NCBI RefSeq assembly: GCF_026341515.1
Contig: NZ_JAPEOK010000001.1
Coordinates: 1,674,001 to 1,738,000, forward strand
Direction of reading: 5' to 3'
Source of the DNA: Streptomyces sp. NBC_00878
GTDB lineage: Bacteria > Actinomycetota > Actinomycetes > Streptomycetales > Streptomycetaceae
Length of the DNA: 64,000 nucleotides
A program made the translations under genes and the position numbers. A model generated the notes under the pieces. That model searched no databases. It saw nothing but the letters and a program-made list of their open reading frames with translations, and was not told the DNA's origin. This document shows positions 1 through 64,000 of the stretch, piece by piece; the stretch's first letter is position 1, and the number at the start of each line of letters is the position of its first letter.

Positions 1-41
1 TATCCGGCACCGGCTTCGGGCGGGACGCGCTGTGGCAGTGA
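1..41 (+). CDS. C-terminal tail of upstream gene (cut by window edge)
   Basis: The frame opening at base 3 reads 12 codons ending GFGRDALWQ and stops at the TGA at 39-41. That stop overlaps the GTG start of the next gene at 32, which is typical of coupled genes within an operon. In loci carrying a TIGR02679 protein the neighbouring gene is usually a very large SbcC/SMC-like ATPase (TIGR02680), so this is probably its end. Twelve residues cannot prove that by themselves. Confidence 0.4.
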   Translation, partial: SGTGFGRDALWQ

Positions 42-1285
42 CCCCCGTGCCGGAGCACGACGGCCCCATCGACCACGACCGGCTTCGGCGTCTGCTCGGC
101 GACCCCGAACTCGGCTGGCTCGTCGAGAGGATCCGCCGCCGTATGGGACGCGAGAAGCCCCTCACCGGCCCCGTCTCCCTGTCCACCCCCACCGAGGCAC
201 AACGGGCCGCGGCCGAACGCCTCCTGGGCCGTCCCCCGCGCGCCGGACGCTCGCTGACCGTCCGGCTGGAAGCGGTGGACGCCGTGCTGCGGCGCTCCGC
301 GATCAGCCCCGCAGGCCTGACCGCCGCCGTCACCGAGCTCACCGGCACCGTCACCCCGCTCAGCGAGACACGACGGCAGGAGACCCGTGCCTGGGACGCC
401 GCCTACGCGCCACTCGACATCCTGAGCCGACAGCAGCCCGAACTGGCCCACTGGGCGGCACAGTTGCGGGGGGACGGTCTTGTACGCCGCCTCGCCCGCA
501 CCCCGGACGCCGCCCGCACCCTGCTCGCCGAAACGGCGCAGGCCCTCCGTGCACTCCCCGCGCACCCCCCGACACCCCTGCCCGTCTTTGCGACCAGGAC
601 ACTGGGCCGCGCCCACGCCCTCGACGACGGCACCCCGCACGCAACCCTCGTTCTGTCCGGCATCCGTGCCCTGACCGGGTGCCCCGACGGCACCGGTGCC
701 GAGTTCAGGCGTGCGGCCTGGGCCTCGGCCGGTGTCCTCAAGGACGCCCTCTCCTCCACCGTCCTCACCCTGAACCTGCGCGGCACTCCAGCCCTCGACC
801 ACCTGGCCGAGGAGGGAGAGCCCGCCGTGGTGACCCTGCGCCAACTCACCCTGCGACCACCACGGACAGCGCCCGCCACCGTGTACATCTGCGAGAACCC
901 GGCCGTCCTGGCCACCGCCGCCGACACCTACGGCAGCGCCTGCCCACCTCTGGTCTGCCTCCAGGGCCAGCCGTCCGCCGCCGCCCTCACCCTGCTCGGC
1001 CGGCTCCACGACAACGGATCGTCCCTCCACTACCACGGCGACTTCGACTGGGGCGGCCTGCGCATCGCCACCACGCTCCTCGGCCGCGTCCCCTGGCAGC
1101 CCTGGCGCTACACCACCGTCCACTACCGCACCGCGGCCGCCAACACGCCCGCGACCGCACCCCTCGACGGCACACCCACCACAGCACCATGGGACCCGGA
1201 CCTGGCACCCGCCTTGACCGAACTCGGCGTGCGCGTCGAGGAGGAGACAGTCCTGGCCGACCTGCTGGCAGATCTCGCGCCCTGA
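32..1285 (+). CDS. TIGR02679 family protein (DUF3323 + DUF2399, JetD-like Toprim nuclease subunit)
   Basis: A 417-residue protein starting at GTG 32, inside the last codons of the preceding gene. The N-terminal two thirds (about 10-270) match what I know of DUF3323. The C-terminal part (about 280-415) looks like DUF2399, with VYICENPAVL near 285-295 and HGDFDWGG near 335. The acidic DxD of the latter is the Toprim-like metal site also found in the JetD/MksG nuclease of Wadjet plasmid-defence systems. The family belongs to a four-gene set with DUF2397, DUF2398 and an SbcC-like ATPase. Those partners would lie left of the window. A role in recognising and cutting foreign DNA is inferred from family context only. 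Confidence 0.72.
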   Translation: MAVTPVPEHDGPIDHDRLRRLLGDPELGWLVERIRRRMGREKPLTGPVSLSTPTEAQRAAAERLLGRPPRAGRSLTVRLEAVDAVLRRSAISPAGLTAAVTELTGTVTPLSETRRQETRAWDAAYAPLDILSRQQPELAHWAAQLRGDGLVRRLARTPDAARTLLAETAQALRALPAHPPTPLPVFATRTLGRAHALDDGTPHATLVLSGIRALTGCPDGTGAEFRRAAWASAGVLKDALSSTVLTLNLRGTPALDHLAEEGEPAVVTLRQLTLRPPRTAPATVYICENPAVLATAADTYGSACPPLVCLQGQPSAAALTLLGRLHDNGSSLHYHGDFDWGGLRIATTLLGRVPWQPWRYTTVHYRTAAANTPATAPLDGTPTTAPWDPDLAPALTELGVRVEEETVLADLLADLAP

Positions 1286-1409
1286 GCCCCTGACGGGGAG
1301 GTCGGCCACTCGGCCTCGGGGGCAGGAGGCACAGAGACAGTGCCCGACGCCACGGCAGGGGAGAGCCCGACTGTCCCATGGCGCACCACTCCCGGGCGCG
1401 GGTCGTGAG

Positions 1410-2558
1410 GTGGTGATGTTCGTGAACCCTCTGACACCGCACGCCACCCGCGGCAACAATGCGTACGTGAGTGATGACTGGAAGCGACAACTGGAACGGG
1501 CCGCGGCCGAACTCCTGCGCCGGGACGACCCGGTGGCCCTGGTCCGCGAGGTTGACGCACTCGACGCCTCAACCCGCTACCCCTATGTGTGGCCGCGCGG
1601 CCCGGTGTTCGGTGTGGCCGCGCTCGGCCCGGAACCCGATGCCCGCTGGCGGCTGGTGTCCGAGGCCACCGACGGCACCCCGCAAGAGGCCCGGGACGCC
1701 CTCAACTCGCTGTTGTGGTTCCAGGCGAAGGACGAGGCCGGCACTGTCGCCGAGCGCCGCGAACTCCTCGCGGCCGTACACCTCCTGGAGTGCGAGCGGA
1801 TCGACGAGCTCACCGTCCTCGGCACCCGCTACCGCATCGTCCGCGGCGACGAGTACGCACACTGCGGCCTGACCGAGGGCCCGGAGCCGCCCCGCCCCAC
1901 CGACCCCGAACCCGCCGACCGCTCCTGGCGCCACCAGCCCGGCCGCGGCCGGACCCTGCCCGACATCGGCCACCCCCTCGATGCCCTGATGGACGATCCC
2001 ACGGCGTCTCCCGGCGTCATGGCCGAAGGCAACCGCCAAGCCCTCCGGGGCTTCACCTACGAGGGCGAGAACGTCCCGCCCGCCATGCGTGCCGAATCCC
2101 GGCAGGCGGTCCAAGACCACCCTGAACTCGTCCTGCTCCCGGTCGGATTCGGCGTCATCAAGCGCACCGGGACCGGCTGGAGCCCGGCCAGCAGACTCCA
2201 GCCGACCCCGCACGACGCTCGCTGCGTCCTCCACGACGGCCTGTCCGGGATCTGGGCCGACATGTACGACCTGGACACCGCGACCCGCGACGCCTACGCA
2301 AGCGCCGCCGAACACCTGGAATCCACACCGCACTTGAACGAGGTGACGGCCCAAGGCGCCACCTACCGCATCTGCCGCGTCGAACGCATGCTGCGCACCG
2401 GCCCCGACGGCCCCGAGCCGCCCCGCCGCTCCGACCCGGAGACCACCGAGCCGATGCGGATCCGCCCGCTCCTGGACGAACACGGCGTCATCCAGCCCGA
2501 GCCCGACAGCATGAGCACGGGCGGCGGCGACGGGCTGGCCGGTGAACGGTCGCACTGA
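1410..2558 (+). CDS. DUF5954 family protein
   Basis: A 382-residue protein of unknown function that I recognise as DUF5954, a family frequent in Streptomyces. It contains an internal duplication: TYRIVRGDEY followed by GPEPPRPTDPEP near residues 135-165 recurs as TYRICRVERM followed by GPEPPRRSDPET near 320-350. No signal peptide or membrane segment is visible. GTG 1410 gives the longest reading; GTG 1467, immediately before SDDWKRQLERAAAELL, is an equally good start and would give 363 residues. It lies alone between the JetD-like gene and an integrase remnant. No mechanism is known to me. Confidence 0.75.
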   Translation: MVMFVNPLTPHATRGNNAYVSDDWKRQLERAAAELLRRDDPVALVREVDALDASTRYPYVWPRGPVFGVAALGPEPDARWRLVSEATDGTPQEARDALNSLLWFQAKDEAGTVAERRELLAAVHLLECERIDELTVLGTRYRIVRGDEYAHCGLTEGPEPPRPTDPEPADRSWRHQPGRGRTLPDIGHPLDALMDDPTASPGVMAEGNRQALRGFTYEGENVPPAMRAESRQAVQDHPELVLLPVGFGVIKRTGTGWSPASRLQPTPHDARCVLHDGLSGIWADMYDLDTATRDAYASAAEHLESTPHLNEVTAQGATYRICRVERMLRTGPDGPEPPRRSDPETTEPMRIRPLLDEHGVIQPEPDSMSTGGGDGLAGERSH

Positions 2559-2665
2559 CGACCGACCGTGCGCAGCGACAACGACGGCGCGTGCCGATGC
2601 TTCCGAAGCCCCTGGCGAGGCAGTCTGGTTGGTGAGCACGGTTGTGTCCGGCACGGCGCACAGGT

Positions 2666-2706
2666 GAACCGCTCCGGGATCGGTGGAGGCAGACCCGGAG
2701 CGGTTC
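2666..2706. terminator. Strong hairpin, probable terminator after DUF5954 gene
   Basis: A 13-bp perfect inverted repeat (GAACCGCTCCGGG, 15-base loop, CCCGGAGCGGTTC) about 110 bases after the DUF5954 stop. No long T tract follows, as is common in Streptomyces. It also marks where the integrase remnant begins, so it could instead be part of a lost mobile element end. Confidence 0.5.
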
Positions 2707-2716
2707 GCTCCCCGCT

Positions 2717-3348
2717 GACGCTGGCGTACATCCACTCTGTTCTCAGGTCCGCCCTGGAGCACGCCGTCCGAGAAGAGGAGATCCCTCGCAACGTCGCCCG
2801 CAACGTCCGCACCGGCACACCCCACCCCCGCCGCTTCGAACCACTGAGCGCCGACGAAGCCCGCCAGTTCCTCGCGGTCACGAACGAACACCGGCTGCAC
2901 GCCCTGTTCGAACTCGTCCTCCACACCGGACTCAAGGGCGAACTCCTCGGCCTCCGCTGGGAAACCCTCAACCGCGACCAGGGGGCACCGCTGCTGTCCG
3001 CCGAACATTGCAGCGCACGTGTTCACCACCCCGGAGGGAAGAGCGATCGACCCGACCAACCTCACCCGCACCTTCATCAAGCTGCTCCGCAAGACAGGCC
3101 TCCGCCGCATCCGCTTCCACGACCTCCGGCACTCGACCGCCACCCTGCTCCTGGAACAGGACGTCGAACTCGTCGTGATCAAGGAACTCCTCGGCGACGC
3201 CCACATCGGCGTCACCGCCACCGTCTACGCCCACGTCCGACTCCGCCTCCAGCGCGACGCCATCGACACCCTCGGCACCGCCCTTGACGGCCCTGCCAAC
3301 GACGAGTCGACCCGCGATCCGTCGCTGCGCGGAGCCATCGTCCGCTGA
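2717..3348 (+). pseudogene. Broken tyrosine recombinase (phage-type integrase)
   Basis: Two frames together spell the last half of a phage-type integrase. The first frame (2717 to about 2985) has YIHSVLRSALEHAVREEEI of the core-binding domain and LHTGLKGELLGLRW of the catalytic domain. The reading then jumps frame, and 3019-3348 continues with VFTTPEGRAIDPTNLT, HDLRHSTATLLLEQ and GDAHIGVTATVYAHV, which carry the HxxR and the Tyr nucleophile. The N-terminal arm-binding domain and the stretch between strands 2-3 and helix D are missing. The first catalytic Arg, normally in TGLRRGE, is lost in TGLKGE. The element it mobilised is therefore no longer self-mobile by this gene. Confidence 0.8.
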
Positions 3349-3381
3349 CGTTGCCGTCGACTACTGCCGTCACTCATCACA

Positions 3382-3414
3382 GAAGCCCCGCCGGGACGCA
3401 CCTGACGGGGCTTC
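3382..3414 (+). terminator. Rho-independent terminator after integrase remnant
   Basis: The stem GAAGCCCCG pairs with CGGGGCTTC (3406-3414), with CC/GG extension inside, followed by CAGTTTGCT. A close relative of this hairpin lies at 6132-6168. The pair flank the AT-richer patch that holds the IS256 element. Confidence 0.75.
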
Positions 3415-3463
3415 CAGTTTGCTACTGCTATCCAGCACGTGGATGCGGGATCGGGTCGTGAGG

Positions 3464-4250
3464 CTACACCTCACCCTCCAGCCAACGTTCGAATGGTGCG
3501 GCCTCCGACAGGTCGGAATTGATCGCCTTCAACCCTTGGGCGAAGTCTTCTGCCAATTTTGAGAGCATTGCGACTAGCTCACTTTGCACAATACTCTCGC
3601 GTTCCGGGTTTGGAGCCCAATTGGTCCGCGACTCGCAGTGAATCATCACGAGATCCCCGCTTGGATGAAAGGTCAAATTCCTCTCGATACCCTGCGAGTA
3701 AAGATCCACCTCGACTTCGCGACGTTCGCGCACAGCTGCCAGAAGCGACGGGAACTGCTCCATGAAGGCAGACAAGTCATACCCCACATCGAGCGGCCAC
3801 TCATCGCTCCCAAAGCCGCCAATGTGGAATCTGCTGCCTCCAGCATCAGAGAGAGCGCTACACGCCTCCATGACTAGGGTTTCGTAATCGCCACCCGGCT
3901 CCAGACTCGCTGAAACAGGAGCCGCAGCACCGGACTGCACGGCCGGATTGAACGACACAGAGAAGCTCATCTCTCCAGCCTCGTAGTTCGGGCCAATAAG
4001 TGGAAAGCCCGCCTTGTACAGCCCATTTGGACTCGGGACAATGATAGCTGCCCGCGCTTGGACGATACTCCCATCCGGCATAATCACCTGTCCCAACCCA
4101 TCCGGAATGCGCACCGACCTGGGACCCGCTCCTTCGACATGGAGTCCCTTCAAGAAGTCTGCAGCGCCGCCATTATCCAGCCATTGACCCTGCTGATTCC
4201 CGGTGCTACGAGCGCGATCGGTCAGAGCCTTCGTGTTATTCGCTCCGGCG
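3464..4250 (-). pseudogene. 3' remnant of a polymorphic-toxin-like gene, decapitated by IS256
   Basis: The frame ending at 3464 has no convincing start. It can be read back without a stop to the IS256 end at 4250, adding YRPGAGANNTKALTDRAR and QGQWLDNGGAADFLKGLH ahead of the TTG at 4153. The first half (VRIPDGLGQVIMPDGSIVQA, IVPSPNGLYKAGFPLIGP) looks like the tail of an Rhs-type effector. The second half (from about GGDYETLVMEACSAL to ERWLEGEV) looks like a free-standing globular domain and might be a fused immunity-type protein. It is AT-richer than its neighbours. It most likely lost its N-terminal part when IS256 inserted. Function is not established. Confidence 0.5.
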
Positions 4251-4279
4251 CCGGGTCTGTAAAGCGAGCGGTGTAACTG
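4251..4279. repeat. IS256 terminal inverted repeat, 3' side of transposase
   Basis: Begins CCGGGTCTGTA and contains CGGTGTAACTG. It matches the complement of 5596-5624 at about 20 of 29 positions, with the outer 11 identical. Confidence 0.7.
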
Positions 4280-4354
4280 GGCTTGGTGTGGCTAGAGTTG
4301 GCCTGCAGTGAGGCGGCCGTCGAAGGCCAGGTCGAAGGCGTTCATGGCGCCCTT

Positions 4355-5539
4355 TCAGCGCATGGTCCAGCGTTTGCGGCCGGCGCCGGTCGGGTCGAGG
4401 CTCATGACCGCCATGTAGACACACTTGAGGGCGGCCTGCTCCGTGGGGAAGTGCCCGCGGGCGCGGACGGCCTTGCGAATGCGCGCGTTGACGCTCTCGA
4501 TGCTGTTGGTCGTGCACACAATGCGGCGTATCTCAGCATCAAACTGAAGGAAAGGCGTGAACTCGGGCCAGCTGGACTCCCAGAGGCGGACGATCCCTGG
4601 GTACTTCTTGCCCCAGGTCTCGGCGAATTCCAGGAACCGTGTCGTGGCCGCGTCCTCGGTCGGCGCGGTGTAGACGGGCTTGGGTGCCTTGGCGATCTTG
4701 TCCCAGTCCTGCCGGGCCGCGTAGCGAAATGACGCCCGCAGCAGGTGAACCACGCACGTTTGCACCACAGTTCGCGGCCAGACCTCGCCGACTGCGTCGG
4801 GCAGCCCCTTCAACCCGTCGCAGACCAGCATAAGGACGTCTTCGCCCCCCCTATTCTTGAGCTCGGAGAGCACTCGAAGCCAGTGTTTCGCGCCTTCGCC
4901 GCCGTCGCCGGCCCACAGGCCGAGGATGTCGCGGTGTCCCTCGGCGGTGACCGCCAGGGCCACGCAGATCGGCCTGTTCGCTACTTGGCCATCGCGAATC
5001 TTGACGTTGATAGCGTCAATGAAGACGACCGGGTGGACGCGGTCGAGCGGCCGGTTCTGCCATTCCGCCATGCCATCCATCACCTTTTCGGTGATCGTGC
5101 TGATGGTCGCCTTGGACACATCCGCGCCGTAGACCTCGGCCAGATGCGCGGAGATCTCCCCGAGCGTGAGGCCCTTCGCGGACAGTGAGAGCACCATCTC
5201 GTCCACGCCGGTCAGCCGACGCTGCCGCTTCTTGACGATGGCCGGCTCGAAGGAGCCCTCCCGGTCGCGGGGCACGTCGATCTCGACCGGCCCGATGTCC
5301 GTCAGCACCGTCTTGGACCGGGTGCCGTTACGGGAGTTGCCGCCGTCCTTGCCCGCCGGGTCGTGCTTGTCATAGCCGAGATGGTCGGTGATCTCGCCCT
5401 CCAGGGCGGACTCCAGAACCGTCTTGGTCAGCTGCTGCAGCAGCCCTCCCTCGCCGGTCAGCTGCAGCCCCTCACTGCGGGCCTGCGCGACGAGCTGCCT
5501 CAACCGTCGCGGCCTCCGGCGACGGATCCGTCTGGTCAT
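4355..5539 (-). CDS. IS256 family transposase, with premature stop near C-terminus
   Basis: The IS256 DDE fold is clear: VFIDAINVKIRDG (first Asp), VCDGLKGLPDAVGE (second Asp) and CTTNSIESVNARIRKA (Glu), with the usual ESALEGEITDHLGYD near the N-terminus. Two lesions are visible. Just after RKRWTMR the expected Trp codon is TGA; beyond it the same frame continues KGAMNAFDLAFDGRLTAGQL to a natural TAG at 4292-4294, so about 20 residues are lost. At the other end, the first residues from ATG 5539 are Arg-rich and unlike the family. A different frame reading DDQTDPSPEAATVE from a GTG further upstream fits better, implying a frameshift. The enzyme is probably inactive. Confidence 0.85.
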   Translation of the reverse strand: MTRRIRRRRPRRLRQLVAQARSEGLQLTGEGGLLQQLTKTVLESALEGEITDHLGYDKHDPAGKDGGNSRNGTRSKTVLTDIGPVEIDVPRDREGSFEPAIVKKRQRRLTGVDEMVLSLSAKGLTLGEISAHLAEVYGADVSKATISTITEKVMDGMAEWQNRPLDRVHPVVFIDAINVKIRDGQVANRPICVALAVTAEGHRDILGLWAGDGGEGAKHWLRVLSELKNRGGEDVLMLVCDGLKGLPDAVGEVWPRTVVQTCVVHLLRASFRYAARQDWDKIAKAPKPVYTAPTEDAATTRFLEFAETWGKKYPGIVRLWESSWPEFTPFLQFDAEIRRIVCTTNSIESVNARIRKAVRARGHFPTEQAALKCVYMAVMSLDPTGAGRKRWTMR

Positions 5540-5595
5540 CGGCGGTCACGAACTCTGTCACGGTGTCAGTCACTTGATGTCTCTTCCATGATCAT

Positions 5596-5624
5596 CAATT
5601 GCACCGGTGAGCGTACAGACCCGG
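5596..5624. repeat. IS256 terminal inverted repeat, 5' side of transposase
   Basis: Ends TACAGACCCGG. It is the complement of the repeat at 4251-4279, with inner CAATTGCACCGG. Confidence 0.7.
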
Positions 5625-5695
5625 AGCCGCCGATCTGCTGGGCGGTTCAGCAGCTACGACAACACGAATTCAACCTCAGTAGCCATTGTTACTCA

Positions 5696-5950
5696 TCATC
5701 CTTGTGCTGCATCGGTATCAGCCGGGCGATAAGGTAGTGCGATGGCTTGGTGAGAGAGTGCCTTGTCTACGATTTCCTCGGGCGTGAGCTCAGGATCCGA
5801 GTGGTAGATCAGAGAATAGGCGCCCGGATATGGAACGCTCGACTCGAAGAGCGCTTCCATGGCATCCGCTTCCTCGTCCGTTCCGTCAAAATCGATGATA
5901 CGGCGAACCAGAGCAACAAGTTGTTCGCGAGTGAGGTCACCAAGAGCCAC
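5696..5950 (-). CDS. Colicin/pyocin DNase-type immunity protein (Im2/Im9 family-like)
   Basis: An 84-residue acidic protein from GTG 5950 with a strong AGGAGGA ribosome site at about 5955-5961. DLTREQLVALVRRIIDFDGT, ALFESSVPYPGAYSLIYHSDP and TPEEIVDKAL follow, in order, the helix I, helix II and conserved LIYYP helix III region of E-group colicin immunity proteins, where the two Tyr contact the DNase. Here the second aromatic is His. Such proteins bind and block HNH nuclease toxins in the cytoplasm. No matching DNase toxin is intact next to it. It may protect against a toxin lost to the adjacent IS elements or against toxins of neighbouring strains. Confidence 0.72.
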   Translation of the reverse strand: MALGDLTREQLVALVRRIIDFDGTDEEADAMEALFESSVPYPGAYSLIYHSDPELTPEEIVDKALSHQAIALPYRPADTDAAQG

Positions 5951-5954
5951 GAGG

Positions 5955-6122
5955 TCCTCCTACTGCCAGCACATCAACCGGGTCCTGGCCGCGGCACGGG
6001 CACCCGTCGAACGCGGCGTCGCGCGCCTTAAGTCCTGGCGGATCTCCCGCAGATCCCGGTGCCGTCCAAACCGCATGACGTCAATCGCCAAATCCATTCC
6101 CACCCTGGAGCGGCAACGCTGA
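5955..6122 (+). pseudogene. C-terminal scrap of an IS5-family transposase
   Basis: The plus frame reads CQHINRVLAAARAPVERG then VARLKSWRISRR and MTSIAKSIPTLERQR before a stop. This matches the C-terminal block of Streptomyces IS5-family DDE transposases (INRVLAAARAPVEHGFA...LKNWR), including the catalytic Glu in APVE. The rest of the gene and both inverted repeats are absent. It abuts the ribosome site of the immunity gene on the other strand. Confidence 0.6.
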
Positions 6123-6131
6123 AGAAGCTCA

Positions 6132-6168
6132 CTGAAGCCCTGCCAGGTAACACCTGACAGGGCTTCAG
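6132..6168. terminator. 16-bp hairpin terminator
   Basis: CTGAAGCCCTGCCAGG pairs with CCTGACAGGGCTTCAG (15 of 16 pairs plus one G-T), with a 5-base loop TAACA, followed by ATTTG. It lies 94 bases beyond the stop (6268) of the leftward Rhs immunity gene. It closely resembles the hairpin at 3382-3414. Confidence 0.75.
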
Positions 6169-6267
6169 ATTTGCACATGTGGATTCACTCCGGGTGTCGT
6201 TGGCTGGGCATTCTCACCGAGGCGTCGCAACGCATCCGGAGCGGCCTTCCTCTCTTACGGGAGAGGA

Positions 6268-6537
6268 TCAGAGCGTATCGATTTCGTTCCCCTTTGAGTC
6301 AATGATCGCGTAGTCGCCGGGATAGGGGACCCAAACCCCAATCCCGTTAGGCCACGAGACAATCTCAAGCGAGGCCACGTTTGAAATTTCAGTCCGGAGA
6401 AAGACCGCCTCACCGTCGCTCAGGGAGAAGGTGGTTCCTACCGGCTCGAAGCACACCTCGACGCTTTCTCCTCGCGCCGCCGCAAATTTCAGGTCTACGA
6501 CCTGCTCTCCCTTGCTCACCTGACTATCTCCAAGCAT
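6268..6537 (-). CDS. Probable immunity protein for the Rhs toxin
   Basis: An 89-residue acidic protein whose ATG (6537) lies inside the last codons of the Rhs gene, so the two are translationally coupled. It is all-beta looking (VDLKFAAARGESVEVCFEPV, LEIVSWPNGIGVWVPYPGDY). I cannot assign it to a named immunity family. The position directly after a polymorphic-toxin C-terminus, small size and acidity are the standard signature of a cognate immunity protein. It would act in the cytoplasm by binding the C-terminal toxin tip. Confidence 0.65.
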   Translation of the reverse strand: MLGDSQVSKGEQVVDLKFAAARGESVEVCFEPVGTTFSLSDGEAVFLRTEISNVASLEIVSWPNGIGVWVPYPGDYAIIDSKGNEIDTL

Positions 6538-9500
6538 CGATGATCTCCTGAGTTAGCACCACGCGCGCCGGTGCAGTCTTTCCGCCCTTTCCTGCGAGCG
6601 CTGCACTCTGGTAGAAGTCCTGCAATTTCTCCGCGTCACCCCTGCTTGCCAACCCTCGCAATTCAGCCGGAGAGCGTGTTCCGACGAGGTGAGAGGGATC
6701 TCCGGAACCCCAGACGCGCCCGCCCACTTCTTGCAGGGTGCCACCTTCAAGTTTCGGAACGCCGACCCTGCTGCCCGGATTGGCGAGATCGGTGGCGTTC
6801 CCCTTGGAGTCGACCGAGAAGCGAGGATCACAGTTGCTGTTGTGAACGAGTACCGGCGTCTCGCCCGCCATCACATAGTACGTGTGGAGGTCGTTGACGG
6901 TGAGGTTGTAGGTGGTGGCGTGCTGTGTGTAGGGCTGGTTGCCGGTGACGATGACCGTGTCGCCGTCGTCGGTGAGGAGGTTCATGCCCGGCTTGAGGTC
7001 TCCGGCCTCGACCCAGTCGTCTTCGGATGGTGACCAGATGGGGTGCTCGTGTGTTGCTATCAGCTGCTCGATGCCGCCTTCGGTGGCGATGGAGAGCTCG
7101 TTGAAGTGTTTGTCGTCCTCGGTGATGATGAGGCGGGTGACTTCCCGAGGGCCGGTTTCGCCGGTTTCCGGGTCGGTGGCGAGGACCTTGTCGCCGGGAT
7201 CGATGTCCTCGATGTCCTTGGTGGTGCCGTCGGCCATGAGGACGCCGGTTCCAGCCAGGAAGCACTTCGTGCACTTGGTGACTGCTTCTGCTACTTCATC
7301 GGCTTTCTTCAGTTTGGCGAGTTTGAAGAATTTGAGGAATGGCACGTCGCTGAGTGTCGAGGCGCAGGCGACGCTGACGCCGATGTCTGCCCCACATTCC
7401 TGCCAGTCTCCGAAATCCGGCAATACCAGGGACTGGACCACCTTCCAGGTCGGGTTCGTGGTGTGGTGCCAGACGCGTATTTCCTTCGGCTGGTGGACAC
7501 CACCTGCGTTGCCGTGCCCCCCGGTTTGACTCGTGCTGCCAACGTAGGCGGTCCCACCGCTTCCGCTGGTTGAGTAGAGGACATTTCCGCTCGTGTCGTA
7601 GCAGTTCGAGGTGGTGCAGCCGGGGCCGTTGTGCTTGTCCGGCGCCCAGGCGCTGTCGGGGTTGTTCGTATCGCAGCCGTCGCAGAACAGCCCGGTGGGG
7701 TCGCTGTAGTTGATGGGGTTGTTGTTGCTGTAGCTGTACGCGGAAAGGTTCTGTGGCACATACGGTGCACTGAGCGGGTCGGGGCTGAGGAAGCGTCCGA
7801 GGTTGGGGTCGTAGGCCCGGGCGCCGAGCAGGGAGAGGCCGGTGCTGGTGTCCTCCACCGCCCCGAGGAAGCCGTTGTCGGTGCCGGTGGGCAGGGTGCC
7901 GCTGCGTTGGTCGCCGAATGGCGTGTAGCGGCGGCGGGTTGAGGCGCCCGTGGAGGCGTCGACGGCAAGCTGTGTGGAGGCCTGGGTGTCGGCCATCAGG
8001 TAGGTGAGCTTGCCGTTGGTGACGGTGTTGCCCTCGGTCGTGCGTATGGCCACCGTTGCGGATCCGCTTGTGTACGAGCGGGTCGCCGTCACCGTCGTGC
8101 CGTCGGTGGTGCGCAGTTCCATGCCGGCGATGGAGGCGATGGTCTCCTGGGGGCTGGTGCGGACCAGGAGGTTGCCGTCGGCGTCGTAGGCGTAGCGGGT
8201 GAGTTCGCTGCCGCTGGTTTTGGTGGTTTTGACTGTGTCGAGCTGGCCGAGTTTGGTCCAGGTGTAGTCGGTGGTGGTGCCGCCTTCGACGCGCTGCTTC
8301 ATTGTGCCGTCGTCGAAGTAGGTGAGGGTGTCCGTGCGGGTGGTGGTGCTGCCTGTCTTGTTGACGATCTTGCGGACGCCGTGGGGCTGGTTGGCGTTGG
8401 CCGTGGTCCAGGTGCCGGCGTCGTCGTATCCGGGGTAGAGGTAGTCGCGCAGGGCGGCGGTGCCGGCGGAGTTGGTGTCGGTGACCGACTGGAGGTTGCC
8501 CATCCGGTCGTAGGTGTAGTCGGTCTGGTAGGGGGCCGTGCCCTGGAAGTTTGACGTCGTTTGTTCGGGGGTGGCGGTGCAGATACCCGCCGTGGTGTGG
8601 GTGAACGCCTTCTTCAGGCGGTTCTGGTCGTCGTAGCGGAAGCACTGGGACTGGGCGGTCTGGCCGGTGGCCTGTTCGCGCAGTTCGGTGAGCTTGCCGG
8701 CCAGGTCGTAGCTGTAGGTGTCCTTCTGGGCTTCGCTGACCAGTTCGTTGGTCGTGGTGGTCGTGGCGATGGCCTTCAGCCACCGGGTGCCGTTGCTGTC
8801 GTCGTAGCTGTAGCTGCGCTGTGCCTGGATGCCGTTGCCGCCGAACTCGGCGCCGTAGTTGCGCTCCACCAGGCGTCCGTAGGCGTCGTAGGCAGTGCCG
8901 TCGATGTAGACCGCGTTGCCCAGGCTGCTGGTCAGACGCATGGGCTGACCGTATTCGTCGTACGTGGCGGTCACTGTCTCCGCGGCGAGTCCGCCCGCTG
9001 CGGGGTAGGTCGCCGTGGTGACGTGGTCGGCGGCGTCGTAATCGAGTGAGGTCGTGTAGCTGCCCGTGAGTGAGGTGACGGCGGACGGAATGGTCACTGT
9101 GCTGCTGAGTGCGCGACCGCGTGTGTCGAAGGATCCGACGTTGGTGGTGTAGGTGTTACCGCTCGTGTCGCGGCTGGTGGTCGAGGTGATCTGGCCCTTG
9201 CCGTTCGTGACGCCCGCGCCGTCCCAGGCCCAGGCGGCGAGTTCGGTCGAGCCGTTGCGGACGGACGTCTTGCGGCCCAGGTTGTCGTACCCGTAGTCCA
9301 GGACGGTCGTCGCGGGGCTGCTGGTCGTCCCGGTGTTGCTGGTCGTCTTGGTGATCTGGCCGTTGGCGTCGTACTCGGTCGCTGAGGCTCCCGCGTCCGG
9401 GTCATCGACTGTGAGGCGCTGGCCGGCCCAGTCGTAGCCGTAGAGGGTGTTGTTGCCCCGCGGGTCGGTGATCTGCTTCAGTTCGCCCTTCCCACTGTAG

Positions 9501-12500
9501 GCGTAGGACGTGGTGAAGCCGGTGCCGCCGTCGTACTCGATGACCTTGGACACCTGGCCGTAGACATCGGTGTAGGTGTCTGTGGCGGTGCCCACGGCGG
9601 GCTTGACGCTGGTGAAGTCGCCGTCGTAGTTGCTGATGACCTTGCCCTCGCCTCGCGGCACGCCGTAGGCCTGGAGCTGGGAGACGACGGTGCGGCCAGC
9701 CCAGTCCAGCACCAGGTCGTTGTAGGAGGGGATGTCCGCGAACTCAGGGCTGGCGGGTCCGCCGGAGCCCGCGGTGCCCTGGTTGCGGAAGACCGCCGAG
9801 GTGCCGGTGGCCCGACTGGCGGAGTCGTAGCGGGTGACCGCCACCTGACGGTACGGAACGAGGTCGCCGGCCAGGTTGCGATCGTCCGGCAACGGCGTCT
9901 GCGTCTCCCTGGGGCGGCCGACGCCGTCCATATAGGCGTACGAGGACAGGTATGTGGTGCCTGACTGCAGCACCTGGGATGCCACGCGCGGATAGCCGTC
10001 GACCGCGTCCGGAACCCCGGAACCGTTGGTCGACGTGGGAATGCTGTAGCTGAACTTCATCGACGGCGAGGTGCCGGTCTCGGTGGGCTTCCACACCTCC
10101 ACCACGCGGCCCGCGGAATCCAGAGTCACCTTGGTGGAGTTGCCGTTGGCGTCCTGGACCGTGGTGGGGACGCCCCAGTAGCGGGAGGCCCATGCCGTGG
10201 AGGTCATCGCGCTCTGGCCGGTCAGGGCTCCGTCCGGGTCAGGCGTGGTGGTGATGATGCCGTTCAGCGGCCAGGTGTTGGCCGGGCTGTAGACGGTGGT
10301 GATGCGGTTGTGCTTGCCGTCCTCGGTCCAGGTCACGCGGCCGGCGTCGTCGTATCCCGACCACACCGACCGGTAGGTTCCGGCCTTGGTGTAGGTGCGT
10401 GTCTCGGTCGGGTTGCCGTCGACGGGCTTGTTGCCGCTCACGCTGGTGGCATCGTCGTACAGCGTGGTGGCGTAGCCGTCCTGGTTGCTGTCGGCGATGC
10501 TGGAGCAGCCGACCGAGTAGTGCTTGACCTCATCGGGCAGCACGGTCCAGCGCTGCGCGCCGGTGGAGTCGTAGTTGTCGGTGTTGTAGGCGCGGCCGTA
10601 GGTGGTGCAGCGGTTGTCGGAGACGCTGCTCTGACCCCAGTCGTCGGTGCGCATGGGCAGGCCGAACGTGGTGGACGCCGCCTCGGTGGTGTCGTACTCG
10701 TTCTCCACCACGTGTTCGCGCCAGGTGCCGCCCTTGACCAGGGTTTTCGTGGTGGTCTTGGACTCACGGACGAAGCGGGCGTCGGTCAGGCCGTCGTACT
10801 GGGCGGTGTTGTGGGACCAGTACGAGTGATAGGTGCGCTCGTGGGAGGCGCCGGTGTCGTCGCGCAGCGAGGTCGACAGCGCCTTGCCTGCCAGCCAGGA
10901 GTGGTCGCTGTAGTTGTTTCCGTCGCCGTCGTTGACCGTCACCGTCTTCGTCGCCGACGTGTCCGTCTTGGAGGTGCGGTCGCCGTCCAGGCCGCGGTAG
11001 AGCCAGTACTTGTTCGTCTTCTTGCCGGTGCTCGCGCCGGTGGAGACCTGGACTTCCTGGTAGCCGCGCCAGTCCGACCAGGTCTCGTCCTCGTCCTTGG
11101 TGAGCGGGTCGTTGGTGAACCGCCAGCCGGCGCCGTCCTCGTAGGTGTAGGAGGTGGTCATCACCGGTGCGCCGTCCTGGTTCGTGGTCACGGTCGGGTC
11201 GACCTCGACCTTGGTGACCAGGAACTTCTTGAACCAGCCGGTCTTGGCTTCGGTCTCCCCTTCCGGAGTCCACTTCTGCCAGTAGCAGTCCTGGGTGTTC
11301 GACGCCTGACTGGGCAGGCTGTTGATGTCGCAGGCGTTGGCGAAGCCGTAGGAGACGGTGGTGGTGGCGCCCAGGTCGCCGTGGATTTCCTGGATGCGGG
11401 GGAAGTTGAGCTCGGCGGAGCCGACCTTGTTGTCCAGGTCGGTCCGGTTGAAGTTGATCACCGGCAGGACGATGTCGTCACTGTCACCTGCGCTGCCGTA
11501 GGTCTTGCGCTGCACGTAGTCCAGCCACAGTGTCTTGCCGATCGTCCCGTCCGGGTTGGGCATGCCGTACTTGTTCTGGTACTGCTGCACCAGGTCCCAG
11601 CCGGTGCCGTCCTGGTCGCCGACGTACGTCTTGATGTCCCACAGCATGTCCGTGGAGAAGAACGTGGGGAAATACGTCTTGCCCGCGCATTCGTAGTCCG
11701 CCGACGTGCCGTCACACATCAGGTCGATCGGCACGTCCGGATACGAGGTCGGCTTGGCGTCGAAGGTCGGGCAGGCCGCGGGCGCATCGCGCAGCGGGTC
11801 GTTCTCGTTGACGCGCTCGATACACCGGTTGACGTGGCTCAGTTCGACCTTCGCCGGGACCTTTCCGTTGGCGATCTGTGAGGACCAGCCGTACTGGATC
11901 TCCTTCACATAGCCGGAGGAGACGTACGAGCGCGCCTGGTCGGTGTTCGCGACCGAGCGGTAGTGGTTGTACTCCTTGTCGTAGAAGTACATCGTCTCGA
12001 CCTCGTTGGCGTCGACCGCCCGGTCGAGGTTGAAGCGCCAGGCCTGGGTGCACGGCTCGGGGAACTGGTCGCGGCACGGCTCGCCCGCGTCGTTTCCGAC
12101 GACCGGCACGGTGAAGACGGAGGCGGTGGCGGTGCCGGTGCGCTCGGAGCGGCCCCAGCCGAAGTAGTAACGGTGGCCCTCCTGGCTGGAGATCACCCAG
12201 TACTCGCCGTCGCGGCCCGCGCCGTGCCCGTTGAACAGGCGCTGCACCCGCCAGCCCGGGTCGTCCTTCACGTGGTACGCGCCGCTGCCGGTGTTGTCCT
12301 GGACCAGCTCCGAGGTGACACCGTTGAGGTTGATCATGTAGACCGCGCCGGACGGCTCCTCGGTGGAATTCGGCGAGTCCCAGCACAGGTCGCCGATCGT
12401 CGGCAGGCCGTCCTGGGTGCAGTTGCGGTAACGGCGCTCGATGAAGCCGACATTGAGGTCCCAGCCCATGCCCGCCCAGGACGCCTGGTTGTTCGAGGCC

Positions 12501-13660
12501 GACGTACGACCATCCACGGACTGCGAGTTGTACGTCATCGCCAACGGCGGCGCGGAGCCCATCGGCGGCGTCGGCAGCTGGATCGGCAGGTTGTACGTGA
12601 ACGCCCCCGAGCCCGTGGACACGTCCCACGAACCGGTGGGCGACAGCGTCGAGGCCCGGTAGTCACCCGCGTCGGATGAGGAGCCGGTGGTCAGCGCGAA
12701 CACACTCCCGCCGGTGCTGCCCGCCTCGCGCATGAGCTGCGCCGAGACGCCCTCTGTGGTCGTGTCGGCGACCGCCGTCACCGTGGCGGTCAGGGTGCCC
12801 GTGGCCGTGTCGTTCTCCACCGGCACGAACTCCCGGTCCGTACAGCCCTCCACGCCGGGGGTCTGCAGCGCGCAGGCGGGCAGCTTCACCAGGCGCAGGC
12901 GGGATGCGAAGTCACCGCCGTACGCGTACTTGAAGCCTGAGTAGTCGATGTCGACCTGCACCTGGCCGACCACGTCGACGCCGTCGGTCCGGGTGACCTC
13001 AAGGCCCAGGCCGATACCGCCGGCCGCAGCCACCGCCTCGCGGTCCAGGACTCTCACGTCGACCTGGTCCGGGGACACCGCATCCGCGGCAGCCTCGGCC
13101 GATGCCGATGCCGATGCCGAGGCCTCGGGCGAGGAACTCGGCCCGGCCACCGGACTTCCGCTCGGCTCGGCACCGGCAGACCGCTCGGCGGCGCTCGGGC
13201 TGGGCGACGCGGTGTCCTTGGCCGGCCTGGAAGAGCCCAACTGAGCCTGGGTGTCGACTCCCTCCGCCACGGGAGCGATCTCCACGACGTCGCCGACCTG
13301 CGTACTCTCGCCATCATCCGTGCCGCCCGTAGCCGATGCAGACGGCTCGGGCTCCACCGTGCCCGGCTCCCCAGGAGCCGCCTGCGACAAGTCAACCCTC
13401 GCCTCGGCCGCGCGCGGCCACTGCGGAGCGGGAAGCGGCTTGCCCACCTCCTCGGCCTTCTGCTCCGGCACCGAGCCCAGGGACTGCGACGGCACCACCG
13501 GCGTCGGATCAAAAGCTGCCGCTGCAGCCGCCTGGGGCGACACCACCGACAACGTCGACAGCAACCCGGCCAACAACGCACCCGCAAGACCAACCGAGAC
13601 GAAACGCCCACGCCGAGCAGCCAACCGAACTCCCACCCCACGCGGCCCACACCAACGCAC
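6524..13660 (-). CDS. Secreted Rhs/YD-repeat polymorphic toxin with HINT domain
   Basis: A 2378-residue exported protein. Residues 1-48 form a signal peptide (Arg-rich start, then VSVGLAGALLAGLLSTLSVV and an AQAAAAA-like end). A Pro/Ser/Ala-rich linker runs to about 210. A long SpvB/TcaC-like and YD-repeat shell spans about 330-1990, ending in the Rhs core LGARAYDPNLGRFLSPDPLS. A HINT (intein-like) domain starts at CFLAGTGVLMADG (about 2132) and ends near TPVLVHNSN (about 2273); it can self-cleave to release the tip. The last 100 residues (GGTLQEVGGRVWGSGDPSHL, SPAELRGLASRGDAEKL) form the toxin, of a type I cannot name. Immunity gene 6268-6537 overlaps the stop. Confidence 0.93.
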   Translation of the reverse strand: MRWCGPRGVGVRLAARRGRFVSVGLAGALLAGLLSTLSVVSPQAAAAAAFDPTPVVPSQSLGSVPEQKAEEVGKPLPAPQWPRAAEARVDLSQAAPGEPGTVEPEPSASATGGTDDGESTQVGDVVEIAPVAEGVDTQAQLGSSRPAKDTASPSPSAAERSAGAEPSGSPVAGPSSSPEASASASASAEAAADAVSPDQVDVRVLDREAVAAAGGIGLGLEVTRTDGVDVVGQVQVDIDYSGFKYAYGGDFASRLRLVKLPACALQTPGVEGCTDREFVPVENDTATGTLTATVTAVADTTTEGVSAQLMREAGSTGGSVFALTTGSSSDAGDYRASTLSPTGSWDVSTGSGAFTYNLPIQLPTPPMGSAPPLAMTYNSQSVDGRTSASNNQASWAGMGWDLNVGFIERRYRNCTQDGLPTIGDLCWDSPNSTEEPSGAVYMINLNGVTSELVQDNTGSGAYHVKDDPGWRVQRLFNGHGAGRDGEYWVISSQEGHRYYFGWGRSERTGTATASVFTVPVVGNDAGEPCRDQFPEPCTQAWRFNLDRAVDANEVETMYFYDKEYNHYRSVANTDQARSYVSSGYVKEIQYGWSSQIANGKVPAKVELSHVNRCIERVNENDPLRDAPAACPTFDAKPTSYPDVPIDLMCDGTSADYECAGKTYFPTFFSTDMLWDIKTYVGDQDGTGWDLVQQYQNKYGMPNPDGTIGKTLWLDYVQRKTYGSAGDSDDIVLPVINFNRTDLDNKVGSAELNFPRIQEIHGDLGATTTVSYGFANACDINSLPSQASNTQDCYWQKWTPEGETEAKTGWFKKFLVTKVEVDPTVTTNQDGAPVMTTSYTYEDGAGWRFTNDPLTKDEDETWSDWRGYQEVQVSTGASTGKKTNKYWLYRGLDGDRTSKTDTSATKTVTVNDGDGNNYSDHSWLAGKALSTSLRDDTGASHERTYHSYWSHNTAQYDGLTDARFVRESKTTTKTLVKGGTWREHVVENEYDTTEAASTTFGLPMRTDDWGQSSVSDNRCTTYGRAYNTDNYDSTGAQRWTVLPDEVKHYSVGCSSIADSNQDGYATTLYDDATSVSGNKPVDGNPTETRTYTKAGTYRSVWSGYDDAGRVTWTEDGKHNRITTVYSPANTWPLNGIITTTPDPDGALTGQSAMTSTAWASRYWGVPTTVQDANGNSTKVTLDSAGRVVEVWKPTETGTSPSMKFSYSIPTSTNGSGVPDAVDGYPRVASQVLQSGTTYLSSYAYMDGVGRPRETQTPLPDDRNLAGDLVPYRQVAVTRYDSASRATGTSAVFRNQGTAGSGGPASPEFADIPSYNDLVLDWAGRTVVSQLQAYGVPRGEGKVISNYDGDFTSVKPAVGTATDTYTDVYGQVSKVIEYDGGTGFTTSYAYSGKGELKQITDPRGNNTLYGYDWAGQRLTVDDPDAGASATEYDANGQITKTTSNTGTTSSPATTVLDYGYDNLGRKTSVRNGSTELAAWAWDGAGVTNGKGQITSTTSRDTSGNTYTTNVGSFDTRGRALSSTVTIPSAVTSLTGSYTTSLDYDAADHVTTATYPAAGGLAAETVTATYDEYGQPMRLTSSLGNAVYIDGTAYDAYGRLVERNYGAEFGGNGIQAQRSYSYDDSNGTRWLKAIATTTTTNELVSEAQKDTYSYDLAGKLTELREQATGQTAQSQCFRYDDQNRLKKAFTHTTAGICTATPEQTTSNFQGTAPYQTDYTYDRMGNLQSVTDTNSAGTAALRDYLYPGYDDAGTWTTANANQPHGVRKIVNKTGSTTTRTDTLTYFDDGTMKQRVEGGTTTDYTWTKLGQLDTVKTTKTSGSELTRYAYDADGNLLVRTSPQETIASIAGMELRTTDGTTVTATRSYTSGSATVAIRTTEGNTVTNGKLTYLMADTQASTQLAVDASTGASTRRRYTPFGDQRSGTLPTGTDNGFLGAVEDTSTGLSLLGARAYDPNLGRFLSPDPLSAPYVPQNLSAYSYSNNNPINYSDPTGLFCDGCDTNNPDSAWAPDKHNGPGCTTSNCYDTSGNVLYSTSGSGGTAYVGSTSQTGGHGNAGGVHQPKEIRVWHHTTNPTWKVVQSLVLPDFGDWQECGADIGVSVACASTLSDVPFLKFFKLAKLKKADEVAEAVTKCTKCFLAGTGVLMADGTTKDIEDIDPGDKVLATDPETGETGPREVTRLIITEDDKHFNELSIATEGGIEQLIATHEHPIWSPSEDDWVEAGDLKPGMNLLTDDGDTVIVTGNQPYTQHATTYNLTVNDLHTYYVMAGETPVLVHNSNCDPRFSVDSKGNATDLANPGSRVGVPKLEGGTLQEVGGRVWGSGDPSHLVGTRSPAELRGLASRGDAEKLQDFYQSAALAGKGGKTAPARVVLTQEIIDAWR

Positions 13661-14300
13661 AGACCGCAGCTCACCCGAAACAGACCGTCGGCATCAGGGC
13701 AGGACCAACCGCGCTCCCCAGCAAGGCGAGGAAGCGACTCGTCCCTGAATTGGATCAGTGAACGGGGACGGTAACCGCTGTAAACGCCTTGTGAACAGGT
13801 CACCAGAAGAAAGGTTCCAGCAACTGAGAGTGACGTCAGTCACACGCGAGACTCTCATGCCACGCAGCACGGCTGCACCGCCCCACCAGTTCTGAGGCCC
13901 CAAACGGCCGCCAGCGGCCTCGATGGGGAATCGGATCCTTCGACTATGTGGTGGCCATCAACTGCAACCGCATGCCTCGCTGGACCGGACCCGGCCACTC
14001 GGCGAGGCAAAGGGCGGCGGCATCTGAGTCCATATAGACCACGGCGGCCCGACACAGGGCCGCATCTCACTGCCGAAAAACCGGATGAAGGAGCTGCTGC
14101 GCCGACTGGACCCAGCGAAGAAGCCCGTCGTGGTCATGGGAGCCGAAAAAGCCCTGGGAAAGTGGGCCGGGGCATCACCGTTGGCCCCGCGGCGGACTTC
14201 CGTACCGCGCAGACGCGCACTCCCGACCGGCACTACGAACGCCCGCTTGCTCGATGGCCGCTGGGTCCCGCCGACCTCCCGAGTCGGCCTCGGTCACCAG
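13661..14300. other. Non-coding or decayed stretch upstream of the Rhs gene
   Basis: No intact gene is visible on either strand. The first 150 bases should hold the Rhs promoter. I see no confident -10/-35. A short plus-strand phrase near 14082-14175 (MKELLRRLDPAKKPVVVMGA) has coding character but no extended family match I can recall. The stretch continues into the remnants at 14301-14793. Confidence 0.5.
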
Positions 14301-14462
14301 GCCGCTGCGCAGTGCGGCGAAGTCCGCCTTGCGGAGGGCACGGTTGGCCGTCGCGCAGATGACGAGGCCGGCGTCGCGGATTGCTTCCTGGCACGATTCG
14401 GCGGTCCGGAACCCTTGGGAGTGCGCCTGGACCTGCTTGAGGTTGCTGTCGAATACGGTGAC
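14301..14462 (-). pseudogene. Fragment resembling the NAD-binding domain of S-adenosylhomocysteine hydrolase
   Basis: Read leftward from 14462, a frame without any start gives VTVFDSNLKQVQAHSQGF, then QEAIRDAGLVICATANRALR and KADFAALRSG. This is the beta-D to beta-F part of a Rossmann domain of the adenosylhomocysteinase type (Asp at the end of a strand, then 'VVCATGN..L...DF..L'). Beyond 14301 the similarity dissolves and no N-terminal part is present. It ends five bases from the recombinase remnant on the other strand, suggesting a recombination junction. Confidence 0.5.
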
Positions 14463-14467
14463 AGGAA

Positions 14468-14793
14468 GCCGACGCCGACCCCGCCCTCGTCACCCAATGG
14501 ATCGCCAAGACACAGGCCCGCAAAGCGCGCGCCGGAGCCGAACTGCGCACCGCGGCCAAGGCCCCGGCTCACGGATGCCCCGTGACGAGATCGCCCGGCT
14601 CGCACGCTCCATCAGCGACCTGGCCGCCGCCGTACGCCAAGCGGAAGCCGCGGACAAGGCGGAGATCTACCGCTGGCTCGGGCTCGCCCTCACCTGCGAC
14701 TCCGGGAAAGAGAAAGTGCTGGTCGAGATGAATCTCAACCAGCACTCTGCGGCAACCCGTGGGCTACCAGTCGGTGTCCGAGGGGGGACTTGA
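14468..14793 (+). pseudogene. C-terminal remnant of a large serine recombinase
   Basis: Two plus frames join to spell the end of a Streptomyces serine recombinase. The first, from 14468, gives ADADPALVTQWIAKTQARKA then GAELRTAAKA. After a frameshift near 14575 comes RDEIARLARSISDLAAAVRQ, then AADKAEIYRWLGLALTCD. This is the coiled-coil tail seen in the recombinase family ('DEIA.....ISDL..VL..AD..DKAE.Y..LGL.LTY'). The catalytic and zinc domains are gone. The final codons run into the 3' half of the tRNA-Leu gene on the other strand. Confidence 0.6.
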
Positions 14794-14859
14794 ACCCCCA
14801 CGCCCGATAAAGGGCACTAGCACCTCAAGCTAGCGCGTCTGCCATTCCGCCACCCGGAC
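14775..14859 (-). tRNA. tRNA-Leu(GAG)
   Basis: An 85-base class II tRNA. The acceptor GTCCGGG pairs with CTCGGAC (one G-T pair), followed by discriminator A at 14775. The anticodon stem CTAGC/GCTAG encloses loop TTGAGGT, so the anticodon is GAG (reads CTC). The T arm is GGGGGTTCAAGTCCCCC, and there is a variable arm (TGCCCTTTATCGGGCG). CCA is not encoded. The accessory island lies on its 3' side, as expected if integrases have used it as an attachment site. Confidence 0.95.
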
Positions 14860-15000
14860 TAGGTGTCTGCCACCTGGACGGAGGTGTTCCCCGCGGCGAC
14901 ATGGACAACAATACCAAGCTTTCGGAGTGGCTTTCACCTGCGTTTCCTCGCTCCGGCGGGGGTTCCCGACGGGTACGGAGGGTGCACCTACAGTCTCACC

Positions 15001-16359
15001 ATGGGTGACTGGAAGACTACGGACGGGCTGCCACGGGGGCGGCGGCCCCGCGCTTTGTCGCCGCTGCGCGAACATCTGCGGGACACGTTCTGGTTCGCTC
15101 CGACCGCCGCCCTGGTTCTGGTCCTGGTGGTGTGGATGGCGGCGTCGGCGGCGGACGACGCGATCCTGACCGCGCTGCGCGACGCGGGCGACGAGGAAGC
15201 CGTCAGTGATCTGCTGGGGATCGCCGAGGACGCGAAGACCGTGGTCACCACGATCAGCGCGGCCATGATGACCTTCATCGGTGTCGTCTTCAGCATCTCG
15301 CTGGTCGCCGTACAGATGGCCGCCGGACAGTTCAGCCCCCGCGTCGTACGGATCTTCGTGCGGAGCCGGATCACGAAGGCCACCTTCGCGGTGTTCCTGG
15401 CGACCTTCGTCCAGTCCCTCCTGGTCCTCACCTCGTACGACAGTCAGCGCGATCCCGCGCTGGTGTCCTCGATCCCGCTCATCCAGTCCGTCCTCACACT
15501 GATCCTGGTGGGACTGAGCGTGATCCTGTTCGTGATGTACGTGAACTCGACACTGCGGTTGATGCGGATCGCGCACGTCGTCGACCTGATCACCACAGAG
15601 GCGCTGCGGGTCGTCACGCGCATGCCCCTCGACATCTCCGCGAAGGAGCCCGTCGGCCCCGGTCCCAGTCCCAGCCCCGATCTCGGTCCCGAGACCGCCC
15701 GCTTCGCCCATCACGGCCGCGGGGGCGTGCTGCGGGACATCGACATCGCACGGCTCGTCCGTATGGCGCGGCAACACGGCGTCGTACTGCGGCTCGTCCC
15801 GCGGATCGGGGACTTCGTCGTGCCGGGCACGCCAGTGTTCGCCGTACACGGCGGGCCCGCCCCGAAAGGGCTGCGCTCACTCGGCTTCCAGGTGTCCGTG
15901 GGGGCCGAGCGGACGTTCCATCAGGATCTGGGATTCGGGCTGCGGCAGTTGTCGGACATCGCGTTGCGCGCCCTGTCGCCTGCCGTCAACGACCCCACCA
16001 CCGCAGTGCAGGCCGTGGACCGGATCGTGCAGTTCCTGTCCTCTGTGGCGCGACGGCCGCTCGGGGCCGTGTTGCACAGGGACCGGCAGGGCACCGTACG
16101 CCTGGTGCAGCCCGTGCCGGACTGGACCGAGCTGGTCGACCTCGGGTTCACCGAGATCCGGGTGTACTCGGTGGCCAGTCCTCAGGTCACCCGACGTCTG
16201 CTGGCAGGGCTCGACGATCTCCTCGCTGCCGTTGCCGAGGAGCGTCGGGCGCCGCTGGTCCGGCATCGCACCCTGCTGACCCAGGCCGTGGAACGGGCCG
16301 TGCCGGAGCCCGCGGACCGCGCCTTCGCCCTCCACCCGGACCGGCAGGGCATCGGGTAG
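15001..16359 (+). CDS. DUF2254 family membrane protein
   Basis: A 452-residue protein, taking ATG 15001 (MGDWKTTDG) as start; longer readings run back into the tRNA flank and are unlikely. The N-terminal third carries four hydrophobic segments (about 36-52, 84-105, 130-150 and 162-182). The soluble remainder contains DIALRALSPAVNDPTTAVQA, the hallmark of DUF2254. The family is uncharacterised; topology suggests an integral membrane protein with a large cytoplasmic tail. It is single-gene and convergent with the aldehyde dehydrogenase. Confidence 0.88.
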   Translation: MGDWKTTDGLPRGRRPRALSPLREHLRDTFWFAPTAALVLVLVVWMAASAADDAILTALRDAGDEEAVSDLLGIAEDAKTVVTTISAAMMTFIGVVFSISLVAVQMAAGQFSPRVVRIFVRSRITKATFAVFLATFVQSLLVLTSYDSQRDPALVSSIPLIQSVLTLILVGLSVILFVMYVNSTLRLMRIAHVVDLITTEALRVVTRMPLDISAKEPVGPGPSPSPDLGPETARFAHHGRGGVLRDIDIARLVRMARQHGVVLRLVPRIGDFVVPGTPVFAVHGGPAPKGLRSLGFQVSVGAERTFHQDLGFGLRQLSDIALRALSPAVNDPTTAVQAVDRIVQFLSSVARRPLGAVLHRDRQGTVRLVQPVPDWTELVDLGFTEIRVYSVASPQVTRRLLAGLDDLLAAVAEERRAPLVRHRTLLTQAVERAVPEPADRAFALHPDRQGIG

Positions 16360-16435
16360 GCGCGACTCGGCCGTCACCGCTGCACGAGGACGCGACAAGC
16401 GACAACCAACAACCCACGCCCCACACCCCACGACC

Positions 16436-16476
16436 GCACACCGGCCACCGGCCACCGACCACCGACCAGCGACCAC
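16436..16476. repeat. Short CCACCG-type tandem repeat between convergent genes
   Basis: About five imperfect 7-base units of the form CCACCGG/CCACCGA lie between the ends of the DUF2254 gene and the aldehyde dehydrogenase gene. No clear terminator hairpin is visible here. Confidence 0.5.
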
Positions 16477-16529
16477 CCTCGATCCCGAAGCCAGTGTGCG
16501 ACGCCCATACAGCGCCGCCCACCCGGCGG

Positions 16530-18071
16530 TCACGGCATCAGCTGGTACTCCGGGAAGTTGCCCGGCAACCGCTCCCCCGCCGGCCCGCGCGTCACCGCGC
16601 GCACCAGCAGCTCGCCGCCCACGAACGCGCCCCGCCAGGACGCGCCGAAGCCGCCGAAGAGCTCGTCGCGGTCGCCACGGGAACGGGGCTTGCCGTGGCC
16701 GACCTTGAACGCGCGGATCTGCGGGGCCAGTCGGCGGTAGGTGGCCTCGTCGTCCGTCGACAGGGTCGCGACGAGCGCGCCGTTCGACGCGTTCATGGCG
16801 GCGAGCAGTTCGGCCTCGGTGTCGACCAGGACGATGGTGTCGACCGGGCCGAAGGGTTCCGCGTGGTGGAGCGGGGAGGACGGGGGCGGGTTGAGGAGCG
16901 TGACCGGTTGGACGTACGCCGACGTGTCCTGGCCGGGCAGGAAGCGCGCGTCGGCGAGCCGGCCGCGGTGCAGCGGGACCGCGCCCCGGTCGATCGCCTC
17001 GGCGACCTGGTCGTGGAGGTCCTTCGCCTTGGCCGCGTTGATCACAGGACCGAAGTCCAGCTGAGGGTAGGGGTCGTCGGGCCGCTCGACCGCCAGCGGG
17101 TGGCCGACTCGCAGCGTACGGACCGCCGGGAGGTACGCCGCCAGGAAGTCGTCGAACAGCTCACGCTGGACGACGAAACGCGGGTAGGCGGTGCAGCGCT
17201 GCTTGCCGTAGTCGAAGAGCTTGGGGATGACTGCGGTCAGCGTGTCCCAGTCCGTGTGGTTCCAGATGCCCCAGGTGTTCAGACCCTCCTGTTCCAGTAC
17301 GTGTCGTTTGCCGAGGTCGGCGACGGCCGTGGCCACCGCGGCGCCCGTGTCCCGGCCGCCGACGAAGGAGACGCAGCCGATCTCGGGCGCACGCACGAGC
17401 GCCTCCGACAGCTCGCCTCCGCTGCCGCTGACGAGGGTGACGGGAATCCCCTCGCGCGCGGCGAGTGCGCAGGCCAGGGTGAGACACGCGACGCCGCCGT
17501 CGGTCGGGGTCTTGGCGATGACCGCGTTCCCTGCCAATGCCTGTACCAGCATTGCGTGAACGAGCACGCTCATCGGGTAGTTCCAGCTCGCGATGTTGGA
17601 CACGGGCCCGTCGAGCGGGGTCCGGCCCTCGACCATCGGCTCGATGCCGTCGACGTACCAGCGCACGCCGTCGATGGCCCGGTCGACGTCGGCCTGCGCG
17701 AGCCGCCAGGGCTTGCCGATCTCCCAGACGAGGAGCAGCGCGAGCAGTTCGCGGTGTTCGGTGAGCGCGTCGAGGGTGGCCGCGACGCGGGCCCGGCGTT
17801 CGTCCAGGGGCACATGCCGCCAGGCGCGGTGGTGGTCGAGCGAGGCGCGTACGGCCTGGTGGGCCGTCAGGCCGTCCAGACGCGGCGGGCCCGCGATGGG
17901 GCTGCCGTCCACGGGGCTGGTGGCGGGCAGTGCCCGGCCATCCGCCTGCCAGGCGGCGCCCCAGAGGTTGAGGACACGGTCGTCCCGGAAGGCTTCCGGC
18001 GCCACGGCGAGGCAGCGCTGCCAGGCGTCGGTCCAGGAGGTGTGGGACTTGAGGGTGAGGGTGGGTGCCAT
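16530..18071 (-). CDS. Aldehyde dehydrogenase family protein
   Basis: 513 residues from ATG 18071 (MAPTLTLKSH), preceded by GGAGC; the longer open frame upstream is unlike coding sequence. It has the ALDH fold: PVSNIASWNYPMSVLVHAML (the cofactor-domain Asn/Trp motif), AKTPTDGGVACLTLACALAA, FVGGRDTGAAVA, and the catalytic Cys in KQRCTAYPRFVV. The usual LELGGK motif is altered to LEQEGLNTWG, so this is a divergent branch and its substrate cannot be guessed from sequence. Transcribed leftward behind sucC-sucD but 247 bases away, so it may have its own promoter. An acyl-CoA or C2 aldehyde substrate would suit the neighbouring pathway. Confidence 0.85.
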   Translation of the reverse strand: MAPTLTLKSHTSWTDAWQRCLAVAPEAFRDDRVLNLWGAAWQADGRALPATSPVDGSPIAGPPRLDGLTAHQAVRASLDHHRAWRHVPLDERRARVAATLDALTEHRELLALLLVWEIGKPWRLAQADVDRAIDGVRWYVDGIEPMVEGRTPLDGPVSNIASWNYPMSVLVHAMLVQALAGNAVIAKTPTDGGVACLTLACALAAREGIPVTLVSGSGGELSEALVRAPEIGCVSFVGGRDTGAAVATAVADLGKRHVLEQEGLNTWGIWNHTDWDTLTAVIPKLFDYGKQRCTAYPRFVVQRELFDDFLAAYLPAVRTLRVGHPLAVERPDDPYPQLDFGPVINAAKAKDLHDQVAEAIDRGAVPLHRGRLADARFLPGQDTSAYVQPVTLLNPPPSSPLHHAEPFGPVDTIVLVDTEAELLAAMNASNGALVATLSTDDEATYRRLAPQIRAFKVGHGKPRSRGDRDELFGGFGASWRGAFVGGELLVRAVTRGPAGERLPGNFPEYQLMP

Positions 18072-18205
18072 TCGATTGCTCCGCTCTCGGTGCACAGTCG
18101 GGGGCGGTAGTGCATGGCTCGTCTCCGGTACGGGAGCGCTTGGTGTCCATGGCGTACACGGCGCGCCTGGAGTACTCGCGTACGGAGACGTCGACGCGGA
18201 CGTAG

Positions 18206-18248
18206 TGCGGGGACGTCGTACGCAGACGCGATGCGGGGACGTCGTACG
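18206..18248. repeat. 17-bp direct repeat upstream of aldehyde dehydrogenase
   Basis: TGCGGGGACGTCGTACG occurs at 18206-18222 and 18232-18248, exactly 26 bases apart. It lies 135-177 bases upstream of the gene starting at 18071. Each copy contains the palindromes GACGTC and CGTACG. It could be a regulator site. No other function is evident. Confidence 0.45.
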
Positions 18249-18318
18249 AAGGACGCTGGCGAGAGGCCGCCGCGCCTGAAAGCAACCCCGGATCAACTAC
18301 AAGTGACATCACGCTCCC

Positions 18319-19203
18319 TCATCCGGACTCATCCAGTACGGCGAGGACCAGTCGGGCCGTCTCGGTCGGGGTGCCGCCCACCCGTACCCCGGCCGCTTCC
18401 AGGGCTTCCTTCTTCGCCTGGGCCGTGCCCGACGAGCCGGAGACGATCGCGCCCGCGTGGCCCATCGTCTTGCCCTCGGGTGCGGTGAAACCGGCGATGT
18501 AGCCGATGACGGGTTTGGTGACGTGGTCGCGGATGTACGCGGCCGCGCGTTCCTCGGCGTCGCCGCCGATCTCCCCGATGAGCACGATGAGTTCGGTGTC
18601 GGGGTCGTCCTGGAAGGCGGCCAGGCAGTCGATGTGGGTGGTGCCGACGACGGGGTCGCCGCCGATGCCGACGCAGGTCGAGAAGCCGATGTCGCGGAGT
18701 TCGTACATGAGTTGGTAGGTGAGCGTGCCCGACTTGGAGACGAGGCCGATGCGGCCGGACTTGGTGATGTCGGCCGGGATGATGCCCGCGTTGGACTGGC
18801 CGGGGGTGATCAGGCCGGGGCAGTTGGGGCCGATGATCCGCGTGCCCTTCGCCCTCGCGTACGCGGTGAAGGCGACCGAGTCGTGGACCGGGATGCCCTC
18901 GGTGATGACGACAGCGAGTCCGATGCCGGCGTCGGCCGCCTCGACAACTGCCGCTTTGGCAAAGGCGGGTGGGACGAAGACGACGCTGACGTCGGCTCCG
19001 GTGGCCTCAATGCCTTCGCGTACGGAGCCGAAGACGGGCACGGCGCGGTCGTCGAAGTCGACGCTCTGCCCGGCCTTGCGCGGGTTGACGCCGCCGACGA
19101 CGTCGGTGCCGGCCGCGAGCATGCGCCGGGTGTGCTTCATGCCCTCGCCGCCGGTCATGCCCTGGACGAGGACCTTGCTCTCCTTGGTGAGGTAGATGGC
19201 CAT
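18319..19203 (-). CDS. sucD: Succinate-CoA ligase, alpha subunit-like (ADP-forming)
   Basis: 294 residues. A CoA-binding Rossmann domain ([19 protein letters not shown]) is followed by a ligase domain with [23 protein letters not shown] and the phospho-His motif [10 protein letters not shown] near residue 240. It pairs with the beta subunit 11 bases upstream. Forms succinyl-CoA or a related acyl-CoA reversibly with NTP hydrolysis. Because the operon faces an oxalate/formyl-CoA gene set rather than TCA-cycle genes, this is probably a second, pathway-specific copy. The acid it activates is not determined by the sequence. Confidence 0.9.
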
Positions 19204-19214
19204 GTCCCGCTCCT

Positions 19215-20345
19215 TCAGCCGGCGTTGGCGAGTTGGGCGGCACGGCGCGCGGCGCCGTCCATGGTGGTGGCCTGCTGGACCAGGGGGTGTGCGCGCTCGT
19301 CGAGGATCGCTCGGCCGCGTACGGCGTTGTTCCCGTCGAGGCGGACGACCAGCGGCTTGGTCAAGTGGACTGCTTCCAGGGCCTGCACGATGCCGTCGGC
19401 TACCGCGTCGCAGGCGGTGATGCCGCCGAAGACGTTCACGAAGACGGACTTGACGGCCGGGTCGGAGAGGATGACGGAGATGCCGTCGGCCATGATCTGG
19501 GCGGAGGCTCCGCCGCCGATGTCGAGGAAGTTGGCGGGGCGCGCGCCGCAGCCGGCGACCACGTCGAGGGTCGACATGACGAGTCCGGCGCCGTTGCCGA
19601 TGATGCCGACCTCGCCGTCCAGCTTCACGTAGTTGAGGTTCTTGGCGGCGGCCGCCGCCTCCAGCGGGTCGTCGTGCGTGGACTCCTGGTCACCCCAACG
19701 TGCCCGCCGGAAGCGGGCGTTGTCGTCGAGGGTGACCTTGCCGTCGAGGGCGAGGATCTGCCCCTGCGCCGTGCGGGCGAGGGGGTTCACCTCGACGAGT
19801 ACGGCGTCCTCGCGGACCAGTACGTCCCAGAGCCTGACCAGGACGTCGACGGTCTGCGGGGGCAGGCCCGCGGCGTCGGCGATCTCGGCCGCCTTCGCCG
19901 AGGTGACGCCCTCGGCGGGGTCGATGTGGACGCGCGCCACGGCGTCCGGCCGAGTGGCGGCGACCTCCTCGATGTCCATGCCGCCCTCGGCCGAGGCGAT
20001 GGCGAGGAACCGGCCGGCGGCGCGGTCGAGTACGTAGCTGACGTAGAACTCGCTCTCGATGTCGACCGGTTGGGCCAGCATCACCTTGCCGACGGTGTGG
20101 CCCTTGATGTCCATACCGAGGATCTGGCGTGCCGTCAGTTCGGTGGCAGCGGGGTCCGCGGCGAGTTTCACGCCGCCTGCCTTGCCTCGTCCGCCGGTCT
20201 TCACCTGTGCCTTGACGACGACGCGGCCGCCGAGCCTGCGGGCGATCTCGCGTGCCTCCTTGGGCGAGTCGGTGACCTCCGCCCTCGGCACCAAGATGCC
20301 GTGTTCCTCGAAGAGTTCCCTTGCCTGGTGCTCGAACAGGTCCAT
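19215..20345 (-). CDS. sucC: Succinate-CoA ligase, beta subunit-like (ADP-forming)
   Basis: 376 residues. An ATP-grasp domain ([40 protein letters not shown]) is followed by the C-terminal ligase domain ([37 protein letters not shown]). Length and motifs match SucC. First gene of the leftward unit; sucD follows after 11 bases. The start ATG 20345 lies 186 bases from the divergent ThDP gene. The dyad at 20414-20437 lies between them and could control both directions. Confidence 0.92.
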
Positions 20346-20413
20346 CTCGGCTCCCTCTTAAAAGTGCCGCACGCCCCCTGGACACCACCCACTGGATGCG
20401 GGATAACAAGCTT

Positions 20414-20437
20414 CATACAGTATTCGTCGACTGTATG
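20414..20437. promoter_or_regulatory. Perfect dyad operator between sucC and the ThDP/frc operon
   Basis: CATACAGT at 20414-20421 and ACTGTATG at 20430-20437 form a perfect 8-bp inverted repeat with an 8-base spacer. The right half, extended to ACTGTATGCAAT, resembles ACTGTAGACAAT at the panE/OFA promoter (53870) and ACTGTAGAC ahead of the GntR gene. A site for an FCD-type GntR repressor is the most likely reading. Confidence 0.6.
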
Positions 20438-20531
20438 CAATGTACGCGACGGCATCCACGAACAGTGCGCGCACCACGCCTGAGCTGCACTTCCGCACGC
20501 CCAATCCCCTACGAAGGGACAGGACTTCGCC

Positions 20532-22232
20532 ATGCCCGACGACAACAGCCAGAACCTCATCTCCGGTGGGCACCTGGTCGCCAAGGCACTCAAAGCGGAG
20601 GGCGTGGAGGTCATCTACACGCTCTGCGGCGGCCACATCATCGACATCTACGACGGCTGCGTCGACGAGGGCATCGAGGTCGTCGACGTACGCCACGAAC
20701 AGGTCGCCGCCCACGCCGCCGACGGTTACGCGCGCATCACCGGCAAGCCCGGTTGCGCCGTCGTCACCGCCGGTCCCGGGACGACCGACGCCGTGACGGG
20801 TGTCGCCAACGCCTTCCGCGCGGAGTCCCCGATGCTGCTGATCGGCGGCCAGGGGGCCCACACCCAGCACAAGATGGGGTCCCTGCAGGACCTGCCGCAC
20901 GTCGACATGATGACGCCGATCACCAAGTTCGCGGCGACCGTGCCGGACACCGCGCGGGCCGCCGACATGGTGTCGATGGCGTTCCGCGAGTGCTATCACG
21001 GGGCGCCCGGCCCGTCCTTCCTGGAGATCCCGCGCGATGTCCTCGACGCCAAGGTGCCGGTCGAGAAGGCCCGGGTCCCCGCCGCCGGCCAGTACCGGGC
21101 CTCGACCCGCTCGGCCGGTGACCCCGAGGCCGTCGAGAAGCTCGCCGATCTCCTCGTGCACGCCGAGAAGCCCGCGATCCTGCTGGGCAGCCAGGTGTGG
21201 ACGACCCGTGGCACCGAGTCCGCCATCGAGCTCGTACGCACCCTCAACATCCCGGCGTACATGAACGGCGCGGGGCGCGGCACGCTGCCGCCCGGGGACC
21301 CGCACCACTTCCAGCTCTCGCGCCGGTACGCCTTCTCGAACGCCGACGTCATCGTCATCGTCGGTACGCCCTTCGACTTCCGCATGGGCTACGGGAAGCG
21401 GCTGTCGCCAGACGCGACCGTCGTGCAGATCGACCTCGACTACCGGACCGTCGGCAAGAACAGGGACATCGACCTCGGGATCGTCGGCGACGCGGGACTC
21501 GTCCTGAAGTCGGTCACCGAGGCCGCTTCCGGGCACGCTTTTAATGGATACAGCAACGGGGGCGCGTCGAAGCGCAAGGAGTGGCTCGACGAGCTGCGCG
21601 CCGCGGAGCAGACCGCCATCGAGAAGCGGCTGCCGAACCTGAAGTCGGACGCCTCGCCGATCCACCCGTACCGCCTGGTCAGCGAGATCAACGACTTCCT
21701 CACCGAGGACTCCATCTACATCGGCGACGGCGGCGACATCGTCACCTTCTCCGGGCAGGTCGTGCAGCCCAAGTCGCCCGGGCACTGGATGGACCCGGGT
21801 CCGCTCGGCACGCTCGGCGTCGGCGTCCCGTTCGTGCTCGCGGCCAAGAAGGCGCGGCCCGACAAGGAGGTGGTGGCCCTCTTCGGTGACGGCGCCTTCT
21901 CCCTCACCGGCTGGGACTTCGAAACCCTCGTCCGCTACAACCTCCCCTTCGTCGGCATCGTCGGCAACAACTCCTCCATGAACCAGATCCGCTACGGCCA
22001 GGCAGCCAAGTACGGCCTGGAGCGCGAGCGGGTCGGCAACACCCTCGGCGACGTCCACTACGACAAGTTCGCCCAGATGCTGGGCGGCTACGGCGAGGAG
22101 GTCCGCGACCCCGCCGACATCGCCCCCGCCCTCCAGCGCGCCCGCGAGTCGGGCAAGCCGTCGCTGATCAACGTCTGGGTCGACCCGGACGCGTACGCCC
22201 CCGGAACCATGAACCAGACGATGTACAAGTGA
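20532..22232 (+). CDS. ThDP-dependent lyase/decarboxylase beside frc (oxalyl-CoA decarboxylase or 2-hydroxyacyl-CoA lyase role)
   Basis: 566 residues from ATG 20532 with GAAGGGAC ahead. It has the three-domain acetolactate-synthase fold: [16 protein letters not shown] with the activating Glu (about 57), the central FAD/ADP-like domain, and the ThDP motif [20 protein letters not shown] ending in GNN (about 452-480). Length equals that of oxalyl-CoA decarboxylase. Position one gene before frc also points to that role, splitting oxalyl-CoA to formyl-CoA and CO2. However, it lacks the GVVGIP and GDSAFGFSG phrases of classical Oxc and has [11 protein letters not shown] instead, so it is a distinct branch. 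2-Hydroxyacyl-CoA lyase is the main alternative. Confidence 0.75.
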
Positions 22233-22242
22233 GGTGGCCGCG

Positions 22243-23520
22243 ATGACCCCGATCACCCCGATGACCTCGATGACCTCGATCGCAGGAACGTCGACCAAGG
22301 CTCTCGACGGCATCCGTGTCCTCGACATGACGCACGTCCAGTCCGGTCCTTCCGCGACCCAGTTGCTCGCCTGGCTCGGCGCGGACGTGGTCAAGCTGGA
22401 GGCGCCGACCGGTGACATCACGCGCAAGCAACTGCGCGACCTGCCGGACGTCGACTCCCTCTACTTCACGATGCTCAACTGCAACAAGCGGAGCATCACC
22501 CTCAACACCAAGACCGAGCGCGGCAAGGAGATCCTCACCGAGCTGATCCGGCGCTCCGACGTCATGGTCGAGAACTTCGGACCGGGCGCGGTCGACCGCA
22601 TGGGCTTCACCTGGGACCGCATCCAGGAGATCAATCCGCGAATCGTCTATGCCTCCATCAAGGGGTTCGGGGACGGCCCGTACACCAACTTCAAGGCGTA
22701 CGAGGTCGTCGCTCAGGCCATGGGCGGGTCGATGTCGACCACCGGCTTCGAGGACGGGCCGCCGCTGGCGACGGGAGCCCAGATCGGTGACTCGGGCACG
22801 GGCATCCACGCGGTGGCGGCGATCCTCGCCGCCCTGTTCCAGCGGGAGAACACGGGGCGCGGGCAGCGCGTAAACGTGGCGATGCAGCACGCCGTGCTGA
22901 ATCTGTGCCGGGTGAAACTGCGGGACCAGCAGCGCCTCGGGCATGGGCCGCTGGCTGAATATCCCAACGACGACTTCGGCGACGAAGTTCCCAGGTCCGG
23001 CAACGCGTCCGGCGGCGGCCAGCCCGGCTGGGCAGTGAAGTGCGCGCCGGGCGGCCCGAACGACTACGTGTACGTCATCGTGCAGCCCGTCGGCTGGAAG
23101 CCCCTCACCGAACTCATCGGGCGCCCCGAGCTCGCGGACGCCCCCGAGTGGGCGACCCCTGAGGCCCGTCTCCCCCAACTCACCAAGATGTTCCAGCTCA
23201 TCGAGGAGTGGTCGGCCACGCTGCCCAAGTGGCAGGTCCTTGAGCAGCTCAACGCCCACAACATCCCCTGCGGTCCGATCCTCTCCACCAAGGAGATCAT
23301 CGAGGACGAGTCGCTGGTCGCCAACGAGATGGTCGTGACGGTGCCGCATCCCGAGCGGGGCGACTTCGTGACCGTGGGCAGCCCGCTGAAGCTCTCCGAC
23401 TCCCCCGTGGACGTGACCAGTTCGCCGCTGCTGGGCGAGCACAACGAAGAGGTGTACGTCGGCGAGCTCGGTCTCGGCGACGAGGAGCTGCGCCTGCTCA
23501 AGTCGAACGGAGTGATCTGA
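22243..23520 (+). CDS. frc: Formyl-CoA:oxalate CoA-transferase
   Basis: 425 residues from ATG 22243, with GAGGTGG overlapping the stop of the preceding gene; GTG 22234 and later ATGs are alternatives. A class III CoA-transferase closely matching E. coli YfdW/Frc: IGDSGTG with the catalytic Asp at about 183, [16 protein letters not shown], the flexible glycine loop GGGQPGW, and FGDEVPR-like FGDEVPRSG. These are specific to Frc rather than to general CaiB-type enzymes. It transfers CoA from formyl-CoA to oxalate, feeding oxalyl-CoA to the decarboxylase and releasing formate. Cotranscribed with the ThDP gene and the CoA ligase that follows. Confidence 0.9.
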
Positions 23521-23523
23521 TTG

Positions 23524-25656
23524 ATGGCCGAAGACCGGATGCTGAGGGTGCGTACGCTCCTTGACGCCGTGCGGGCCGAGGGGCGGACCGCGCTCACCGC
23601 GCCCGAGGGCAAGGTGATCGCCGACGCGTACGCGATCGCCGTCCCCGGCGAGGAGCTGGCGACCGACGTCGACGAGGCGGTGTCGTACGCGGCGCGCTTC
23701 GGCGGGCCCGTCGTGATGAAGATCGTCTCCCCGGACATCCTCCACAAGACCGACGCCGGCGGCGTGATCGTCGGCGTGGAGGGCGCGACGGACGTACGCG
23801 CCGCCTTCCACAGGGTCATCGAGAACGCCCGGGCGTACGACTCCCAGGCCCGAATCGAGGGCGTACAGGTCCAGGAACTGCTCCCCAAGGGGCAGGAGGT
23901 CATCGTCGGCGCGGTGACCGATCCGACCTTCGGGAAGGTCGTGGCCTTCGGGCTCGGCGGTGTGCTCGTCGAGGTCCTCAAGGACGTCACGTTCCGGCTG
24001 GCGCCCGTCGACGCGGACGAGGCGCTGTCGATGCTGGACTCGATCCGCGCCGCGGAGATCCTGCGCGGGGTGCGGGGCGCGCCGGCGGTGGACCGGTGGG
24101 CGATCGCCGAGCAGATCCGCCGGGTCTCCGAACTGGTCGCGGACTTCCCGGAGATCGCCGAGGTCGACTTGAACCCGGTGATCGCCACCCCGGAGGGCGC
24201 GGTGGCGGCGGACATCCGGGTCATCCTCGCCGAGGAGGTGGCCAAGCCGCGACGGAAGTACACGCGCGACGAGATCCTCACCACCATGCGCCGGTTGATG
24301 CAGCCGTCGTCAGTGGCCGTGATCGGCGCCTCCAACGAGCAGGGCAAGATAGGCAATTCGATCATGCGCAACCTCATCGACGGCGGCTTCTCCGGGGAGA
24401 TCCACCCGGTGAACCCCAAGGCCGATGACATTCTGGGCCGCAAGGCGTACAAGAGTGTCACGGACGTTCCCGGTGAGGTGGATGTGGCGGTCTTCGCTAT
24501 TCCCGCCAAGTTCGTGGCCTCGGCCCTGGAGGAAGTGGGACGCAAGGGGATCCCCAACGCTGTCCTGATCCCCTCGGGGTTCGCGGAGACCGGTGAGCAC
24601 GAGCTGCAGGACGAGATCGTGGCCATCGGCGAGCGCTACGGAGTCCGGCTGCTCGGGCCGAACATCTACGGCTACTACTCGACGTGGCAGGACCTGTGCG
24701 CCACGTTCTGCACGCCGTACGACGTCAAGGGCGGCGTCGCGCTCACCTCGCAGTCCGGTGGCATAGGGATGGCCATTCTGGGCTTCGCGCGCACTACGAA
24801 GACGGGTGTTTCCGCGATCGTGGGGCTCGGCAACAAGTCGGACCTGGACGAGGACGACCTGCTGACCTGGTTCGGCGAGGACCCCAACACCAAGTGCATC
24901 GCCATGCACTTGGAGGACCTCAAGGACGGACGCGCCTTCGTGGAGGCCGCGCGGGCGACCGTCCCCAAGAAGCCGGTGGTCGTCCTGAAGGCGGGCCGTA
25001 CGGCGGCCGGGGCCAGGGCCGCGGGCTCGCACACGGGCGCCCTCGCGGGCGACGACGCCGTGTACGAGGACATCCTGAAGCAGGCCGGTGTCATCAGGGC
25101 GCCGGGTCTGAACGAAATGCTGGAGTACGCGCGCGCGTTGCCGGTGCTGCCGACTCCTCGGGGCGACAACATCGTGATCATCACGGGCGCCGGCGGCAGT
25201 GGCGTGTTGCTGTCCGACGCGGTGACCGACAACGGCCTCTCCCTGATGGAGATCCCGCCGGACCTGGACGCGTCCTTCCGGAAGTTCATCCCGCCCTTCG
25301 GTGCGGCCGGCAACCCGGTGGACATCACGGGCGGCGAACCGCCGTCGACGTACGAGGCGACGATCCGGCTCGGTCTGGAGGACCCGCGGATCCACTCGCT
25401 CGTCCTCGGCTACTGGCACACCATCGTGACCCCTCCCATGGTCTTCGCCGAGCTCACCGCGCGCGTGGTGGCCGAATTCAGGGAGCGCGGGATCGAGAAG
25501 CCCGTCGTGGCGTCGCTCGCGGGCGACGTCGAGGTCGAGGAGGCCTGCCAGTACCTCTACGAGCACGGGGTCGTGGCGTACCCGTACACGACCGAGAAGC
25601 CGGTGGCCGTGCTGGGTGCGAAGTATCGCTGGGCGCGGGCGGCGGGGCGGCTGTGA
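23524..25656 (+). CDS. Acetate-CoA ligase family protein, ADP-forming acyl-CoA synthetase (fused subunits)
   Basis: 710 residues from ATG 23524, three bases after the frc stop; TTG 23521 is a weaker choice. The order is an N-terminal ATP-grasp domain (about 15-235; GPVVMKIVSPDILHKTDAGG), a CoA-binding domain (about 260-355; SVAVIGASNEQGKIGNSIM), then the ligase/phospho-His domain (LTSQSGGIGMAILGFA; GSHTGALAGDDAVYE with the His). Both halves of an archaeal-type ACD are fused in beta-alpha order. No acetyltransferase domain is present, so it is not a Pat-type protein. It probably makes or breaks an acyl-CoA (formyl-, oxalyl- or acetyl-CoA) with ATP. Confidence 0.85.
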   Translation: MAEDRMLRVRTLLDAVRAEGRTALTAPEGKVIADAYAIAVPGEELATDVDEAVSYAARFGGPVVMKIVSPDILHKTDAGGVIVGVEGATDVRAAFHRVIENARAYDSQARIEGVQVQELLPKGQEVIVGAVTDPTFGKVVAFGLGGVLVEVLKDVTFRLAPVDADEALSMLDSIRAAEILRGVRGAPAVDRWAIAEQIRRVSELVADFPEIAEVDLNPVIATPEGAVAADIRVILAEEVAKPRRKYTRDEILTTMRRLMQPSSVAVIGASNEQGKIGNSIMRNLIDGGFSGEIHPVNPKADDILGRKAYKSVTDVPGEVDVAVFAIPAKFVASALEEVGRKGIPNAVLIPSGFAETGEHELQDEIVAIGERYGVRLLGPNIYGYYSTWQDLCATFCTPYDVKGGVALTSQSGGIGMAILGFARTTKTGVSAIVGLGNKSDLDEDDLLTWFGEDPNTKCIAMHLEDLKDGRAFVEAARATVPKKPVVVLKAGRTAAGARAAGSHTGALAGDDAVYEDILKQAGVIRAPGLNEMLEYARALPVLPTPRGDNIVIITGAGGSGVLLSDAVTDNGLSLMEIPPDLDASFRKFIPPFGAAGNPVDITGGEPPSTYEATIRLGLEDPRIHSLVLGYWHTIVTPPMVFAELTARVVAEFRERGIEKPVVASLAGDVEVEEACQYLYEHGVVAYPYTTEKPVAVLGAKYRWARAAGRL

Positions 25657-25915
25657 TGCCACCGGCGCGCGGCGGGCCGGCCGGGGGTCCGGGGGTTGTC
25701 CCCCGGGCGGGCCGCAGCTCGCTGGGCGCGCGCGGCGGGGCGGTTGTGACGCTGCGGCGCGTGGCGGGCGCTGTTGGGGGGGCGGTTCATGACTTGACCC
25801 GGTGAAGGGGCGGGCCGACGGTGCGCGTCGGCCCGCCCCGGGACCCGTGCGCACACGAAAGGAATTGGACAGGGGGCGCTGGCCAGATCTTTCGACGCGA
25901 GGGGTGCTACGCGAC

Positions 25916-27304
25916 ATGACAACCACCGACTTCACGACACCCGTCCCCTACAGGGAGGTGACGGACCGCAACGGCCGCCTGTACCGGATCGGCGAGACCG
26001 ACCGGGACATCATGGGGCGACCACGCTGGACCATGGTGCTCTTCCCCTGGATGGGCATGATGGGCATCAGTTCCTCGGAGTACGCGTTCACATCCGCCGA
26101 GGACACCCTGCACGAGGCCCACCTCTGGGACAGTGGGCACATCTTCTGGCTGATGGGCGTCTGGGTGTTCTTCCAGGCCGCCGTGGCCTTCCCGGCCGGC
26201 CAGTTGCGCGAGAGCGGAAAGCTGCCCGCGCGGTACGCCATGATGCTCGGCGCGCTCGGCACGGTCCTGGGCTACATCTCATTGGCGTACGCGCCGCATG
26301 TGATCGTCGCCTACATAGGCTTCGGCATGTTCAGCGGTATCGGCGCCGGCCTCGTCTACGCGACCTGCGTGAACATGGTCGGCAAGTGGTACCCGGAGCG
26401 CAAGGGCGGCAAGACCGGCATGGTCAACGGCGGTTTCGCCTACGGATCCGTGCCCTTCGTGTTCCTGTTCACCTCATACATGGACCTGTCCAACTACGAG
26501 ACCGTGCTGGTCTTCGTCGGCGCGATCTGCTGCACGGTCGTCGCCGTCGCCGGCTGGTTCTTCAAGGACCCGCCGAAGAACTGGTGGCCCGCGCACGTCG
26601 ACCCGCTGAAGACCTCCGACGACCCGCGGGTCGTGCGGGCGCTGGCCAAGAACCCGCCGGCGGTCAAGCAGTACACACCGCGGGAGGCGGCCAGGACGCC
26701 CGTGCTGTGGATGATGTGGTTCTGCCTGTTGTGCACGGCCGGCATCAACATCTTCGGCATCGCCATGCAGGTGCCGTTCGGCAAGGAGATGGGCTTCGCG
26801 GGCGGGATCGTGGCCACCGCCATGTCACTCAAGGCCATAGTCAACGGCACCGGACGCGGTGTCATCGGCTGGATCTCGGACCGCTACGGCCGCCGGAACA
26901 CACTCGTCATCGTCTGTGTCGTCCTCGGCTGCTCTCAGTTCGGCGTGTTCCTCTCCGGGAACATGGGCTCGATGCCGTTCTTCCTGGTCTGCTCGATGAT
27001 CTCCGGCTTTGGCGGCGGCGCGATCTTCCCACTGTTCGCGGCGATGACGGCGGACTACTTCGGTGAGAACAACAACGCCTCCAACTACGGCATGGTCTAC
27101 AGCTCCAAGCTCATCTCGGGTCTCGTCGGTTCCGGTGTAGGGGCCGTCGTCGTGAGCGCCTGGGGCTACGGAGGCGCCTTCGCGCTGGCCGGCGGCATCG
27201 GCCTCGGTTCCGCGGTCCTGGCGCTCTTCCTGCGCGCTCCTGGGCGGCCCACGGCCAAGCGCATCGTGCCCAACCCGCACCCGATCGGCGAGGAGATGGC
27301 CTGA
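25916..27304 (+). CDS. OFA family MFS transporter (oxalate/formate antiporter type)
   Basis: 462 residues from ATG 25916 (MTTTDFTTPVPY). Twelve membrane segments, with WTMVLFPWMGMMGISSSEYA in the first, the MFS loop GKWYPERKGGKTGMVNGGFA and GWISDRYGRRNTL between segments 8 and 9. These match the OFA family. With frc and the ThDP gene just upstream, exchange of external oxalate for internal formate is the natural reading. The 260-base gap before it holds GC-rich low-complexity sequence and no gene; it may carry a separate promoter. A terminator follows at 27447. Confidence 0.88.
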   Translation: MTTTDFTTPVPYREVTDRNGRLYRIGETDRDIMGRPRWTMVLFPWMGMMGISSSEYAFTSAEDTLHEAHLWDSGHIFWLMGVWVFFQAAVAFPAGQLRESGKLPARYAMMLGALGTVLGYISLAYAPHVIVAYIGFGMFSGIGAGLVYATCVNMVGKWYPERKGGKTGMVNGGFAYGSVPFVFLFTSYMDLSNYETVLVFVGAICCTVVAVAGWFFKDPPKNWWPAHVDPLKTSDDPRVVRALAKNPPAVKQYTPREAARTPVLWMMWFCLLCTAGINIFGIAMQVPFGKEMGFAGGIVATAMSLKAIVNGTGRGVIGWISDRYGRRNTLVIVCVVLGCSQFGVFLSGNMGSMPFFLVCSMISGFGGGAIFPLFAAMTADYFGENNNASNYGMVYSSKLISGLVGSGVGAVVVSAWGYGGAFALAGGIGLGSAVLALFLRAPGRPTAKRIVPNPHPIGEEMA

Positions 27305-27446
27305 ACCGGTGAGAAACGAATCAAGCCGGTGAGGGGATGCCCCCTCATGAACCCTGCGGTGCGGAACCGTCCCGCACTGTGTCCGCCGCACACGTCCCCG
27401 ACGCTCTAGAACTTCCACGAACCGCTTCCGTCCCTGGAAACGCCGA

Positions 27447-27480
27447 CGGTCCTCCCCACGGCACCGCGTGGGGAGGACCG
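27447..27480. terminator. Bidirectional terminator between convergent genes
   Basis: CGGTCCTCCCCACG pairs perfectly with CGTGGGGAGGACCG (14 bp, 6-base loop), followed by TTCGCTG. It serves the OFA transporter from the left and the TIM-barrel gene from the right. Confidence 0.85.
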
Positions 27481-27498
27481 TTCGCTGCGTGTCCGTGG

Positions 27499-28665
27499 TC
27501 AGCGGCGCCTTGCGCGGAGGGCCGCGAGGTTGTCGTAACTGATCTTTGCCTCGCGCAGCGACTGTGCGGGATCGGTGGCACTGGGCGAGTTGTCGTCCTC
27601 GACCATCGGGTTGTGGTAGTTCCGCTCCCCGACCCGTGAGAAGAACGTCGTGTAGTCGATGACGCCTGTTCCGAAGGGCACCATGTCATAGCCCATGCCG
27701 TTGGTGGTGCTCACGACACCGTCCTTGGCGTGGAACAGCGGGTAGCGCTTGTTGTGGCGGGCGACGAGCCCCGCCGGGTCGAAGACCTGCTCGCGGGTGG
27801 AGCCGTCGTGGGCGGTGTAGGTGTGGAACTTGTACTGGGCCACGTGTGCCCAGAAGACGTCCATCTCCAGCCAGACCAGCTTCGGGTCGGTGGCCTTCAG
27901 GAAGTACTCCAGCTTGCGGACGCCGGAGCTGCGGGTGGGCCGGCCCTGGGCGTCCAGCGGGCCTCCGTCCAGCAGGAAGCCGTAAGCGGAGTCGTGGTTG
28001 TGCGTGTACAGCTTGATGCCCTCGCGGCGGGCGATCCTGCCCAGCGCGTTCCACTTGTCGGCCGCCACGTCCCAGTCGGCCGGGTAGGAACTGCCGGTGG
28101 GGTCTCCGCCGGTACCCATGTGGTCCATGCCGAGGATGTTCGCGATCTCCAGGTGCTTCTTGAAGGTGTCCAGATCGGCGCTGGTCAGCGGCCAGGAGGA
28201 CGGTATGAAGCCGTGGTTGCCCTGGGCGCGCAGGCCGTACTCGTCGAGCCAGGAGCGCAGCAGCCTGGCGCCCGCGACGGACTCCAGGCCGGCGCCGCCG
28301 GGCGCGTTGGCGTGCTGGTTGTAGCCGGCGAACTCCACCTGGCGGTATCCGTGGCGGGCCAGTTGCTTGAACACCTCGCGGAAGCCGGAGGGCAGGTCCG
28401 AGGCGAGCGGGTCGCGGGCCGTCGCGTCGCGGACGGTGTAGAGGATGATGCCGCGCTTGCCCGGCGGAACCAGGACGTGGCCGCCCCGGTCGTGGTCGTG
28501 GCCTCTGCCCCTGTCCTCGGCCAGGGCGGGTGAGGCTCCCAGAACCGGGGCGGCGATCGCCCCGGCGGCGACGGCGGTGCAAGTGCTGAGGAAGCGGCGG
28601 CGGTTGACGCCGAGCGCGCGACGCAGGGCGTCGCCGGATCCGGATTCGTCGTTGAACGCGGTCAC
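27499..28665 (-). CDS. Tat-exported sugar phosphate isomerase/epimerase-like TIM-barrel protein
   Basis: 388 residues. A twin-arginine signal (NRRRFLSTCTAVAAGAIAAP, about 21-40, cleavage after SPALA) is followed by a xylose-isomerase/AP-endonuclease-2 type TIM barrel: YRQVEFAGYNQ, GIKLYTHNHDSAYGF, KLVWLEMDVFWAHVAQ and YPLFHAKD supply the His/Glu/Asp metal ligands. Export through Tat fits a folded metalloenzyme acting on an extracellular sugar or cyclitol. Single gene, convergent with the transporter. Substrate unknown; 3-keto-sugar epimerases have this fold. Confidence 0.85.
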   Translation of the reverse strand: MTAFNDESGSGDALRRALGVNRRRFLSTCTAVAAGAIAAPVLGASPALAEDRGRGHDHDRGGHVLVPPGKRGIILYTVRDATARDPLASDLPSGFREVFKQLARHGYRQVEFAGYNQHANAPGGAGLESVAGARLLRSWLDEYGLRAQGNHGFIPSSWPLTSADLDTFKKHLEIANILGMDHMGTGGDPTGSSYPADWDVAADKWNALGRIARREGIKLYTHNHDSAYGFLLDGGPLDAQGRPTRSSGVRKLEYFLKATDPKLVWLEMDVFWAHVAQYKFHTYTAHDGSTREQVFDPAGLVARHNKRYPLFHAKDGVVSTTNGMGYDMVPFGTGVIDYTTFFSRVGERNYHNPMVEDDNSPSATDPAQSLREAKISYDNLAALRARRR

Positions 28666-28841
28666 GGTGTCTCTCTTTCGGGTAGGGGCCCACCGTGTTC
28701 GGCAGGGGCCCAGCCATGTTCGTCAGGTGTCCAGCCGTGGCGGGTGCCGTGCGGTATGCCGGTTATCCACAGGCCGAACGCACTGTCAGTGCCGTGTGTT
28801 TCACTTTTCGTGATCGCCCGTCCGGTCGCTCCCGGGTGCAG

Positions 28842-30266
28842 TCACCCGAGGCCGGCCAGGTCGAGCAGCAGCGATTTCACATCGGTGGCCGCGACGCGGT
28901 CGCCGACAGCGCGGGGGGTGGAGCAGATGATGAGCGGACCTTCGTCGTCGCTCAGGGGGAGGCGGCCGTGGCTGCCGCGAATAGGTGACGGGTCGAGGGG
29001 CACGACCGCCATGCGGTAGCGCATGCCGAGCTTCTTGCGGGCCAGCGCGCCCGCGGCCTTGACCTTGACGTACGGGTCGAGCGGATCCATGAAGAGCTCG
29101 ACCGGGTCGTAGCCGGGTTTGCGGTGGATCTCGACGAGCTGCGCGAAATCGGGCGCGCGGGCGTCGTCGAGCCAGTAGTAGTACGTGAACCAGGCGTCCG
29201 GCTCCGCGACGGCGACGAGTTCGCCGGAGCGCGGATGGTCGAGGTGGTGGGTCTTCTTGCCCTCGTCGTCGAGGAGTTGCTCGATGCCGGGCAGTTCGGC
29301 GAGCGCCGCTTTCGTGGCTTCGAGGTCCTCGGGGCGGCGCACGTAGACATGGGCGATCTGGTGGTCGGCGACGGCGAAGGCACGTGAGGCCATCGGGTCG
29401 AGGTACTCCATGCCGTCCTGTGTGTGCACTTCGAGGAGCCCTGCGCGGCGCAGTGCGCGGTTGATGTCGACGGGTCGGTCCACGCGGGTGATGCCGTATT
29501 CGGAGAGGGCGACGACGGTGCGGCCTTCGGCTCGGGCGTCGTCGAGGAGGGGGGCCATGGCCGCGTCCAGGTCGGCGGCGGCCTTCAGGGAGCGCGGGTC
29601 GTCGGGGCCGAAGCGCTGCAGGTCGTAGTCGAGATGAGGGAGGTAGCAGAGGGTCAGGTCCGGGTGGCGGGTGCTCATGACGTGCCGGGTGGCGTCGATG
29701 ATCCAGCGGCTGGAGACGAGGTCGGCGCCGGGACCCCAGAAGTGGAAGAGCGGGAACGTGCCGAGTTTCTCGGTGAGTTCGTCGTGCAGGGCCGGGGGCC
29801 GGGTGTAGCAGTCGGGTTCCTTGCGGCCGTCGGCGTAGTAGATCGGACGAGGGGTGATGGTGATGTCGGTGTCGGCGCCCATGGCGTACCACCAGCAGAT
29901 ATTGGCGACCGTGTAGCCGGGGTGGGCGCGCCGGGCGGCGTCCCACAGTTTGTCCCCGGACACCAGACCGTTGTGCTGGCGCCACAGGAGTACGTCGCCG
30001 AGGTCGCGGAAGTACCAGCCGTTGCCGACGATGCCGTGCTCGGACGGGTGGGTGCCGGTGAGGAAGGTGGACTGGGCGGCGCAGGTGACGGCGGGCAGGA
30101 CCGTGCCGAGGGTGGCCTGCGAGCCGGACTGGGCGAGGGTCTTGAGGTGGGGCATGTGGTCGAGGAGACGGGGGGTGAGGCCGACGACGTCGAGGACGAG
30201 GAGCGGGGTGGGGGTCGTGGAGCCGTCGGTGGCGGCCGACGCTGCCGGGGTCTCGTGGGTGCTCAT
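28842..30266 (-). CDS. Nucleotide pyrophosphatase/phosphodiesterase family protein (EboF-like)
   Basis: 474 residues from ATG 30266, whose ATGA overlaps the stop of the preceding eboE. Alkaline-phosphatase superfamily: LLVLDVVGLTPRLL with the first metal Asp, VLPAVTCAAQSTFLTGTHPS carrying the nucleophilic Ser/Thr, HGIVGNGWYF, LPHLDYDLQRFGP and ALSEYGITRVD. Type I phosphodiesterases of this kind form part of ebo clusters, where EboF is a phosphodiesterase. It would hydrolyse a phosphate ester or diester of the pathway intermediate. Last gene of the leftward ebo operon. Confidence 0.85.
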   Translation of the reverse strand: MSTHETPAASAATDGSTTPTPLLVLDVVGLTPRLLDHMPHLKTLAQSGSQATLGTVLPAVTCAAQSTFLTGTHPSEHGIVGNGWYFRDLGDVLLWRQHNGLVSGDKLWDAARRAHPGYTVANICWWYAMGADTDITITPRPIYYADGRKEPDCYTRPPALHDELTEKLGTFPLFHFWGPGADLVSSRWIIDATRHVMSTRHPDLTLCYLPHLDYDLQRFGPDDPRSLKAAADLDAAMAPLLDDARAEGRTVVALSEYGITRVDRPVDINRALRRAGLLEVHTQDGMEYLDPMASRAFAVADHQIAHVYVRRPEDLEATKAALAELPGIEQLLDDEGKKTHHLDHPRSGELVAVAEPDAWFTYYYWLDDARAPDFAQLVEIHRKPGYDPVELFMDPLDPYVKVKAAGALARKKLGMRYRMAVVPLDPSPIRGSHGRLPLSDDEGPLIICSTPRAVGDRVAATDVKSLLLDLAGLG

Positions 30267-31432
30267 GGGAGTTCCTTCAGGCCGAGGTCCGTCAACAGGT
30301 CCCGGGCGAGGGTGAGTTCCGCGGCGATGCCGTCGGCGAGCTGGGCGCGGGCGCGCGGGCGCAGCTCGGGCGGGAGAGCCTGCCAGGTGTAGGTCTCGAC
30401 CTCGAGGTGGCTGGTCAGCGGGTGCGGGCCGCCGACCAGTCGGGTCAGCGTGTCCTTGAGTACGGGCAGCGTGGAGGTGAGGGGCGCGGCAGGGGCCGCG
30501 TGCAGGGGGACGTGGAAGTGGGCGCGCCACGGGGAGGCGTCGGGCAGGGCGTCCTCCGTGAGGGCCTCGCCGAGGTCGTCGGTTCCGCGGAGTCCGGCGG
30601 CGGTGAGAGTGCGGGTCTGGTGCAGGAAGCGGGGTTCGTCGAAGGCGGTGAGGGCCTCGCGGACTTCGGGGAGGTGGGGGTGTTCGGCGTGCAGGGCGGC
30701 TGACAGCTGGGACTTGACGACGGGGACGCGGGCTGCGGCCAGGGCGTCCAGGGCGGTGTGCGGATCTTCGAAGGAGGTGGCGAGGTGGCAGGTGTCGACG
30801 CAGATCCCGATGCGGTGATGGCCGATCGCGGTGAGCGGGGCGATGGCGTCGGCCGTGGTCTCGACGGTGCAGCCCGGCTCCGGCTCCAGGCCGATGCGGA
30901 TGGAGCGGCCGGTCAGCTCCTCCAGCGCGTCGAGGCGTTCGGCGAGGGTGGCCAGGGCCGCGTGGCTCTGGGCGGCACGGCCGTCGTCGTACACCGTGCG
31001 CCAGGCGAGCGGCAGGGTGGAGATGGTGCCTTCGGTGACGTCGTCGGGGAGGAGTCCGGCGAGGACGCGGGCGAGGGCGGTGGTGTGGCCGAGCCGCTCG
31101 GGGTCGGCCCAGTCCGGCTTGTAGACGCGGTACTTGACCTCTTCGGCGCCGAACCCTTCGTACGGGAAGCCGTTGAGGGTGACGACTTCGAGGCCGCGGA
31201 GGTCGAGTTCCGTGCGCAGCCCGCGCAGGGCGGACGGGTCGCTGACGAGGGCGTGGGCGGCGTCCTTGGCGAGCCACAGGCCGATGCCGAGCCGGTCGCG
31301 GCCGAGGCGTTTGCGTACGGGTTCGCAGTGGTCGCGGAGTTGGGCGAGGACGCCGTCGAGGGTCTCTGCGGGGTGGACATTGGTGCAGTAGGCGAGGTGG
31401 ACGGTGGAGCCGTCGGGGTGCCGGAAGCGCAT
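30263..31432 (-). CDS. eboE: Metabolite traffic protein EboE (TIM barrel)
   Basis: 389 residues. YCTNVHPAETLDGVLAQLRD near the N-terminus and VVTLNGFPYEGFGAEEVKYR are diagnostic of EboE. The metal-site residues of a xylose-isomerase-type barrel are visible in IGLEPEPGC, ICVDTCHLATSFED and HFHVPLH. In Nostoc the ebo genes are needed to move a scytonemin precursor to the periplasm; EboE's own reaction is not known. Overlaps the phosphodiesterase start by four bases and follows the TatD gene by three. Confidence 0.85.
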   Translation of the reverse strand: MRFRHPDGSTVHLAYCTNVHPAETLDGVLAQLRDHCEPVRKRLGRDRLGIGLWLAKDAAHALVSDPSALRGLRTELDLRGLEVVTLNGFPYEGFGAEEVKYRVYKPDWADPERLGHTTALARVLAGLLPDDVTEGTISTLPLAWRTVYDDGRAAQSHAALATLAERLDALEELTGRSIRIGLEPEPGCTVETTADAIAPLTAIGHHRIGICVDTCHLATSFEDPHTALDALAAARVPVVKSQLSAALHAEHPHLPEVREALTAFDEPRFLHQTRTLTAAGLRGTDDLGEALTEDALPDASPWRAHFHVPLHAAPAAPLTSTLPVLKDTLTRLVGGPHPLTSHLEVETYTWQALPPELRPRARAQLADGIAAELTLARDLLTDLGLKELP

Positions 31433-31435
31433 GGG

Positions 31436-32347
31436 TCACGCCCCCGTCGTCGTGGGGGCGGCCTTGGGAGTGGTGTCCGGGTCGGTCCCGGGGTCGGTCT
31501 TCGGGGCGCCGCGGAGGATGGAGTTGCCCTCGTGGGTGGCGTCCGTGCCGGCGACGTCCAGGTCGAGGCGGCCGCTGAGTCCGTAGAAGGCGACGGGGTT
31601 GCGCCACAGCACCTGGTCGACGTCGTCCTCGGTGAACCCGGCCTTCAGCAGGGCGTCGGCGACCTTGCGGGTCTTCAACGGGTCGCTCTTGCCCCAGTCG
31701 GCCGCGGAGTTGACCAGCACCATCTCCGGCCCGTACTCCTGCAGGACCGCGACCATCCGTTCCTCGTCCATCTTGGTGTCCGGATAGACGGAGAAGCCGA
31801 GCCAGCAGCCGCCGTCCTTGGCCTCCTTGACCGTGGTCTCGTTGAGGTGGTCGATCAGGACGCGGCCCGGGGGCACTGCGGACTCCCGGACGACGTCGAG
31901 GGTGCGGCGCAGGCCGGCCAGCTTGTCGCGGTGCGGCGTGTGGACGAGCGCGGGCAGTTCGTACTGGGCGGCGAGCTGGAGTTGCGCGGCCAGAGCGGTG
32001 TCCTCGGCGGGGGTCATCGAGTCGTAGCCGATCTCGCCGACGGCCACGACGTGGTCCTTGACGAGATACCGGGGCAGTTCGTCGAGGACGGGGACACAGC
32101 GGGGGTCGTTGGCCTCCTTCGGGTTCAGGGCGAGGGTGCAGTGGTGGGCGATGCCGTACTGGGCGGCGCGGAAGGGTTCCCAGCCGAGGAGCGAGTCGAA
32201 GTAGTCGAGGAAGGAGGCCACTGAGGTGCGGGGCTGGCCGAGCCAGAAGGCGGGTTCGACGACGGCTCTGACACCGGCGGCGTGCATGGCTTCGTAGTCG
32301 TCGGTGGTCCGTGACGTCATGTGGATGTGGGGGTCGAAGATGCGCAT
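31436..32347 (-). CDS. eboB: TatD family hydrolase (EboB-like)
   Basis: 303 residues. Amidohydrolase barrel: IFDPHIHMTSRTTDDYEAM gives the HxH metal site, AVGEIGYDSMTPAED the Glu, ALVHTPHRDKLAG and ILIDHLN-like VLIDHLNETTV the His ligands, and VNSAADWGKSD the final Asp. Metal-dependent hydrolases of this branch occupy the EboB position in ebo operons. The start at 32347 shares one base with the eboA stop (TGATG). A Pro/Thr-rich C-terminal tail (DPGTDPDTTPKAAPTT) is unusual. Substrate unknown. Confidence 0.82.
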   Translation of the reverse strand: MRIFDPHIHMTSRTTDDYEAMHAAGVRAVVEPAFWLGQPRTSVASFLDYFDSLLGWEPFRAAQYGIAHHCTLALNPKEANDPRCVPVLDELPRYLVKDHVVAVGEIGYDSMTPAEDTALAAQLQLAAQYELPALVHTPHRDKLAGLRRTLDVVRESAVPPGRVLIDHLNETTVKEAKDGGCWLGFSVYPDTKMDEERMVAVLQEYGPEMVLVNSAADWGKSDPLKTRKVADALLKAGFTEDDVDQVLWRNPVAFYGLSGRLDLDVAGTDATHEGNSILRGAPKTDPGTDPDTTPKAAPTTTGA

Positions 32348-33105
32348 CAGGACTCCTTGCCGTCGCTGCCGTGGGGGGCGTCGGTGCCGGGCGGGGTGGC
32401 CGGGTGCTCGGTCAGGGACAGGACGTGGTGCAGGTCATGGGGTGCGGGGCGGCCCGCGGCGGTGCGTTCGTCGGCGTAGTCGGCGAGCATGCGGGCGAGT
32501 TGGGCGTCGGCGTGGGCCCGGCGGGGCAGGTCGGCCACGGCCTCGACGGGGACACCGGTGAACAGGCACTTGAGCACGGCGTGCCGCCAGTTGTGGGCAT
32601 CCAGGTGCCGGGCGGCGTACGGGCCGACGGCGGCGGCCACGAGCCGGGTGTCGTTCGTGCGCAGGGCGTCCTCGACGATCGGCAGAGCGTCGGGGCCCGG
32701 TACGAGGTGGGGCAGGGCCTGGAGGACGGCGCGGCGTTCGGCGGCGGTGCCCTGGCGGTAGACGCGGACGAGGGTGGGGGCGTCGGCGCGGGCCGCGTGC
32801 AGGAGGAGGATGCGGGCCGCCTCCGCGTGGTCGGGTCCGCAGCGGCGGCCTGCCTCCGCGATGCGCAACTCCCAGACGGAGATGGGCCCGTGGGTGCCCG
32901 GGTGGGCTGCCGCCTCGTCGAGGGCTTGGTCCAGCCAGGCGCGGGCGGCGCCGCCGAGTTGGCTGTTCAACCGGCTGTGCAGGGAGGTGAGGGAGGACGG
33001 GGCGTCCGTCGGGGTGGCCGTTGAGGCGTCCGTAGGGGCATCTGTCGGGGTGTCCGCTGAGGCGTCCGTCGGGGTGGCGCCGAGGGCGTCGTGGAGGTGG
33101 TTCAC
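32347..33105 (-). CDS. eboA: EboA domain-containing protein
   Basis: 252 residues. The N-terminal 35 residues are a Thr/Asp/Pro/Ala repeat (TPTDA/STDA units). The body is an all-helical EboA domain with ARAWLDQALDEAAAHPGTHG, RVYRQGTAAERRAVLQALPH, THNWRHAVLKCLF-like LDAHNWRHAVLKCLFTGVPV and RRAHADAQLARMLADYADER. EboA is the marker protein of the ebo cluster; its function is not known. Start overlaps the upstream stop (ATGA). Confidence 0.85.
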   Translation of the reverse strand: MNHLHDALGATPTDASADTPTDAPTDASTATPTDAPSSLTSLHSRLNSQLGGAARAWLDQALDEAAAHPGTHGPISVWELRIAEAGRRCGPDHAEAARILLLHAARADAPTLVRVYRQGTAAERRAVLQALPHLVPGPDALPIVEDALRTNDTRLVAAAVGPYAARHLDAHNWRHAVLKCLFTGVPVEAVADLPRRAHADAQLARMLADYADERTAAGRPAPHDLHHVLSLTEHPATPPGTDAPHGSDGKES

Positions 33106-34202
33106 GGGGTTCTCCCTTCGGAGGCGGTGGAGCCCTCACCGGGGATCGGCGGCCGGTCGGCGTCGCGGGTGCCGGAGGCCGCGGCCGAGGCCGCGTGGTG
33201 GAGGAACGGGAGGGATTGCTGGGCGAGTTGGGGGCCGGCGTGGGAGTGGCGGGGCAGTTCGACGGAGACCAGGCCGTGGTAGCCGACGGCGGCGAGGGCT
33301 TCGAGTACGGGCGGGAAGTCGATCTCGCCGTCACCGAAGGGGAGGTGTTCATGGACGCCGCGCCGCATGTCCTCGATCTGGACGTGGCGCAGCCAGGGGG
33401 CGGCGGCGCGTACGCACTCGGCGGGTGACTGGGGTTCGAGGCACTGGCAGTGGCCGATGTCGAGGGTGAGGCCCAGGGCGTCGGGGCTGCCGAGAGCGGT
33501 GCGCAGGCGGTGGAAGTCGGCGAGGGTGGCGAGGAGGTGGCCGGGTTCGGGTTCGATGGCGAGGGGGATTCCGGCGGCGGTGGCGGCGTCGAGGACGGGG
33601 GTGAGGGTTTCGGCGAGGCGCTTCCAGGCGGCGTCCTCGGTCGCCGCACCGGCAGCTGCCGCGGCGGCCACGCCTCCGGCCGAGGCCGAGGCCGTGCCCG
33701 CGTCCCTGCCGGTGCCTGTGCCCGTGCCCGTGCCCGTGCCCGTACTGGTGCCCCTGGCCCTGGCCCTGCCCCTGCCTGCGCCTGCGCCTGCGCCCTTCGG
33801 GAGGATGCCGCTGAAGCAGTGGACCGCGTGGGCGCCGAGGTCGGTGGCGATCCGGACGGCGCTGACGAGCAGGTCGGCGCGGCGGGCGCGTTGGTCCGGG
33901 TCGGGGTCGAGGAGGGACGGGCCGTGCTTGCGTGTCGGGTCGAGTACATAGCGGGCGCCGGTCTCGATGGTGACGCCCAGGCCGAGCTCGTCCAGTCTGC
34001 GGGCGAGTTTGTGTGTGCGGGCAGCGAGGTCGGGGGCGAGTGGGTCGAGGTGCATGTGGTCGAGCGTCAGACCGACGCCGTCGTAGCCGAGGTCGGCGAG
34101 AAGGGAGAGGGCGTCGTCCAGGCGGAGGTCGGTCAGACCGTTGGTGCCGTAGGAGTAGCGGAGGGGGTGAGCGGTGGAGTGGGGGCTCGGAGGAAGGCTC
34201 AT
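33102..34202 (-). CDS. Sugar phosphate isomerase/epimerase TIM-barrel protein of the ebo cluster
   Basis: 366 residues from ATG 34202, overlapping the prenyltransferase stop. Xylose-isomerase-like barrel: YSYGTNGLTDLRLDDALSLL, GYDGVGLTLDHMHLDPLAPD, AIEPEPGHLLATL, LTLDIGHCQC, HVQIEDMRRGVHEHLPFGDG and VSVELPRHSHAG give a complete set of metal ligands. Between strands a roughly 50-residue low-complexity insert of Gly/Ala/Arg/Thr dipeptides (GTSTGTGTGTGTGTG) interrupts the domain; see the repeat at 33711-33794. A second barrel enzyme besides EboE is present in this cluster. Reaction unknown. Confidence 0.82.
   Translation of the reverse strand: MSLPPSPHSTAHPLRYSYGTNGLTDLRLDDALSLLADLGYDGVGLTLDHMHLDPLAPDLAARTHKLARRLDELGLGVTIETGARYVLDPTRKHGPSLLDPDPDQRARRADLLVSAVRIATDLGAHAVHCFSGILPKGAGAGAGRGRARARGTSTGTGTGTGTGTGRDAGTASASAGGVAAAAAAGAATEDAAWKRLAETLTPVLDAATAAGIPLAIEPEPGHLLATLADFHRLRTALGSPDALGLTLDIGHCQCLEPQSPAECVRAAAPWLRHVQIEDMRRGVHEHLPFGDGEIDFPPVLEALAAVGYHGLVSVELPRHSHAGPQLAQQSLPFLHHAASAAASGTRDADRPPIPGEGSTASEGRTP
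33711..33794. repeat. Hexanucleotide repeat tract inside a TIM-barrel gene
   Basis: Tandem GTGCCC-type and CTGCGC-type hexamers encode alternating Gly-Thr, Gly-Arg and Gly-Ala pairs on the minus strand. A slippage-prone tract, probably length-variable between strains. Confidence 0.8.
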
Positions 34203-35620
34203 GTGACGCTCACCTTCCGGCCGAACCGGCGGGCGGCCGGGGCGAGCGCCGCTGTCAGCAGGGCGGTGACGGGAGCGCCGGAGCGGGCCGCGAGGGCGGC
34301 CTGGAGGGGGATCATGGCCCGAATGCCGCCGCCGACGGCTCGTTGGGTGAGTTGGGGCGACGGGTTGAGGGCGGCGTGGAAGAGGGGGCGGGCGGCGGTG
34401 ACCGCGTACACGGCGGCGAGTGCTCCGCGCAGGGGCGCGAGGTTCGCGGCGGTTGCAGCCGCGCGTCCCGGTTGGCGGTCGTTTTCCGACTGCCGGTACC
34501 GACCCGACTGCCGGTCCCGTGCCGGTTGCCGGTCCGGTCCCGGTCTCCGGTCCCGTCCCGGTCCCCAATCCCGTGGTGGGTTCCGGTCCCATGCCGGGCC
34601 GTCGCGTGTGACGGACCAGGTCAGTGCCGCCGTCGTGGCCAACGCGCTCACGGGGGCCCAAGGTGAACCACCCTGGGTCTCGTGGCGGGAGACCGTGGTG
34701 ACGGCCAGGGTGTGGGTACCCAGGGCCAGGGCGGAGGGCAGTGCTCTGCGGAAGTCGCCGTTGGCGGCCACCCCGCCGAGGAGGAGGTCCAGGGCGCGGG
34801 CCGCGGCCATCGCCACGGGGCCCGCGGGCGTGCGCTTGAGGACCAGGTCGTACGACCAGACCGTGGTCGCCAGCGCGCCGGCGACCGCGAGGGGTCTGCG
34901 GCCCGCTGTGGACGCGAGGGCCAGGCCCGCCGCCGTCAGGCCGCCTGCCGCCGCCAGAGCCGCGGTCGGCTTGATGCGGCCCGAGGGCAGGGGGCGGTGC
35001 GGGCGGTCCACGGCGTCCTCCGCGCGGTCGGCCCAGTCGTTGAGGGCCATGCCCGCTTCGTACAGGCAGAGGGAGGAGGCGATGGCGACCAGGGTTCGGG
35101 GGTTCGGGCGCGCCCCGGCCGCGGCGGCGCCCGCGAGCGCGTCGCCGGGGACGGTGAAGAGGGCGGGGAGGCGCAGGAGTTCCGCCCAGGCGTTCACGTT
35201 CGCTCCCTGCCTCGGAGGCCGTGGTGACCTCGCCTTCGCGGACCGTGGCACCGGGCGCTCGGCCCGCACGCCAGGGCCCGCCGCCCTCGGTGCCCCCTCG
35301 CCCGCGTCCCGTGGCGTCGGGCTCGCGTGCGGCTCACTCGGGCTCGCGTCCCGCGAGACCGGCCCCGAGTTCCGCGACGCCTCGTCCCACGGCCACGGGT
35401 TCTCCGCCTTCCCCTGCGAAGCCTCCCCGTGCGAAGCCATTCCCTGCGAAGCCTCCCCGTGCGAAGCCATTCCCTGCGAAGCCTCCCCGTGCGAAGCCAT
35501 TCCCTGCGAAGCCTCCCCGTGCGAAGCCATTCCCTGCGAAGCCTCCCTGCGCGGAGCCTCCCCCTGCCGAGCCTCAGTGCGGGGGCCGTCGGCCGCCCCG
35601 TGCCCCGCCTCCGCGCTCAT
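34199..35620 (-). CDS. eboC: SCO3242/EboC-type UbiA prenyltransferase with repetitive N-terminal extension
   Basis: 473 residues. ATG 35620 is supported by an ATGA overlap with the inositol-phosphate synthase gene. Residues 1-140 are hydrophilic and include four perfect GEASQGMASH decapeptides. The enzyme proper starts at VNAWAELLRLPALFTVPGD. The first UbiA Asp motif is NDWADRAEDAVDRPHRPLPS; later segments are hydrophobic helices. It would attach an isoprenoid to a small acceptor in the membrane, the EboC position in ebo clusters. Another degenerate repetitive stretch (DRRPGPDRQPARDRQSGRYR, about 365-400) lies in a loop. Confidence 0.85.
   Translation of the reverse strand: MSAEAGHGAADGPRTEARQGEAPRREASQGMASHGEASQGMASHGEASQGMASHGEASQGMASHGEASQGKAENPWPWDEASRNSGPVSRDASPSEPHASPTPRDAGEGAPRAAGPGVRAERPVPRSAKARSPRPPRQGANVNAWAELLRLPALFTVPGDALAGAAAAGARPNPRTLVAIASSLCLYEAGMALNDWADRAEDAVDRPHRPLPSGRIKPTAALAAAGGLTAAGLALASTAGRRPLAVAGALATTVWSYDLVLKRTPAGPVAMAAARALDLLLGGVAANGDFRRALPSALALGTHTLAVTTVSRHETQGGSPWAPVSALATTAALTWSVTRDGPAWDRNPPRDWGPGRDRRPGPDRQPARDRQSGRYRQSENDRQPGRAAATAANLAPLRGALAAVYAVTAARPLFHAALNPSPQLTQRAVGGGIRAMIPLQAALAARSGAPVTALLTAALAPAARRFGRKVSVT
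35412..35548. repeat. 30-bp perfect tandem repeat (4 copies plus partial) in the prenyltransferase gene
   Basis: Four identical 30-base units start at 35412, 35442, 35472 and 35502; the next, from 35532, diverges after about 15 bases. Unit length is a multiple of three, so copy-number change would keep the frame and only vary the number of GEASQGMASH decapeptides. Confidence 0.95.
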
Positions 35621-36897
35621 CGCCGATCCCCAGGCATGGCTCGCCGCTCGCCCGAAGAGCCAGACCGCTCTTCCGATGGCCCTCCCTGATCCCCCAGCCG
35701 GGCCTGTTCCCCAAGCCCGACGTTCGCCCCGAGCCCGGCCTGCTCCCCGAGGCCCGGGGGCACCCCGCGCCTCCCCCGCAGCCGCAACCGTCCCGCGAAC
35801 CCCACCAGTTCCGCGTACTGCTCGCCCAGGGCCGCGGGGCCCTCCCCCACCGGGTCCTTGAAGTAGAAGCCGAGTTCGGTCAGCGGGCCGGACAGGCCCG
35901 TCTCGTGGGCCCGGGCCACCAAGCGGGCCAGGTCCAGGATCAGTGGGGCCGCGAGGGACGAGTCGCAGCCCTGCCAGGTTGTCTGGAGGACCATCCGGGT
36001 GCCGAGGAAGCCGTCGAAGGCGATGTGGTCCCAGGCGGTCTTCCAGTCGCCGAGCGAAGGCACGTCGTCGATGTGGGTCTCGCCCTCGGGAACCAAGCCG
36101 AGGGTGTCGGCGAGGACGCGTTCCTTGCCCGCGTTCTTCGCGGCCGCCGCGCCCGGGTCGGCGAGGGCCGCGCCGTCGCCGCCGCCCAGCAGGTTCGTAC
36201 CGGACCAGGCCCGGACCGCCAGCGCGCGCTGCGCGAACATCGGGCCGAGGACCGACCGCAGGAGGGTCTGGCCGGTCTTGCCGTCACGGCCCGCGTACGG
36301 CAGGCCGGACGCCGAGGCGGCCGACGCCAGCGCGGGGTGGTGCAGGCCCATGGACGGTGTGAAGTTGACGTACGGGCAGCCCGCCCGCAGCGCGGCGGCC
36401 GCGTACAGGGAGCTGGCCGGGAGCTCCGCGTCGGTGGGCACGGGTTCCGTGGACGCCACGTTCACGACGACCGCGCGGGCCAGACCGCACCGGCGTATGA
36501 AGTCACGTATGTCGGATGACAGGGCCTCGATCAGGTCGTCCTCGGCCCGTGCGTCGCCGGGCAGCGGGCCGCCGAGCCTGATCTCCCGGTCGGCGGCGGC
36601 GAGTTCGGCGGTGACGGCCGTCGGCAGTCCGGGCGGCAGGACGCCCCCTGCGGCGAGCGCCTCGGCGCGCTTGGGCAGGGGGCAGTCCACCGTGTCGTGC
36701 CCGCCGAAGACGAGCGACGACAGCGGGGGCAGTCCGCAGTCGGCGAACGCGGGGGTCTCGGTGACCATGCCCGTCGGTGGGTGCAGCCCCGCGGTCACCG
36801 CGGCGCAGCCCGTGACGGCCGTGGTGGCGACAGAGCCGCGTGCTCCGATCAGCCACACTCCCACCCGGGGCGGGGAGACGGAGGGTTCGGCGGACAT
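35617..36897 (-). CDS. Inositol-3-phosphate synthase family protein
   Basis: 426 residues from ATG 36897 (MSAEPSVSPPRVG), with AGGAGG nine bases upstream. GVWLIGARGSVATTAVTGCA is the NAD-binding loop. YVNFTPSMGLHHPALASAAS, YAGRDGKTGQTLLRSVLGPM and IAFDGFLGTRMVLQTTWQG are the conserved MIP-synthase core. It would cyclise glucose 6-phosphate or a relative to an inositol phosphate using NAD. First gene of the coupled ebo operon; classical ebo clusters carry instead a dehydroquinate-synthase-like EboD, also a sugar-phosphate cyclase. The C-terminal 50 residues are Gly/Glu/Arg-rich and degenerate. Confidence 0.88.
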   Translation of the reverse strand: MSAEPSVSPPRVGVWLIGARGSVATTAVTGCAAVTAGLHPPTGMVTETPAFADCGLPPLSSLVFGGHDTVDCPLPKRAEALAAGGVLPPGLPTAVTAELAAADREIRLGGPLPGDARAEDDLIEALSSDIRDFIRRCGLARAVVVNVASTEPVPTDAELPASSLYAAAALRAGCPYVNFTPSMGLHHPALASAASASGLPYAGRDGKTGQTLLRSVLGPMFAQRALAVRAWSGTNLLGGGDGAALADPGAAAAKNAGKERVLADTLGLVPEGETHIDDVPSLGDWKTAWDHIAFDGFLGTRMVLQTTWQGCDSSLAAPLILDLARLVARAHETGLSGPLTELGFYFKDPVGEGPAALGEQYAELVGFAGRLRLRGRRGVPPGLGEQAGLGANVGLGEQARLGDQGGPSEERSGSSGERRAMPGDRR

Positions 36898-37044
36898 GGG
36901 CAGCCTCCTTGTCGTACGTGAGGTTGTTCGCGAGCCAACAGCGCGAGCCAAAGACGGGTGCCAAGAGCACGAGCCAGTAACACCAGCCAGTAACGCCAGC
37001 CGGAATCGGCAGCCGGGAAATCAGCTGCCGTGGAAGGGACAAGA

Positions 37045-37078
37045 CGGCGGGCGGAGGTCCGGCGTCCTCCGCCCGCCG
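37045..37078 (-). terminator. Terminator after the ThuA-DUF1080 gene
   Basis: CGGCGGGCGGAGG pairs with CCTCCGCCCGCCG (13 bp, 8-base loop); on the minus strand it is followed by TCTTGTCCCTTCC. It separates the sugar operon from the ebo operon. Confidence 0.8.
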
Positions 37079-37082
37079 CCGC

Positions 37083-38477
37083 TCAATCGCCCTGCGCGGC
37101 AGATCGCGCCGACAGTTCCTTGATCCGGATGTCGCGGAAGGACACCTGGTCCTCGGCTCCGTGGTTCTGGATGCCGACATGACCGTCGCGCAGGCTGCGC
37201 GCCGGATCGGTGTTGGTGAAATCGTTGATCTTCACGCCGTTGAGCCAGACTTGGAGTCGTTCGCCCTCCACGCGGATCTCGTACGTGTTCCACTCCCCCG
37301 GCGGGTTCAGCGCACGGTCGCGCTTCTTGATGTCGGCGGACTGGAAGCTGTACACGGCCCCGGTGGTGCGGTCGGGGGCGTCGGACGCGTCGATCTGGAC
37401 CTCGTAGCCGTTGTTGACGGCCGACCAGGGGTCGTCGGAGGCCGGGAAGCCCACGAACACACCGGAGTTGTCGTCACCGGAGGCACTCGCCATGCGCCAG
37501 TCGAGCTTCAGCGAGTACGAGCCGAAGCCGCGGTCCGCGTACCAGAGCATGCCCAGGCCGCCGGACGACGTGAGCGTGCCGTCGTCCGAGAGCGAGAACG
37601 AGCCCGGTCCCGCCTGCCTCCAGTGGGCCAGCGACTCGGCGGTCCCGTCGAAGAGAGGCGAATACCCCTTCTCCGGGCGGCAGTCGGCCTCGGCGGCGCC
37701 GACGGCCCACCGGATGCCGCCCAGCAGGTGTTGCCGGAAGGCGGGATCCTCGTACGACTCCTTGGTGTGACCGCCGCCGGTGTAGAAGGCGCGGCCACCC
37801 CGGTACTCCTGGCACCAGGCGATCGGATGGTCGCCGCCCATCGTGCCGCCGCTGTACGACGACTCGTCGAGCGAGGCCAGGATGTGGGCCCGGTCCCGGG
37901 GATTGGAGCGGTAGTCGTACCACTCGTCCGTACGGTTCCAGGACTCGCCGAGGTGCGAGGTGGCCGGGTGGGCCCGGTCCTCGACCTCGATCCGCGCGGG
38001 CTGGATCGCCGGGTGCGACTGGAAGTAGGCGCCGGCGAGACCGCCGTAGAACTCCCAGTCGTACTCGGTGTCGGCGGCCGCGTGGATGCCCACGTAACCG
38101 CCGCCGCCCTTGATGTAGCCCTCGAAAGCCCGCTGTTGGGCCTCGTCGAGGACGTCCCCGGTCGTGGAGAGGAACACCACGGCGTCGTACCGGCCGAGGT
38201 TGCGCGAGGAGAAGGCCCCCGCGTCCTCGGTGGCGTCCACCGTGAAACCGTGCTCGGCGCCGAGGCCCTTCACCGCGGCGATCCCGTCGGAGATGGAGTC
38301 GTGCCGGAACCCGGCGGTCTTGGAGAACACCAGGATCCGCTCACCCGCCGAGGGCGCCTTCGACGCAGTCGACGCGGACGAGTCGGAAGGTCCCTTCGAG
38401 GCGGCCGGTCCCGACACGCACCCGATGAGCAGGGTCGCACCGACAACAACGGTCACCGTTCGGCCAGTTGCTCGCAT
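37083..38477 (-). CDS. ThuA domain + DUF1080 (3-keto-disaccharide hydrolase) lipoprotein
   Basis: 464 residues. The lipoprotein signal ends in LLIGC at about 20, so it is anchored outside the membrane. A ThuA domain (about 48-255) contains VFSKTAGFRHDSI, YVGIHAAADTEYDWEFYGGL and AWCQEYRGGRAFYTGGGHTK. A DUF1080 concanavalin-like domain (about 270-455) contains YSPLFDGTAESLAHWRQAG, MLWYADRGFGSYSLKLDWRM and VWLNGVKINDFTNTDPARSL. DUF1080 enzymes act on 3-keto-disaccharides, and ThuA is tied to 3-keto-trehalose use. Lies 12 bases behind the dehydrogenase gene. Confidence 0.88.
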   Translation of the reverse strand: MRATGRTVTVVVGATLLIGCVSGPAASKGPSDSSASTASKAPSAGERILVFSKTAGFRHDSISDGIAAVKGLGAEHGFTVDATEDAGAFSSRNLGRYDAVVFLSTTGDVLDEAQQRAFEGYIKGGGGYVGIHAAADTEYDWEFYGGLAGAYFQSHPAIQPARIEVEDRAHPATSHLGESWNRTDEWYDYRSNPRDRAHILASLDESSYSGGTMGGDHPIAWCQEYRGGRAFYTGGGHTKESYEDPAFRQHLLGGIRWAVGAAEADCRPEKGYSPLFDGTAESLAHWRQAGPGSFSLSDDGTLTSSGGLGMLWYADRGFGSYSLKLDWRMASASGDDNSGVFVGFPASDDPWSAVNNGYEVQIDASDAPDRTTGAVYSFQSADIKKRDRALNPPGEWNTYEIRVEGERLQVWLNGVKINDFTNTDPARSLRDGHVGIQNHGAEDQVSFRDIRIKELSARSAAQGD

Positions 38478-38489
38478 CGCGCACCTCCC

Positions 38490-40997
38490 TCAGCGGGTCG
38501 TGAAGGTGAAGTCGTCCACGTCGTACAGGGCTCCGGTACCGCTCCCCTTGAAGACGAAATAGAGCGTGGTGGTCCCGCGCGGCGCTCGCGTCAGGTCGGC
38601 GCTGACGTCCTGGAAGGTCTCCCAGCCGCCGGTCACCGGGACGGTCGCCGTGCCGAGCAGGCGGCCGGTGGGCGAACCCGAGCGGACCTCCAGCTTTCCG
38701 CCCGTGCCGCCGGAGGAGATCCGTGCCGTGAGCTTCGAGGCGTTGCTCAGGACGTACGGCTCGAAGGAGATCCAGTCGCCGTTGTTGACGTCACCGACGG
38801 TCTTTCCGCCGTGTGCGGTGGTCTTCGTGATGATCGAGACGCCCTCGGACTTGCCGTAGTGCTCGGCCTGCCGGTGCCCCGGCTGGACGACGCTCTGGTC
38901 GTGCGTGGTGAGCGCCTCCTGGCCGCCGCCTCCGCCGTCGGTGTACTCCGCGTCGAAGACGCCGAAAATGTTCGCGTCCTCGTCGTGGCCGCCGTCGGCG
39001 CTGGTCTGGATGGTGCCGGAGCAGCCGTTGGCCGAGGTCACGGGGTGGCCGTGGCTGTCGTGGCCGAGGACGAAGGTGACCTTCACCTTGGCGCAGTCGA
39101 TGGTGCGGTCCTCCGGGTCGGTCACCTTCACCTTGAAGGGCACCGCCTCACCGAAGGCGAACAGCTGCCCGTTCTCCGGGAGTTGGAGGGTCACCTTCGG
39201 CGCGGTGTTGCCGACGACGATGTGCACGCTCGCGCTGCCGGTCCGTCCTGAGGCGTCCTTCGCGGTCAGCGTCGCCGTGTACGTGCCGTTCTTCTTGTAC
39301 GTGTACGTCGGGTTCGCCGCCGTCGACGTACCGCCGTCGCCGAAGTCCCAGCTGTACGTGAGGGCGTCGCCGTCGGCGTCCGTCGTACCGGCGGAGGAGA
39401 ACTCGACCTTCAGCTTCGCCTGGCCCGAGGTGCGGTCGGCCGCGGCCTGTGCCACGGGTGAGTGGCCGTCGGTGGCGTTCTCGATGCGGTACAGGGCGGA
39501 GTTCTCGTCGCCGCCGAACCATGCGAGGCCGTAGTCCAGGACGTACAGCGCGCCGTCCGGGCCGAAGGCCATGTCCATGACCTGGGTGCCGGTCCACGGC
39601 ACGTCGTTGATGGCCTGCACGGTGCCGCTGCCGTCCGACGTGATCCGCTTGATCCAGCGACGGCCGAACTCTCCGGCGAAGAAGTCCCCGTCGTACGCCT
39701 CGGGGAACTTGACGGGCGAGTCGAGCGAGGCGTCGTAGTCGTAGACCGGGCCGCCCATCGGGGACTCGGAGCCGGTGCCGAACTCGGGCACGGATGCGCC
39801 GTCGTAGGGGATCCAGGCGGCCTCGGCCGGGGGCAGATCCGTCAGGCCGGTGTTGTGGGGCGAGGTGTTCTTGGGGGCCGCGCAGTCGAAGGAGGCCTCT
39901 GAGGCGCCGGTCCCGAAGTCGTAGTCCACGTAGGCGTCGTTGTCGCCCGTGCAGTACGGCCAGCCGAAGTTGCCGGGCTTGGTGACGCGGGCGAACTCGA
40001 CCTGGCCGGCCGGGCCGCGCGCGGGGTCGGCGGCACCGGCGTCCGGGCCGTAGTCGCCGACGTAGAGGATCCCGGTCTTCTTGTCGACGCTGAAGCGGAA
40101 CGGGTTGCGGAAGCCCATCGCGTAGATCTCGGCGCGTGTCTTGTCCGTGCCGGGCGCGAAGAGGTTGCCGTCGGGGACCGTGTACGAGCCGTCGGCGTTC
40201 ACCTTGATGCGCAGGATCTTGCCGCGCAGGTCGTTGGTGTTGCCGGAGGTGCGCTGGGCGTCGAAGACGGGGTTGCGGTCGGCGCGCTCGTCGATGGGCG
40301 AGTAGCCGTCCGACTGGAACGGGTTGGAGTCGTCGCCGGTCGACAGGTAGAGGTTCCCGGCCGCGTCGAAGTCGATGTCCCCGCCCACGTGGCAGCAGAT
40401 GCCGCGGGTCGCCGGGACGTCGAGGATCTTCTTCTCGCTGGCGTTGTCGAGGGTGCCGTCCGCGTTCAGGACGAAGCGGGAGAGCCGGTTGACGCCGTCG
40501 AAGGGCGCGAAGTCGGCCGCGGTGCCGGTTTCGGGGGCGTCGCCCGCCGGGGTGTCGAGCGGCGGGGCGTAGTAGAGGTAGATGAAGCGGTTGTCGGCGA
40601 AGCCGGGGTCGATGCCGACGCCCTGCAGGCCTTCCTCGTCGTGCGTGTAGACGGCGAGTTTGCCCGCCAGTCTGGTGTTGCCTGCGCTGTCGGTGATCCG
40701 CAGTTCACCGTCGCGCGAGGTGTGCAGCACCGAGCGGTCCGGGAGGACGGCGAGCGACATGGGCTCGCCGACCTCGGGCTCGCCCTTGGCGAGGGTGACC
40801 TGCTGGAAGTCCTCGGCGGCCGCGGGCGCGGCGGCCGGGTCGGCGACGGCGGCGCCAGCCGGCGGTGTAGCCAGGGTGAGCGAGGCACCCGCGAGGAGTG
40901 CACCGGTGAACAGGGCGAGCGCCTTGCGCAGTCGGATTCTCGGGCGTCGTCTGTGGCTCTCGGATCTGGTGGTGCCTATGTGGTCGTTCCCGTGCAC
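38490..40997 (-). CDS. Secreted glucose/sorbosone dehydrogenase-like beta-propeller with PKD and CBM6 domains
   Basis: 835 residues. Signal peptide about 1-50 (KALALFTGALLAGASLTLAT). A six-bladed PQQ-dependent dehydrogenase-like propeller (about 65-510) has DEEGLQGVGIDPGF, GGDIDFDAAGNLYLSTGDDS, YAMGFRNPFRFSVD and MDMAFGPDGALYVLDYGLAW. A PKD domain spans about 522-600 (DALTYSWDFGDGGTSTAANP). A CBM6-type carbohydrate-binding module spans about 700-835 (AEHYGKSEGVSI, GDWISFEPYVL). It probably oxidises polymer-bound or free sugar outside the cell. Same operon as the ThuA-DUF1080 lipoprotein. Confidence 0.88.
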   Translation of the reverse strand: MHGNDHIGTTRSESHRRRPRIRLRKALALFTGALLAGASLTLATPPAGAAVADPAAAPAAAEDFQQVTLAKGEPEVGEPMSLAVLPDRSVLHTSRDGELRITDSAGNTRLAGKLAVYTHDEEGLQGVGIDPGFADNRFIYLYYAPPLDTPAGDAPETGTAADFAPFDGVNRLSRFVLNADGTLDNASEKKILDVPATRGICCHVGGDIDFDAAGNLYLSTGDDSNPFQSDGYSPIDERADRNPVFDAQRTSGNTNDLRGKILRIKVNADGSYTVPDGNLFAPGTDKTRAEIYAMGFRNPFRFSVDKKTGILYVGDYGPDAGAADPARGPAGQVEFARVTKPGNFGWPYCTGDNDAYVDYDFGTGASEASFDCAAPKNTSPHNTGLTDLPPAEAAWIPYDGASVPEFGTGSESPMGGPVYDYDASLDSPVKFPEAYDGDFFAGEFGRRWIKRITSDGSGTVQAINDVPWTGTQVMDMAFGPDGALYVLDYGLAWFGGDENSALYRIENATDGHSPVAQAAADRTSGQAKLKVEFSSAGTTDADGDALTYSWDFGDGGTSTAANPTYTYKKNGTYTATLTAKDASGRTGSASVHIVVGNTAPKVTLQLPENGQLFAFGEAVPFKVKVTDPEDRTIDCAKVKVTFVLGHDSHGHPVTSANGCSGTIQTSADGGHDEDANIFGVFDAEYTDGGGGGQEALTTHDQSVVQPGHRQAEHYGKSEGVSIITKTTAHGGKTVGDVNNGDWISFEPYVLSNASKLTARISSGGTGGKLEVRSGSPTGRLLGTATVPVTGGWETFQDVSADLTRAPRGTTTLYFVFKGSGTGALYDVDDFTFTTR

Positions 40998-41107
40998 GGA
41001 ATGCCTCCAGAAGGGGCTGGTTGTACATGCGGGTGCGATACGCCGGGGTGCGCCGTCACTCCGGAAGGAACTCTGCGAGGGGGGTGGCTACTTGCGAGGG
41101 AGGGTGG

Positions 41108-42112
41108 CTAGTCGTTGCCGCCGAACGCCGCGTCGAAGGACGCCGTCGGAGGTTCGAAGTCGTACGCCTTCAGCCGGGTGAGTGCCTCGGGTGCGCCCTG
41201 GAGGCGGTCCATGCCCGCGTCCTCCCACTCGACCGAGACGGGCCCCTTGTAGTCGATGGAGCGCAGCATCCGGAACACGTCCTCCCAGGGGACGTCGCCG
41301 TGGCCCGCGGACACGAAGTCCCAGCCGCGGCGGGGGTCGCCCCACGGCAGGTGGGAGCCGAGGCGTCCGTTGCGGCCGTCGAGGCGCTTGCGGGCCTCCT
41401 TGCAGTCCACGTGGTAGATCCGGTCGCGGAAGTCCCACAGGAAGCCGACCGGGTCGAGGTCCTGCCAGACGAAGTGCGAGGGGTCGAAGTTCAGCCCGAA
41501 GGCCGGGCGGTGGTCAACGGCCTCCAGAGTGCGCTGAGTTGTCCAGTAGTCGTACGCGATCTCGCTCGGGTGGACCTCGTGCGCGAACCGCACGCCCTCG
41601 GTGTCGAAGACGTCGAGGATGGGGTTCCAGCGCATGGCGAAGTCGTCGTAGCCGCGCTCGATCATCGACTCCGGGGCGGGCGGGAACATCGCGACCAGGT
41701 GCCAGATCGCGGAGCCGGTGAAGCCGATGACGGTGTCGACGCCGAAGGCGGCCGCGGCGCGCGCGGTGTCGGCGATCTCGGACGCCGCCCGCTGCCGTAC
41801 GCCCTCCGCCTCGCCGTCGCCCCAGATGCGGGCCGGGAGGATCGCCTGGTGGCGTTCGTCGATGATGGCGTCGCAGACGGCCTGGCCGACCAGGTGGTTG
41901 GAGATGGCCCAGCACTTGAGGCCGTACTTGTCGAGCAGTTCCCGCCGGGAGTCGAGATACGAGGAGTCCGCGAGGGCCTTGTCGACCTCGAAGTGGTCGC
42001 CCCAGCAGGCGAGTTCGAGTCCGTCGTAGCCGAAGTCGCGGGCGAGCCGGCAGACCTCTTCGAGGGGCAGATCGGCCCACTGACCGGTGAACAGCGTGAA
42101 GGTGCGCGGCAT
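41108..42112 (-). CDS. Sugar phosphate isomerase/epimerase (hydroxypyruvate isomerase-like TIM barrel)
   Basis: 334 residues from ATG 42112 ([15 protein letters not shown]). Barrel motifs: [39 protein letters not shown] with the metal Glu/His, [15 protein letters not shown] with Asp/His, and [18 protein letters not shown]. Members of this group epimerise or eliminate 3-keto-sugars or isomerise inositol intermediates. It lies 14 bases behind the Gfo/Idh/MocA oxidoreductase, and the two probably act on the same sugar in the cytoplasm. Confidence 0.87.
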
Positions 42113-42126
42113 GTCAGTGGCCTTCC

Positions 42127-43347
42127 TCAGCTCGCTGTGGGGGTGTAGACGGAGTTCTTCTCGGCGCTCTCCTCGACCGCCGCGAGGACGCGCTGCACCT
42201 GCAGCCCGTCGGCGAAGGAGGGCAGCGGCTGCCCGCCGTCGGCGATCGCGTGCACCAGGTCGCGGGCCTGGTGGACGAAGGTGTGCTCGTATCCGAGGCC
42301 GTGGCCCGGCGGCCACCAGGCCTCCAGGTAGGGGTGGTCGGGTTCGGTGACGAGGATGCGGCGGAAGCCGGCGTGGGTGCCGGGCTCGGTCGCGTCGTGG
42401 TACGAGAGTTCGTTGAGGCGCTCCAGGTCGAAGGCCAACGAGCCGTTGTCGCCGTTGAGTTCGATGCGCAGGGAGTTCTTGCGGCCGGTCGCGAACCGGG
42501 TGGCCTCGAAGGACGCGAGGGCGCCCGAGGCGAACCGTCCGGTGAACAGGGCGGCGTCATCGACCGTGACCGCCCCGAGTCCGCCGCCCCCGGCCGCCGA
42601 GAGTCCGCTGGAGGAGCCGGCCGGCAACGGCCGCTCCCGTACGAAGGTCTCGGTGAGTGCGGACACTCCCACGACCGGCTCCCCCGCCAGGTACTGCGCG
42701 AGGTCGACGATGTGCGCGCCCAGGTCGCCGAGCGCGCCCGAGCCCGCCGTCTCCTTGCGCAGCCGCCAGGTGAGCGGGAACTCCCGGTCCACCAGCCAGT
42801 CCTGAAGGTATGTCACCCGTACGTGCCGCAGAGTGCCGAGGCGCCCCTCGGCGATCATCCGCCGGGCGAGTGAAGTGGCGGGCACCCGGCGGTAGTTGAA
42901 GCCGACCATCGCCACCTGGCCGCGTCCGGCGGCGGCTTGGGCGGCCTCGGCCATCGCCTCGGCCTCCTCGACCGTGTTGGCGAGGGGCTTCTCGCACAGC
43001 ACGTGCTTGCCCGCGGCGAGCGCGGCGATGGCGATCTCGGCGTGGCTGTCGCCGGGGGTGCAGATGTCGACCAGGTCGACGTCGTCGCGGGCGATCAGCG
43101 CCCGCCAGTCGGTCTCGGCGGCCGCCCAGCCGAGCCGGTCGGCCGCCGCTCGTACAGCTCCTGCGTCACGGCCGCAGACGGCGGCGAGGACCGGTCGGCG
43201 CGGCAGGTCGAAGACGCGGCCCACGGTGCGCCAGCCCTGGGAGTGGGCGGCGCCCATGAACGCGTATCCGACCATGCCCACGCCCAGCGGCGGCCTTCCG
43301 GCCGCTGCCCCGGCCTGTGCCTCGTCGGGCTGCTGCGGCTGTCCCAT
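42127..43347 (-). CDS. Gfo/Idh/MocA family NAD(P)-dependent sugar oxidoreductase
   Basis: 406 residues. An N-terminal Rossmann domain ([19 protein letters not shown]) is followed by [20 protein letters not shown] and [20 protein letters not shown] with the EKP Lys typical of the family. The C-terminal alpha/beta domain has [20 protein letters not shown] with the Asp/His pair that abstracts the hydroxyl proton. It would oxidise a sugar or cyclitol hydroxyl with NAD. Its place between the ABC transporter and the TIM-barrel isomerase fits oxidation to a 3-keto sugar. Confidence 0.9.
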
Positions 43348-43419
43348 GCGGAGGTCCTCCTCTTCGTCGTGGCGCGGTGGGGGGTGTTGTGCGACAGCGC
43401 TCCGCGGGGTGCGTGGGTT

Positions 43420-43477
43420 GTCTGCGGGTCCGTTTTGGCTGGTCGCGCAGTTCCCCGCGCCCCTGAACAGGCGCGGC
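43420..43477. repeat. Dispersed Streptomyces intergenic repeat
   Basis: Contains TGGTCGCGCAGTTCCCCGCG followed by CCCCTGAA. From memory, this GGGGCGCGGGGAACTGCGCGACC-type sequence is scattered through Streptomyces genomes between genes. Here it sits between the binding-protein gene and the oxidoreductase gene. Confidence 0.65.
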
Positions 43478-44515
43478 CTACTTGAAGCCCGTGGGCAGGT
43501 ACTGCTTGACGTTGTCCTTGTCGACGACCGCCGAGTAGAGGGTCAGGGAAGCCGGGATCTCGAACTCGGCGAGGCCGCCGATGCCCTTGCTCTGACCGAG
43601 GGCGCGGGCGAGGTCGATCGCGGACGCGGCCATGGTGGGCGGGTAGAGGACGGTGGCCTTGAGGACGCTGTTGTCCGACTCGATGGCCTGCATGGCGGAC
43701 AGGGCGCCCGCGCCGCCGACCATCAGGAAGTCGTCGCGTCCGGCCTGCTCGATGGCGCGCAGGGCGCCGACTCCCTGGTCGTCGTCGTGGTTCCACAGGG
43801 CGTCGAAGTTCGACTGGGCCTGGAGGAGTTGGGACATCTTGGCCTGTCCCGACTCGACGGTGAACTCGGCGGCCTGGCGGGCGACCTTCTTGATGTTCGG
43901 GTAGTTCTTGAGAGCCGCGTCGAAGCCCTGCGTGCGCTGCTTCGTCAGCTCCAGGTTGTCGAGCCCCGCGAGCTCGATGACCCGGGCACCCTTCTTGTCC
44001 TTGAGCTGCTCGCCGATGTAGTGGCCGGCGTTGAGGCCCATGCCGTAGTTGTCGCCGCCTATCCAGCAGCGGTACGCCTGCGGGGAGTTGAAGATCCGGT
44101 CGAGGTTGACGACCGGGATGCCCGCGCGCATGGCCTGGAGGCCGACCTGGGTGAGCGCCTTGCCGTCGGCGGGCAGCACCACCAGGACGTCGACCTTCTT
44201 GTTGATCAGCGTCTCGATCTGGCCGATCTGCTGGGCGGTGTCGTTGGAGCCCTCCGTGATCTCCAGCGTCACGTCCTTGTACTTCTTGGCGCGGCTCTTG
44301 GCGTTGTCGTTGATCGCGTTGAGCCAGCCGTGGTCGGCCTGCGGGCCGGCGAAGCCGATGGTGACCTGCTTGCCGGGCTTGTCGTCGGCGGCGGGCTGGT
44401 CGTTGGAGGACGGCTCGTCGTCGGACTCGTTGCTGGTGCAACCGGCGAGGAGGACACCGGCCGAGACGGCGGCGGTGCCGAAGAGCAGTCCTCTGCGGCT
44501 CGTGAGCTCTGGCAT
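43478..44515 (-). CDS. ABC transporter substrate-binding lipoprotein (ribose/sugar type)
   Basis: 345 residues from ATG 44515. A twin-Arg-like start (SRRGLLFGTAAVSAG) and lipobox LLAGC (Cys 26) indicate a lipoprotein. Periplasmic-binding-protein fold of the RbsB type: VTIGFAGPQADHGWLNAIND, IGQIETLINKKVDVLVVLPA and CWIGGDNYGMGLNAGHYIGE. Binds the imported sugar and hands it to the permease 17 bases upstream in the operon. Sugar identity unknown; the downstream enzymes suggest a hexose, disaccharide or cyclitol. Confidence 0.92.
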   Translation of the reverse strand: MPELTSRRGLLFGTAAVSAGVLLAGCTSNESDDEPSSNDQPAADDKPGKQVTIGFAGPQADHGWLNAINDNAKSRAKKYKDVTLEITEGSNDTAQQIGQIETLINKKVDVLVVLPADGKALTQVGLQAMRAGIPVVNLDRIFNSPQAYRCWIGGDNYGMGLNAGHYIGEQLKDKKGARVIELAGLDNLELTKQRTQGFDAALKNYPNIKKVARQAAEFTVESGQAKMSQLLQAQSNFDALWNHDDDQGVGALRAIEQAGRDDFLMVGGAGALSAMQAIESDNSVLKATVLYPPTMAASAIDLARALGQSKGIGGLAEFEIPASLTLYSAVVDKDNVKQYLPTGFK

Positions 44516-44532
44516 GGCGGTGAACCCTTTCC

Positions 44533-45552
44533 TCAGGTCGTGCTGGCGGTACGTCGCTGGACGAGCACGGCGGCGACGATGATCGCGCCCTTGGCGATCT
44601 GCTGGACGTCGCTCTGCAGGTTGTTCAGGGCGAAGATGTTGGTGATCGTGGTGAAGATCAGGACGCCGAGCACCGAGCCGACGATGGTGCCGCGTCCCCC
44701 GGTGAGCAGGGTGCCGCCGATGATCGCGGCGGCGATGGCGTCGAGTTCGTAGAGGTTGCCGTTGGTGTTCTGGCCCGAGCCGGACAGGATGATCAGCAGG
44801 AAGGCCGCGATGCCGCAGCACAGTCCGGAGAGCAGGTAGAGGTAGAGGCGCTGGCGGCGTACGTCGATGCCGGCGAGCCGGGCCGCTTCCGCGTTGCCGC
44901 CGACGGCGACCGTGCGGCGGCCGAAGGTGGTGCGGTTGAGCACGAGCCAGCCGATGATCGTCACGACCGCGAACACCATGACGAGCGGCGGGACGCCGAG
45001 GACGTAGGAGTCGCGCTCGCCGAGGTCGAGGATGCCGTCGACGGTGACGACCTGGGTGTTGCCGTCGGTGATCTGGAGGGCCAGGCCGCGGGCCGAGGCG
45101 AGCATGGCCAGGGTCGCGATGAACGGCACCATGGCGCCGTACGCGATCAGCACCCCGTTGACGAGGCCGCAGCCGACCCCGACGAGCACCGCCGTGAAGA
45201 GGATTCCGGTGAAGCCGAAGTCCTGGGTGGCGACGGTCGTCGCCCACACCGAGGCGAGCGCGACGATCGCGCCGACGGACAGGTCGATACCGCCGGAGAT
45301 GATGACGAAGGTCATGCCGACCGTGACGACACCGATCACCGAGGCCTGGGTGAGGACGAGTTGGAGGTTGCGGGTGTCGAGGAACTCGTCGGGCTTGGTG
45401 ATGCCTCCGATGAGGATCAGGGCGGCGAGCACACCGAGCAGCGAGAGCGTGCGGACGTCGGCGCGGGCCACGACCGCCCGCCACGGACTGGGTTCCACCT
45501 GTGGTGACAGCTTCGGGATTTCGTCCCGGGGCGGGGACACGGGCTGCGTCAT
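44533..45552 (-). CDS. ABC transporter permease (RbsC family)
   Basis: 339 residues with about ten membrane segments. QASVIGVVTVGMTFVIISGG followed by IDLSVGAIVAL is the RbsC signature, and AVGGNAEAARLAGIDVRRQR is the cytoplasmic EAA-like coupling loop. Start overlaps the stop of the ATPase gene (ATGA). It forms the sugar channel, probably as a homodimer. Confidence 0.93.
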   Translation of the reverse strand: MTQPVSPPRDEIPKLSPQVEPSPWRAVVARADVRTLSLLGVLAALILIGGITKPDEFLDTRNLQLVLTQASVIGVVTVGMTFVIISGGIDLSVGAIVALASVWATTVATQDFGFTGILFTAVLVGVGCGLVNGVLIAYGAMVPFIATLAMLASARGLALQITDGNTQVVTVDGILDLGERDSYVLGVPPLVMVFAVVTIIGWLVLNRTTFGRRTVAVGGNAEAARLAGIDVRRQRLYLYLLSGLCCGIAAFLLIILSGSGQNTNGNLYELDAIAAAIIGGTLLTGGRGTIVGSVLGVLIFTTITNIFALNNLQSDVQQIAKGAIIVAAVLVQRRTASTT

Positions 45553-47066
45553 GACGCCGGGCTTCCTTCCAAGACGAGGTCGAGTACGCGGTGTTCGTCG
45601 AGCTCCCGGGCGGGCGCCGTGTGCACGACCCGGCCCTCGCGGAGCACCAGGACGCGGTCGGCGAGGCCGAGGACCTCGGGTACTTCGCTGGAGACCAGGA
45701 GCACGGCCAGGCCTTCGTCCGCGAGGCGGCGGATGACGGCGTACAACTCGGCACGGGCGCCGACGTCGACGCCGCGGGTCGGTTCGTCGAGCAGCAGCAC
45801 CCGGCAGCCACGCAGCAGCCAGCGGGCCAGGACCGCCTTCTGCTGGTTGCCGCCGGAGAGGGTCCGCACGGGTGCGGACGGGTTGTCGGGACGCAGTGAC
45901 AGTTCACGCGTCGCCTGCCGCGCCGCGTCCCGCTCGGCGCTCCGGTCCAGCCAACCTCCGTACGAGAAGCGGGACATGGAGGACACCGACACGTTCCGGG
46001 TGACGGACTCCAGCATCAGCAGGGCCTGTGCCTTGCGTTCCTCGGGGGCGAGGCCGAGTCCGGCGCGGACGGCGGCGCGGACGCTGCCGGGCTTCAACCG
46101 CTCTCCGTCGACGAGGACTTGACCGCTGCTCGGCTTCCGGGCGCCGTAGATGGTCTCCAGGATCTCGGAGCGGCCGGAGCCGACGAGTCCCGCGAGGCCG
46201 ACGATCTCGCCGGGTCGCAGGGTGAGGTCGAGCGAGGCGAACTCACCGTCCCGGGCGAGGCCTTGGACCTCCAGCACGGGATCGGGCAGCGCCTGGTGCG
46301 TGGGCCGCTCCGGGAAGACGTACTCGACGTTCCGCCCCGTCATGAGGGCGACGACCTCGCGGGTCGGCGTCGACTTCGCGGGCAGTCCGCCCGCCACCGC
46401 CCGGCCGTCCTTCAGGACCGTGACCCGGTCGCCGATGCGGCGGATCTCCTCCAGGCGGTGCGAGATGTAGACGACGGCGACGCCCTCCGTGGTCAGGTCG
46501 CCGACGATGCGGAAGAGGTTGTCGACCTCGTCCGGGTCGAGCGCCGCGGACGGTTCGTCCATGACGATGAGGCGTACGTCGTGGGAGAGCGCCCGCGCCA
46601 TGGAGACGATCTGCTGCTGGGCGGCGGACAACTCACCGACGAGCCGACCGGGATCGATCTCCGAGTGCCCAAGTCGCTTGAGGAGGGCGGCGGTTGAGGA
46701 CCTGGCGTCCTTTCCACGTACGACAAATCCGGCGGTCGTCGGTTCATGGCCGAGGTAGACGTTCTCGGCCACCGACAGGTGCTCCACCAGGTCGAGTTCC
46801 TGGTAGATGGTGGCGATGCCGAGGCGCATCGCGGCGATGGGCGAGCGCAGGGTGACCCGTTCGCCGCGCCAGGTGATCGTGCCGTCGTCCGGCTGGTGGG
46901 CGCCTGCCAGGACCTTGATGAGCGTGGACTTCCCCGCGCCGTTCTGGCCGAGCAGGCAGTGCACTTCGCCGCTCTGGACGTCGAGATCGACGCCGTCGAG
47001 GGCCCGGACACCGGGGAACGACTTGGTGATGCCGGACATGGTGAGCAGGGGTGGTTCTGGAGCCAT
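45549..47066 (-). CDS. Sugar ABC transporter ATP-binding protein (RbsA-type, two ABC domains)
   Basis: 505 residues from ATG 47066. The first ABC domain has Walker A LLGQNGAGKSTLIK, signature ELSAAQQQIVSMARALSHD and Walker B RLIVMDEPSAAL. The second has the degenerate GLVGSGRSEILETIYGARKP, LSGGNQQKAVLARWL and VLLLDEPTRGVDVGARAELY, as normal for RbsA. Powers the importer formed with the two following genes. The region before it carries a 25-base tandem repeat that may affect its expression. Confidence 0.93.
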   Translation of the reverse strand: MAPEPPLLTMSGITKSFPGVRALDGVDLDVQSGEVHCLLGQNGAGKSTLIKVLAGAHQPDDGTITWRGERVTLRSPIAAMRLGIATIYQELDLVEHLSVAENVYLGHEPTTAGFVVRGKDARSSTAALLKRLGHSEIDPGRLVGELSAAQQQIVSMARALSHDVRLIVMDEPSAALDPDEVDNLFRIVGDLTTEGVAVVYISHRLEEIRRIGDRVTVLKDGRAVAGGLPAKSTPTREVVALMTGRNVEYVFPERPTHQALPDPVLEVQGLARDGEFASLDLTLRPGEIVGLAGLVGSGRSEILETIYGARKPSSGQVLVDGERLKPGSVRAAVRAGLGLAPEERKAQALLMLESVTRNVSVSSMSRFSYGGWLDRSAERDAARQATRELSLRPDNPSAPVRTLSGGNQQKAVLARWLLRGCRVLLLDEPTRGVDVGARAELYAVIRRLADEGLAVLLVSSEVPEVLGLADRVLVLREGRVVHTAPARELDEHRVLDLVLEGSPAS

Positions 47067-47147
47067 GACGGTTCCCCTCGGCGTGCGGGCCGGTCTCAGG
47101 GCAGGGCGAAGCAGGGTGCGTGGTGCGCGGTAGCGGCTCTGGATGGA

Positions 47148-47273
47148 GCGCTGCTGTTGCGGCTCTGGAGAAAGTGGCGCTCTTGCGACTCGGGAGAAGT
47201 GGCGCTTTTGCGGCTCTGGCGAGGTGGCGCTCTTGCTGCTCTGGCGAGATGGCGCTCTTGCTGCTCTGGTTGC
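47148..47273. repeat. 25-bp tandem repeat ahead of the ABC transporter operon
   Basis: The phrase (G/A)TGGCGCTCTTGC recurs with starts at 47174, 47199, 47224 and 47249, an exact 25-base period, with a decayed copy near 47148. It fills the gap between the ROK regulator and the ATPase gene, within about 200 bases upstream of the ATPase start. Confidence 0.85.
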
Positions 47274-47278
47274 AGGCG

Positions 47279-48469
47279 TTACGCGGGTGAGAACAGGTGG
47301 TCGCTGATGAGCCGGGCCGCGCCGATGACTCCGGCGGTGGGGCCCAACTCCCCCAGGACAATGGGCAGGTTGCCGGTCGCCAGGGGAAGCGACTGGCGGT
47401 AGACCTGGGTGCGGATCGCGGCGAGCAGGGTGTGGCCGAGTCCGGTCACCCCGCCGCCGATCACCACCAGGCCCGGATTGAAGAAGCTGACGAGTCCGGC
47501 GATGACCTGGCCGGTGCGGTTGCCGCCCTCGCGGATCAGATCGAGCGCGGTGGCGTCGCCCGCGGCGGCCGCGGCGGCGACGTCGACGGCGCTCAGGGCG
47601 CCCGCCGCCGCCAGCCGTGCCGCCAGTTCCTGGGAATGCCCCTGCTGGGCGGCCTCCGTGGCGTCGCGGGCGAGCGCGGCGCCGCTGAAGTGGGCCTCCA
47701 GGCAGCCCCGGTTGCCGCACGCGCACGGGCGGCCGTCCGGTACGGCCTGGATGTGGCCGATGTCGCCCGCGCTGCCCGTCGTACCGCGGTAGACCTCACC
47801 GCCGACGACGATCCCACAGCCGATACCGGTACCGATCTTGACGCAGAGGAAGTCACCCACGGAACGGGCCACGCCCGCGTGTTGCTCCCCCATCGCCATC
47901 AGGTTCACGTCGTTGTCGACCATGACGGGGCAGCCGAGGTCCTGACTCAGCGCCTCGCGCACCGGGAACCCGTCCCAGCCCGGCATGATCGGCGGGGCGA
48001 CCGGGACGCCCTCGGGGAAGCGGACCGGGCCGGGTACGCCGATGCCGGCGCCGTCGAACCCCTCAGCCAGCCCCGAGGCCCTCAACTTCGCGGCCATGGA
48101 CAAGACTTGCTCGAAGACCGCGACCGGGCCCTCGCGTACGTCCATGGGCTGGTTGATGTGCCCCAGCACCTCCAACTCCGCGTTGGTGACGGCCACATCG
48201 ACCGAGGTGGCGCCGATGTCGACCCCGAGGAAGCGCAGCGCGGGAGCGAGCCGGATGTTGTGGGAGCGGCGGCCGCCGCGCGAGGCGGCGAGTCCATCGG
48301 CCACCACGAGGCCGGTTTCCAGCAGCCGTTCGACCTCGACGGCCAGTTTGGAGCGCGACAGGTCCACCTGATCGCCCAGCTGGGCCCGCGAGTTGGGACC
48401 CCCGTCACGCAACAGCCTGAGCAGCCGCGCCTGGTGGGCGTTTCCGGGTCGCGCCGTCATACGTCTCAC
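47279..48469 (-). CDS. ROK family transcriptional regulator
   Basis: 396 residues. N-terminal winged helix (HQARLLRLLRDGGPNSRAQL, LSRSKLAVEVERLLETGLV). The ROK domain has LGVDIGATSVDVAVTNAELE (phosphate loop), VMVDNDVNLMAMGE, GIGCGIVVGGEVYRG and the zinc motif CACGNRGCLE. The sugar-kinase-like fold senses the transported sugar. It lies upstream of and codirectional with the ABC transporter operon, so it probably represses that operon and itself. A candidate operator lies at 48543-48579. ATG 48460 (MTARPGN) is an alternative start. Confidence 0.92.
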   Translation of the reverse strand: MRRMTARPGNAHQARLLRLLRDGGPNSRAQLGDQVDLSRSKLAVEVERLLETGLVVADGLAASRGGRRSHNIRLAPALRFLGVDIGATSVDVAVTNAELEVLGHINQPMDVREGPVAVFEQVLSMAAKLRASGLAEGFDGAGIGVPGPVRFPEGVPVAPPIMPGWDGFPVREALSQDLGCPVMVDNDVNLMAMGEQHAGVARSVGDFLCVKIGTGIGCGIVVGGEVYRGTTGSAGDIGHIQAVPDGRPCACGNRGCLEAHFSGAALARDATEAAQQGHSQELAARLAAAGALSAVDVAAAAAAGDATALDLIREGGNRTGQVIAGLVSFFNPGLVVIGGGVTGLGHTLLAAIRTQVYRQSLPLATGNLPIVLGELGPTAGVIGAARLISDHLFSPA

Positions 48470-48542
48470 GAGCCCCTCCCCGCCTCATCGGCACCGCCGT
48501 CATTGGCTTTCGAGGGGAACGTAGCAGTGGCTGCCGAACCTG

Positions 48543-48579
48543 GGAAGAAGTTGCGCACGAATTGCCGACGACTTCTTCC
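48543..48579. promoter_or_regulatory. 9-bp dyad ahead of the ROK regulator gene
   Basis: GGAAGAAGT (48543-48551) and ACTTCTTCC (48571-48579) form a perfect inverted repeat with a 19-base spacer, 74 bases upstream of the ROK start and 122 bases before the divergent NmrA-like gene. Autoregulatory operator is the likely role. The long spacer also allows a hairpin. Confidence 0.5.
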
Positions 48580-48700
48580 ACTCAGAGGACAAAGGAAGTT
48601 GGGGTCCTGGCCCGGCGCAGACGGACGCAGCAGGATGGGCGCCCTGACTGACTCGGGGCCGCCGTGGCCCGGAGCGGAAGAGGCGGAAGCGGGGGAAGAC

Positions 48701-49525
48701 ATGATTCTGGTGACGGGTGCCACGGGGAACGTGGGGGCCGGTGTGGTGCGCGCGGTCACCGCCGCGGGTGCGCCGGTCCGCGCGTTGAGCCGTTCGGGCG
48801 AGGCGGCCGGACTGCCGCGGGGGGCCGAGGGGGTGGCCGGTGATCTGAACCGCCCGGAGACCGTACGGGACGCGCTCGACGGGGTGCGCGCCCTGTTCCT
48901 GATGCCGGGGTACGAGGGGCAGCGGGCCGTCCTCGCCGACGCGCGGGCGGCGGGTGTCGAGCGGGTGGTGATGCTCTCCGGCAAGTCGGCGGAGGTCGAC
49001 GACGGCAACGCGGTCACCCGCTATCTGCGGGCCGCGGAGGACGGGGTGCGTGAGTCCGGGCTCGCCTGGACGTTCCTGCGGCCCGTGAGTTTCATGTCGA
49101 ACGCGGTGTCGCTCGCGGACCAGATCCGCAAGGGCGACGAGGTGCGGGTGCCGTTCCCCGGTGTCCGTACGGCGGACATCGACCCGTACGACATAGCCGA
49201 GGTCGCCGCCCGTGCCCTCCTCTCCCCCGAACACGCGGGCCGCGTCCACACCCTGACGGGACCTCAGTCGCTGCTGCCCGCCGACCGGATCGCCGTCCTC
49301 GGTGAGGTACTGGGCCGCGAGCTGCGTACGGTCGGACTCACGGACGAGGAGGCCCGCGAGGCGCTGGGGGCCGCGTTCCCGCCTCCGTACGCCCAAGCGT
49401 TCCTCCGCTTCTTCGCCGACGGGATCCTGGACGAGTCCCAGGTCCTGCCGACGGTCGAGGAGGTCACGGGGCGACCCCCGCGGACGTTCCGGGAGTGGGC
49501 GACGGAACACGCGAACGCGTTCTGA
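48701..49525 (+). CDS. NAD(P)-binding NmrA-like protein (atypical SDR)
   Basis: 274 residues from ATG 48701 with GGGGGAAG ahead. MILVTGATGNVGAGVVRAVT is the atypical-SDR GxxGxxG loop. VRALSRSGEAAGLPRG, LFLMPGYEGQRAVLADARAA and LAWTFLRPVSFMSNAVSLAD follow as in NmrA/YtfG-type quinone reductases and redox sensors. The catalytic Tyr-Lys pair of classical SDRs is not evident. Divergent from the ROK gene; no functional tie to neighbours is visible. Confidence 0.85.
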   Translation: MILVTGATGNVGAGVVRAVTAAGAPVRALSRSGEAAGLPRGAEGVAGDLNRPETVRDALDGVRALFLMPGYEGQRAVLADARAAGVERVVMLSGKSAEVDDGNAVTRYLRAAEDGVRESGLAWTFLRPVSFMSNAVSLADQIRKGDEVRVPFPGVRTADIDPYDIAEVAARALLSPEHAGRVHTLTGPQSLLPADRIAVLGEVLGRELRTVGLTDEEAREALGAAFPPPYAQAFLRFFADGILDESQVLPTVEEVTGRPPRTFREWATEHANAF

Positions 49526-49703
49526 AGCACCCGGCCCGCCCGACCCCTCCGGGCCCGCCCTACCTCTCGTCGGCCCGCCCCTGCCTCTCGACTCGACAGG
49601 CCGCCTTACCCCTGAGGTAATCGACCTGGCCGGGGAACGGGGTCAGGCTGGTACCCGTACGCGGTACCGCCCGCCCCCTCCTTTCCCGAGAGGTCCGCCC
49701 GAC

Positions 49704-50156
49704 ATGACGAACGAAGACGCCCTCGCCCCCGACGCGAAAGCCACCGGCCCCGCCCCCGATCCTGCTCTCGACGCGCTGCTGGCCGCCGTGCCGTTCGCGG
49801 TGGAGCTGGGTATCGAACTGGAGGCGGCCGGGCCGGAGTTCGCCGGGGCCGTCCTGCCGTGGTCGCCGCGGCTGTGCACGGTGGGCGGGGTGCTGCACGG
49901 CGGGGCGCTGATGGCGCTCGCCGACACGGCGGGCGCGGTGTGCGCGTTCTTCAACCTGCCCGCGGGCGCGGGGACTTCGACCGTGGAGTCCAAGACCAAC
50001 TTCTTCCGCGCGGTCCGGTCCGGACACGTCCGCGCGGAAGCCCGGCCCCTCCACACGGGCCGCTCGTTCATCGTGATCCAGACGGACCTGTACGACGCCG
50101 AGGGAAAACGGGTGGGCCAGACGACACAGACGCAGGCGGTGCTGGGTACCGGGTGA
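49704..50156 (+). CDS. PaaI family thioesterase (hotdog fold)
   Basis: 150 residues from ATG 49704. Hotdog motifs: LCTVGGVLHGGALMALADTA with the catalytic HGG/D pair, TVESKTNFFRAVRSGHVRAE, and SFIVIQTDLYDAEGKRVGQT. Hydrolyses a cytosolic acyl-CoA, often aromatic. Convergent with the GntR regulator gene. The 178-base gap upstream is GC-rich with short GGCCCGCC-type repeats and no gene. Confidence 0.88.
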   Translation: MTNEDALAPDAKATGPAPDPALDALLAAVPFAVELGIELEAAGPEFAGAVLPWSPRLCTVGGVLHGGALMALADTAGAVCAFFNLPAGAGTSTVESKTNFFRAVRSGHVRAEARPLHTGRSFIVIQTDLYDAEGKRVGQTTQTQAVLGTG

Positions 50157-50205
50157 GGCACGGAACCCATGGCGCCGCTGGTGAGGACCTCAGCATTCCC
50201 GTCGG

Positions 50206-50886
50206 CTAGTCGCGCGGTCGTGCGTGGTACGTCCTGCGGGTGTGTTCCGTGTGGGCGCGCATGACCTCGGTCGCGCGTTGTTCGTCGCGGGCCGCGATCG
50301 CGGCGATCAGGTCGCGGTGTTCGATCCAGGACTGGTGGCCGCGCTGCCTGGCGACCGGCGTGTAGTACCAGCGGACCCGGCGGTCGACCTGCGCGGCCAG
50401 TTCGGCGAGGACCGTGTTGCCCGCGAGCTCCATGACCTTCGCGTGGAAGTGCGCGTTCATCGCGACCGCCCCGTCCACGTCGTCGGCGGCGACCGCCTCC
50501 TCGCCCTGGGCGCACAGCTCCTCAAGGGCGGCGATACCGGCCGTGCCCGTGTTGGCCGCCGCGAGCCGGGCGGCCTCGGCCTCCAACAGCGTGCGTACGG
50601 TGAGGAGTTGGTCGGCCTCCGCCTCCGTCGGCTCGTGCACGAACGCGCCCTGGGCGGGCCGCAGGTCGACCCACCCCTCGGTGTTCAGCCGCTGCAACGC
50701 CTCGCGCACGGGCTGACGGGAGACCCCGAGGTGCCCCGCCAGCTCGCTCTCGACGAGATGCTGGCCGGGCCGCAGGGCACGCGTCGTGATGAGTTCGAGC
50801 AGCGCCTCGTAGACGCGGTCGCGGAGCGGACCCGGCCGTTCGAGCTTCGGCACCGACCCCTGCGGCAGTCCGGTCGACAACATCAC
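50206..50886 (-). CDS. GntR family transcriptional regulator, FCD (FadR) branch
   Basis: 226 residues. Winged helix about 18-82 (LRDRVYEALLELITTRALRP, LAGHLGVSRQPVREALQRLN). All-helical FCD ligand domain about 88-215 with Asp/His ligand candidates in DGAVAMNAHFHAKVMELAGN and SWIEHRDLIAAIAARDEQRA. FCD regulators sense carboxylic acids, which fits a nearby OFA transporter and formate dehydrogenase. A candidate operator 73 bases upstream shares ACTGTAGAC with the panE/OFA promoter region. Confidence 0.9.
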   Translation of the reverse strand: MMLSTGLPQGSVPKLERPGPLRDRVYEALLELITTRALRPGQHLVESELAGHLGVSRQPVREALQRLNTEGWVDLRPAQGAFVHEPTEAEADQLLTVRTLLEAEAARLAAANTGTAGIAALEELCAQGEEAVAADDVDGAVAMNAHFHAKVMELAGNTVLAELAAQVDRRVRWYYTPVARQRGHQSWIEHRDLIAAIAARDEQRATEVMRAHTEHTRRTYHARPRD

Positions 50887-50958
50887 GGTCCCCCTCCTGG
50901 GCAGCGGCGGCGTGCACGTCGGCAGCGCGCCGACACGGCAGCCTCAAAGAGCCAGTAT

Positions 50959-50979
50959 CAATTGTCTTTCGTCTACAGT
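50959..50979. promoter_or_regulatory. Candidate GntR operator ahead of its own gene
   Basis: On the minus strand this reads ACTGTAGAC, GAA, AGACAATTG. ACTGTAGAC recurs at 53870-53878, and ACTGTATGCAAT at 20430-20441. Location between the GntR start and the FabH-like gene's end suits autoregulation. Confidence 0.5.
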
Positions 50980-51043
50980 CTACGGCGCACAATGACCAGC
51001 CCAAGGGGGAGTTGGCCTGGTCACACCACGGCATACCCGCACG

Positions 51044-51982
51044 TCACGGGCAGCGGATGACCTGTCCCGCGTACGAGAGGTTGCCGCCGAAGCCGAAGAG
51101 CAGGACCGGGTCGCCGGTGGAGATCTCGCCGCGTTCGACGAGCTTGGACAGGGCGATCGGGATGCTGGCGGCGGAGGTGTTGCCGGACTCGGTGACATCG
51201 CGCGCGACGACGGCGTTCACGGCGCCGATCTTCGCGGCGAGGGGCTCGATGATGCGCAGGTTCGCCTGGTGCAGCACGACCGCGGCGAGTTCCTCGGGGG
51301 TCAGCCCGGCGCGCTCGCAGGCCGCGCGCGCGAGGGACGGGAGCTTGGTGGTCGCCCAGCGGTAGACGCTCTGGCCCTCCTGCGCGAACCGCGCGGGGGT
51401 GCCCTCGATACGGACCGCGTGCCCCATCTCGGGCACCGAGCCCCACAGCACGGGCCCGATGCCGGCGTCCTCGGCGGCCTCGACGACCGCGGCCCCCGCC
51501 CCGTCCCCGACGAGCACACAGGTCGTACGGTCCGTCCAGTCGGCCACGTCGGACATCTTGTCGGCGCCGATGACGAGCACCCGGGTCGCGGCACCGGCGC
51601 GTACGGCGTGGTCGGCCGTGGCCAGCGCGTGCGTGAAGCCCGCGCAGACGACGTTGACGTCCATGGCGGCGGGCGACGGGATGCCGAGGCGGGCGGCGAC
51701 CCGGGCGGCCATGTTCGGCGACCGGTCGACGGCGGTGGAGGTGGCCACCAGGACGAAGTCGATGTCGCCGGGGGCGAGGCCGGCGGCCGCGAGGGCCTTG
51801 GCGGCGGCGTGCGCGGCCAGGTCGTCGACGGGCTCGTCTGGTCCGGCGATATGGCGCGTGCGGATACCCACCCGGCTCGTGATCCACTCGTCGCTGGTGT
51901 CGACCAGGTCCGCCAGGTCCTCGTTGGTGAGAATCCTGGCGGGCTGGTAGTGGCCGACAGCGGCGATGCGCGAGCCGTTCAT
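51044..51982 (-). CDS. Beta-ketoacyl-ACP synthase III family protein (FabH-like)
   Basis: 312 residues from ATG 51982. Complete KAS III triad: nucleophilic Cys 113 in VNVVCAGFTHALATA, His in VVLHQANLRIIEPLA, and Asn in ESGNTSAASIPIALSKLVE. SDEWITSRVGIRTRHIAG and the glycine-rich LFGFGGNLSYAGQVIRCP end are typical. It starts acyl chains from an acyl-CoA and malonyl-ACP. Stand-alone, with no other fatty-acid or polyketide genes nearby. Probably a second FabH rather than the housekeeping one, which normally sits in a fabD-fabH-acpP-fabF operon. Confidence 0.9.
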   Translation of the reverse strand: MNGSRIAAVGHYQPARILTNEDLADLVDTSDEWITSRVGIRTRHIAGPDEPVDDLAAHAAAKALAAAGLAPGDIDFVLVATSTAVDRSPNMAARVAARLGIPSPAAMDVNVVCAGFTHALATADHAVRAGAATRVLVIGADKMSDVADWTDRTTCVLVGDGAGAAVVEAAEDAGIGPVLWGSVPEMGHAVRIEGTPARFAQEGQSVYRWATTKLPSLARAACERAGLTPEELAAVVLHQANLRIIEPLAAKIGAVNAVVARDVTESGNTSAASIPIALSKLVERGEISTGDPVLLFGFGGNLSYAGQVIRCP

Positions 51983-52136
51983 GGGCGGTCCCTTTTGGTT
52001 GCCTGGGTAACGGGACTCACCAGTCTGATCAAGTACCCGCGGGTACGAGGACACGTAAAGCCACAGGATTGGTGTGCGACCCTTGTCGGCTTCTGTCAGG
52101 CCCTCGGAGGCTCGAACATCTATCCTGTGAACACTT

Positions 52137-52283
52137 CTATCCCGTGAACAACTGTGTGGCCTTCTGTACGAGCTCGTACAGACCATAGACCAACGGCGCC
52201 CCCACCCAGAGCCAGGCGAAGGCGATCAGCCCACGGCGGTCGGACGTACTGCCGTCAGGCGGACTGCTGTCGCTCGTGGACAT
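52137..52283 (-). CDS. 48-residue membrane protein, small subunit of the OFA/MFS transporter
   Basis: A short gene overlapping the end of the transporter gene by 29 bases. ATG 52283 gives MSTSDSSPPDG, then RRGLIAFAWLWVGAPLVYGL and YELVQKATQLFTG before TAG at 52137-52139. One membrane helix (about 19-36) is followed by an amphipathic tail. Small proteins of this form follow OFA transporters in many actinobacteria and are listed as MFS transporter small subunits. The overlap indicates translational coupling and a one-to-one partner. Its effect on transport is not known. Confidence 0.82.
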   Translation of the reverse strand: MSTSDSSPPDGSTSDRRGLIAFAWLWVGAPLVYGLYELVQKATQLFTG

Positions 52284-53586
52284 CGGCGGCCTCCTTCTGG
52301 GCTGGCAAGTGGTGACGGACGTTGACGGGACGGACCAGCTCGTTGGCGACGAAGCCGATCACGAGCAGCCCGATCATGATGATCAGTGACACTCCGTAGA
52401 GGGACGCTCCGGATTTGCCGACCTCCTCCTGCCGGTCCGCGATCCAGTTGACGATCAGTGGTCCGAGGACTCCGGCGGTCGACCAGGCGGTGAGCAGCCG
52501 CCCGTGGATCGCGCCGACCTGGTAGGTCCCGAAGAGGTCCTTCAGATAGGCGGGGATGGTCGCGAAGCCGCCCCCGTAGAAGGAGAGGATCACCAGGGCG
52601 CAGCAGATGAACAGCGGCTTCGAGGAGTCCCCGACCCAGGCGATGAGGGCGTACATCAGCGCGCCGACACCCAGGTAGACGCGGTAGATGTTCTTGCGTC
52701 CGATCAGGTCGGACGTCGACGACCAGCCGATACGGCCCGCCATGTTCGCCGCGGACAGGAGGGCGACGAATCCGGCCGCCGCCGACACCGAGACGGGTGT
52801 GGAGGTGTCCGAGAAGAAGTCCGTGATCATCGGGGCGGCCTTCTCCAGGATGCCGATGCCCGCGGTCACGTTCATACAGAGCACCACCCACAGGCACCAG
52901 AACTGCGGCGTGCGAATGGCGCTGTTCGCGGAGACCTGTACGCCTTCGAGCGGCGCCGGACCGCCGTCGGCCGCGGTCTTCGTGGCGCGCGGTACACGGA
53001 CCAGGAACACGCCGAGGGACATGAAGACGGCGTACGTCAGCCCGTGCACGAGGAAGGCCTGCGCGATGCCGGTGTTGTCGGAGCCGAAGGACTCCAGCAT
53101 CTGCGCGGACCACGGCGAGGCGATGAGCGCGCCGCCGCCGAACCCCATGATGGCGATGCCGGTGGCCATGCCGGGCCGGTCCGGGAACCACTTGATGAGC
53201 GTGGAGACGGGCGAGATGTATCCGATGCCGAGGCCGATGCCGCCGACGAAGCCGTAGCCGAAGACGATCAGCCAGTACTGCTCGGTGACGGCGCCGAGCG
53301 CGGAGAGCAGGAAGCCCGACGAGAAGCAGATCAGGGCGACCGTCATCGCCCAGCGCGGCCCGTTGCGTTCGACGAGTGTGCCGCCGAACGCGGCGGACAG
53401 GCCGAGCATCACGATGCCGAGCTGGAAGGGCAGGGCGCTCTGGGTGCCGCTGAGGTCCAGCGCGGACTCCAGGGACGGCTTGAACACGGACCAGGCGTAG
53501 GCCTGTCCGATGGAGAGGTGGACCGACAGGGCCGCGGGCGGGACCAGCCAGCGGCTCCAGCCCGGTGGGGCTACAGGGGGACTCAT
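52255..53586 (-). CDS. OFA family MFS transporter (oxalate/formate antiporter type), second copy
   Basis: 443 residues from ATG 53586 (MSPPVAPPGWSRW); the longer open frame upstream is not convincing coding. Twelve membrane segments: HLSIGQAYAWSVFKPSLESA, the OFA loop STLIKWFPDRPGMATGIAIM, and GRIGWSSTSDLIGRKNIYRV. Differs clearly from the copy at 25916, so it is a paralogue and not a recent duplicate. A 48-residue partner gene overlaps its end. Divergent from the panE remnant and formate dehydrogenase operon; formate or oxalate are likely substrates. Confidence 0.88.
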   Translation of the reverse strand: MSPPVAPPGWSRWLVPPAALSVHLSIGQAYAWSVFKPSLESALDLSGTQSALPFQLGIVMLGLSAAFGGTLVERNGPRWAMTVALICFSSGFLLSALGAVTEQYWLIVFGYGFVGGIGLGIGYISPVSTLIKWFPDRPGMATGIAIMGFGGGALIASPWSAQMLESFGSDNTGIAQAFLVHGLTYAVFMSLGVFLVRVPRATKTAADGGPAPLEGVQVSANSAIRTPQFWCLWVVLCMNVTAGIGILEKAAPMITDFFSDTSTPVSVSAAAGFVALLSAANMAGRIGWSSTSDLIGRKNIYRVYLGVGALMYALIAWVGDSSKPLFICCALVILSFYGGGFATIPAYLKDLFGTYQVGAIHGRLLTAWSTAGVLGPLIVNWIADRQEEVGKSGASLYGVSLIIMIGLLVIGFVANELVRPVNVRHHLPAQKEAADVHERQQSA

Positions 53587-53948
53587 GATCCCGGACGATA
53601 GAAAGCGGTCGCACTGTTGGGAAGGCGGCCGCCCGAACGCGTATCCCGTATGCGGTGAGCGGTATGCCGGGCGCGACGAGCGGTCGGTTCGGGCCGACGA
53701 ACGGTCGTTCAGGCCCAACTCCATGGTTCTACCAAGGGTGTTCGGGACGCGACACACAGCGAATCCCGTGCCCGCGCAGGTCGATTCCCGGCCGCGGCCC
53801 CACGTGTCGCGGTGCCGCGCGAAAGCGTGTCGCAGGTGCTGCGCGAACTCTTGCTGCCCCAACTCCCATACTGTAGACAATATTCAGTCGACATGGTTCA
53901 ACGCTGTCAGCGTCTCCTCGGTACCCTCGACCGAACGGAGCCCCTCCC
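53587..53948. promoter_or_regulatory. Divergent promoter region between OFA transporter and panE/fdh
   Basis: 362 bases without a gene. The right end holds CATACTGTAGACAATATT (53867-53884), the most AT-rich stretch here and the candidate GntR site. The left part has GTATCCCGTATGCGG and GAGCGGTCGG/GAACGGTCG near-repeats. No further structure is evident. Confidence 0.5.
53867..53884. promoter_or_regulatory. Candidate GntR operator/promoter ahead of the panE-fdh genes
   Basis: CATACTGTAGACAATATT shares ACTGTAGAC with the site before the GntR gene and ACTGTA..CAAT with the dyad half-site at 20430. It lies 65 bases before the GTG at 53949 and 281 bases before the divergent transporter start. Confidence 0.5.
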
Positions 53949-54900
53949 GTGAAAGTGGCAGTTCTCGGCGCCGGTGCGATCGGCGCCTACGTCGGTGCCG
54001 CGCTCCATCGCGCGGGTGCCGATGTGCACCTCATCGCCCGTGGACCGCATCTGGCGGCCATGAGGCAGCACGGAGTGCGAGTGCTCAGCCCGCGCGGTGA
54101 CTTCACCGCACGGGCCCACGCCACCGACGACCCGGCCGAGGTCGGCCCGGTCGACTTCGTCTTCCTGGGCAACGACGCCTGGCTCAAACTGCTCGGCAAC
54201 ATCTCCTTCAACCGTTCTTGGGCAGTGAGCGGGAGCGAGCCCGCGCACTGGCACGCCCCGAACGGTCTTGGGCGCACTGGTCGTCCGCTTTCGCAACCGG
54301 GCGGCGACACGGATCCTGGTCCGGCCCCGGAAGGGCGGAGTCCCTCACGACCTGGCCATGTGGATGCAGCCAGAGGCGACGGGGAGGCCCCGAACCATCA
54401 CTCCGGTGGAGCAGGGGCCCCGCACGCTGGCACCACACCCGGCGTCCCAGATCGCGCTGCCCACGCTACCCCGGCCCGCACCAGACCTCGCAAGCCCGAA
54501 AGCCGACCATCACACGATCGAGCTAAACCGGCCCAACGTGCGCTCCACGGTGACCAGTTGCCACCCCATCAGCGCCCTGGCCCGCGCGACCATGCGGCAG
54601 ATGTGCCTGCACGGCGGTACGCGCCGGGTCATCGAGATCATGATGGCCGAGACGCTCGCGGTCGCCGAGGCGCTGGGCTGTGAGGTGGGCGTCTCCATCG
54701 AACGGCGGCTGGCCGGCGCGGAGCGCGTCGGCGACCACCGCACCTCGACGCCCCAGGACCTGGAGCGCGGCAAGCCGCTCGAACTCGACGTCCTGCTCGC
54801 CGCCGTCGTCGAACTCGCGGAGATCACCGACGTCCCGGTGCCCACGCTCCGCACCGTCCACGCCATCTCGGACCTCCTCGCCCTGAGGACAGCCGCATGA
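53949..54900 (+). pseudogene. Disrupted ketopantoate reductase (PanE/ApbA family)
   Basis: GTG 53949 opens a normal PanE start: VKVAVLGAGAIGAYVGAALH (NADP loop), HLIARGPHLAAMRQHGVRVL, and FVFLG. The text then jumps to NDAWLKLLGNISFN, which belongs after the middle of the protein, so roughly 130 residues are deleted. Immediately after that Asn (54212) comes 352 bases of unrelated sequence. The gene resumes in another frame at 54565 with PISALARATMRQMCLHGGTR, LGCEVGVSIERRLAGAERVG and DVPVPTLRTVHAISDLLALR. Deletion plus insertion plus frameshift make it non-functional. The family reduces 2-keto acids with NADPH. Confidence 0.8.
54213..54564. other. 352-base insert splitting the panE remnant
   Basis: Foreign sequence placed exactly between the codons for Asn and Pro of the conserved NISFN-PISAL motif. 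Its left end has GTTCTTGGGC, with a near copy GGTCTTGGGC about 55 bases on. I see no terminal inverted repeats or target duplication. A plus frame (RFRNRAATRILVRPRKGGVP, HPASQIALPTLPRPAPDLAS) has coding character, but I do not recognise it. Confidence 0.55.
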
Positions 54901-54958
54901 GGACCCGCCGCATGAGGACAGCCATGAGCACCCGCATGAGGACCGTGAGGACCACCGC

Positions 54959-56884
54959 ATGAGGAAGCGCGACCGAACTCCCAAGATCTACAACCGACTT
55001 GAGTACCCACTGGTCCGTGACTCCCGCGACGAACCCTTCCGGAGGGCGAGTTGGGACGAGGCCCTGGACCGTGCCGCCCGCGGCCTGGGCGCGGCACGCG
55101 ACGCGTTCGGCATGTTCTCCTGCGCCCGCGCGACCAACGAGATGAACTACGTGGCGCAGAAGTTCGCCCGCGTGGTCATGGGCACCAACAACGTCGACTC
55201 CTGCAACCGGACCTGCCACGCGCCCAGCGTGGCGGGCCTGTCGGCCGCCTTCGGCTCGGGCGGCGGGACCTCCTCGTACACGGAGGTCGAGCACACCGAC
55301 CTCATCGTGATGTGGGGTTCCAACGCCCGTTTCGCGCACCCGATCTTCTTCCAGCACGTCCTGAAGGGGATCAGGAACGGCGCCCGGATGTACGCGGTCG
55401 ACCCGCGCCGCACGTCCACGGCCGAGTGGGCGGAGAGCTGGCTCGGGCTGAACGTCGGCACGGACATCCCGATGGCGCACGCGATCGGCCGCGAGATCAT
55501 CCGGGCGGGGCTGGCCAACGACGCGTTCATCGAGCGGGCGACCACCGGCTTCGAGGAGTACCGGCGGCTCGTCGAGCCCTGGACGCTGTCCCTCGCCGAG
55601 AAGGTGACGGGCGTACCGGCCGCCGCGATACGGGAGTTGGCGCACGCCTACGCCCGCGCCGAGCGCGCCCAGCTGTGCTGGACGCTCGGCATCACCGAGC
55701 ACCACAACGGCACGGACAACGTCCGCGCGCTCATCAATCTGTCGCTCCTGACGGGCCATGTGGGGCGGTTCGGCTCGGGGTTGCAGCCCCTGCGCGGGCA
55801 GAACAACGTGCAGGGCGGCGGCGACATGGGCGCCATCCCGAACCGGCTGCCCGGCTTCCAGGACATCCTCGACCCGGACACCCGGCTGAAGTTCGAGTCC
55901 GCCTGGGACACCGTCATCCAGCCCCACTACGGGATGAACCTGACCGAGATGTTCGAGGCCATGGAGGAGGGCACGCTCAAGGCCGTCTACTGCATCGGCG
56001 AGAACCCGGCGCAGTCGGAGGCCGACAGCGAGCAGGCGGTACGGCGCATGCGGGCCCTCGACTTCCTCGTCGTCCAGGACATCTTCCTGACGAAGACGGC
56101 CGAGCTCGCGGACGTCGTCCTGCCCGCGACGGCCGGCTGGGCCGAGACCGAGGGCACGACGACCAACAGCGAGCGGCGGGTTCAGCGGGTGCGGCGTGCG
56201 GTCGTCCCGCCCGGTGAGGCCCGCGAGGACATTGACATCCTCTGCGACCTCGCCTCCCGACTGGGCCACGAGTGGAAGTACGCGGATTCCGAGGCCGTCT
56301 GGAACGAGCTGCGGTCGGTGTCCCCGGACCACTTCGGGATGACGTACGAGCGGCTGGAGGAGCACCAGGGCATCCAGTGGCCGTGCCCGGAGACGGACCG
56401 GCTCGAACCGACCTATCTGCACGGGCGGTTGTGGGCCGCCGACCGGGCCGAGCGCGGCCGGCTCGCGCCCTTCGGGCTGGTCCAGCACGACCCGCCGGTC
56501 GACCTGACGGACGAGGAGTACCCGATCCGGCTGACCACCGGGCGGCGGCTCGACTCGTACAACACCGGGGTGCAGAGCGGCGGTTTCGCCTCGCCGCTGC
56601 GGCGCGGGGAGTACGTCGAGCTGTGCCCGGAGGACGCGGAGCGCTACGGCGTGGTGGTCGGTGAGGAGGTCCAGGTCTCCTCGCGGCGCGGGGCGGTGGT
56701 GGCGCCGGTGTGGATCGACCCGGCGCTGCGGCCCGGGCTCGCGTTCATGACCATGCACTTTCCCGACGAGGTGGACACCAACCAGCTGACGATCGAGGCC
56801 AATTGCCCGATCGCGGGGACGGCGGAGTTCAAGGCGTCGGCGATCCGGATCGACAAGCTGCCGGTAGCGATTCAAGTGAGGTGA
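54959..56884 (+). CDS. Formate dehydrogenase catalytic (molybdopterin) subunit, lacking its N-terminal Fe-S part
   Basis: 641 residues from ATG 54959. It begins directly with PLVRDSRDEPFRRASWDEAL, whereas FdsA/FdhF-type enzymes have a [4Fe-4S] domain before this. Molybdenum ligand Cys 86 and His 87 lie in NNVDSCNRTCHAPSVAGL. Other core motifs are IVMWGSNARFAHPIFFQHVL, LLTGHVGRFGSGLQPLRGQN and the C-terminal molydopterin-binding LTTGRRLDSYNTGVQSGGFA. The missing Fe4S4 domain is found at the C-terminus of the gene at 58719, so the alpha subunit is split in two. Oxidises formate to CO2. Confidence 0.9.
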   Translation: MRKRDRTPKIYNRLEYPLVRDSRDEPFRRASWDEALDRAARGLGAARDAFGMFSCARATNEMNYVAQKFARVVMGTNNVDSCNRTCHAPSVAGLSAAFGSGGGTSSYTEVEHTDLIVMWGSNARFAHPIFFQHVLKGIRNGARMYAVDPRRTSTAEWAESWLGLNVGTDIPMAHAIGREIIRAGLANDAFIERATTGFEEYRRLVEPWTLSLAEKVTGVPAAAIRELAHAYARAERAQLCWTLGITEHHNGTDNVRALINLSLLTGHVGRFGSGLQPLRGQNNVQGGGDMGAIPNRLPGFQDILDPDTRLKFESAWDTVIQPHYGMNLTEMFEAMEEGTLKAVYCIGENPAQSEADSEQAVRRMRALDFLVVQDIFLTKTAELADVVLPATAGWAETEGTTTNSERRVQRVRRAVVPPGEAREDIDILCDLASRLGHEWKYADSEAVWNELRSVSPDHFGMTYERLEEHQGIQWPCPETDRLEPTYLHGRLWAADRAERGRLAPFGLVQHDPPVDLTDEEYPIRLTTGRRLDSYNTGVQSGGFASPLRRGEYVELCPEDAERYGVVVGEEVQVSSRRGAVVAPVWIDPALRPGLAFMTMHFPDEVDTNQLTIEANCPIAGTAEFKASAIRIDKLPVAIQVR

Positions 56885-56889
56885 CGTAA

Positions 56890-58722
56890 GTGGACCTGCG
56901 CTTCGGTGACAGCAAGCCGACGGACGAGGAGCGGGCGGCGGTCGACGCGCTGCTCGGTCCTCCGGAGTCTTCGTGGGAGGGCGCCGACCGTTCCGACGCC
57001 GACCTGAGGTGGGCACGCGGCGGGCGGGCGGCCCGGGAACGCCGTGACCTGCTGTTGCCGGGGCTGCACGCCGTCAACGACCGGATCGGCTGGATCAGCG
57101 AGGGCGCCCTCGACTACCTCTGCCGACGGCTGACCGTGCCGCCGGCGGAGGCGTACGGGGTCGCCACCTTCTACGCGATGTTCTCGGTGAAGCCGCGGCC
57201 CGCGACGGTCCTGCACGTGTGCACGGACCTCGCGTGCGCGGCGGCCGGGGCATCGGAGCTGTGCGCGGGCGTCGAGGCCCGGCTCGGCCGCGGCAGCGGT
57301 GTCGGCGTCGAGCGCAGCCCCTGCCTGGGCCTGTGCGAGCGGGCTCCGGCCGCGCTGGCGATCAGGGCCGGGGATCCGGTGCGTACGGCCGTGTCGGCGC
57401 CCGCGACGGTCGAGCGGGCCGTGCTCGCGGCGAGCGCGCCCGACTCGGCGCCCGAGGAGCCTCCGGCGGCCCTGGCGGTACCGCAGACGGCCCAGGCGGG
57501 CCGTGAGGAGCTCGTGCTGCTGAGCCGCGTCGGTGTGGTCGACCCGGCCTCGCTGGACGACTACCGGGCGCGCGGCGGCTACACGGCCCTGCGGCAGGCC
57601 TTCGCGATCGGCCCCGCCGGGGTCATCCGCGAGGTGACCGACGCGGGCCTGGTCGGGCGTGGCGGCGCCGCCTTCCCCACCGGCCGCAAATGGCAGGCCA
57701 CGGCGTCGGGGCCCGACCATCCGCACTACCTCGTCTGCAACGCCGACGAGTCCGAGCCGGGCACCTTCAAGGACCGCGTGGTCATGGAGGGCGACCCGTA
57801 CTCGCTCGTGGAGGCGATGACGATCGCGGGGTACGCGGTCGGGGCGCACAAGGGCTACCTGTATCTGCGCGGCGAGTACCCGCGGGCGCTGGAACGCATG
57901 GAGCACGCCATCGGGCAGGCACGCGCGCGCGGGCTGCTCGGCGACGACGTCCTCGGCCAGGGGTACGCCTTCGACATCGAGATCCGGCGCGGCGCGGGCG
58001 CGTACATCTGCGGCGAGGAGACCGCCCTCTTCAACTCGATAGAGGGGTACAGAGGAGAGCCGCGGTCGAAACCGCCCTTCCCCGTAGAGAAGGGTTTGTT
58101 CGGCAAACCCACTGCCGAGAACAACGTCGAGACGCTGGTCAACGTGCTGCCCATCCTCACGATGGGGGCGCAGGCGTACGCCGCGATCGGCACCGGCAAG
58201 TCCACCGGACCGAAGCTGTTCTGCGTGTCGGGCAGCGTGGACCGGCCCGGCATCTACGAGCTGCCGTTCGGCGCGACGCTCGGCGAACTGCTGGACCTCG
58301 CGGGCGTACGTAAACGTTTGCGCGCGGTGCTGCTCGGCGGCGCGGCCGGTGGTTTCGTACGGCCCGACGAGCTGGACATCCCGCTCACCTTCGAGGGCAC
58401 GCGGGAGGCGGGCACGACGCTCGGTTCCGGGGTCGTGCTGGCCTTCGACGACGCCGTTCCGCTGCCGCGTCTGCTGCTGCGGATCGCCGAGTTCTTCCGC
58501 GACGAGTCCTGCGGACAGTGCGTGCCGTGCCGGGTCGGGACCGTGCGCCAGGAGGAGGCGCTGCACCGCATCGTCGAGCGGACGGGCGCGGACGCGGCGT
58601 CCGACATCGCCCTGCTGCGCGAGGTGGGCCGTGCCATGAAGGACGCCTCGATCTGCGGTCTCGGGCAGACCGCGTGGAACGCCGTGGAATCCGCCATCGA
58701 CCGTCTGGGGGCGTACGAATGA
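56890..58722 (+). CDS. NADH-oxidoreductase subunit of formate dehydrogenase, fused NuoE+NuoF type
   Basis: 610 residues from GTG 56890, preceded by GAGGTGACG. Residues about 1-175 are a NuoE/FdsG-like thioredoxin-fold [2Fe-2S] protein (AYGVATFYAMFSVKPRPATV, CTDLAC, SPCLGLC). Residues about 200-610 are NuoF/FdsB: GRGGAAFPTGRKWQA (NADH/FMN glycine loop), CNADESEPGTFKDRVVMEGD, GAYICGEETALFNSIEGYRG and the [4Fe-4S] ligands SCGQCVPCRVG with a distal CGLGQ. The two polypeptides of FdsGB are one chain here. It passes electrons from formate to NAD. Coupled to the next gene by ATGA. Confidence 0.9.
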   Translation: MDLRFGDSKPTDEERAAVDALLGPPESSWEGADRSDADLRWARGGRAARERRDLLLPGLHAVNDRIGWISEGALDYLCRRLTVPPAEAYGVATFYAMFSVKPRPATVLHVCTDLACAAAGASELCAGVEARLGRGSGVGVERSPCLGLCERAPAALAIRAGDPVRTAVSAPATVERAVLAASAPDSAPEEPPAALAVPQTAQAGREELVLLSRVGVVDPASLDDYRARGGYTALRQAFAIGPAGVIREVTDAGLVGRGGAAFPTGRKWQATASGPDHPHYLVCNADESEPGTFKDRVVMEGDPYSLVEAMTIAGYAVGAHKGYLYLRGEYPRALERMEHAIGQARARGLLGDDVLGQGYAFDIEIRRGAGAYICGEETALFNSIEGYRGEPRSKPPFPVEKGLFGKPTAENNVETLVNVLPILTMGAQAYAAIGTGKSTGPKLFCVSGSVDRPGIYELPFGATLGELLDLAGVRKRLRAVLLGGAAGGFVRPDELDIPLTFEGTREAGTTLGSGVVLAFDDAVPLPRLLLRIAEFFRDESCGQCVPCRVGTVRQEEALHRIVERTGADAASDIALLREVGRAMKDASICGLGQTAWNAVESAIDRLGAYE

Positions 58723-59579
58723 CCTTGATACCGCTGGGGATCCCCCGCCGTCTGCTGGAGTTCACGATCGACGGTGAGCCCGTGCGGGCCCCGGAGGGGT
58801 CGACGATCCTCGACGCCTGCCGATCGGTGGGCAAGGACGTCCCGACCCTCTGCCAGGGCGACACGCTCGCCCCCAAGAACGCCTGCCGCGTCTGCGTCGT
58901 CGAGGTCGAGGGCTCGCGCACCCTCGCCCCGGCGTGCTCCCGCAAGGCCGAGGCGGGCATGCGGGTGCGGACGGACACCGAGCGCGCCCGGCACAGCCGC
59001 AAGATCGTCCTCGAACTCCTCGCGTCCTCGGTCGACCTGTCGACCACACCGGAGGTCGCCGGGTGGCTCAAGGAGTACGAGGCGAAGCCCGACCGCTTCG
59101 GCCCGGACGCGGCCCGTCTCGACGAGGAGCCGAAGGTCGACAACGACCTGTACGTGCGCGACTACGACAAGTGCATCCTCTGCTACAAGTGCGTGGACGC
59201 CTGCGGCGACCAGTGGCAGAACACCTTCGCGATCTCGGTCACCGGGCGCGGCTTCGACGCCCGGATCGCCGTCGAGCACGACGCGCCGCTCACCGATTCG
59301 GCATGCGTGTACTGCGGCAACTGCATCGAGGTGTGCCCGACGGGCGCGCTGTCGTTCAAGTCGGAGTTCGACATGCGGGCGGCGGGTACGTGGGACGAGC
59401 CGGCGCAGACCGCGACGACCACGGTGTGCGCGTACTGCGGAGTGGGCTGCAATCTCACCCTGCACGTGCAGGACAATGAGATCGTGAAGGTCACCTCGCC
59501 GCACGACAACCCGGTGACCCAGGGCAACCTCTGCATCAAGGGCCGCTTCGGCTACCAGCACGTACAGAACCGGGACTGA
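58719..59579 (+). CDS. Fe-S N-terminal half of formate dehydrogenase alpha subunit
   Basis: 286 residues from ATG 58719 (ATGA overlap). Domain order: [2Fe-2S] ferredoxin (FTIDGEPVRAPEGSTILDAC, LCQGDTLAPKNACRVCVVEV, ACSRK); the His/Cys [4Fe-4S] helix region (ARHSRKIVLELL); two [4Fe-4S] motifs (CILCYKCVDACG and CVYCGNCIEVCPTGAL); and finally the Fe4S4 motif CAYCGVGCNLTLHVQD with GNLCIKGRFGYQHVQNRD. In FdsA these precede the molybdopterin domain on the same chain. The chain here stops exactly where the gene at 54959 would continue. The two halves should assemble into one catalytic subunit. Confidence 0.9.
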   Translation: MTLIPLGIPRRLLEFTIDGEPVRAPEGSTILDACRSVGKDVPTLCQGDTLAPKNACRVCVVEVEGSRTLAPACSRKAEAGMRVRTDTERARHSRKIVLELLASSVDLSTTPEVAGWLKEYEAKPDRFGPDAARLDEEPKVDNDLYVRDYDKCILCYKCVDACGDQWQNTFAISVTGRGFDARIAVEHDAPLTDSACVYCGNCIEVCPTGALSFKSEFDMRAAGTWDEPAQTATTTVCAYCGVGCNLTLHVQDNEIVKVTSPHDNPVTQGNLCIKGRFGYQHVQNRD

Positions 59580-59586
59580 TCAGGAC

Positions 59587-60450
59587 ATGGGACGAGTCAC
59601 GGAACGACGCAAGGTGATCCGCATCCGGGACGGGGCGGTCTCCACCCGCCCGGACACGCTCGTCGCCGAGGAGCCACTGGAGATCCGCCTCAACGGCAAA
59701 CCCCTCGCGATCACGATGCGCACCCCGGGCGACGACTTCGCGCTCGCGGCGGGCTTCCTGGTCAGCGAGGGGGTGCTGGGCGCGGCCGACGAGCTGCAGA
59801 ACATCGTCTACTGCGCGGGTGCGACGGTGGACGGTTCGAACACGTACAACATCGTCGACGTGCGGACCGCGCCCGGCGTCGTCATCCCCGACATCACGCT
59901 CGAACGCAACGTGTACACGACCTCGTCCTGCGGCCTGTGCGGCAAGGCGAGCCTGGACGCGGTCCGTACGACCGCCCGCTGGTCGATCGACGACACGGCG
60001 GGCGACACGGCTCCCCCGGTGCGGCTCGAACCCGAACTGCTCGCGAGCCTCCCCGACCGGCTGCGCGCGGCGCAGCGCGTGTTCGACCGGACCGGGGGTC
60101 TGCACGCGGCGGCGCTGTTCACGGAGGACGGCGAACTCGTCGACATCCGGGAGGACGTGGGCCGGCACAACGCGGTCGACAAGCTGGTCGGGCGCGCCCT
60201 CCAGAACGGCTCGCTGCCGCTCTCCCGCACGGTCCTGCTGGTCTCGGGCCGGGCCTCCTTCGAGCTGGCGCAGAAGGCCGTGATGGCGGGCATCCCGGTC
60301 CTCGCGGCGGTCTCGGCGCCGTCCTCGCTGGCGGTGGACCTGGCCGCCGAGTCGAACCTGACACTGGTCGGCTTCCTGCGGGGCACCTCCATGAACGTGT
60401 ACGCGGGCGAGCACCGCATCGCCCTGCGGGCCGCGGCCGCCCAGGGCTGA
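59587..60450 (+). CDS. fdhD: Formate dehydrogenase accessory sulfurtransferase FdhD
   Basis: 287 residues from ATG 59587, seven bases after the preceding stop. Cys 115 and Cys 118 in TSSCGLCGKASLD are the sulfur-carrying pair. RTPGDDFALAAGFLVSEGVL, GLHAAALFTEDGELVDIRED and VGRHNAVDKLVG are conserved. Transfers sulfur from a cysteine desulfurase to the molybdenum cofactor, which the formate dehydrogenase needs for activity. Its place at the end of the operon supports the formate dehydrogenase assignment. Confidence 0.95.
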   Translation: MGRVTERRKVIRIRDGAVSTRPDTLVAEEPLEIRLNGKPLAITMRTPGDDFALAAGFLVSEGVLGAADELQNIVYCAGATVDGSNTYNIVDVRTAPGVVIPDITLERNVYTTSSCGLCGKASLDAVRTTARWSIDDTAGDTAPPVRLEPELLASLPDRLRAAQRVFDRTGGLHAAALFTEDGELVDIREDVGRHNAVDKLVGRALQNGSLPLSRTVLLVSGRASFELAQKAVMAGIPVLAAVSAPSSLAVDLAAESNLTLVGFLRGTSMNVYAGEHRIALRAAAAQG

Positions 60451-60586
60451 CCGGTCTCCCCGCTGCACGGCGGCGGGGCCCCCATCCGGCGGGGAGCGCC
60501 CCCTGCGCCGGAGTGGGCCCCGTCTCAGGGGAACCCTGGGACCTCAGGGGAACCCTGAAGCCGACCGCACGCCCGATGCACGGGGC

Positions 60587-61129
60587 TCAGCCCCCGGCGA
60601 ACCGCACCTTCGAAGCCGTGACGACCGTGCCCAGGCGAGGGAAGTCCAGCTTCACGGATGCCTCGTGTTCGGGGCCGGTGAGGGCGGACATGGCGTCCTC
60701 GACGAAGACGAGGTCGTAGCCGAGGTCGCCGGCGGCGCGGGCGGTGGACTCGACGCCGAGGTTGGTGGCGATGCCGCCGAACACCAGCGAGGAGACGCCG
60801 CGTTCGCGGAGCCGCTCGTGCAGTCCGGTGCCCTGGAAGCCGCCGATGGTCCGCTTCACGATCTCGATGTCCCCGTCCGCCGCGAGCCCCGCCACCAGCC
60901 CGCTGCCGGGCGGCTGCTCGTGGACCCCGGCCCGCTCGACCCGCACGAGCACGACGGGCGCGCCGACCTGCCGGAAGGCGGCCGCCAACTCCTCGGCGGC
61001 GGTGACGACTTCGGTCCCCTTGTGGGGCTCCAGGGGCAGTCCGACGATGCGGTCCATCAGATCGACCAGCACGAGGGCGGTACGTGCGGGGTCGAGAGCG
61101 AGGCGGGGATCCATGTCCGGTGCGTTCAT
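60587..61129 (-). CDS. Isochorismatase-fold hydrolase family protein lacking the nucleophilic Cys
   Basis: 180 residues. Asp 23 (ALVLVDLMD) and Lys 92 (IEIVKRTIGGFQGT) of the cysteine-hydrolase triad are present. The expected Cys of GIATNxCVES is Gly 125 in FGGIATNLGVESTARAAGD. Amidohydrolases of this fold need the Cys, while true isochorismatases do without it. This subfamily recurs among bacteria, so the change is probably functional rather than decay. Convergent with fdhD; no pathway link is visible. ATG 61114 is an alternative start. Confidence 0.82.
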   Translation of the reverse strand: MNAPDMDPRLALDPARTALVLVDLMDRIVGLPLEPHKGTEVVTAAEELAAAFRQVGAPVVLVRVERAGVHEQPPGSGLVAGLAADGDIEIVKRTIGGFQGTGLHERLRERGVSSLVFGGIATNLGVESTARAAGDLGYDLVFVEDAMSALTGPEHEASVKLDFPRLGTVVTASKVRFAGG

Positions 61130-61405
61130 GACGGAACGTTAGCCCGCATCAGCCGTCCGTACCGGAAATCCGGATCAACAGGCCCATGAACTGCTCGGTT
61201 TGGACCACGTATCGGCAACAAGGTGCGCACCTGGAACCGGTGTGTATCGGGAACCGGTGGTACAGCCGGATATGACGCTCCGTCAGCACCCGTCCGGACG
61301 CACCACCGGGGCGGGCGCGTACCCCCGCGGCTCTTGCCTCGTTGCTCCGGACGACCTCGAACGGGCCCGTACGCACGGCCCGTCGTCCAGGTAGGAGGCA
61401 GTTAC

Positions 61406-61678
61406 TTGGATGCCGGTACCACCCTGCTCGGCTCGTTACTTGCCTGCGCGGGCGCGCTGGGCGCGGCTGTCGTGGCGTACTTGGGGAAGCGGGGCGAGAA
61501 CGCCCTGAACGGCTACTCCAGCCTGACCGAGAAGCTCCAGTCCGAGCGCGACCGCCTTGAGCGCCAGATCGCCGAACGCGACACGCGCATCGACGAGTTG
61601 TCGACGATGCACACCGCCGACCAGTCGGAGATCGCCCGTCTGCGACTCGACATCCACCGACTGGGAGGAGCGCCATGA
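61406..61678 (+). CDS. Small membrane protein with C-terminal coiled coil
   Basis: 90 residues from TTG 61406, chosen for the GGAGGC ribosome site seven bases upstream. One membrane helix (about 5-27; [20 protein letters not shown]) is followed by [20 protein letters not shown] and a heptad coiled coil ([32 protein letters not shown]). Holin-like or scaffolding in appearance. Its stop overlaps the start of the collagen-like gene (ATGA), so the two are a coupled pair. Similar neighbours occur in actinophage tail/lysis modules, but no other phage gene is here. Confidence 0.72.
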
Positions 61679-62445
61679 ACCGGTTCCAGCGGCTGCTTGC
61701 CCTGCGCTGGCGCAGCATCTTCCTCGTCTGTGTGCTGATCGCGCTCAGCGGCATCGCGGTCATCCTGTGGGCGCGGATCGACGCCGGCGACCGCCGGGCC
61801 GACGAGCTGCGCGCCGAGGCCGACCGGCGCGGCGAGGCCGTGTCGACGCTGGTCCAGGACGTACGCGATCTGCGCGCCCAGGTCGAGGCCGGCGGCGGCA
61901 CCCCGGCGGCACCCGATCCGTCCGACGCCGTGGACGACCTGCTCGACCGGGTGCGGGTGCCCGCCGCGGCCCCCGGTGAACCGGGCGCCAAGGGCGACCG
62001 GGGCGCGACCGGTGCGGGCGGGGCACCCGGGCCCGGCGGCGGCCGCGGACCACGCGGCGAGACCGGGCCGCCCGGACCGTCGGGCTCCCCGGGTCCGCCC
62101 GGACCCTCGGGAGAGCCGGGAGAGCCCGGCGCGCCCGGCGAACCGGGTCCCGCGGGCGCCGACGGACTGAACGGAGCCCACGGCGCGGACGGAGCGGGTG
62201 GTCCCGCCGGGCCGCCCGGTTCCGACGGCTCACAGGGCTACCAGGGCCCGAAGGGCGATCCCGGCGCCAAGGGCGAGAAGGGCGACCCCGGCCCCTCCTG
62301 CCCGGACGGCTACACCCTCCAGGTACCCGCCGGCGACCCGGACGCCCTGGTCTGCCGCAGAACCGGCGGCGCGGCCCCCGCTCCCGAGCCCGCGGGGCTC
62401 CTCCCGGTGCCGCCGCCACTGCTCCGACGGAGGGAACTCGCCTAG
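61675..62445 (+). CDS. Membrane-anchored collagen-like protein
   Basis: 256 residues. Membrane helix about 12-33 ([20 protein letters not shown]), a coiled-coil stalk about 40-70 ([20 protein letters not shown]), a linker, then 36 uninterrupted Gly-X-Y triplets (about 101-208) such as [21 protein letters not shown] short C-terminal region with two Cys ([19 protein letters not shown]) and a Pro-rich tail end the protein. The triplets should form a rigid extracellular triple helix trimerised by the stalk. Coupled to the small coiled-coil membrane protein before it. Role (surface fibre, adhesion or phage-derived) unknown. Confidence 0.88.
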
Positions 62446-62764
62446 CGACGGCACGCTTCTTCGCGACCCGCGGCACCTGGTGTTCCACAGTCACCGGGCG
62501 GGCTCTCGTGATCATAGAAAGAGAAGAGGAGTCCGCCCGACCGCCGAATCGCGAACCCGCCCGACCGCCGAGGGGAGGCGCACACCACCACGCGGCACCA
62601 AGACCTCGTCCGCCGTGCGCCAACTTCCCCCGCCACGACCCGTGCACGCTTCTTGTGGGGTGCCTGAAAGCCCAAGTAGCGTCTGTGGCGCGCACGTTGG
62701 ACGTGGGATGTCCAGATGTCCAGACGTATCCAGATGTCCAGACGCATGAAGGGCAGGTCGCACC
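62446..62764. other. Intergenic region with short direct repeats before the sialidase gene
   Basis: 319 bases without a gene. CGCCCGACCGCCGA occurs twice near 62537-62570. ATGTCCAGA occurs twice near 62708-62745, as part of ATCCAGATGTCCAGACG-type units. The latter lie just ahead of the ribosome site GAAGGGCAGG and could be a regulator-binding array. No hairpin of note. Confidence 0.5.
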
Positions 62765-64000
62765 ATGCCGTCAAGCATTCGCGCACGTCTCAGATCCACT
62801 GCTCGCGCACGCCTCGGCTCCACCCTGACAGCGGTTCTCACCGCGACCGCGCTGCTCGGGCTGCCTAGCACCGCGCACGCCCAACCGGCCGACGGGCCGA
62901 CCGAATCCGCGAGGTCCGCCGCGTATACCGCGTCCACCGGGTCCACCGCGTCCACCGGGTTCGAGCAGCAGGTGCTCTTCAGGGCCTCGCAGGATCCCGG
63001 CTATGCCTGCTATCGCATCCCGGCCGTCGTGAAGACGACGAAGGGGACGCTGCTCGCGTTCGCCGAGGGCCGGGTGAACGACTGCAGCGACGCCGGCGAC
63101 ATAGACATCGTGCTCAAGCGCTCCACCGACGGCGGCCGCACCTGGGGCCCGCTCCAGGTCGTCAACGAGGGCGCGGGCGACACGCACGGCAACCCCGCCC
63201 CGATCGTGGACCGCGAGACCGGCCGCGTCGTACTGGCGGAGACGTACAACACGGGCCGTACGGACGGCCGGAACTGCGACGTGCCGTGCGACCGCACCCC
63301 GCACCTGCAGCACAGCGACGACGACGGGCTGACCTGGTCCGAGCCGCGCGATCTCAGCGACGAGATCCTGCCCGCCCACTGGAACTCCTGGTACGCGACC
63401 GGTCCCGTCCACGGCATCCAGCTGACCCGGGGCAGCCACGCGGGCCGGCTCGTCTTCGGCGTCAACACCGAGACGTGGAACGGCAGTCGGGTGAGCGCCA
63501 ACCACGCGGCGCTCATCGTCAGCGACGACGGCGGCGACCACTGGCGGATCGGGGCGACGGACTCCTGGCCGATCGCGGACGACGGCACGTTCCGGCAGAA
63601 GCCGTCCGAGGTGTCTATGACCGAGCGCGCCGACGGGACGATCCTCGTCAGCGGACGCGAGCAGGACGGCACCGCTCTCGGCCACCGCACCCAGGCCTTC
63701 AGCAGCGACGGCGGCGACAGCTTCGCCTCGCCCTTCCATGCCCTCCCGGACCTCTACGCGCCCCAGGTACAGGGTTCCACTCTGCGGGTGGGCAACCGCA
63801 TCCTGCTCGCCTGCCCTGGCGACCCGGACCGCCGCCGCACGATGACGATCCGCTCCTCCTACAACGGCGGACGCACCTGGGAAAGCGTGGACCGCGGCAA
63901 GGTCGTCACGACGGACTGGTCCGGGTACTCGGACATGGTGGACATCGGCGCCGACACGGTGGGCCTGATGTACGAGGGCGGCGCAGTGGACGCGCGCGAC
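62765..64000 (+). CDS. Secreted exo-alpha-sialidase (neuraminidase), cut by window end
   Basis: ATG 62765 with GAAGGGCAGG ahead; 412 codons are visible. Signal peptide about 1-40 (RLGSTLTAVLTATALLGLPS, then AHA). The six-bladed sialidase propeller begins with YACYRIPAVVKT (the YRIP motif with a catalytic-triad Arg) and FAEGRVNDCSDAGDIDIV. Five Asp-boxes follow (STDGGRTW, SDDDGLTW, SDDGGDHW, SSDGGDSF, SYNGGRTW). Releases terminal sialic acids from extracellular glycoconjugates. The C-terminal part, including the Tyr nucleophile region and any lectin domain, is outside the window. Confidence 0.92.
   Translation, partial: MPSSIRARLRSTARARLGSTLTAVLTATALLGLPSTAHAQPADGPTESARSAAYTASTGSTASTGFEQQVLFRASQDPGYACYRIPAVVKTTKGTLLAFAEGRVNDCSDAGDIDIVLKRSTDGGRTWGPLQVVNEGAGDTHGNPAPIVDRETGRVVLAETYNTGRTDGRNCDVPCDRTPHLQHSDDDGLTWSEPRDLSDEILPAHWNSWYATGPVHGIQLTRGSHAGRLVFGVNTETWNGSRVSANHAALIVSDDGGDHWRIGATDSWPIADDGTFRQKPSEVSMTERADGTILVSGREQDGTALGHRTQAFSSDGGDSFASPFHALPDLYAPQVQGSTLRVGNRILLACPGDPDRRRTMTIRSSYNGGRTWESVDRGKVVTTDWSGYSDMVDIGADTVGLMYEGGAVDARD

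Follow-up and report, generated by a model that had tools for sequence, protein, structure and literature searches.

How is the catalytic alpha subunit of a formate dehydrogenase (FDH) put together when its molybdopterin part and its iron-sulfur part lie in two separate genes? An operon in the window (the whole stretch of Streptomyces DNA analysed here, 64,000 nt) raises this question. We consider it very probable that it encodes a three-chain, cytoplasmic, NAD+-dependent FDH with a molybdenum (or tungsten) bis-MGD cofactor, in which an FdsA-type alpha subunit is made as two chains, and that this arrangement had a single origin and is inherited as a unit.

Gene layout and domain content

All four ORFs of the operon are open and complete (Table 1), the gene for the Fe-S half overlapping the NuoEF stop by 4 nt. 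Pfam assigned the first product (the Mo half) Molybdopterin and Molydop_binding domains and nothing else, the second 2Fe-2S_thioredx, Complex1_51K, SLBB and NADH_4Fe-4S, the third (the Fe-S half) Fer2_4, Fer4 domains and, at its C-terminal end, Molybdop_Fe4S4, and identified the fourth as FdhD. These ORFs and domains bear out the original prediction that the catalytic subunit is encoded as two genes with the Mo half first, and together with the coordinates they confirm the order Mo half, NuoEF fusion, Fe-S half, fdhD. Calling this order inverted was also correct: relative to fused operons (NuoEF, then Fe-S plus Mo), it is a cyclic permutation. Instead of a single-chain alpha with Fe-S domains N-terminal to Mo domains, two ORFs flank NuoEF, which supplies the NuoE and NuoF diaphorase parts of an FdsABG(D)-type FDH. 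Upstream of the operon, an ApbA/PanE-like reductase gene (53949-54900) is visibly broken.

Table 1 Features of the FDH operon and its surroundings in the window
Feature	Position	Strand	Remarks
Oxalate-type catabolic cluster	20532..27304	+	context, outside the enzyme
TPP enzyme of this cluster	within 20532..27304	+	below all cut-offs
Formyl-CoA transferase of this cluster	22234-23520	+	above cut-off
Acyl-CoA ligase of this cluster	23521-25656	+	
OFA-type transporter of this cluster	25802-27304	+	below cut-offs
MFS transporter, L-lactate / oxalate-formate group	52255..53880	-	divergent; below NCBIfam cut-offs
Mo half of FDH alpha subunit, 641 aa	54959..56884	+	bis-MGD domains; without Fe4S4 domain
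NuoE-NuoF fusion, diaphorase subunit, 610 aa	56890..58722	+	thioredoxin-like [2Fe-2S], FMN/NADH domain, [4Fe-4S] domain
Fe-S half of alpha, 286 aa	58719..59579	+	[2Fe-2S], two ferredoxin [4Fe-4S], C-terminal Fe4S4 domain
FdhD, sulfurtransferase for FDH activation	59587..60450	+	398 bits against a cut-off of 269

The surroundings offer a possible source of formate in the oxalate-type cluster. Ten oxalyl-CoA decarboxylase matches were found in the genome, none of them above the cut-off, so oxalate is a lead only. A relative of the MFS transporter adjoins the operon divergently in 65 of 80 Streptomyces loci.

The joint and the cofactor ligands

Against Rhodobacter capsulatus FdsA (6tg9_A, 958 aa), the Fe-S half aligns to residues 25-307 and the Mo half to 307-931. 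The expectation that the one ends where the other continues therefore held: both meet at residue 307, the one residue they have in common, and end to end the two products make up FdsA 25-931 at the level of sequence. The NCBIfam model TIGR01591 (FDH alpha, 672 positions) is covered in the same complementary fashion, by the Fe-S half at 1-52 and the Mo half at 52-672, with 54.3 and 616 bits, respectively, each below the curated cut-off of 666.25 bits. Upstream of the Mo half, the open frame is free of a CxxCxxxC motif in all 36 split loci with a readable N-terminus, so the missing Fe4S4 domain is not masked by a wrong start.

The Fe-S half stops at the identical joint in 80/80 named Streptomyces loci, and in none of the 116 loci read does it continue into a Mo domain. 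Since the relatives examined break at the same joint, the split is more than chance. We give practically no credence to an artefact of annotation or assembly, or to a once-fused alpha broken in this strain by frameshift or rearrangement; the broken reductase gene upstream would suit such an accident, but the constancy of the joint, a gene order shared by every Mo-half locus examined in Streptomyces and every complete locus of a wider sample (see below), and the conservation of cluster ligands and catalytic residues all speak against it. The catalytic alpha instead appears to be divided between its Mo active site and the first cluster of the electron chain, and the halves would bind each other tightly.

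Cys86, His87 and Arg279 of the Mo half align with Sec140, His141 and Arg333 of E. coli FdhF and are conserved among aligned relatives. In the Fe-S half, the [2Fe-2S] ligands are C45, C56, C59 and C73, and the C-terminal Fe4S4 domain provides C237, C240, C244 and C272 plus K274, which aligns with Lys44 of E. coli FDH-H. Across 122 Fe-S halves, every ligand Cys of the three [4Fe-4S] clusters, C56, C59, C73 and K274 were invariant, and C45 was kept in at least 90%. Counted over all chains, no on-path cluster and no FDH catalytic residue is thus missing from the sequences. For A4 of R. capsulatus FDH (RcFDH), the dimer-interface [4Fe-4S] cluster with His/Cys3 ligation, the FdsA alignment contained no His/Cys counterpart and Pfam no domain. 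FdsD (PF11390) was found neither in the window's own genome (0/1, a search without a matching positive control) nor in 30 other split-type genomes, and was detected in a fused-type Streptomyces taken as positive control (G267, 1/1). It is also absent from a genome holding both split and fused types (G049), so its absence is not peculiar to the split type.

Could the enzyme be built as described and yet serve another substrate or direction—nitrate reduction, CO2 reduction in vivo or turnover of another small acid? Nitrate reductases also belong to the Mo domain family, and RcFDH is able to reduce CO2 with NADH, according to excerpts of PMC7171172. We nevertheless regard this as very improbable indeed, given that the top scores are to FDHs, that the Cys/Sec-His and Arg of FDHs are present, that deeper relatives carry an in-frame TGA at the catalytic position, and that FdhD is encoded in the operon and a formyl-CoA transferase within the same window.

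That TGA occupies the catalytic Cys position in all 18 readable loci out of 20 deeper split loci fetched; the window's Mo half has Cys there. SelB scored above cut-off in 17/18 genomes of TGA loci as compared to 1/13 Cys genomes, and the TGA of the deeper relatives probably encodes selenocysteine. Four of the TGA-bearing loci were scanned against Rfam without a match. A hairpin was predicted directly after the TGA in 17/17 loci folded (L153, containing Ns, was omitted), but as the Cys-coding sequence of the window folds about as stably, we do not take it as evidence for a SECIS element.

Distribution, descent and loss

Across Actinomycetota, we examined 36 split-type loci, of which 31 were complete, all with the order Mo half-NuoEF-Fe-S half; the complete fused loci (22 of 23 examined) all have NuoEF first, then Fe-S and Mo. 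The same order recurs in named Streptomyces loci, in 71/71 of those holding a Mo half, two of which have it read in two frames. Organisms named in the protein searches (the best 120 of ~8000 scored per search) were Actinomycetota, among which we take Candidatus Poriferisocius to belong. Plasmid records gave 217 with a match, every one below 60% identity.

Trees were inferred from 61 hand-picked rows for the Mo part and from the 57 of these with an Fe-S part. Omitted were L140, L153 and L155 from the deeper split set of 20 (contig ends or Ns), L204 and L207-L211 of the class and genus loci (economy or gaps), and L161 and L166 of the 20 fused-type loci fetched; the named Streptomyces loci were represented by L034, L052, L073 and L110 only. 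In these quick searches, with SH-aLRT as the only support and a long-branch warning at the split clade, the split-type rows, 31 per tree, grouped as a single clade both times (SH-aLRT 100 for Mo, 99 for Fe-S). In the Mo tree, the split clade joins the fused clade and two short rows at an unresolved fork, and either origin of the Mo half, a fused FdsA or a short alpha of FdhF type, would fit.

Judged from these sequences, the split is of old date and common to distantly related Actinomycetota. The arrangement would have arisen once in this family, by cyclic permutation of a NuoEF-FeS-Mo operon, a route for which we would offer, from gene order alone, the idea of a tandem duplication followed by loss of the outer parts. 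The operon would since have been inherited as a unit and, in Streptomyces, sometimes lost as one. Among the matches listed for 295 congeneric genomes, at least 101 genomes matched both halves, 183 neither and 11 one; these counts, compiled by hand (≥67% and ≥66% identity), are lower bounds, and a match is not necessarily an intact gene. The 11 single-half genomes comprised, among the matches listed, one with the Mo half alone, at a contig end, and ten with the Fe-S half alone, namely one at a contig end and nine with eroded operons. As a point against the main reading, G197 has a whole Mo half and an Fe-S half read in two frames, and G174 the reverse.

The eroded loci bear on a further reading, in which the Mo half would be catalytic alone and the Fe-S half a loose or exchangeable HoxU-like carrier with duties in another enzyme as well. 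Taken alone, the Fe-S half indeed scores highest to [FeFe]-hydrogenase and HoxU models, and in three of the nine eroded loci (G081, G140, G262) it persists as a full-length open frame with the Mo gene broken or gone; in the other six, however, it is truncated or interrupted too. A plasmid of Natrinema sp. SYSU A 869 offers a precedent, with a NuoF-like protein, a separate 2Fe-2S/ferredoxin subunit and a normal alpha encoded side by side (WP_222914344, WP_222914346, WP_255681688). There, the cut falls between the ferredoxin part and Fe4S4, so that the carrier lacks an Fe4S4 domain and the alpha retains one, whereas the split enzyme is cut between Fe4S4 and Mo: its Fe-S half carries the domain and its Mo half has none. 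Because of this, the Mo half alone would be without its first electron acceptor. A separate full-length alpha elsewhere, which the original prediction had named beforehand as telling against it, did not turn up either: the genome search found no FdsA-like one, the other relatives being two NasC/FDH-like proteins, one YdeP-type, NuoG and one further protein. We hence think a shared carrier very unlikely.

Proposed electron path and comparison with known systems

For the preferred three-chain enzyme, we infer the complex itself, its electron path, NAD+ as acceptor and the cytoplasmic site. Formate would be oxidised on the Mo half at Cys86, His87 and Arg279, and electrons would cross the chain boundary immediately: bis-MGD would give them up to A1, the [4Fe-4S] cluster that the Fe4S4 domain of the Fe-S half carries, with Lys274 in the role of Lys44 of E. 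coli FDH-H. They would pass through the two ferredoxin-type [4Fe-4S] clusters to the [2Fe-2S] cluster of the same chain before reaching the NuoEF fusion, whose [4Fe-4S] cluster and FMN would receive them for the reduction of NAD+; FdhD would act on the Mo half. For RcFDH, the published chain is bis-MGD-A1-A2-A3-A5-B6-FMN (PMC7171172, in excerpt). More speculatively, and with rather low confidence, the Mo half may receive bis-MGD and FdhD-dependent sulfuration as an open subunit lacking A1, docking of the Fe4S4 domain then shutting the pocket and bringing in the Lys, such that assembly of the wire doubles as a maturation lock. If true, this lock could replace FdsD, absent from every split-type genome tested, and A1 plus Lys would be a removable part of a molybdoenzyme.

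The split would explain vague database names such as '2Fe-2S iron-sulfur cluster-binding protein' and 'molybdopterin oxidoreductase family protein'. It also provides a two-part system, natural, old and widespread, for testing what A1 and Lys contribute to cofactor insertion, to stability and to electron transfer by adding or omitting a whole subunit rather than by point changes. The same enzyme is available in a Cys form and a probable Sec form, which is relevant to CO2/formate catalysis.

A probable relative already stands in a 2020 proteome table. FDH3 of Actinomycetospora chiangmaiensis comprises FdhA3 (640 aa), FdhB3 (614 aa) and FdhC3 (316 aa), all three present in the proteome, and excerpts of the paper term it cytoplasmic, NAD+-dependent and selenocysteine-carrying—unlike the Cys-containing window enzyme—and describe formate removal as selenium-dependent (PMC7176365). 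Its subunit lengths fit the Mo half, NuoEF and Fe-S half; the excerpts hold no remark on a split subunit. Nor did the open-licence PMC literature, as represented by titles, abstract openings and such excerpts, yield a paper describing a split alpha of this kind.

The Mo half scores highest to HDCR FdhF (7qv7, 495 bits), the 7bkb FDH (489) and E. coli FdhF (1aa6, 460), and reaches 402 bits with 6tg9 FdsA. In HDCR FdhF and the 7bkb FDH, the catalytic chain itself includes the Fe4S4 domain. The same holds for FdsA, Methylorubrum extorquens MeFDH1 and E. coli FdhF, where it lies next to the pterin, in contrast to the Mo half. Like the split enzyme, MeFDH1 (7vw6, 7e5z) has no cluster at the RcFDH dimer-interface site, and its diaphorase FMN, [4Fe-4S] and [2Fe-2S] all belong to a single beta chain, as in the NuoEF fusion (PMC10869683, in excerpt); unlike it, MeFDH1 has its alpha as one chain (989 aa in 7vw6). 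R. capsulatus FdsABGD (6tg9/6tga) shares with the split enzyme all on-path cofactor domains, the FDH catalytic residues and the diaphorase. The split enzyme differs in lacking a counterpart of the His/Cys3 dimer-interface cluster and in coming from genomes in which, among the split-type ones searched, FdsD was not found; its NuoE and NuoF are fused, its gene order is permuted, and its alpha is two chains where FdsA is one.

A formate dehydrogenase alpha subunit encoded by two genes

In the window, the formate dehydrogenase (FDH) operon comprises four open reading frames that run in one direction with almost no gaps, the gene for the Fe-S half overlapping the stop of the preceding NuoE-NuoF fusion (NuoEF) gene by 4 nt. 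Reading frames, domains and the alignment with FdsA bore out the original prediction that the alpha subunit is encoded as two genes, with the molybdopterin (Mo) half first and NuoEF in between. The predicted cut at the Fe4S4/molybdopterin joint was likewise recovered: the Fe-S half aligns with residues 25-307 and the Mo half with residues 307-931 of R. capsulatus FdsA (6tg9_A), and on the TIGR01591 model they cover 1-52 and 52-672, respectively. The Fe4S4 domain, usually the N-terminal start of the Mo chain, sits at the C-terminal end of the Fe-S half. It is this cut position, parting the pterin from its own first cluster, that is the most notable feature of the enzyme.

Features of the FDH operon and its surroundings in the window
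Feature	Position	Strand	Remarks
Succinate-CoA ligase pair	18319-20345		sucC/sucD-type, over cut-off; adjoins oxalate-type cluster
Oxalate-type cluster	20532-27304		~30 kb from FDH operon
Broken ketopantoate-reductase-like gene	53949-54900		between transporter and Mo half; ApbA N-terminal part and ApbA_C in different frames
Mo half	54959-56884	+	641 aa; molybdopterin and dinucleotide-binding domains only
NuoE-NuoF fusion	56890-58722	+	610 aa
Fe-S half	58719-59579	+	286 aa; Fer2, ferredoxin, C-terminal Fe4S4 domain
FdhD	59587-60450	+	
Collagen-like ORF	61675-62445		long G-x-y repeats; adjoins FDH operon

By alignment, Cys86, His87 and Arg279 of the Mo half correspond to E. coli FdhF Sec140, His141 and Arg333, and Cys237, 240, 244, 272 and Lys274 of the Fe-S half to FdsA Cys258, 261, 265, 293 and Lys295. 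Based on the common C-x-K-G motif, we take FdsA Lys295 to be equivalent to Lys44 of E. coli FDH-H. For Lys44, one study reports activity to be retained only upon exchange for Arg (7.1%), and >90% of the cluster to be lost upon exchange for Glu or Met (PMC12176258). Across 122 Fe-S halves, the window's among them, all ligands of the three [4Fe-4S] clusters, the [2Fe-2S] ligands C56, C59 and C73, and K274 are invariant, and C45 is conserved at ≥90%; among 72 Mo halves, Cys86 and His87 are invariant and Arg279 reaches ≥90%. The parts, their aligned residues, gene linkage, descent and the pattern of loss are shown by the sequence data; we infer that the chains assemble into a complex with an electron path running through it and NAD+ as acceptor.

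The first refuting case named with the prediction, a separate full-length alpha subunit encoded elsewhere in the genome, does not apply, since none of the Mo-half relatives found there has the FdsA layout. Two of them (L002, L003) score below the cut-offs of FDH-alpha and nitrate-reductase models alike, L002 carrying an additional CysJ-like part; L004 is a YdeP-type protein and L010 is NuoG (both over cut-off), and L006 has no model over cut-off.

Distribution and descent of the split

The gene order recurs in other Streptomyces: NuoEF, Fe-S half and FdhD follow one another in 80/80 named loci, with the Mo half in first place in 71 (in L044 and L094 in two frames); in the remaining nine, the available sequence starts no more than 1.5 kb before the Fe-S half. 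Of the 80 loci, 70 retain the 4-nt overlap and 65 have a divergent transporter beside the operon; Cys was read at the catalytic residue in 70. Counting by eye, we found the Fe-S half (≥67% identity) in at least 111 and the Mo half (≥66% identity) in at least 102 of 295 genomes of the genus sample. Matches numbered 24/394 in the class sample at E 1e-70 (eight in the same genus, 16 in one other family) and 115/396 in the phylum sample at E 1e-45; the three samples have some genomes in common.

A manual count of the phylum-sample matches gave 41 of ≥60% identity, five of them from the same genus and 36 from outside it; all further matches lay at ~35-45%. We retrieved the loci of 20 of the 36, as well as 20 of the ~35-45% matches (17 from the phylum and three from the genus sample). 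In all 20 of the latter, a single open frame extends from the Fe-S part into the beginning of the Mo part, which identifies them as fused alphas. Three Streptomyces genomes (G049, G103, G267; loci L176-L178) carry such a fused alpha (~35-40% identity), alone or with the split enzyme.

Of 36 split loci examined (the window, 20 deeper loci, 15 class and genus loci), 31 were complete, and all of these had the order Mo half, NuoEF, Fe-S half. All 22 complete fused loci (23 examined) had the order NuoEF, Fe-S, Mo, of which the split order is a cyclic permutation. The 31 split rows used in the trees formed a single clade both in the Mo tree (61 rows; SH-aLRT 100) and in the Fe-S tree (57 rows; SH-aLRT 99), with no fused rows inside. 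In 116 Fe-S halves the reading frame never continues into a Mo domain, and no Fe4S4 motif occurs upstream in the open frame of any of 36 Mo halves. Together with the single clades, this is consistent with one ancient event rather than repeated breakage. The divided alpha is real, conserved and old; its Mo half may descend from a fused or a short alpha, the Mo tree being compatible with either.

Selenium, FdsD and decay of the operon

An in-frame TGA occupies the catalytic position, in the context SCNRT*HA, in all 18 readable loci of the 20 deeper ones (L139, L141-L154, L156-L158), which come from lineages outside the window's class. Cys stands there in the window and in all 12 readable of the 15 class and genus loci. 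SelB exceeded its cut-off in 17/18 TGA genomes versus 1/13 Cys genomes (G843); a further Cys genome (G784) fell 0.75 bit short, and the remaining TGA genome (G316) has two adjoining SelB-like pieces in different frames. TGA and Cys versions also both occur among the fused relatives, and the tree is compatible with either Sec or Cys as the ancestral state of the split clade.

FdsD (PF11390) was not found in the window's genome, in a search in which no control genome gave a match, nor in any of 30 other split-type genomes. It matched near the fused alpha of G267 and was absent from G049, which carries both enzymes; its lack is therefore not peculiar to the split type.

Among the matches listed for the 295 congeneric genomes, neither half occurs in 183, the Mo half alone in one and the Fe-S half alone in ten. 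Both halves are matched in 101, where a match need not equal an intact gene: 96 are taken from the listings and five were inspected for intactness. Three of the five (G120, G198, G201) have both halves open; G197 (L239) has a whole Mo half and a two-frame Fe-S half, and G174 (L245) the reverse, reflecting either sequencing error or early decay. The operon runs into a contig end in G139 (Mo half alone) and in G001 (Fe-S half alone). In the remaining nine genomes with the Fe-S half alone (L211, L213, L214, L215, L216, L217, L234, L235, L237) the operon has eroded, with the Mo gene lost or fragmented and NuoEF broken or lost; six of these (G022, G124, G125, G157, G229, G237) have an Fe-S half that is truncated or interrupted, and in three (G081, G140, G262) it is open. 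FdhD is intact in all nine, and may survive there owing to another enzyme or a second role.

Formate supply and relation to known enzymes

The oxalate-type cluster suggests a formate source. Its formyl-CoA transferase scores 690 bits against a cut-off of 504; its TPP enzyme stays below all cut-offs, best matching acetolactate synthase PRK05858 and 2-hydroxyacyl-CoA lyase, and oxalyl-CoA decarboxylase (Oxc) more weakly. The cluster further includes an acyl-CoA ligase and a second transporter of the OFA type. An oxalate pathway ending in formate dehydrogenase is on record, in passages of PMC10192776.

We found no published description of a split alpha in the portions of the open-licence literature covered; the first 300,000 of 334,378 characters of a 2026 review on metal-dependent FDH (PMC13397495) contain neither Streptomyces nor Actinobacter nor Actinomyc. 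Passages of PMC7176365 describe FDH3 of Actinomycetospora chiangmaiensis, termed cytoplasmic and NAD+-dependent, with subunits of 640, 614 and 316 aa, all three in the proteome, and formate removal dependent on selenium; those passages hold no remark on a split alpha. By its subunit lengths, FDH3 fits the split family, to which it may belong.

The enzyme belongs among the NAD+-dependent Mo/W formate dehydrogenases and is no separate kind. Aligned with FdsA, its Fe-S half has no counterpart of the dimer-interface His/Cys3 cluster of RcFDH (His117, Cys121, Cys124, Cys130, as given in part of PMC7171172), a cluster that, according to passages of PMC10869683, MeFDH1 likewise lacks. A Natrinema plasmid operon (L218) also encodes a separate ferredoxin-type subunit, but its alpha retains the Fe4S4 domain, placing the cut at another joint.
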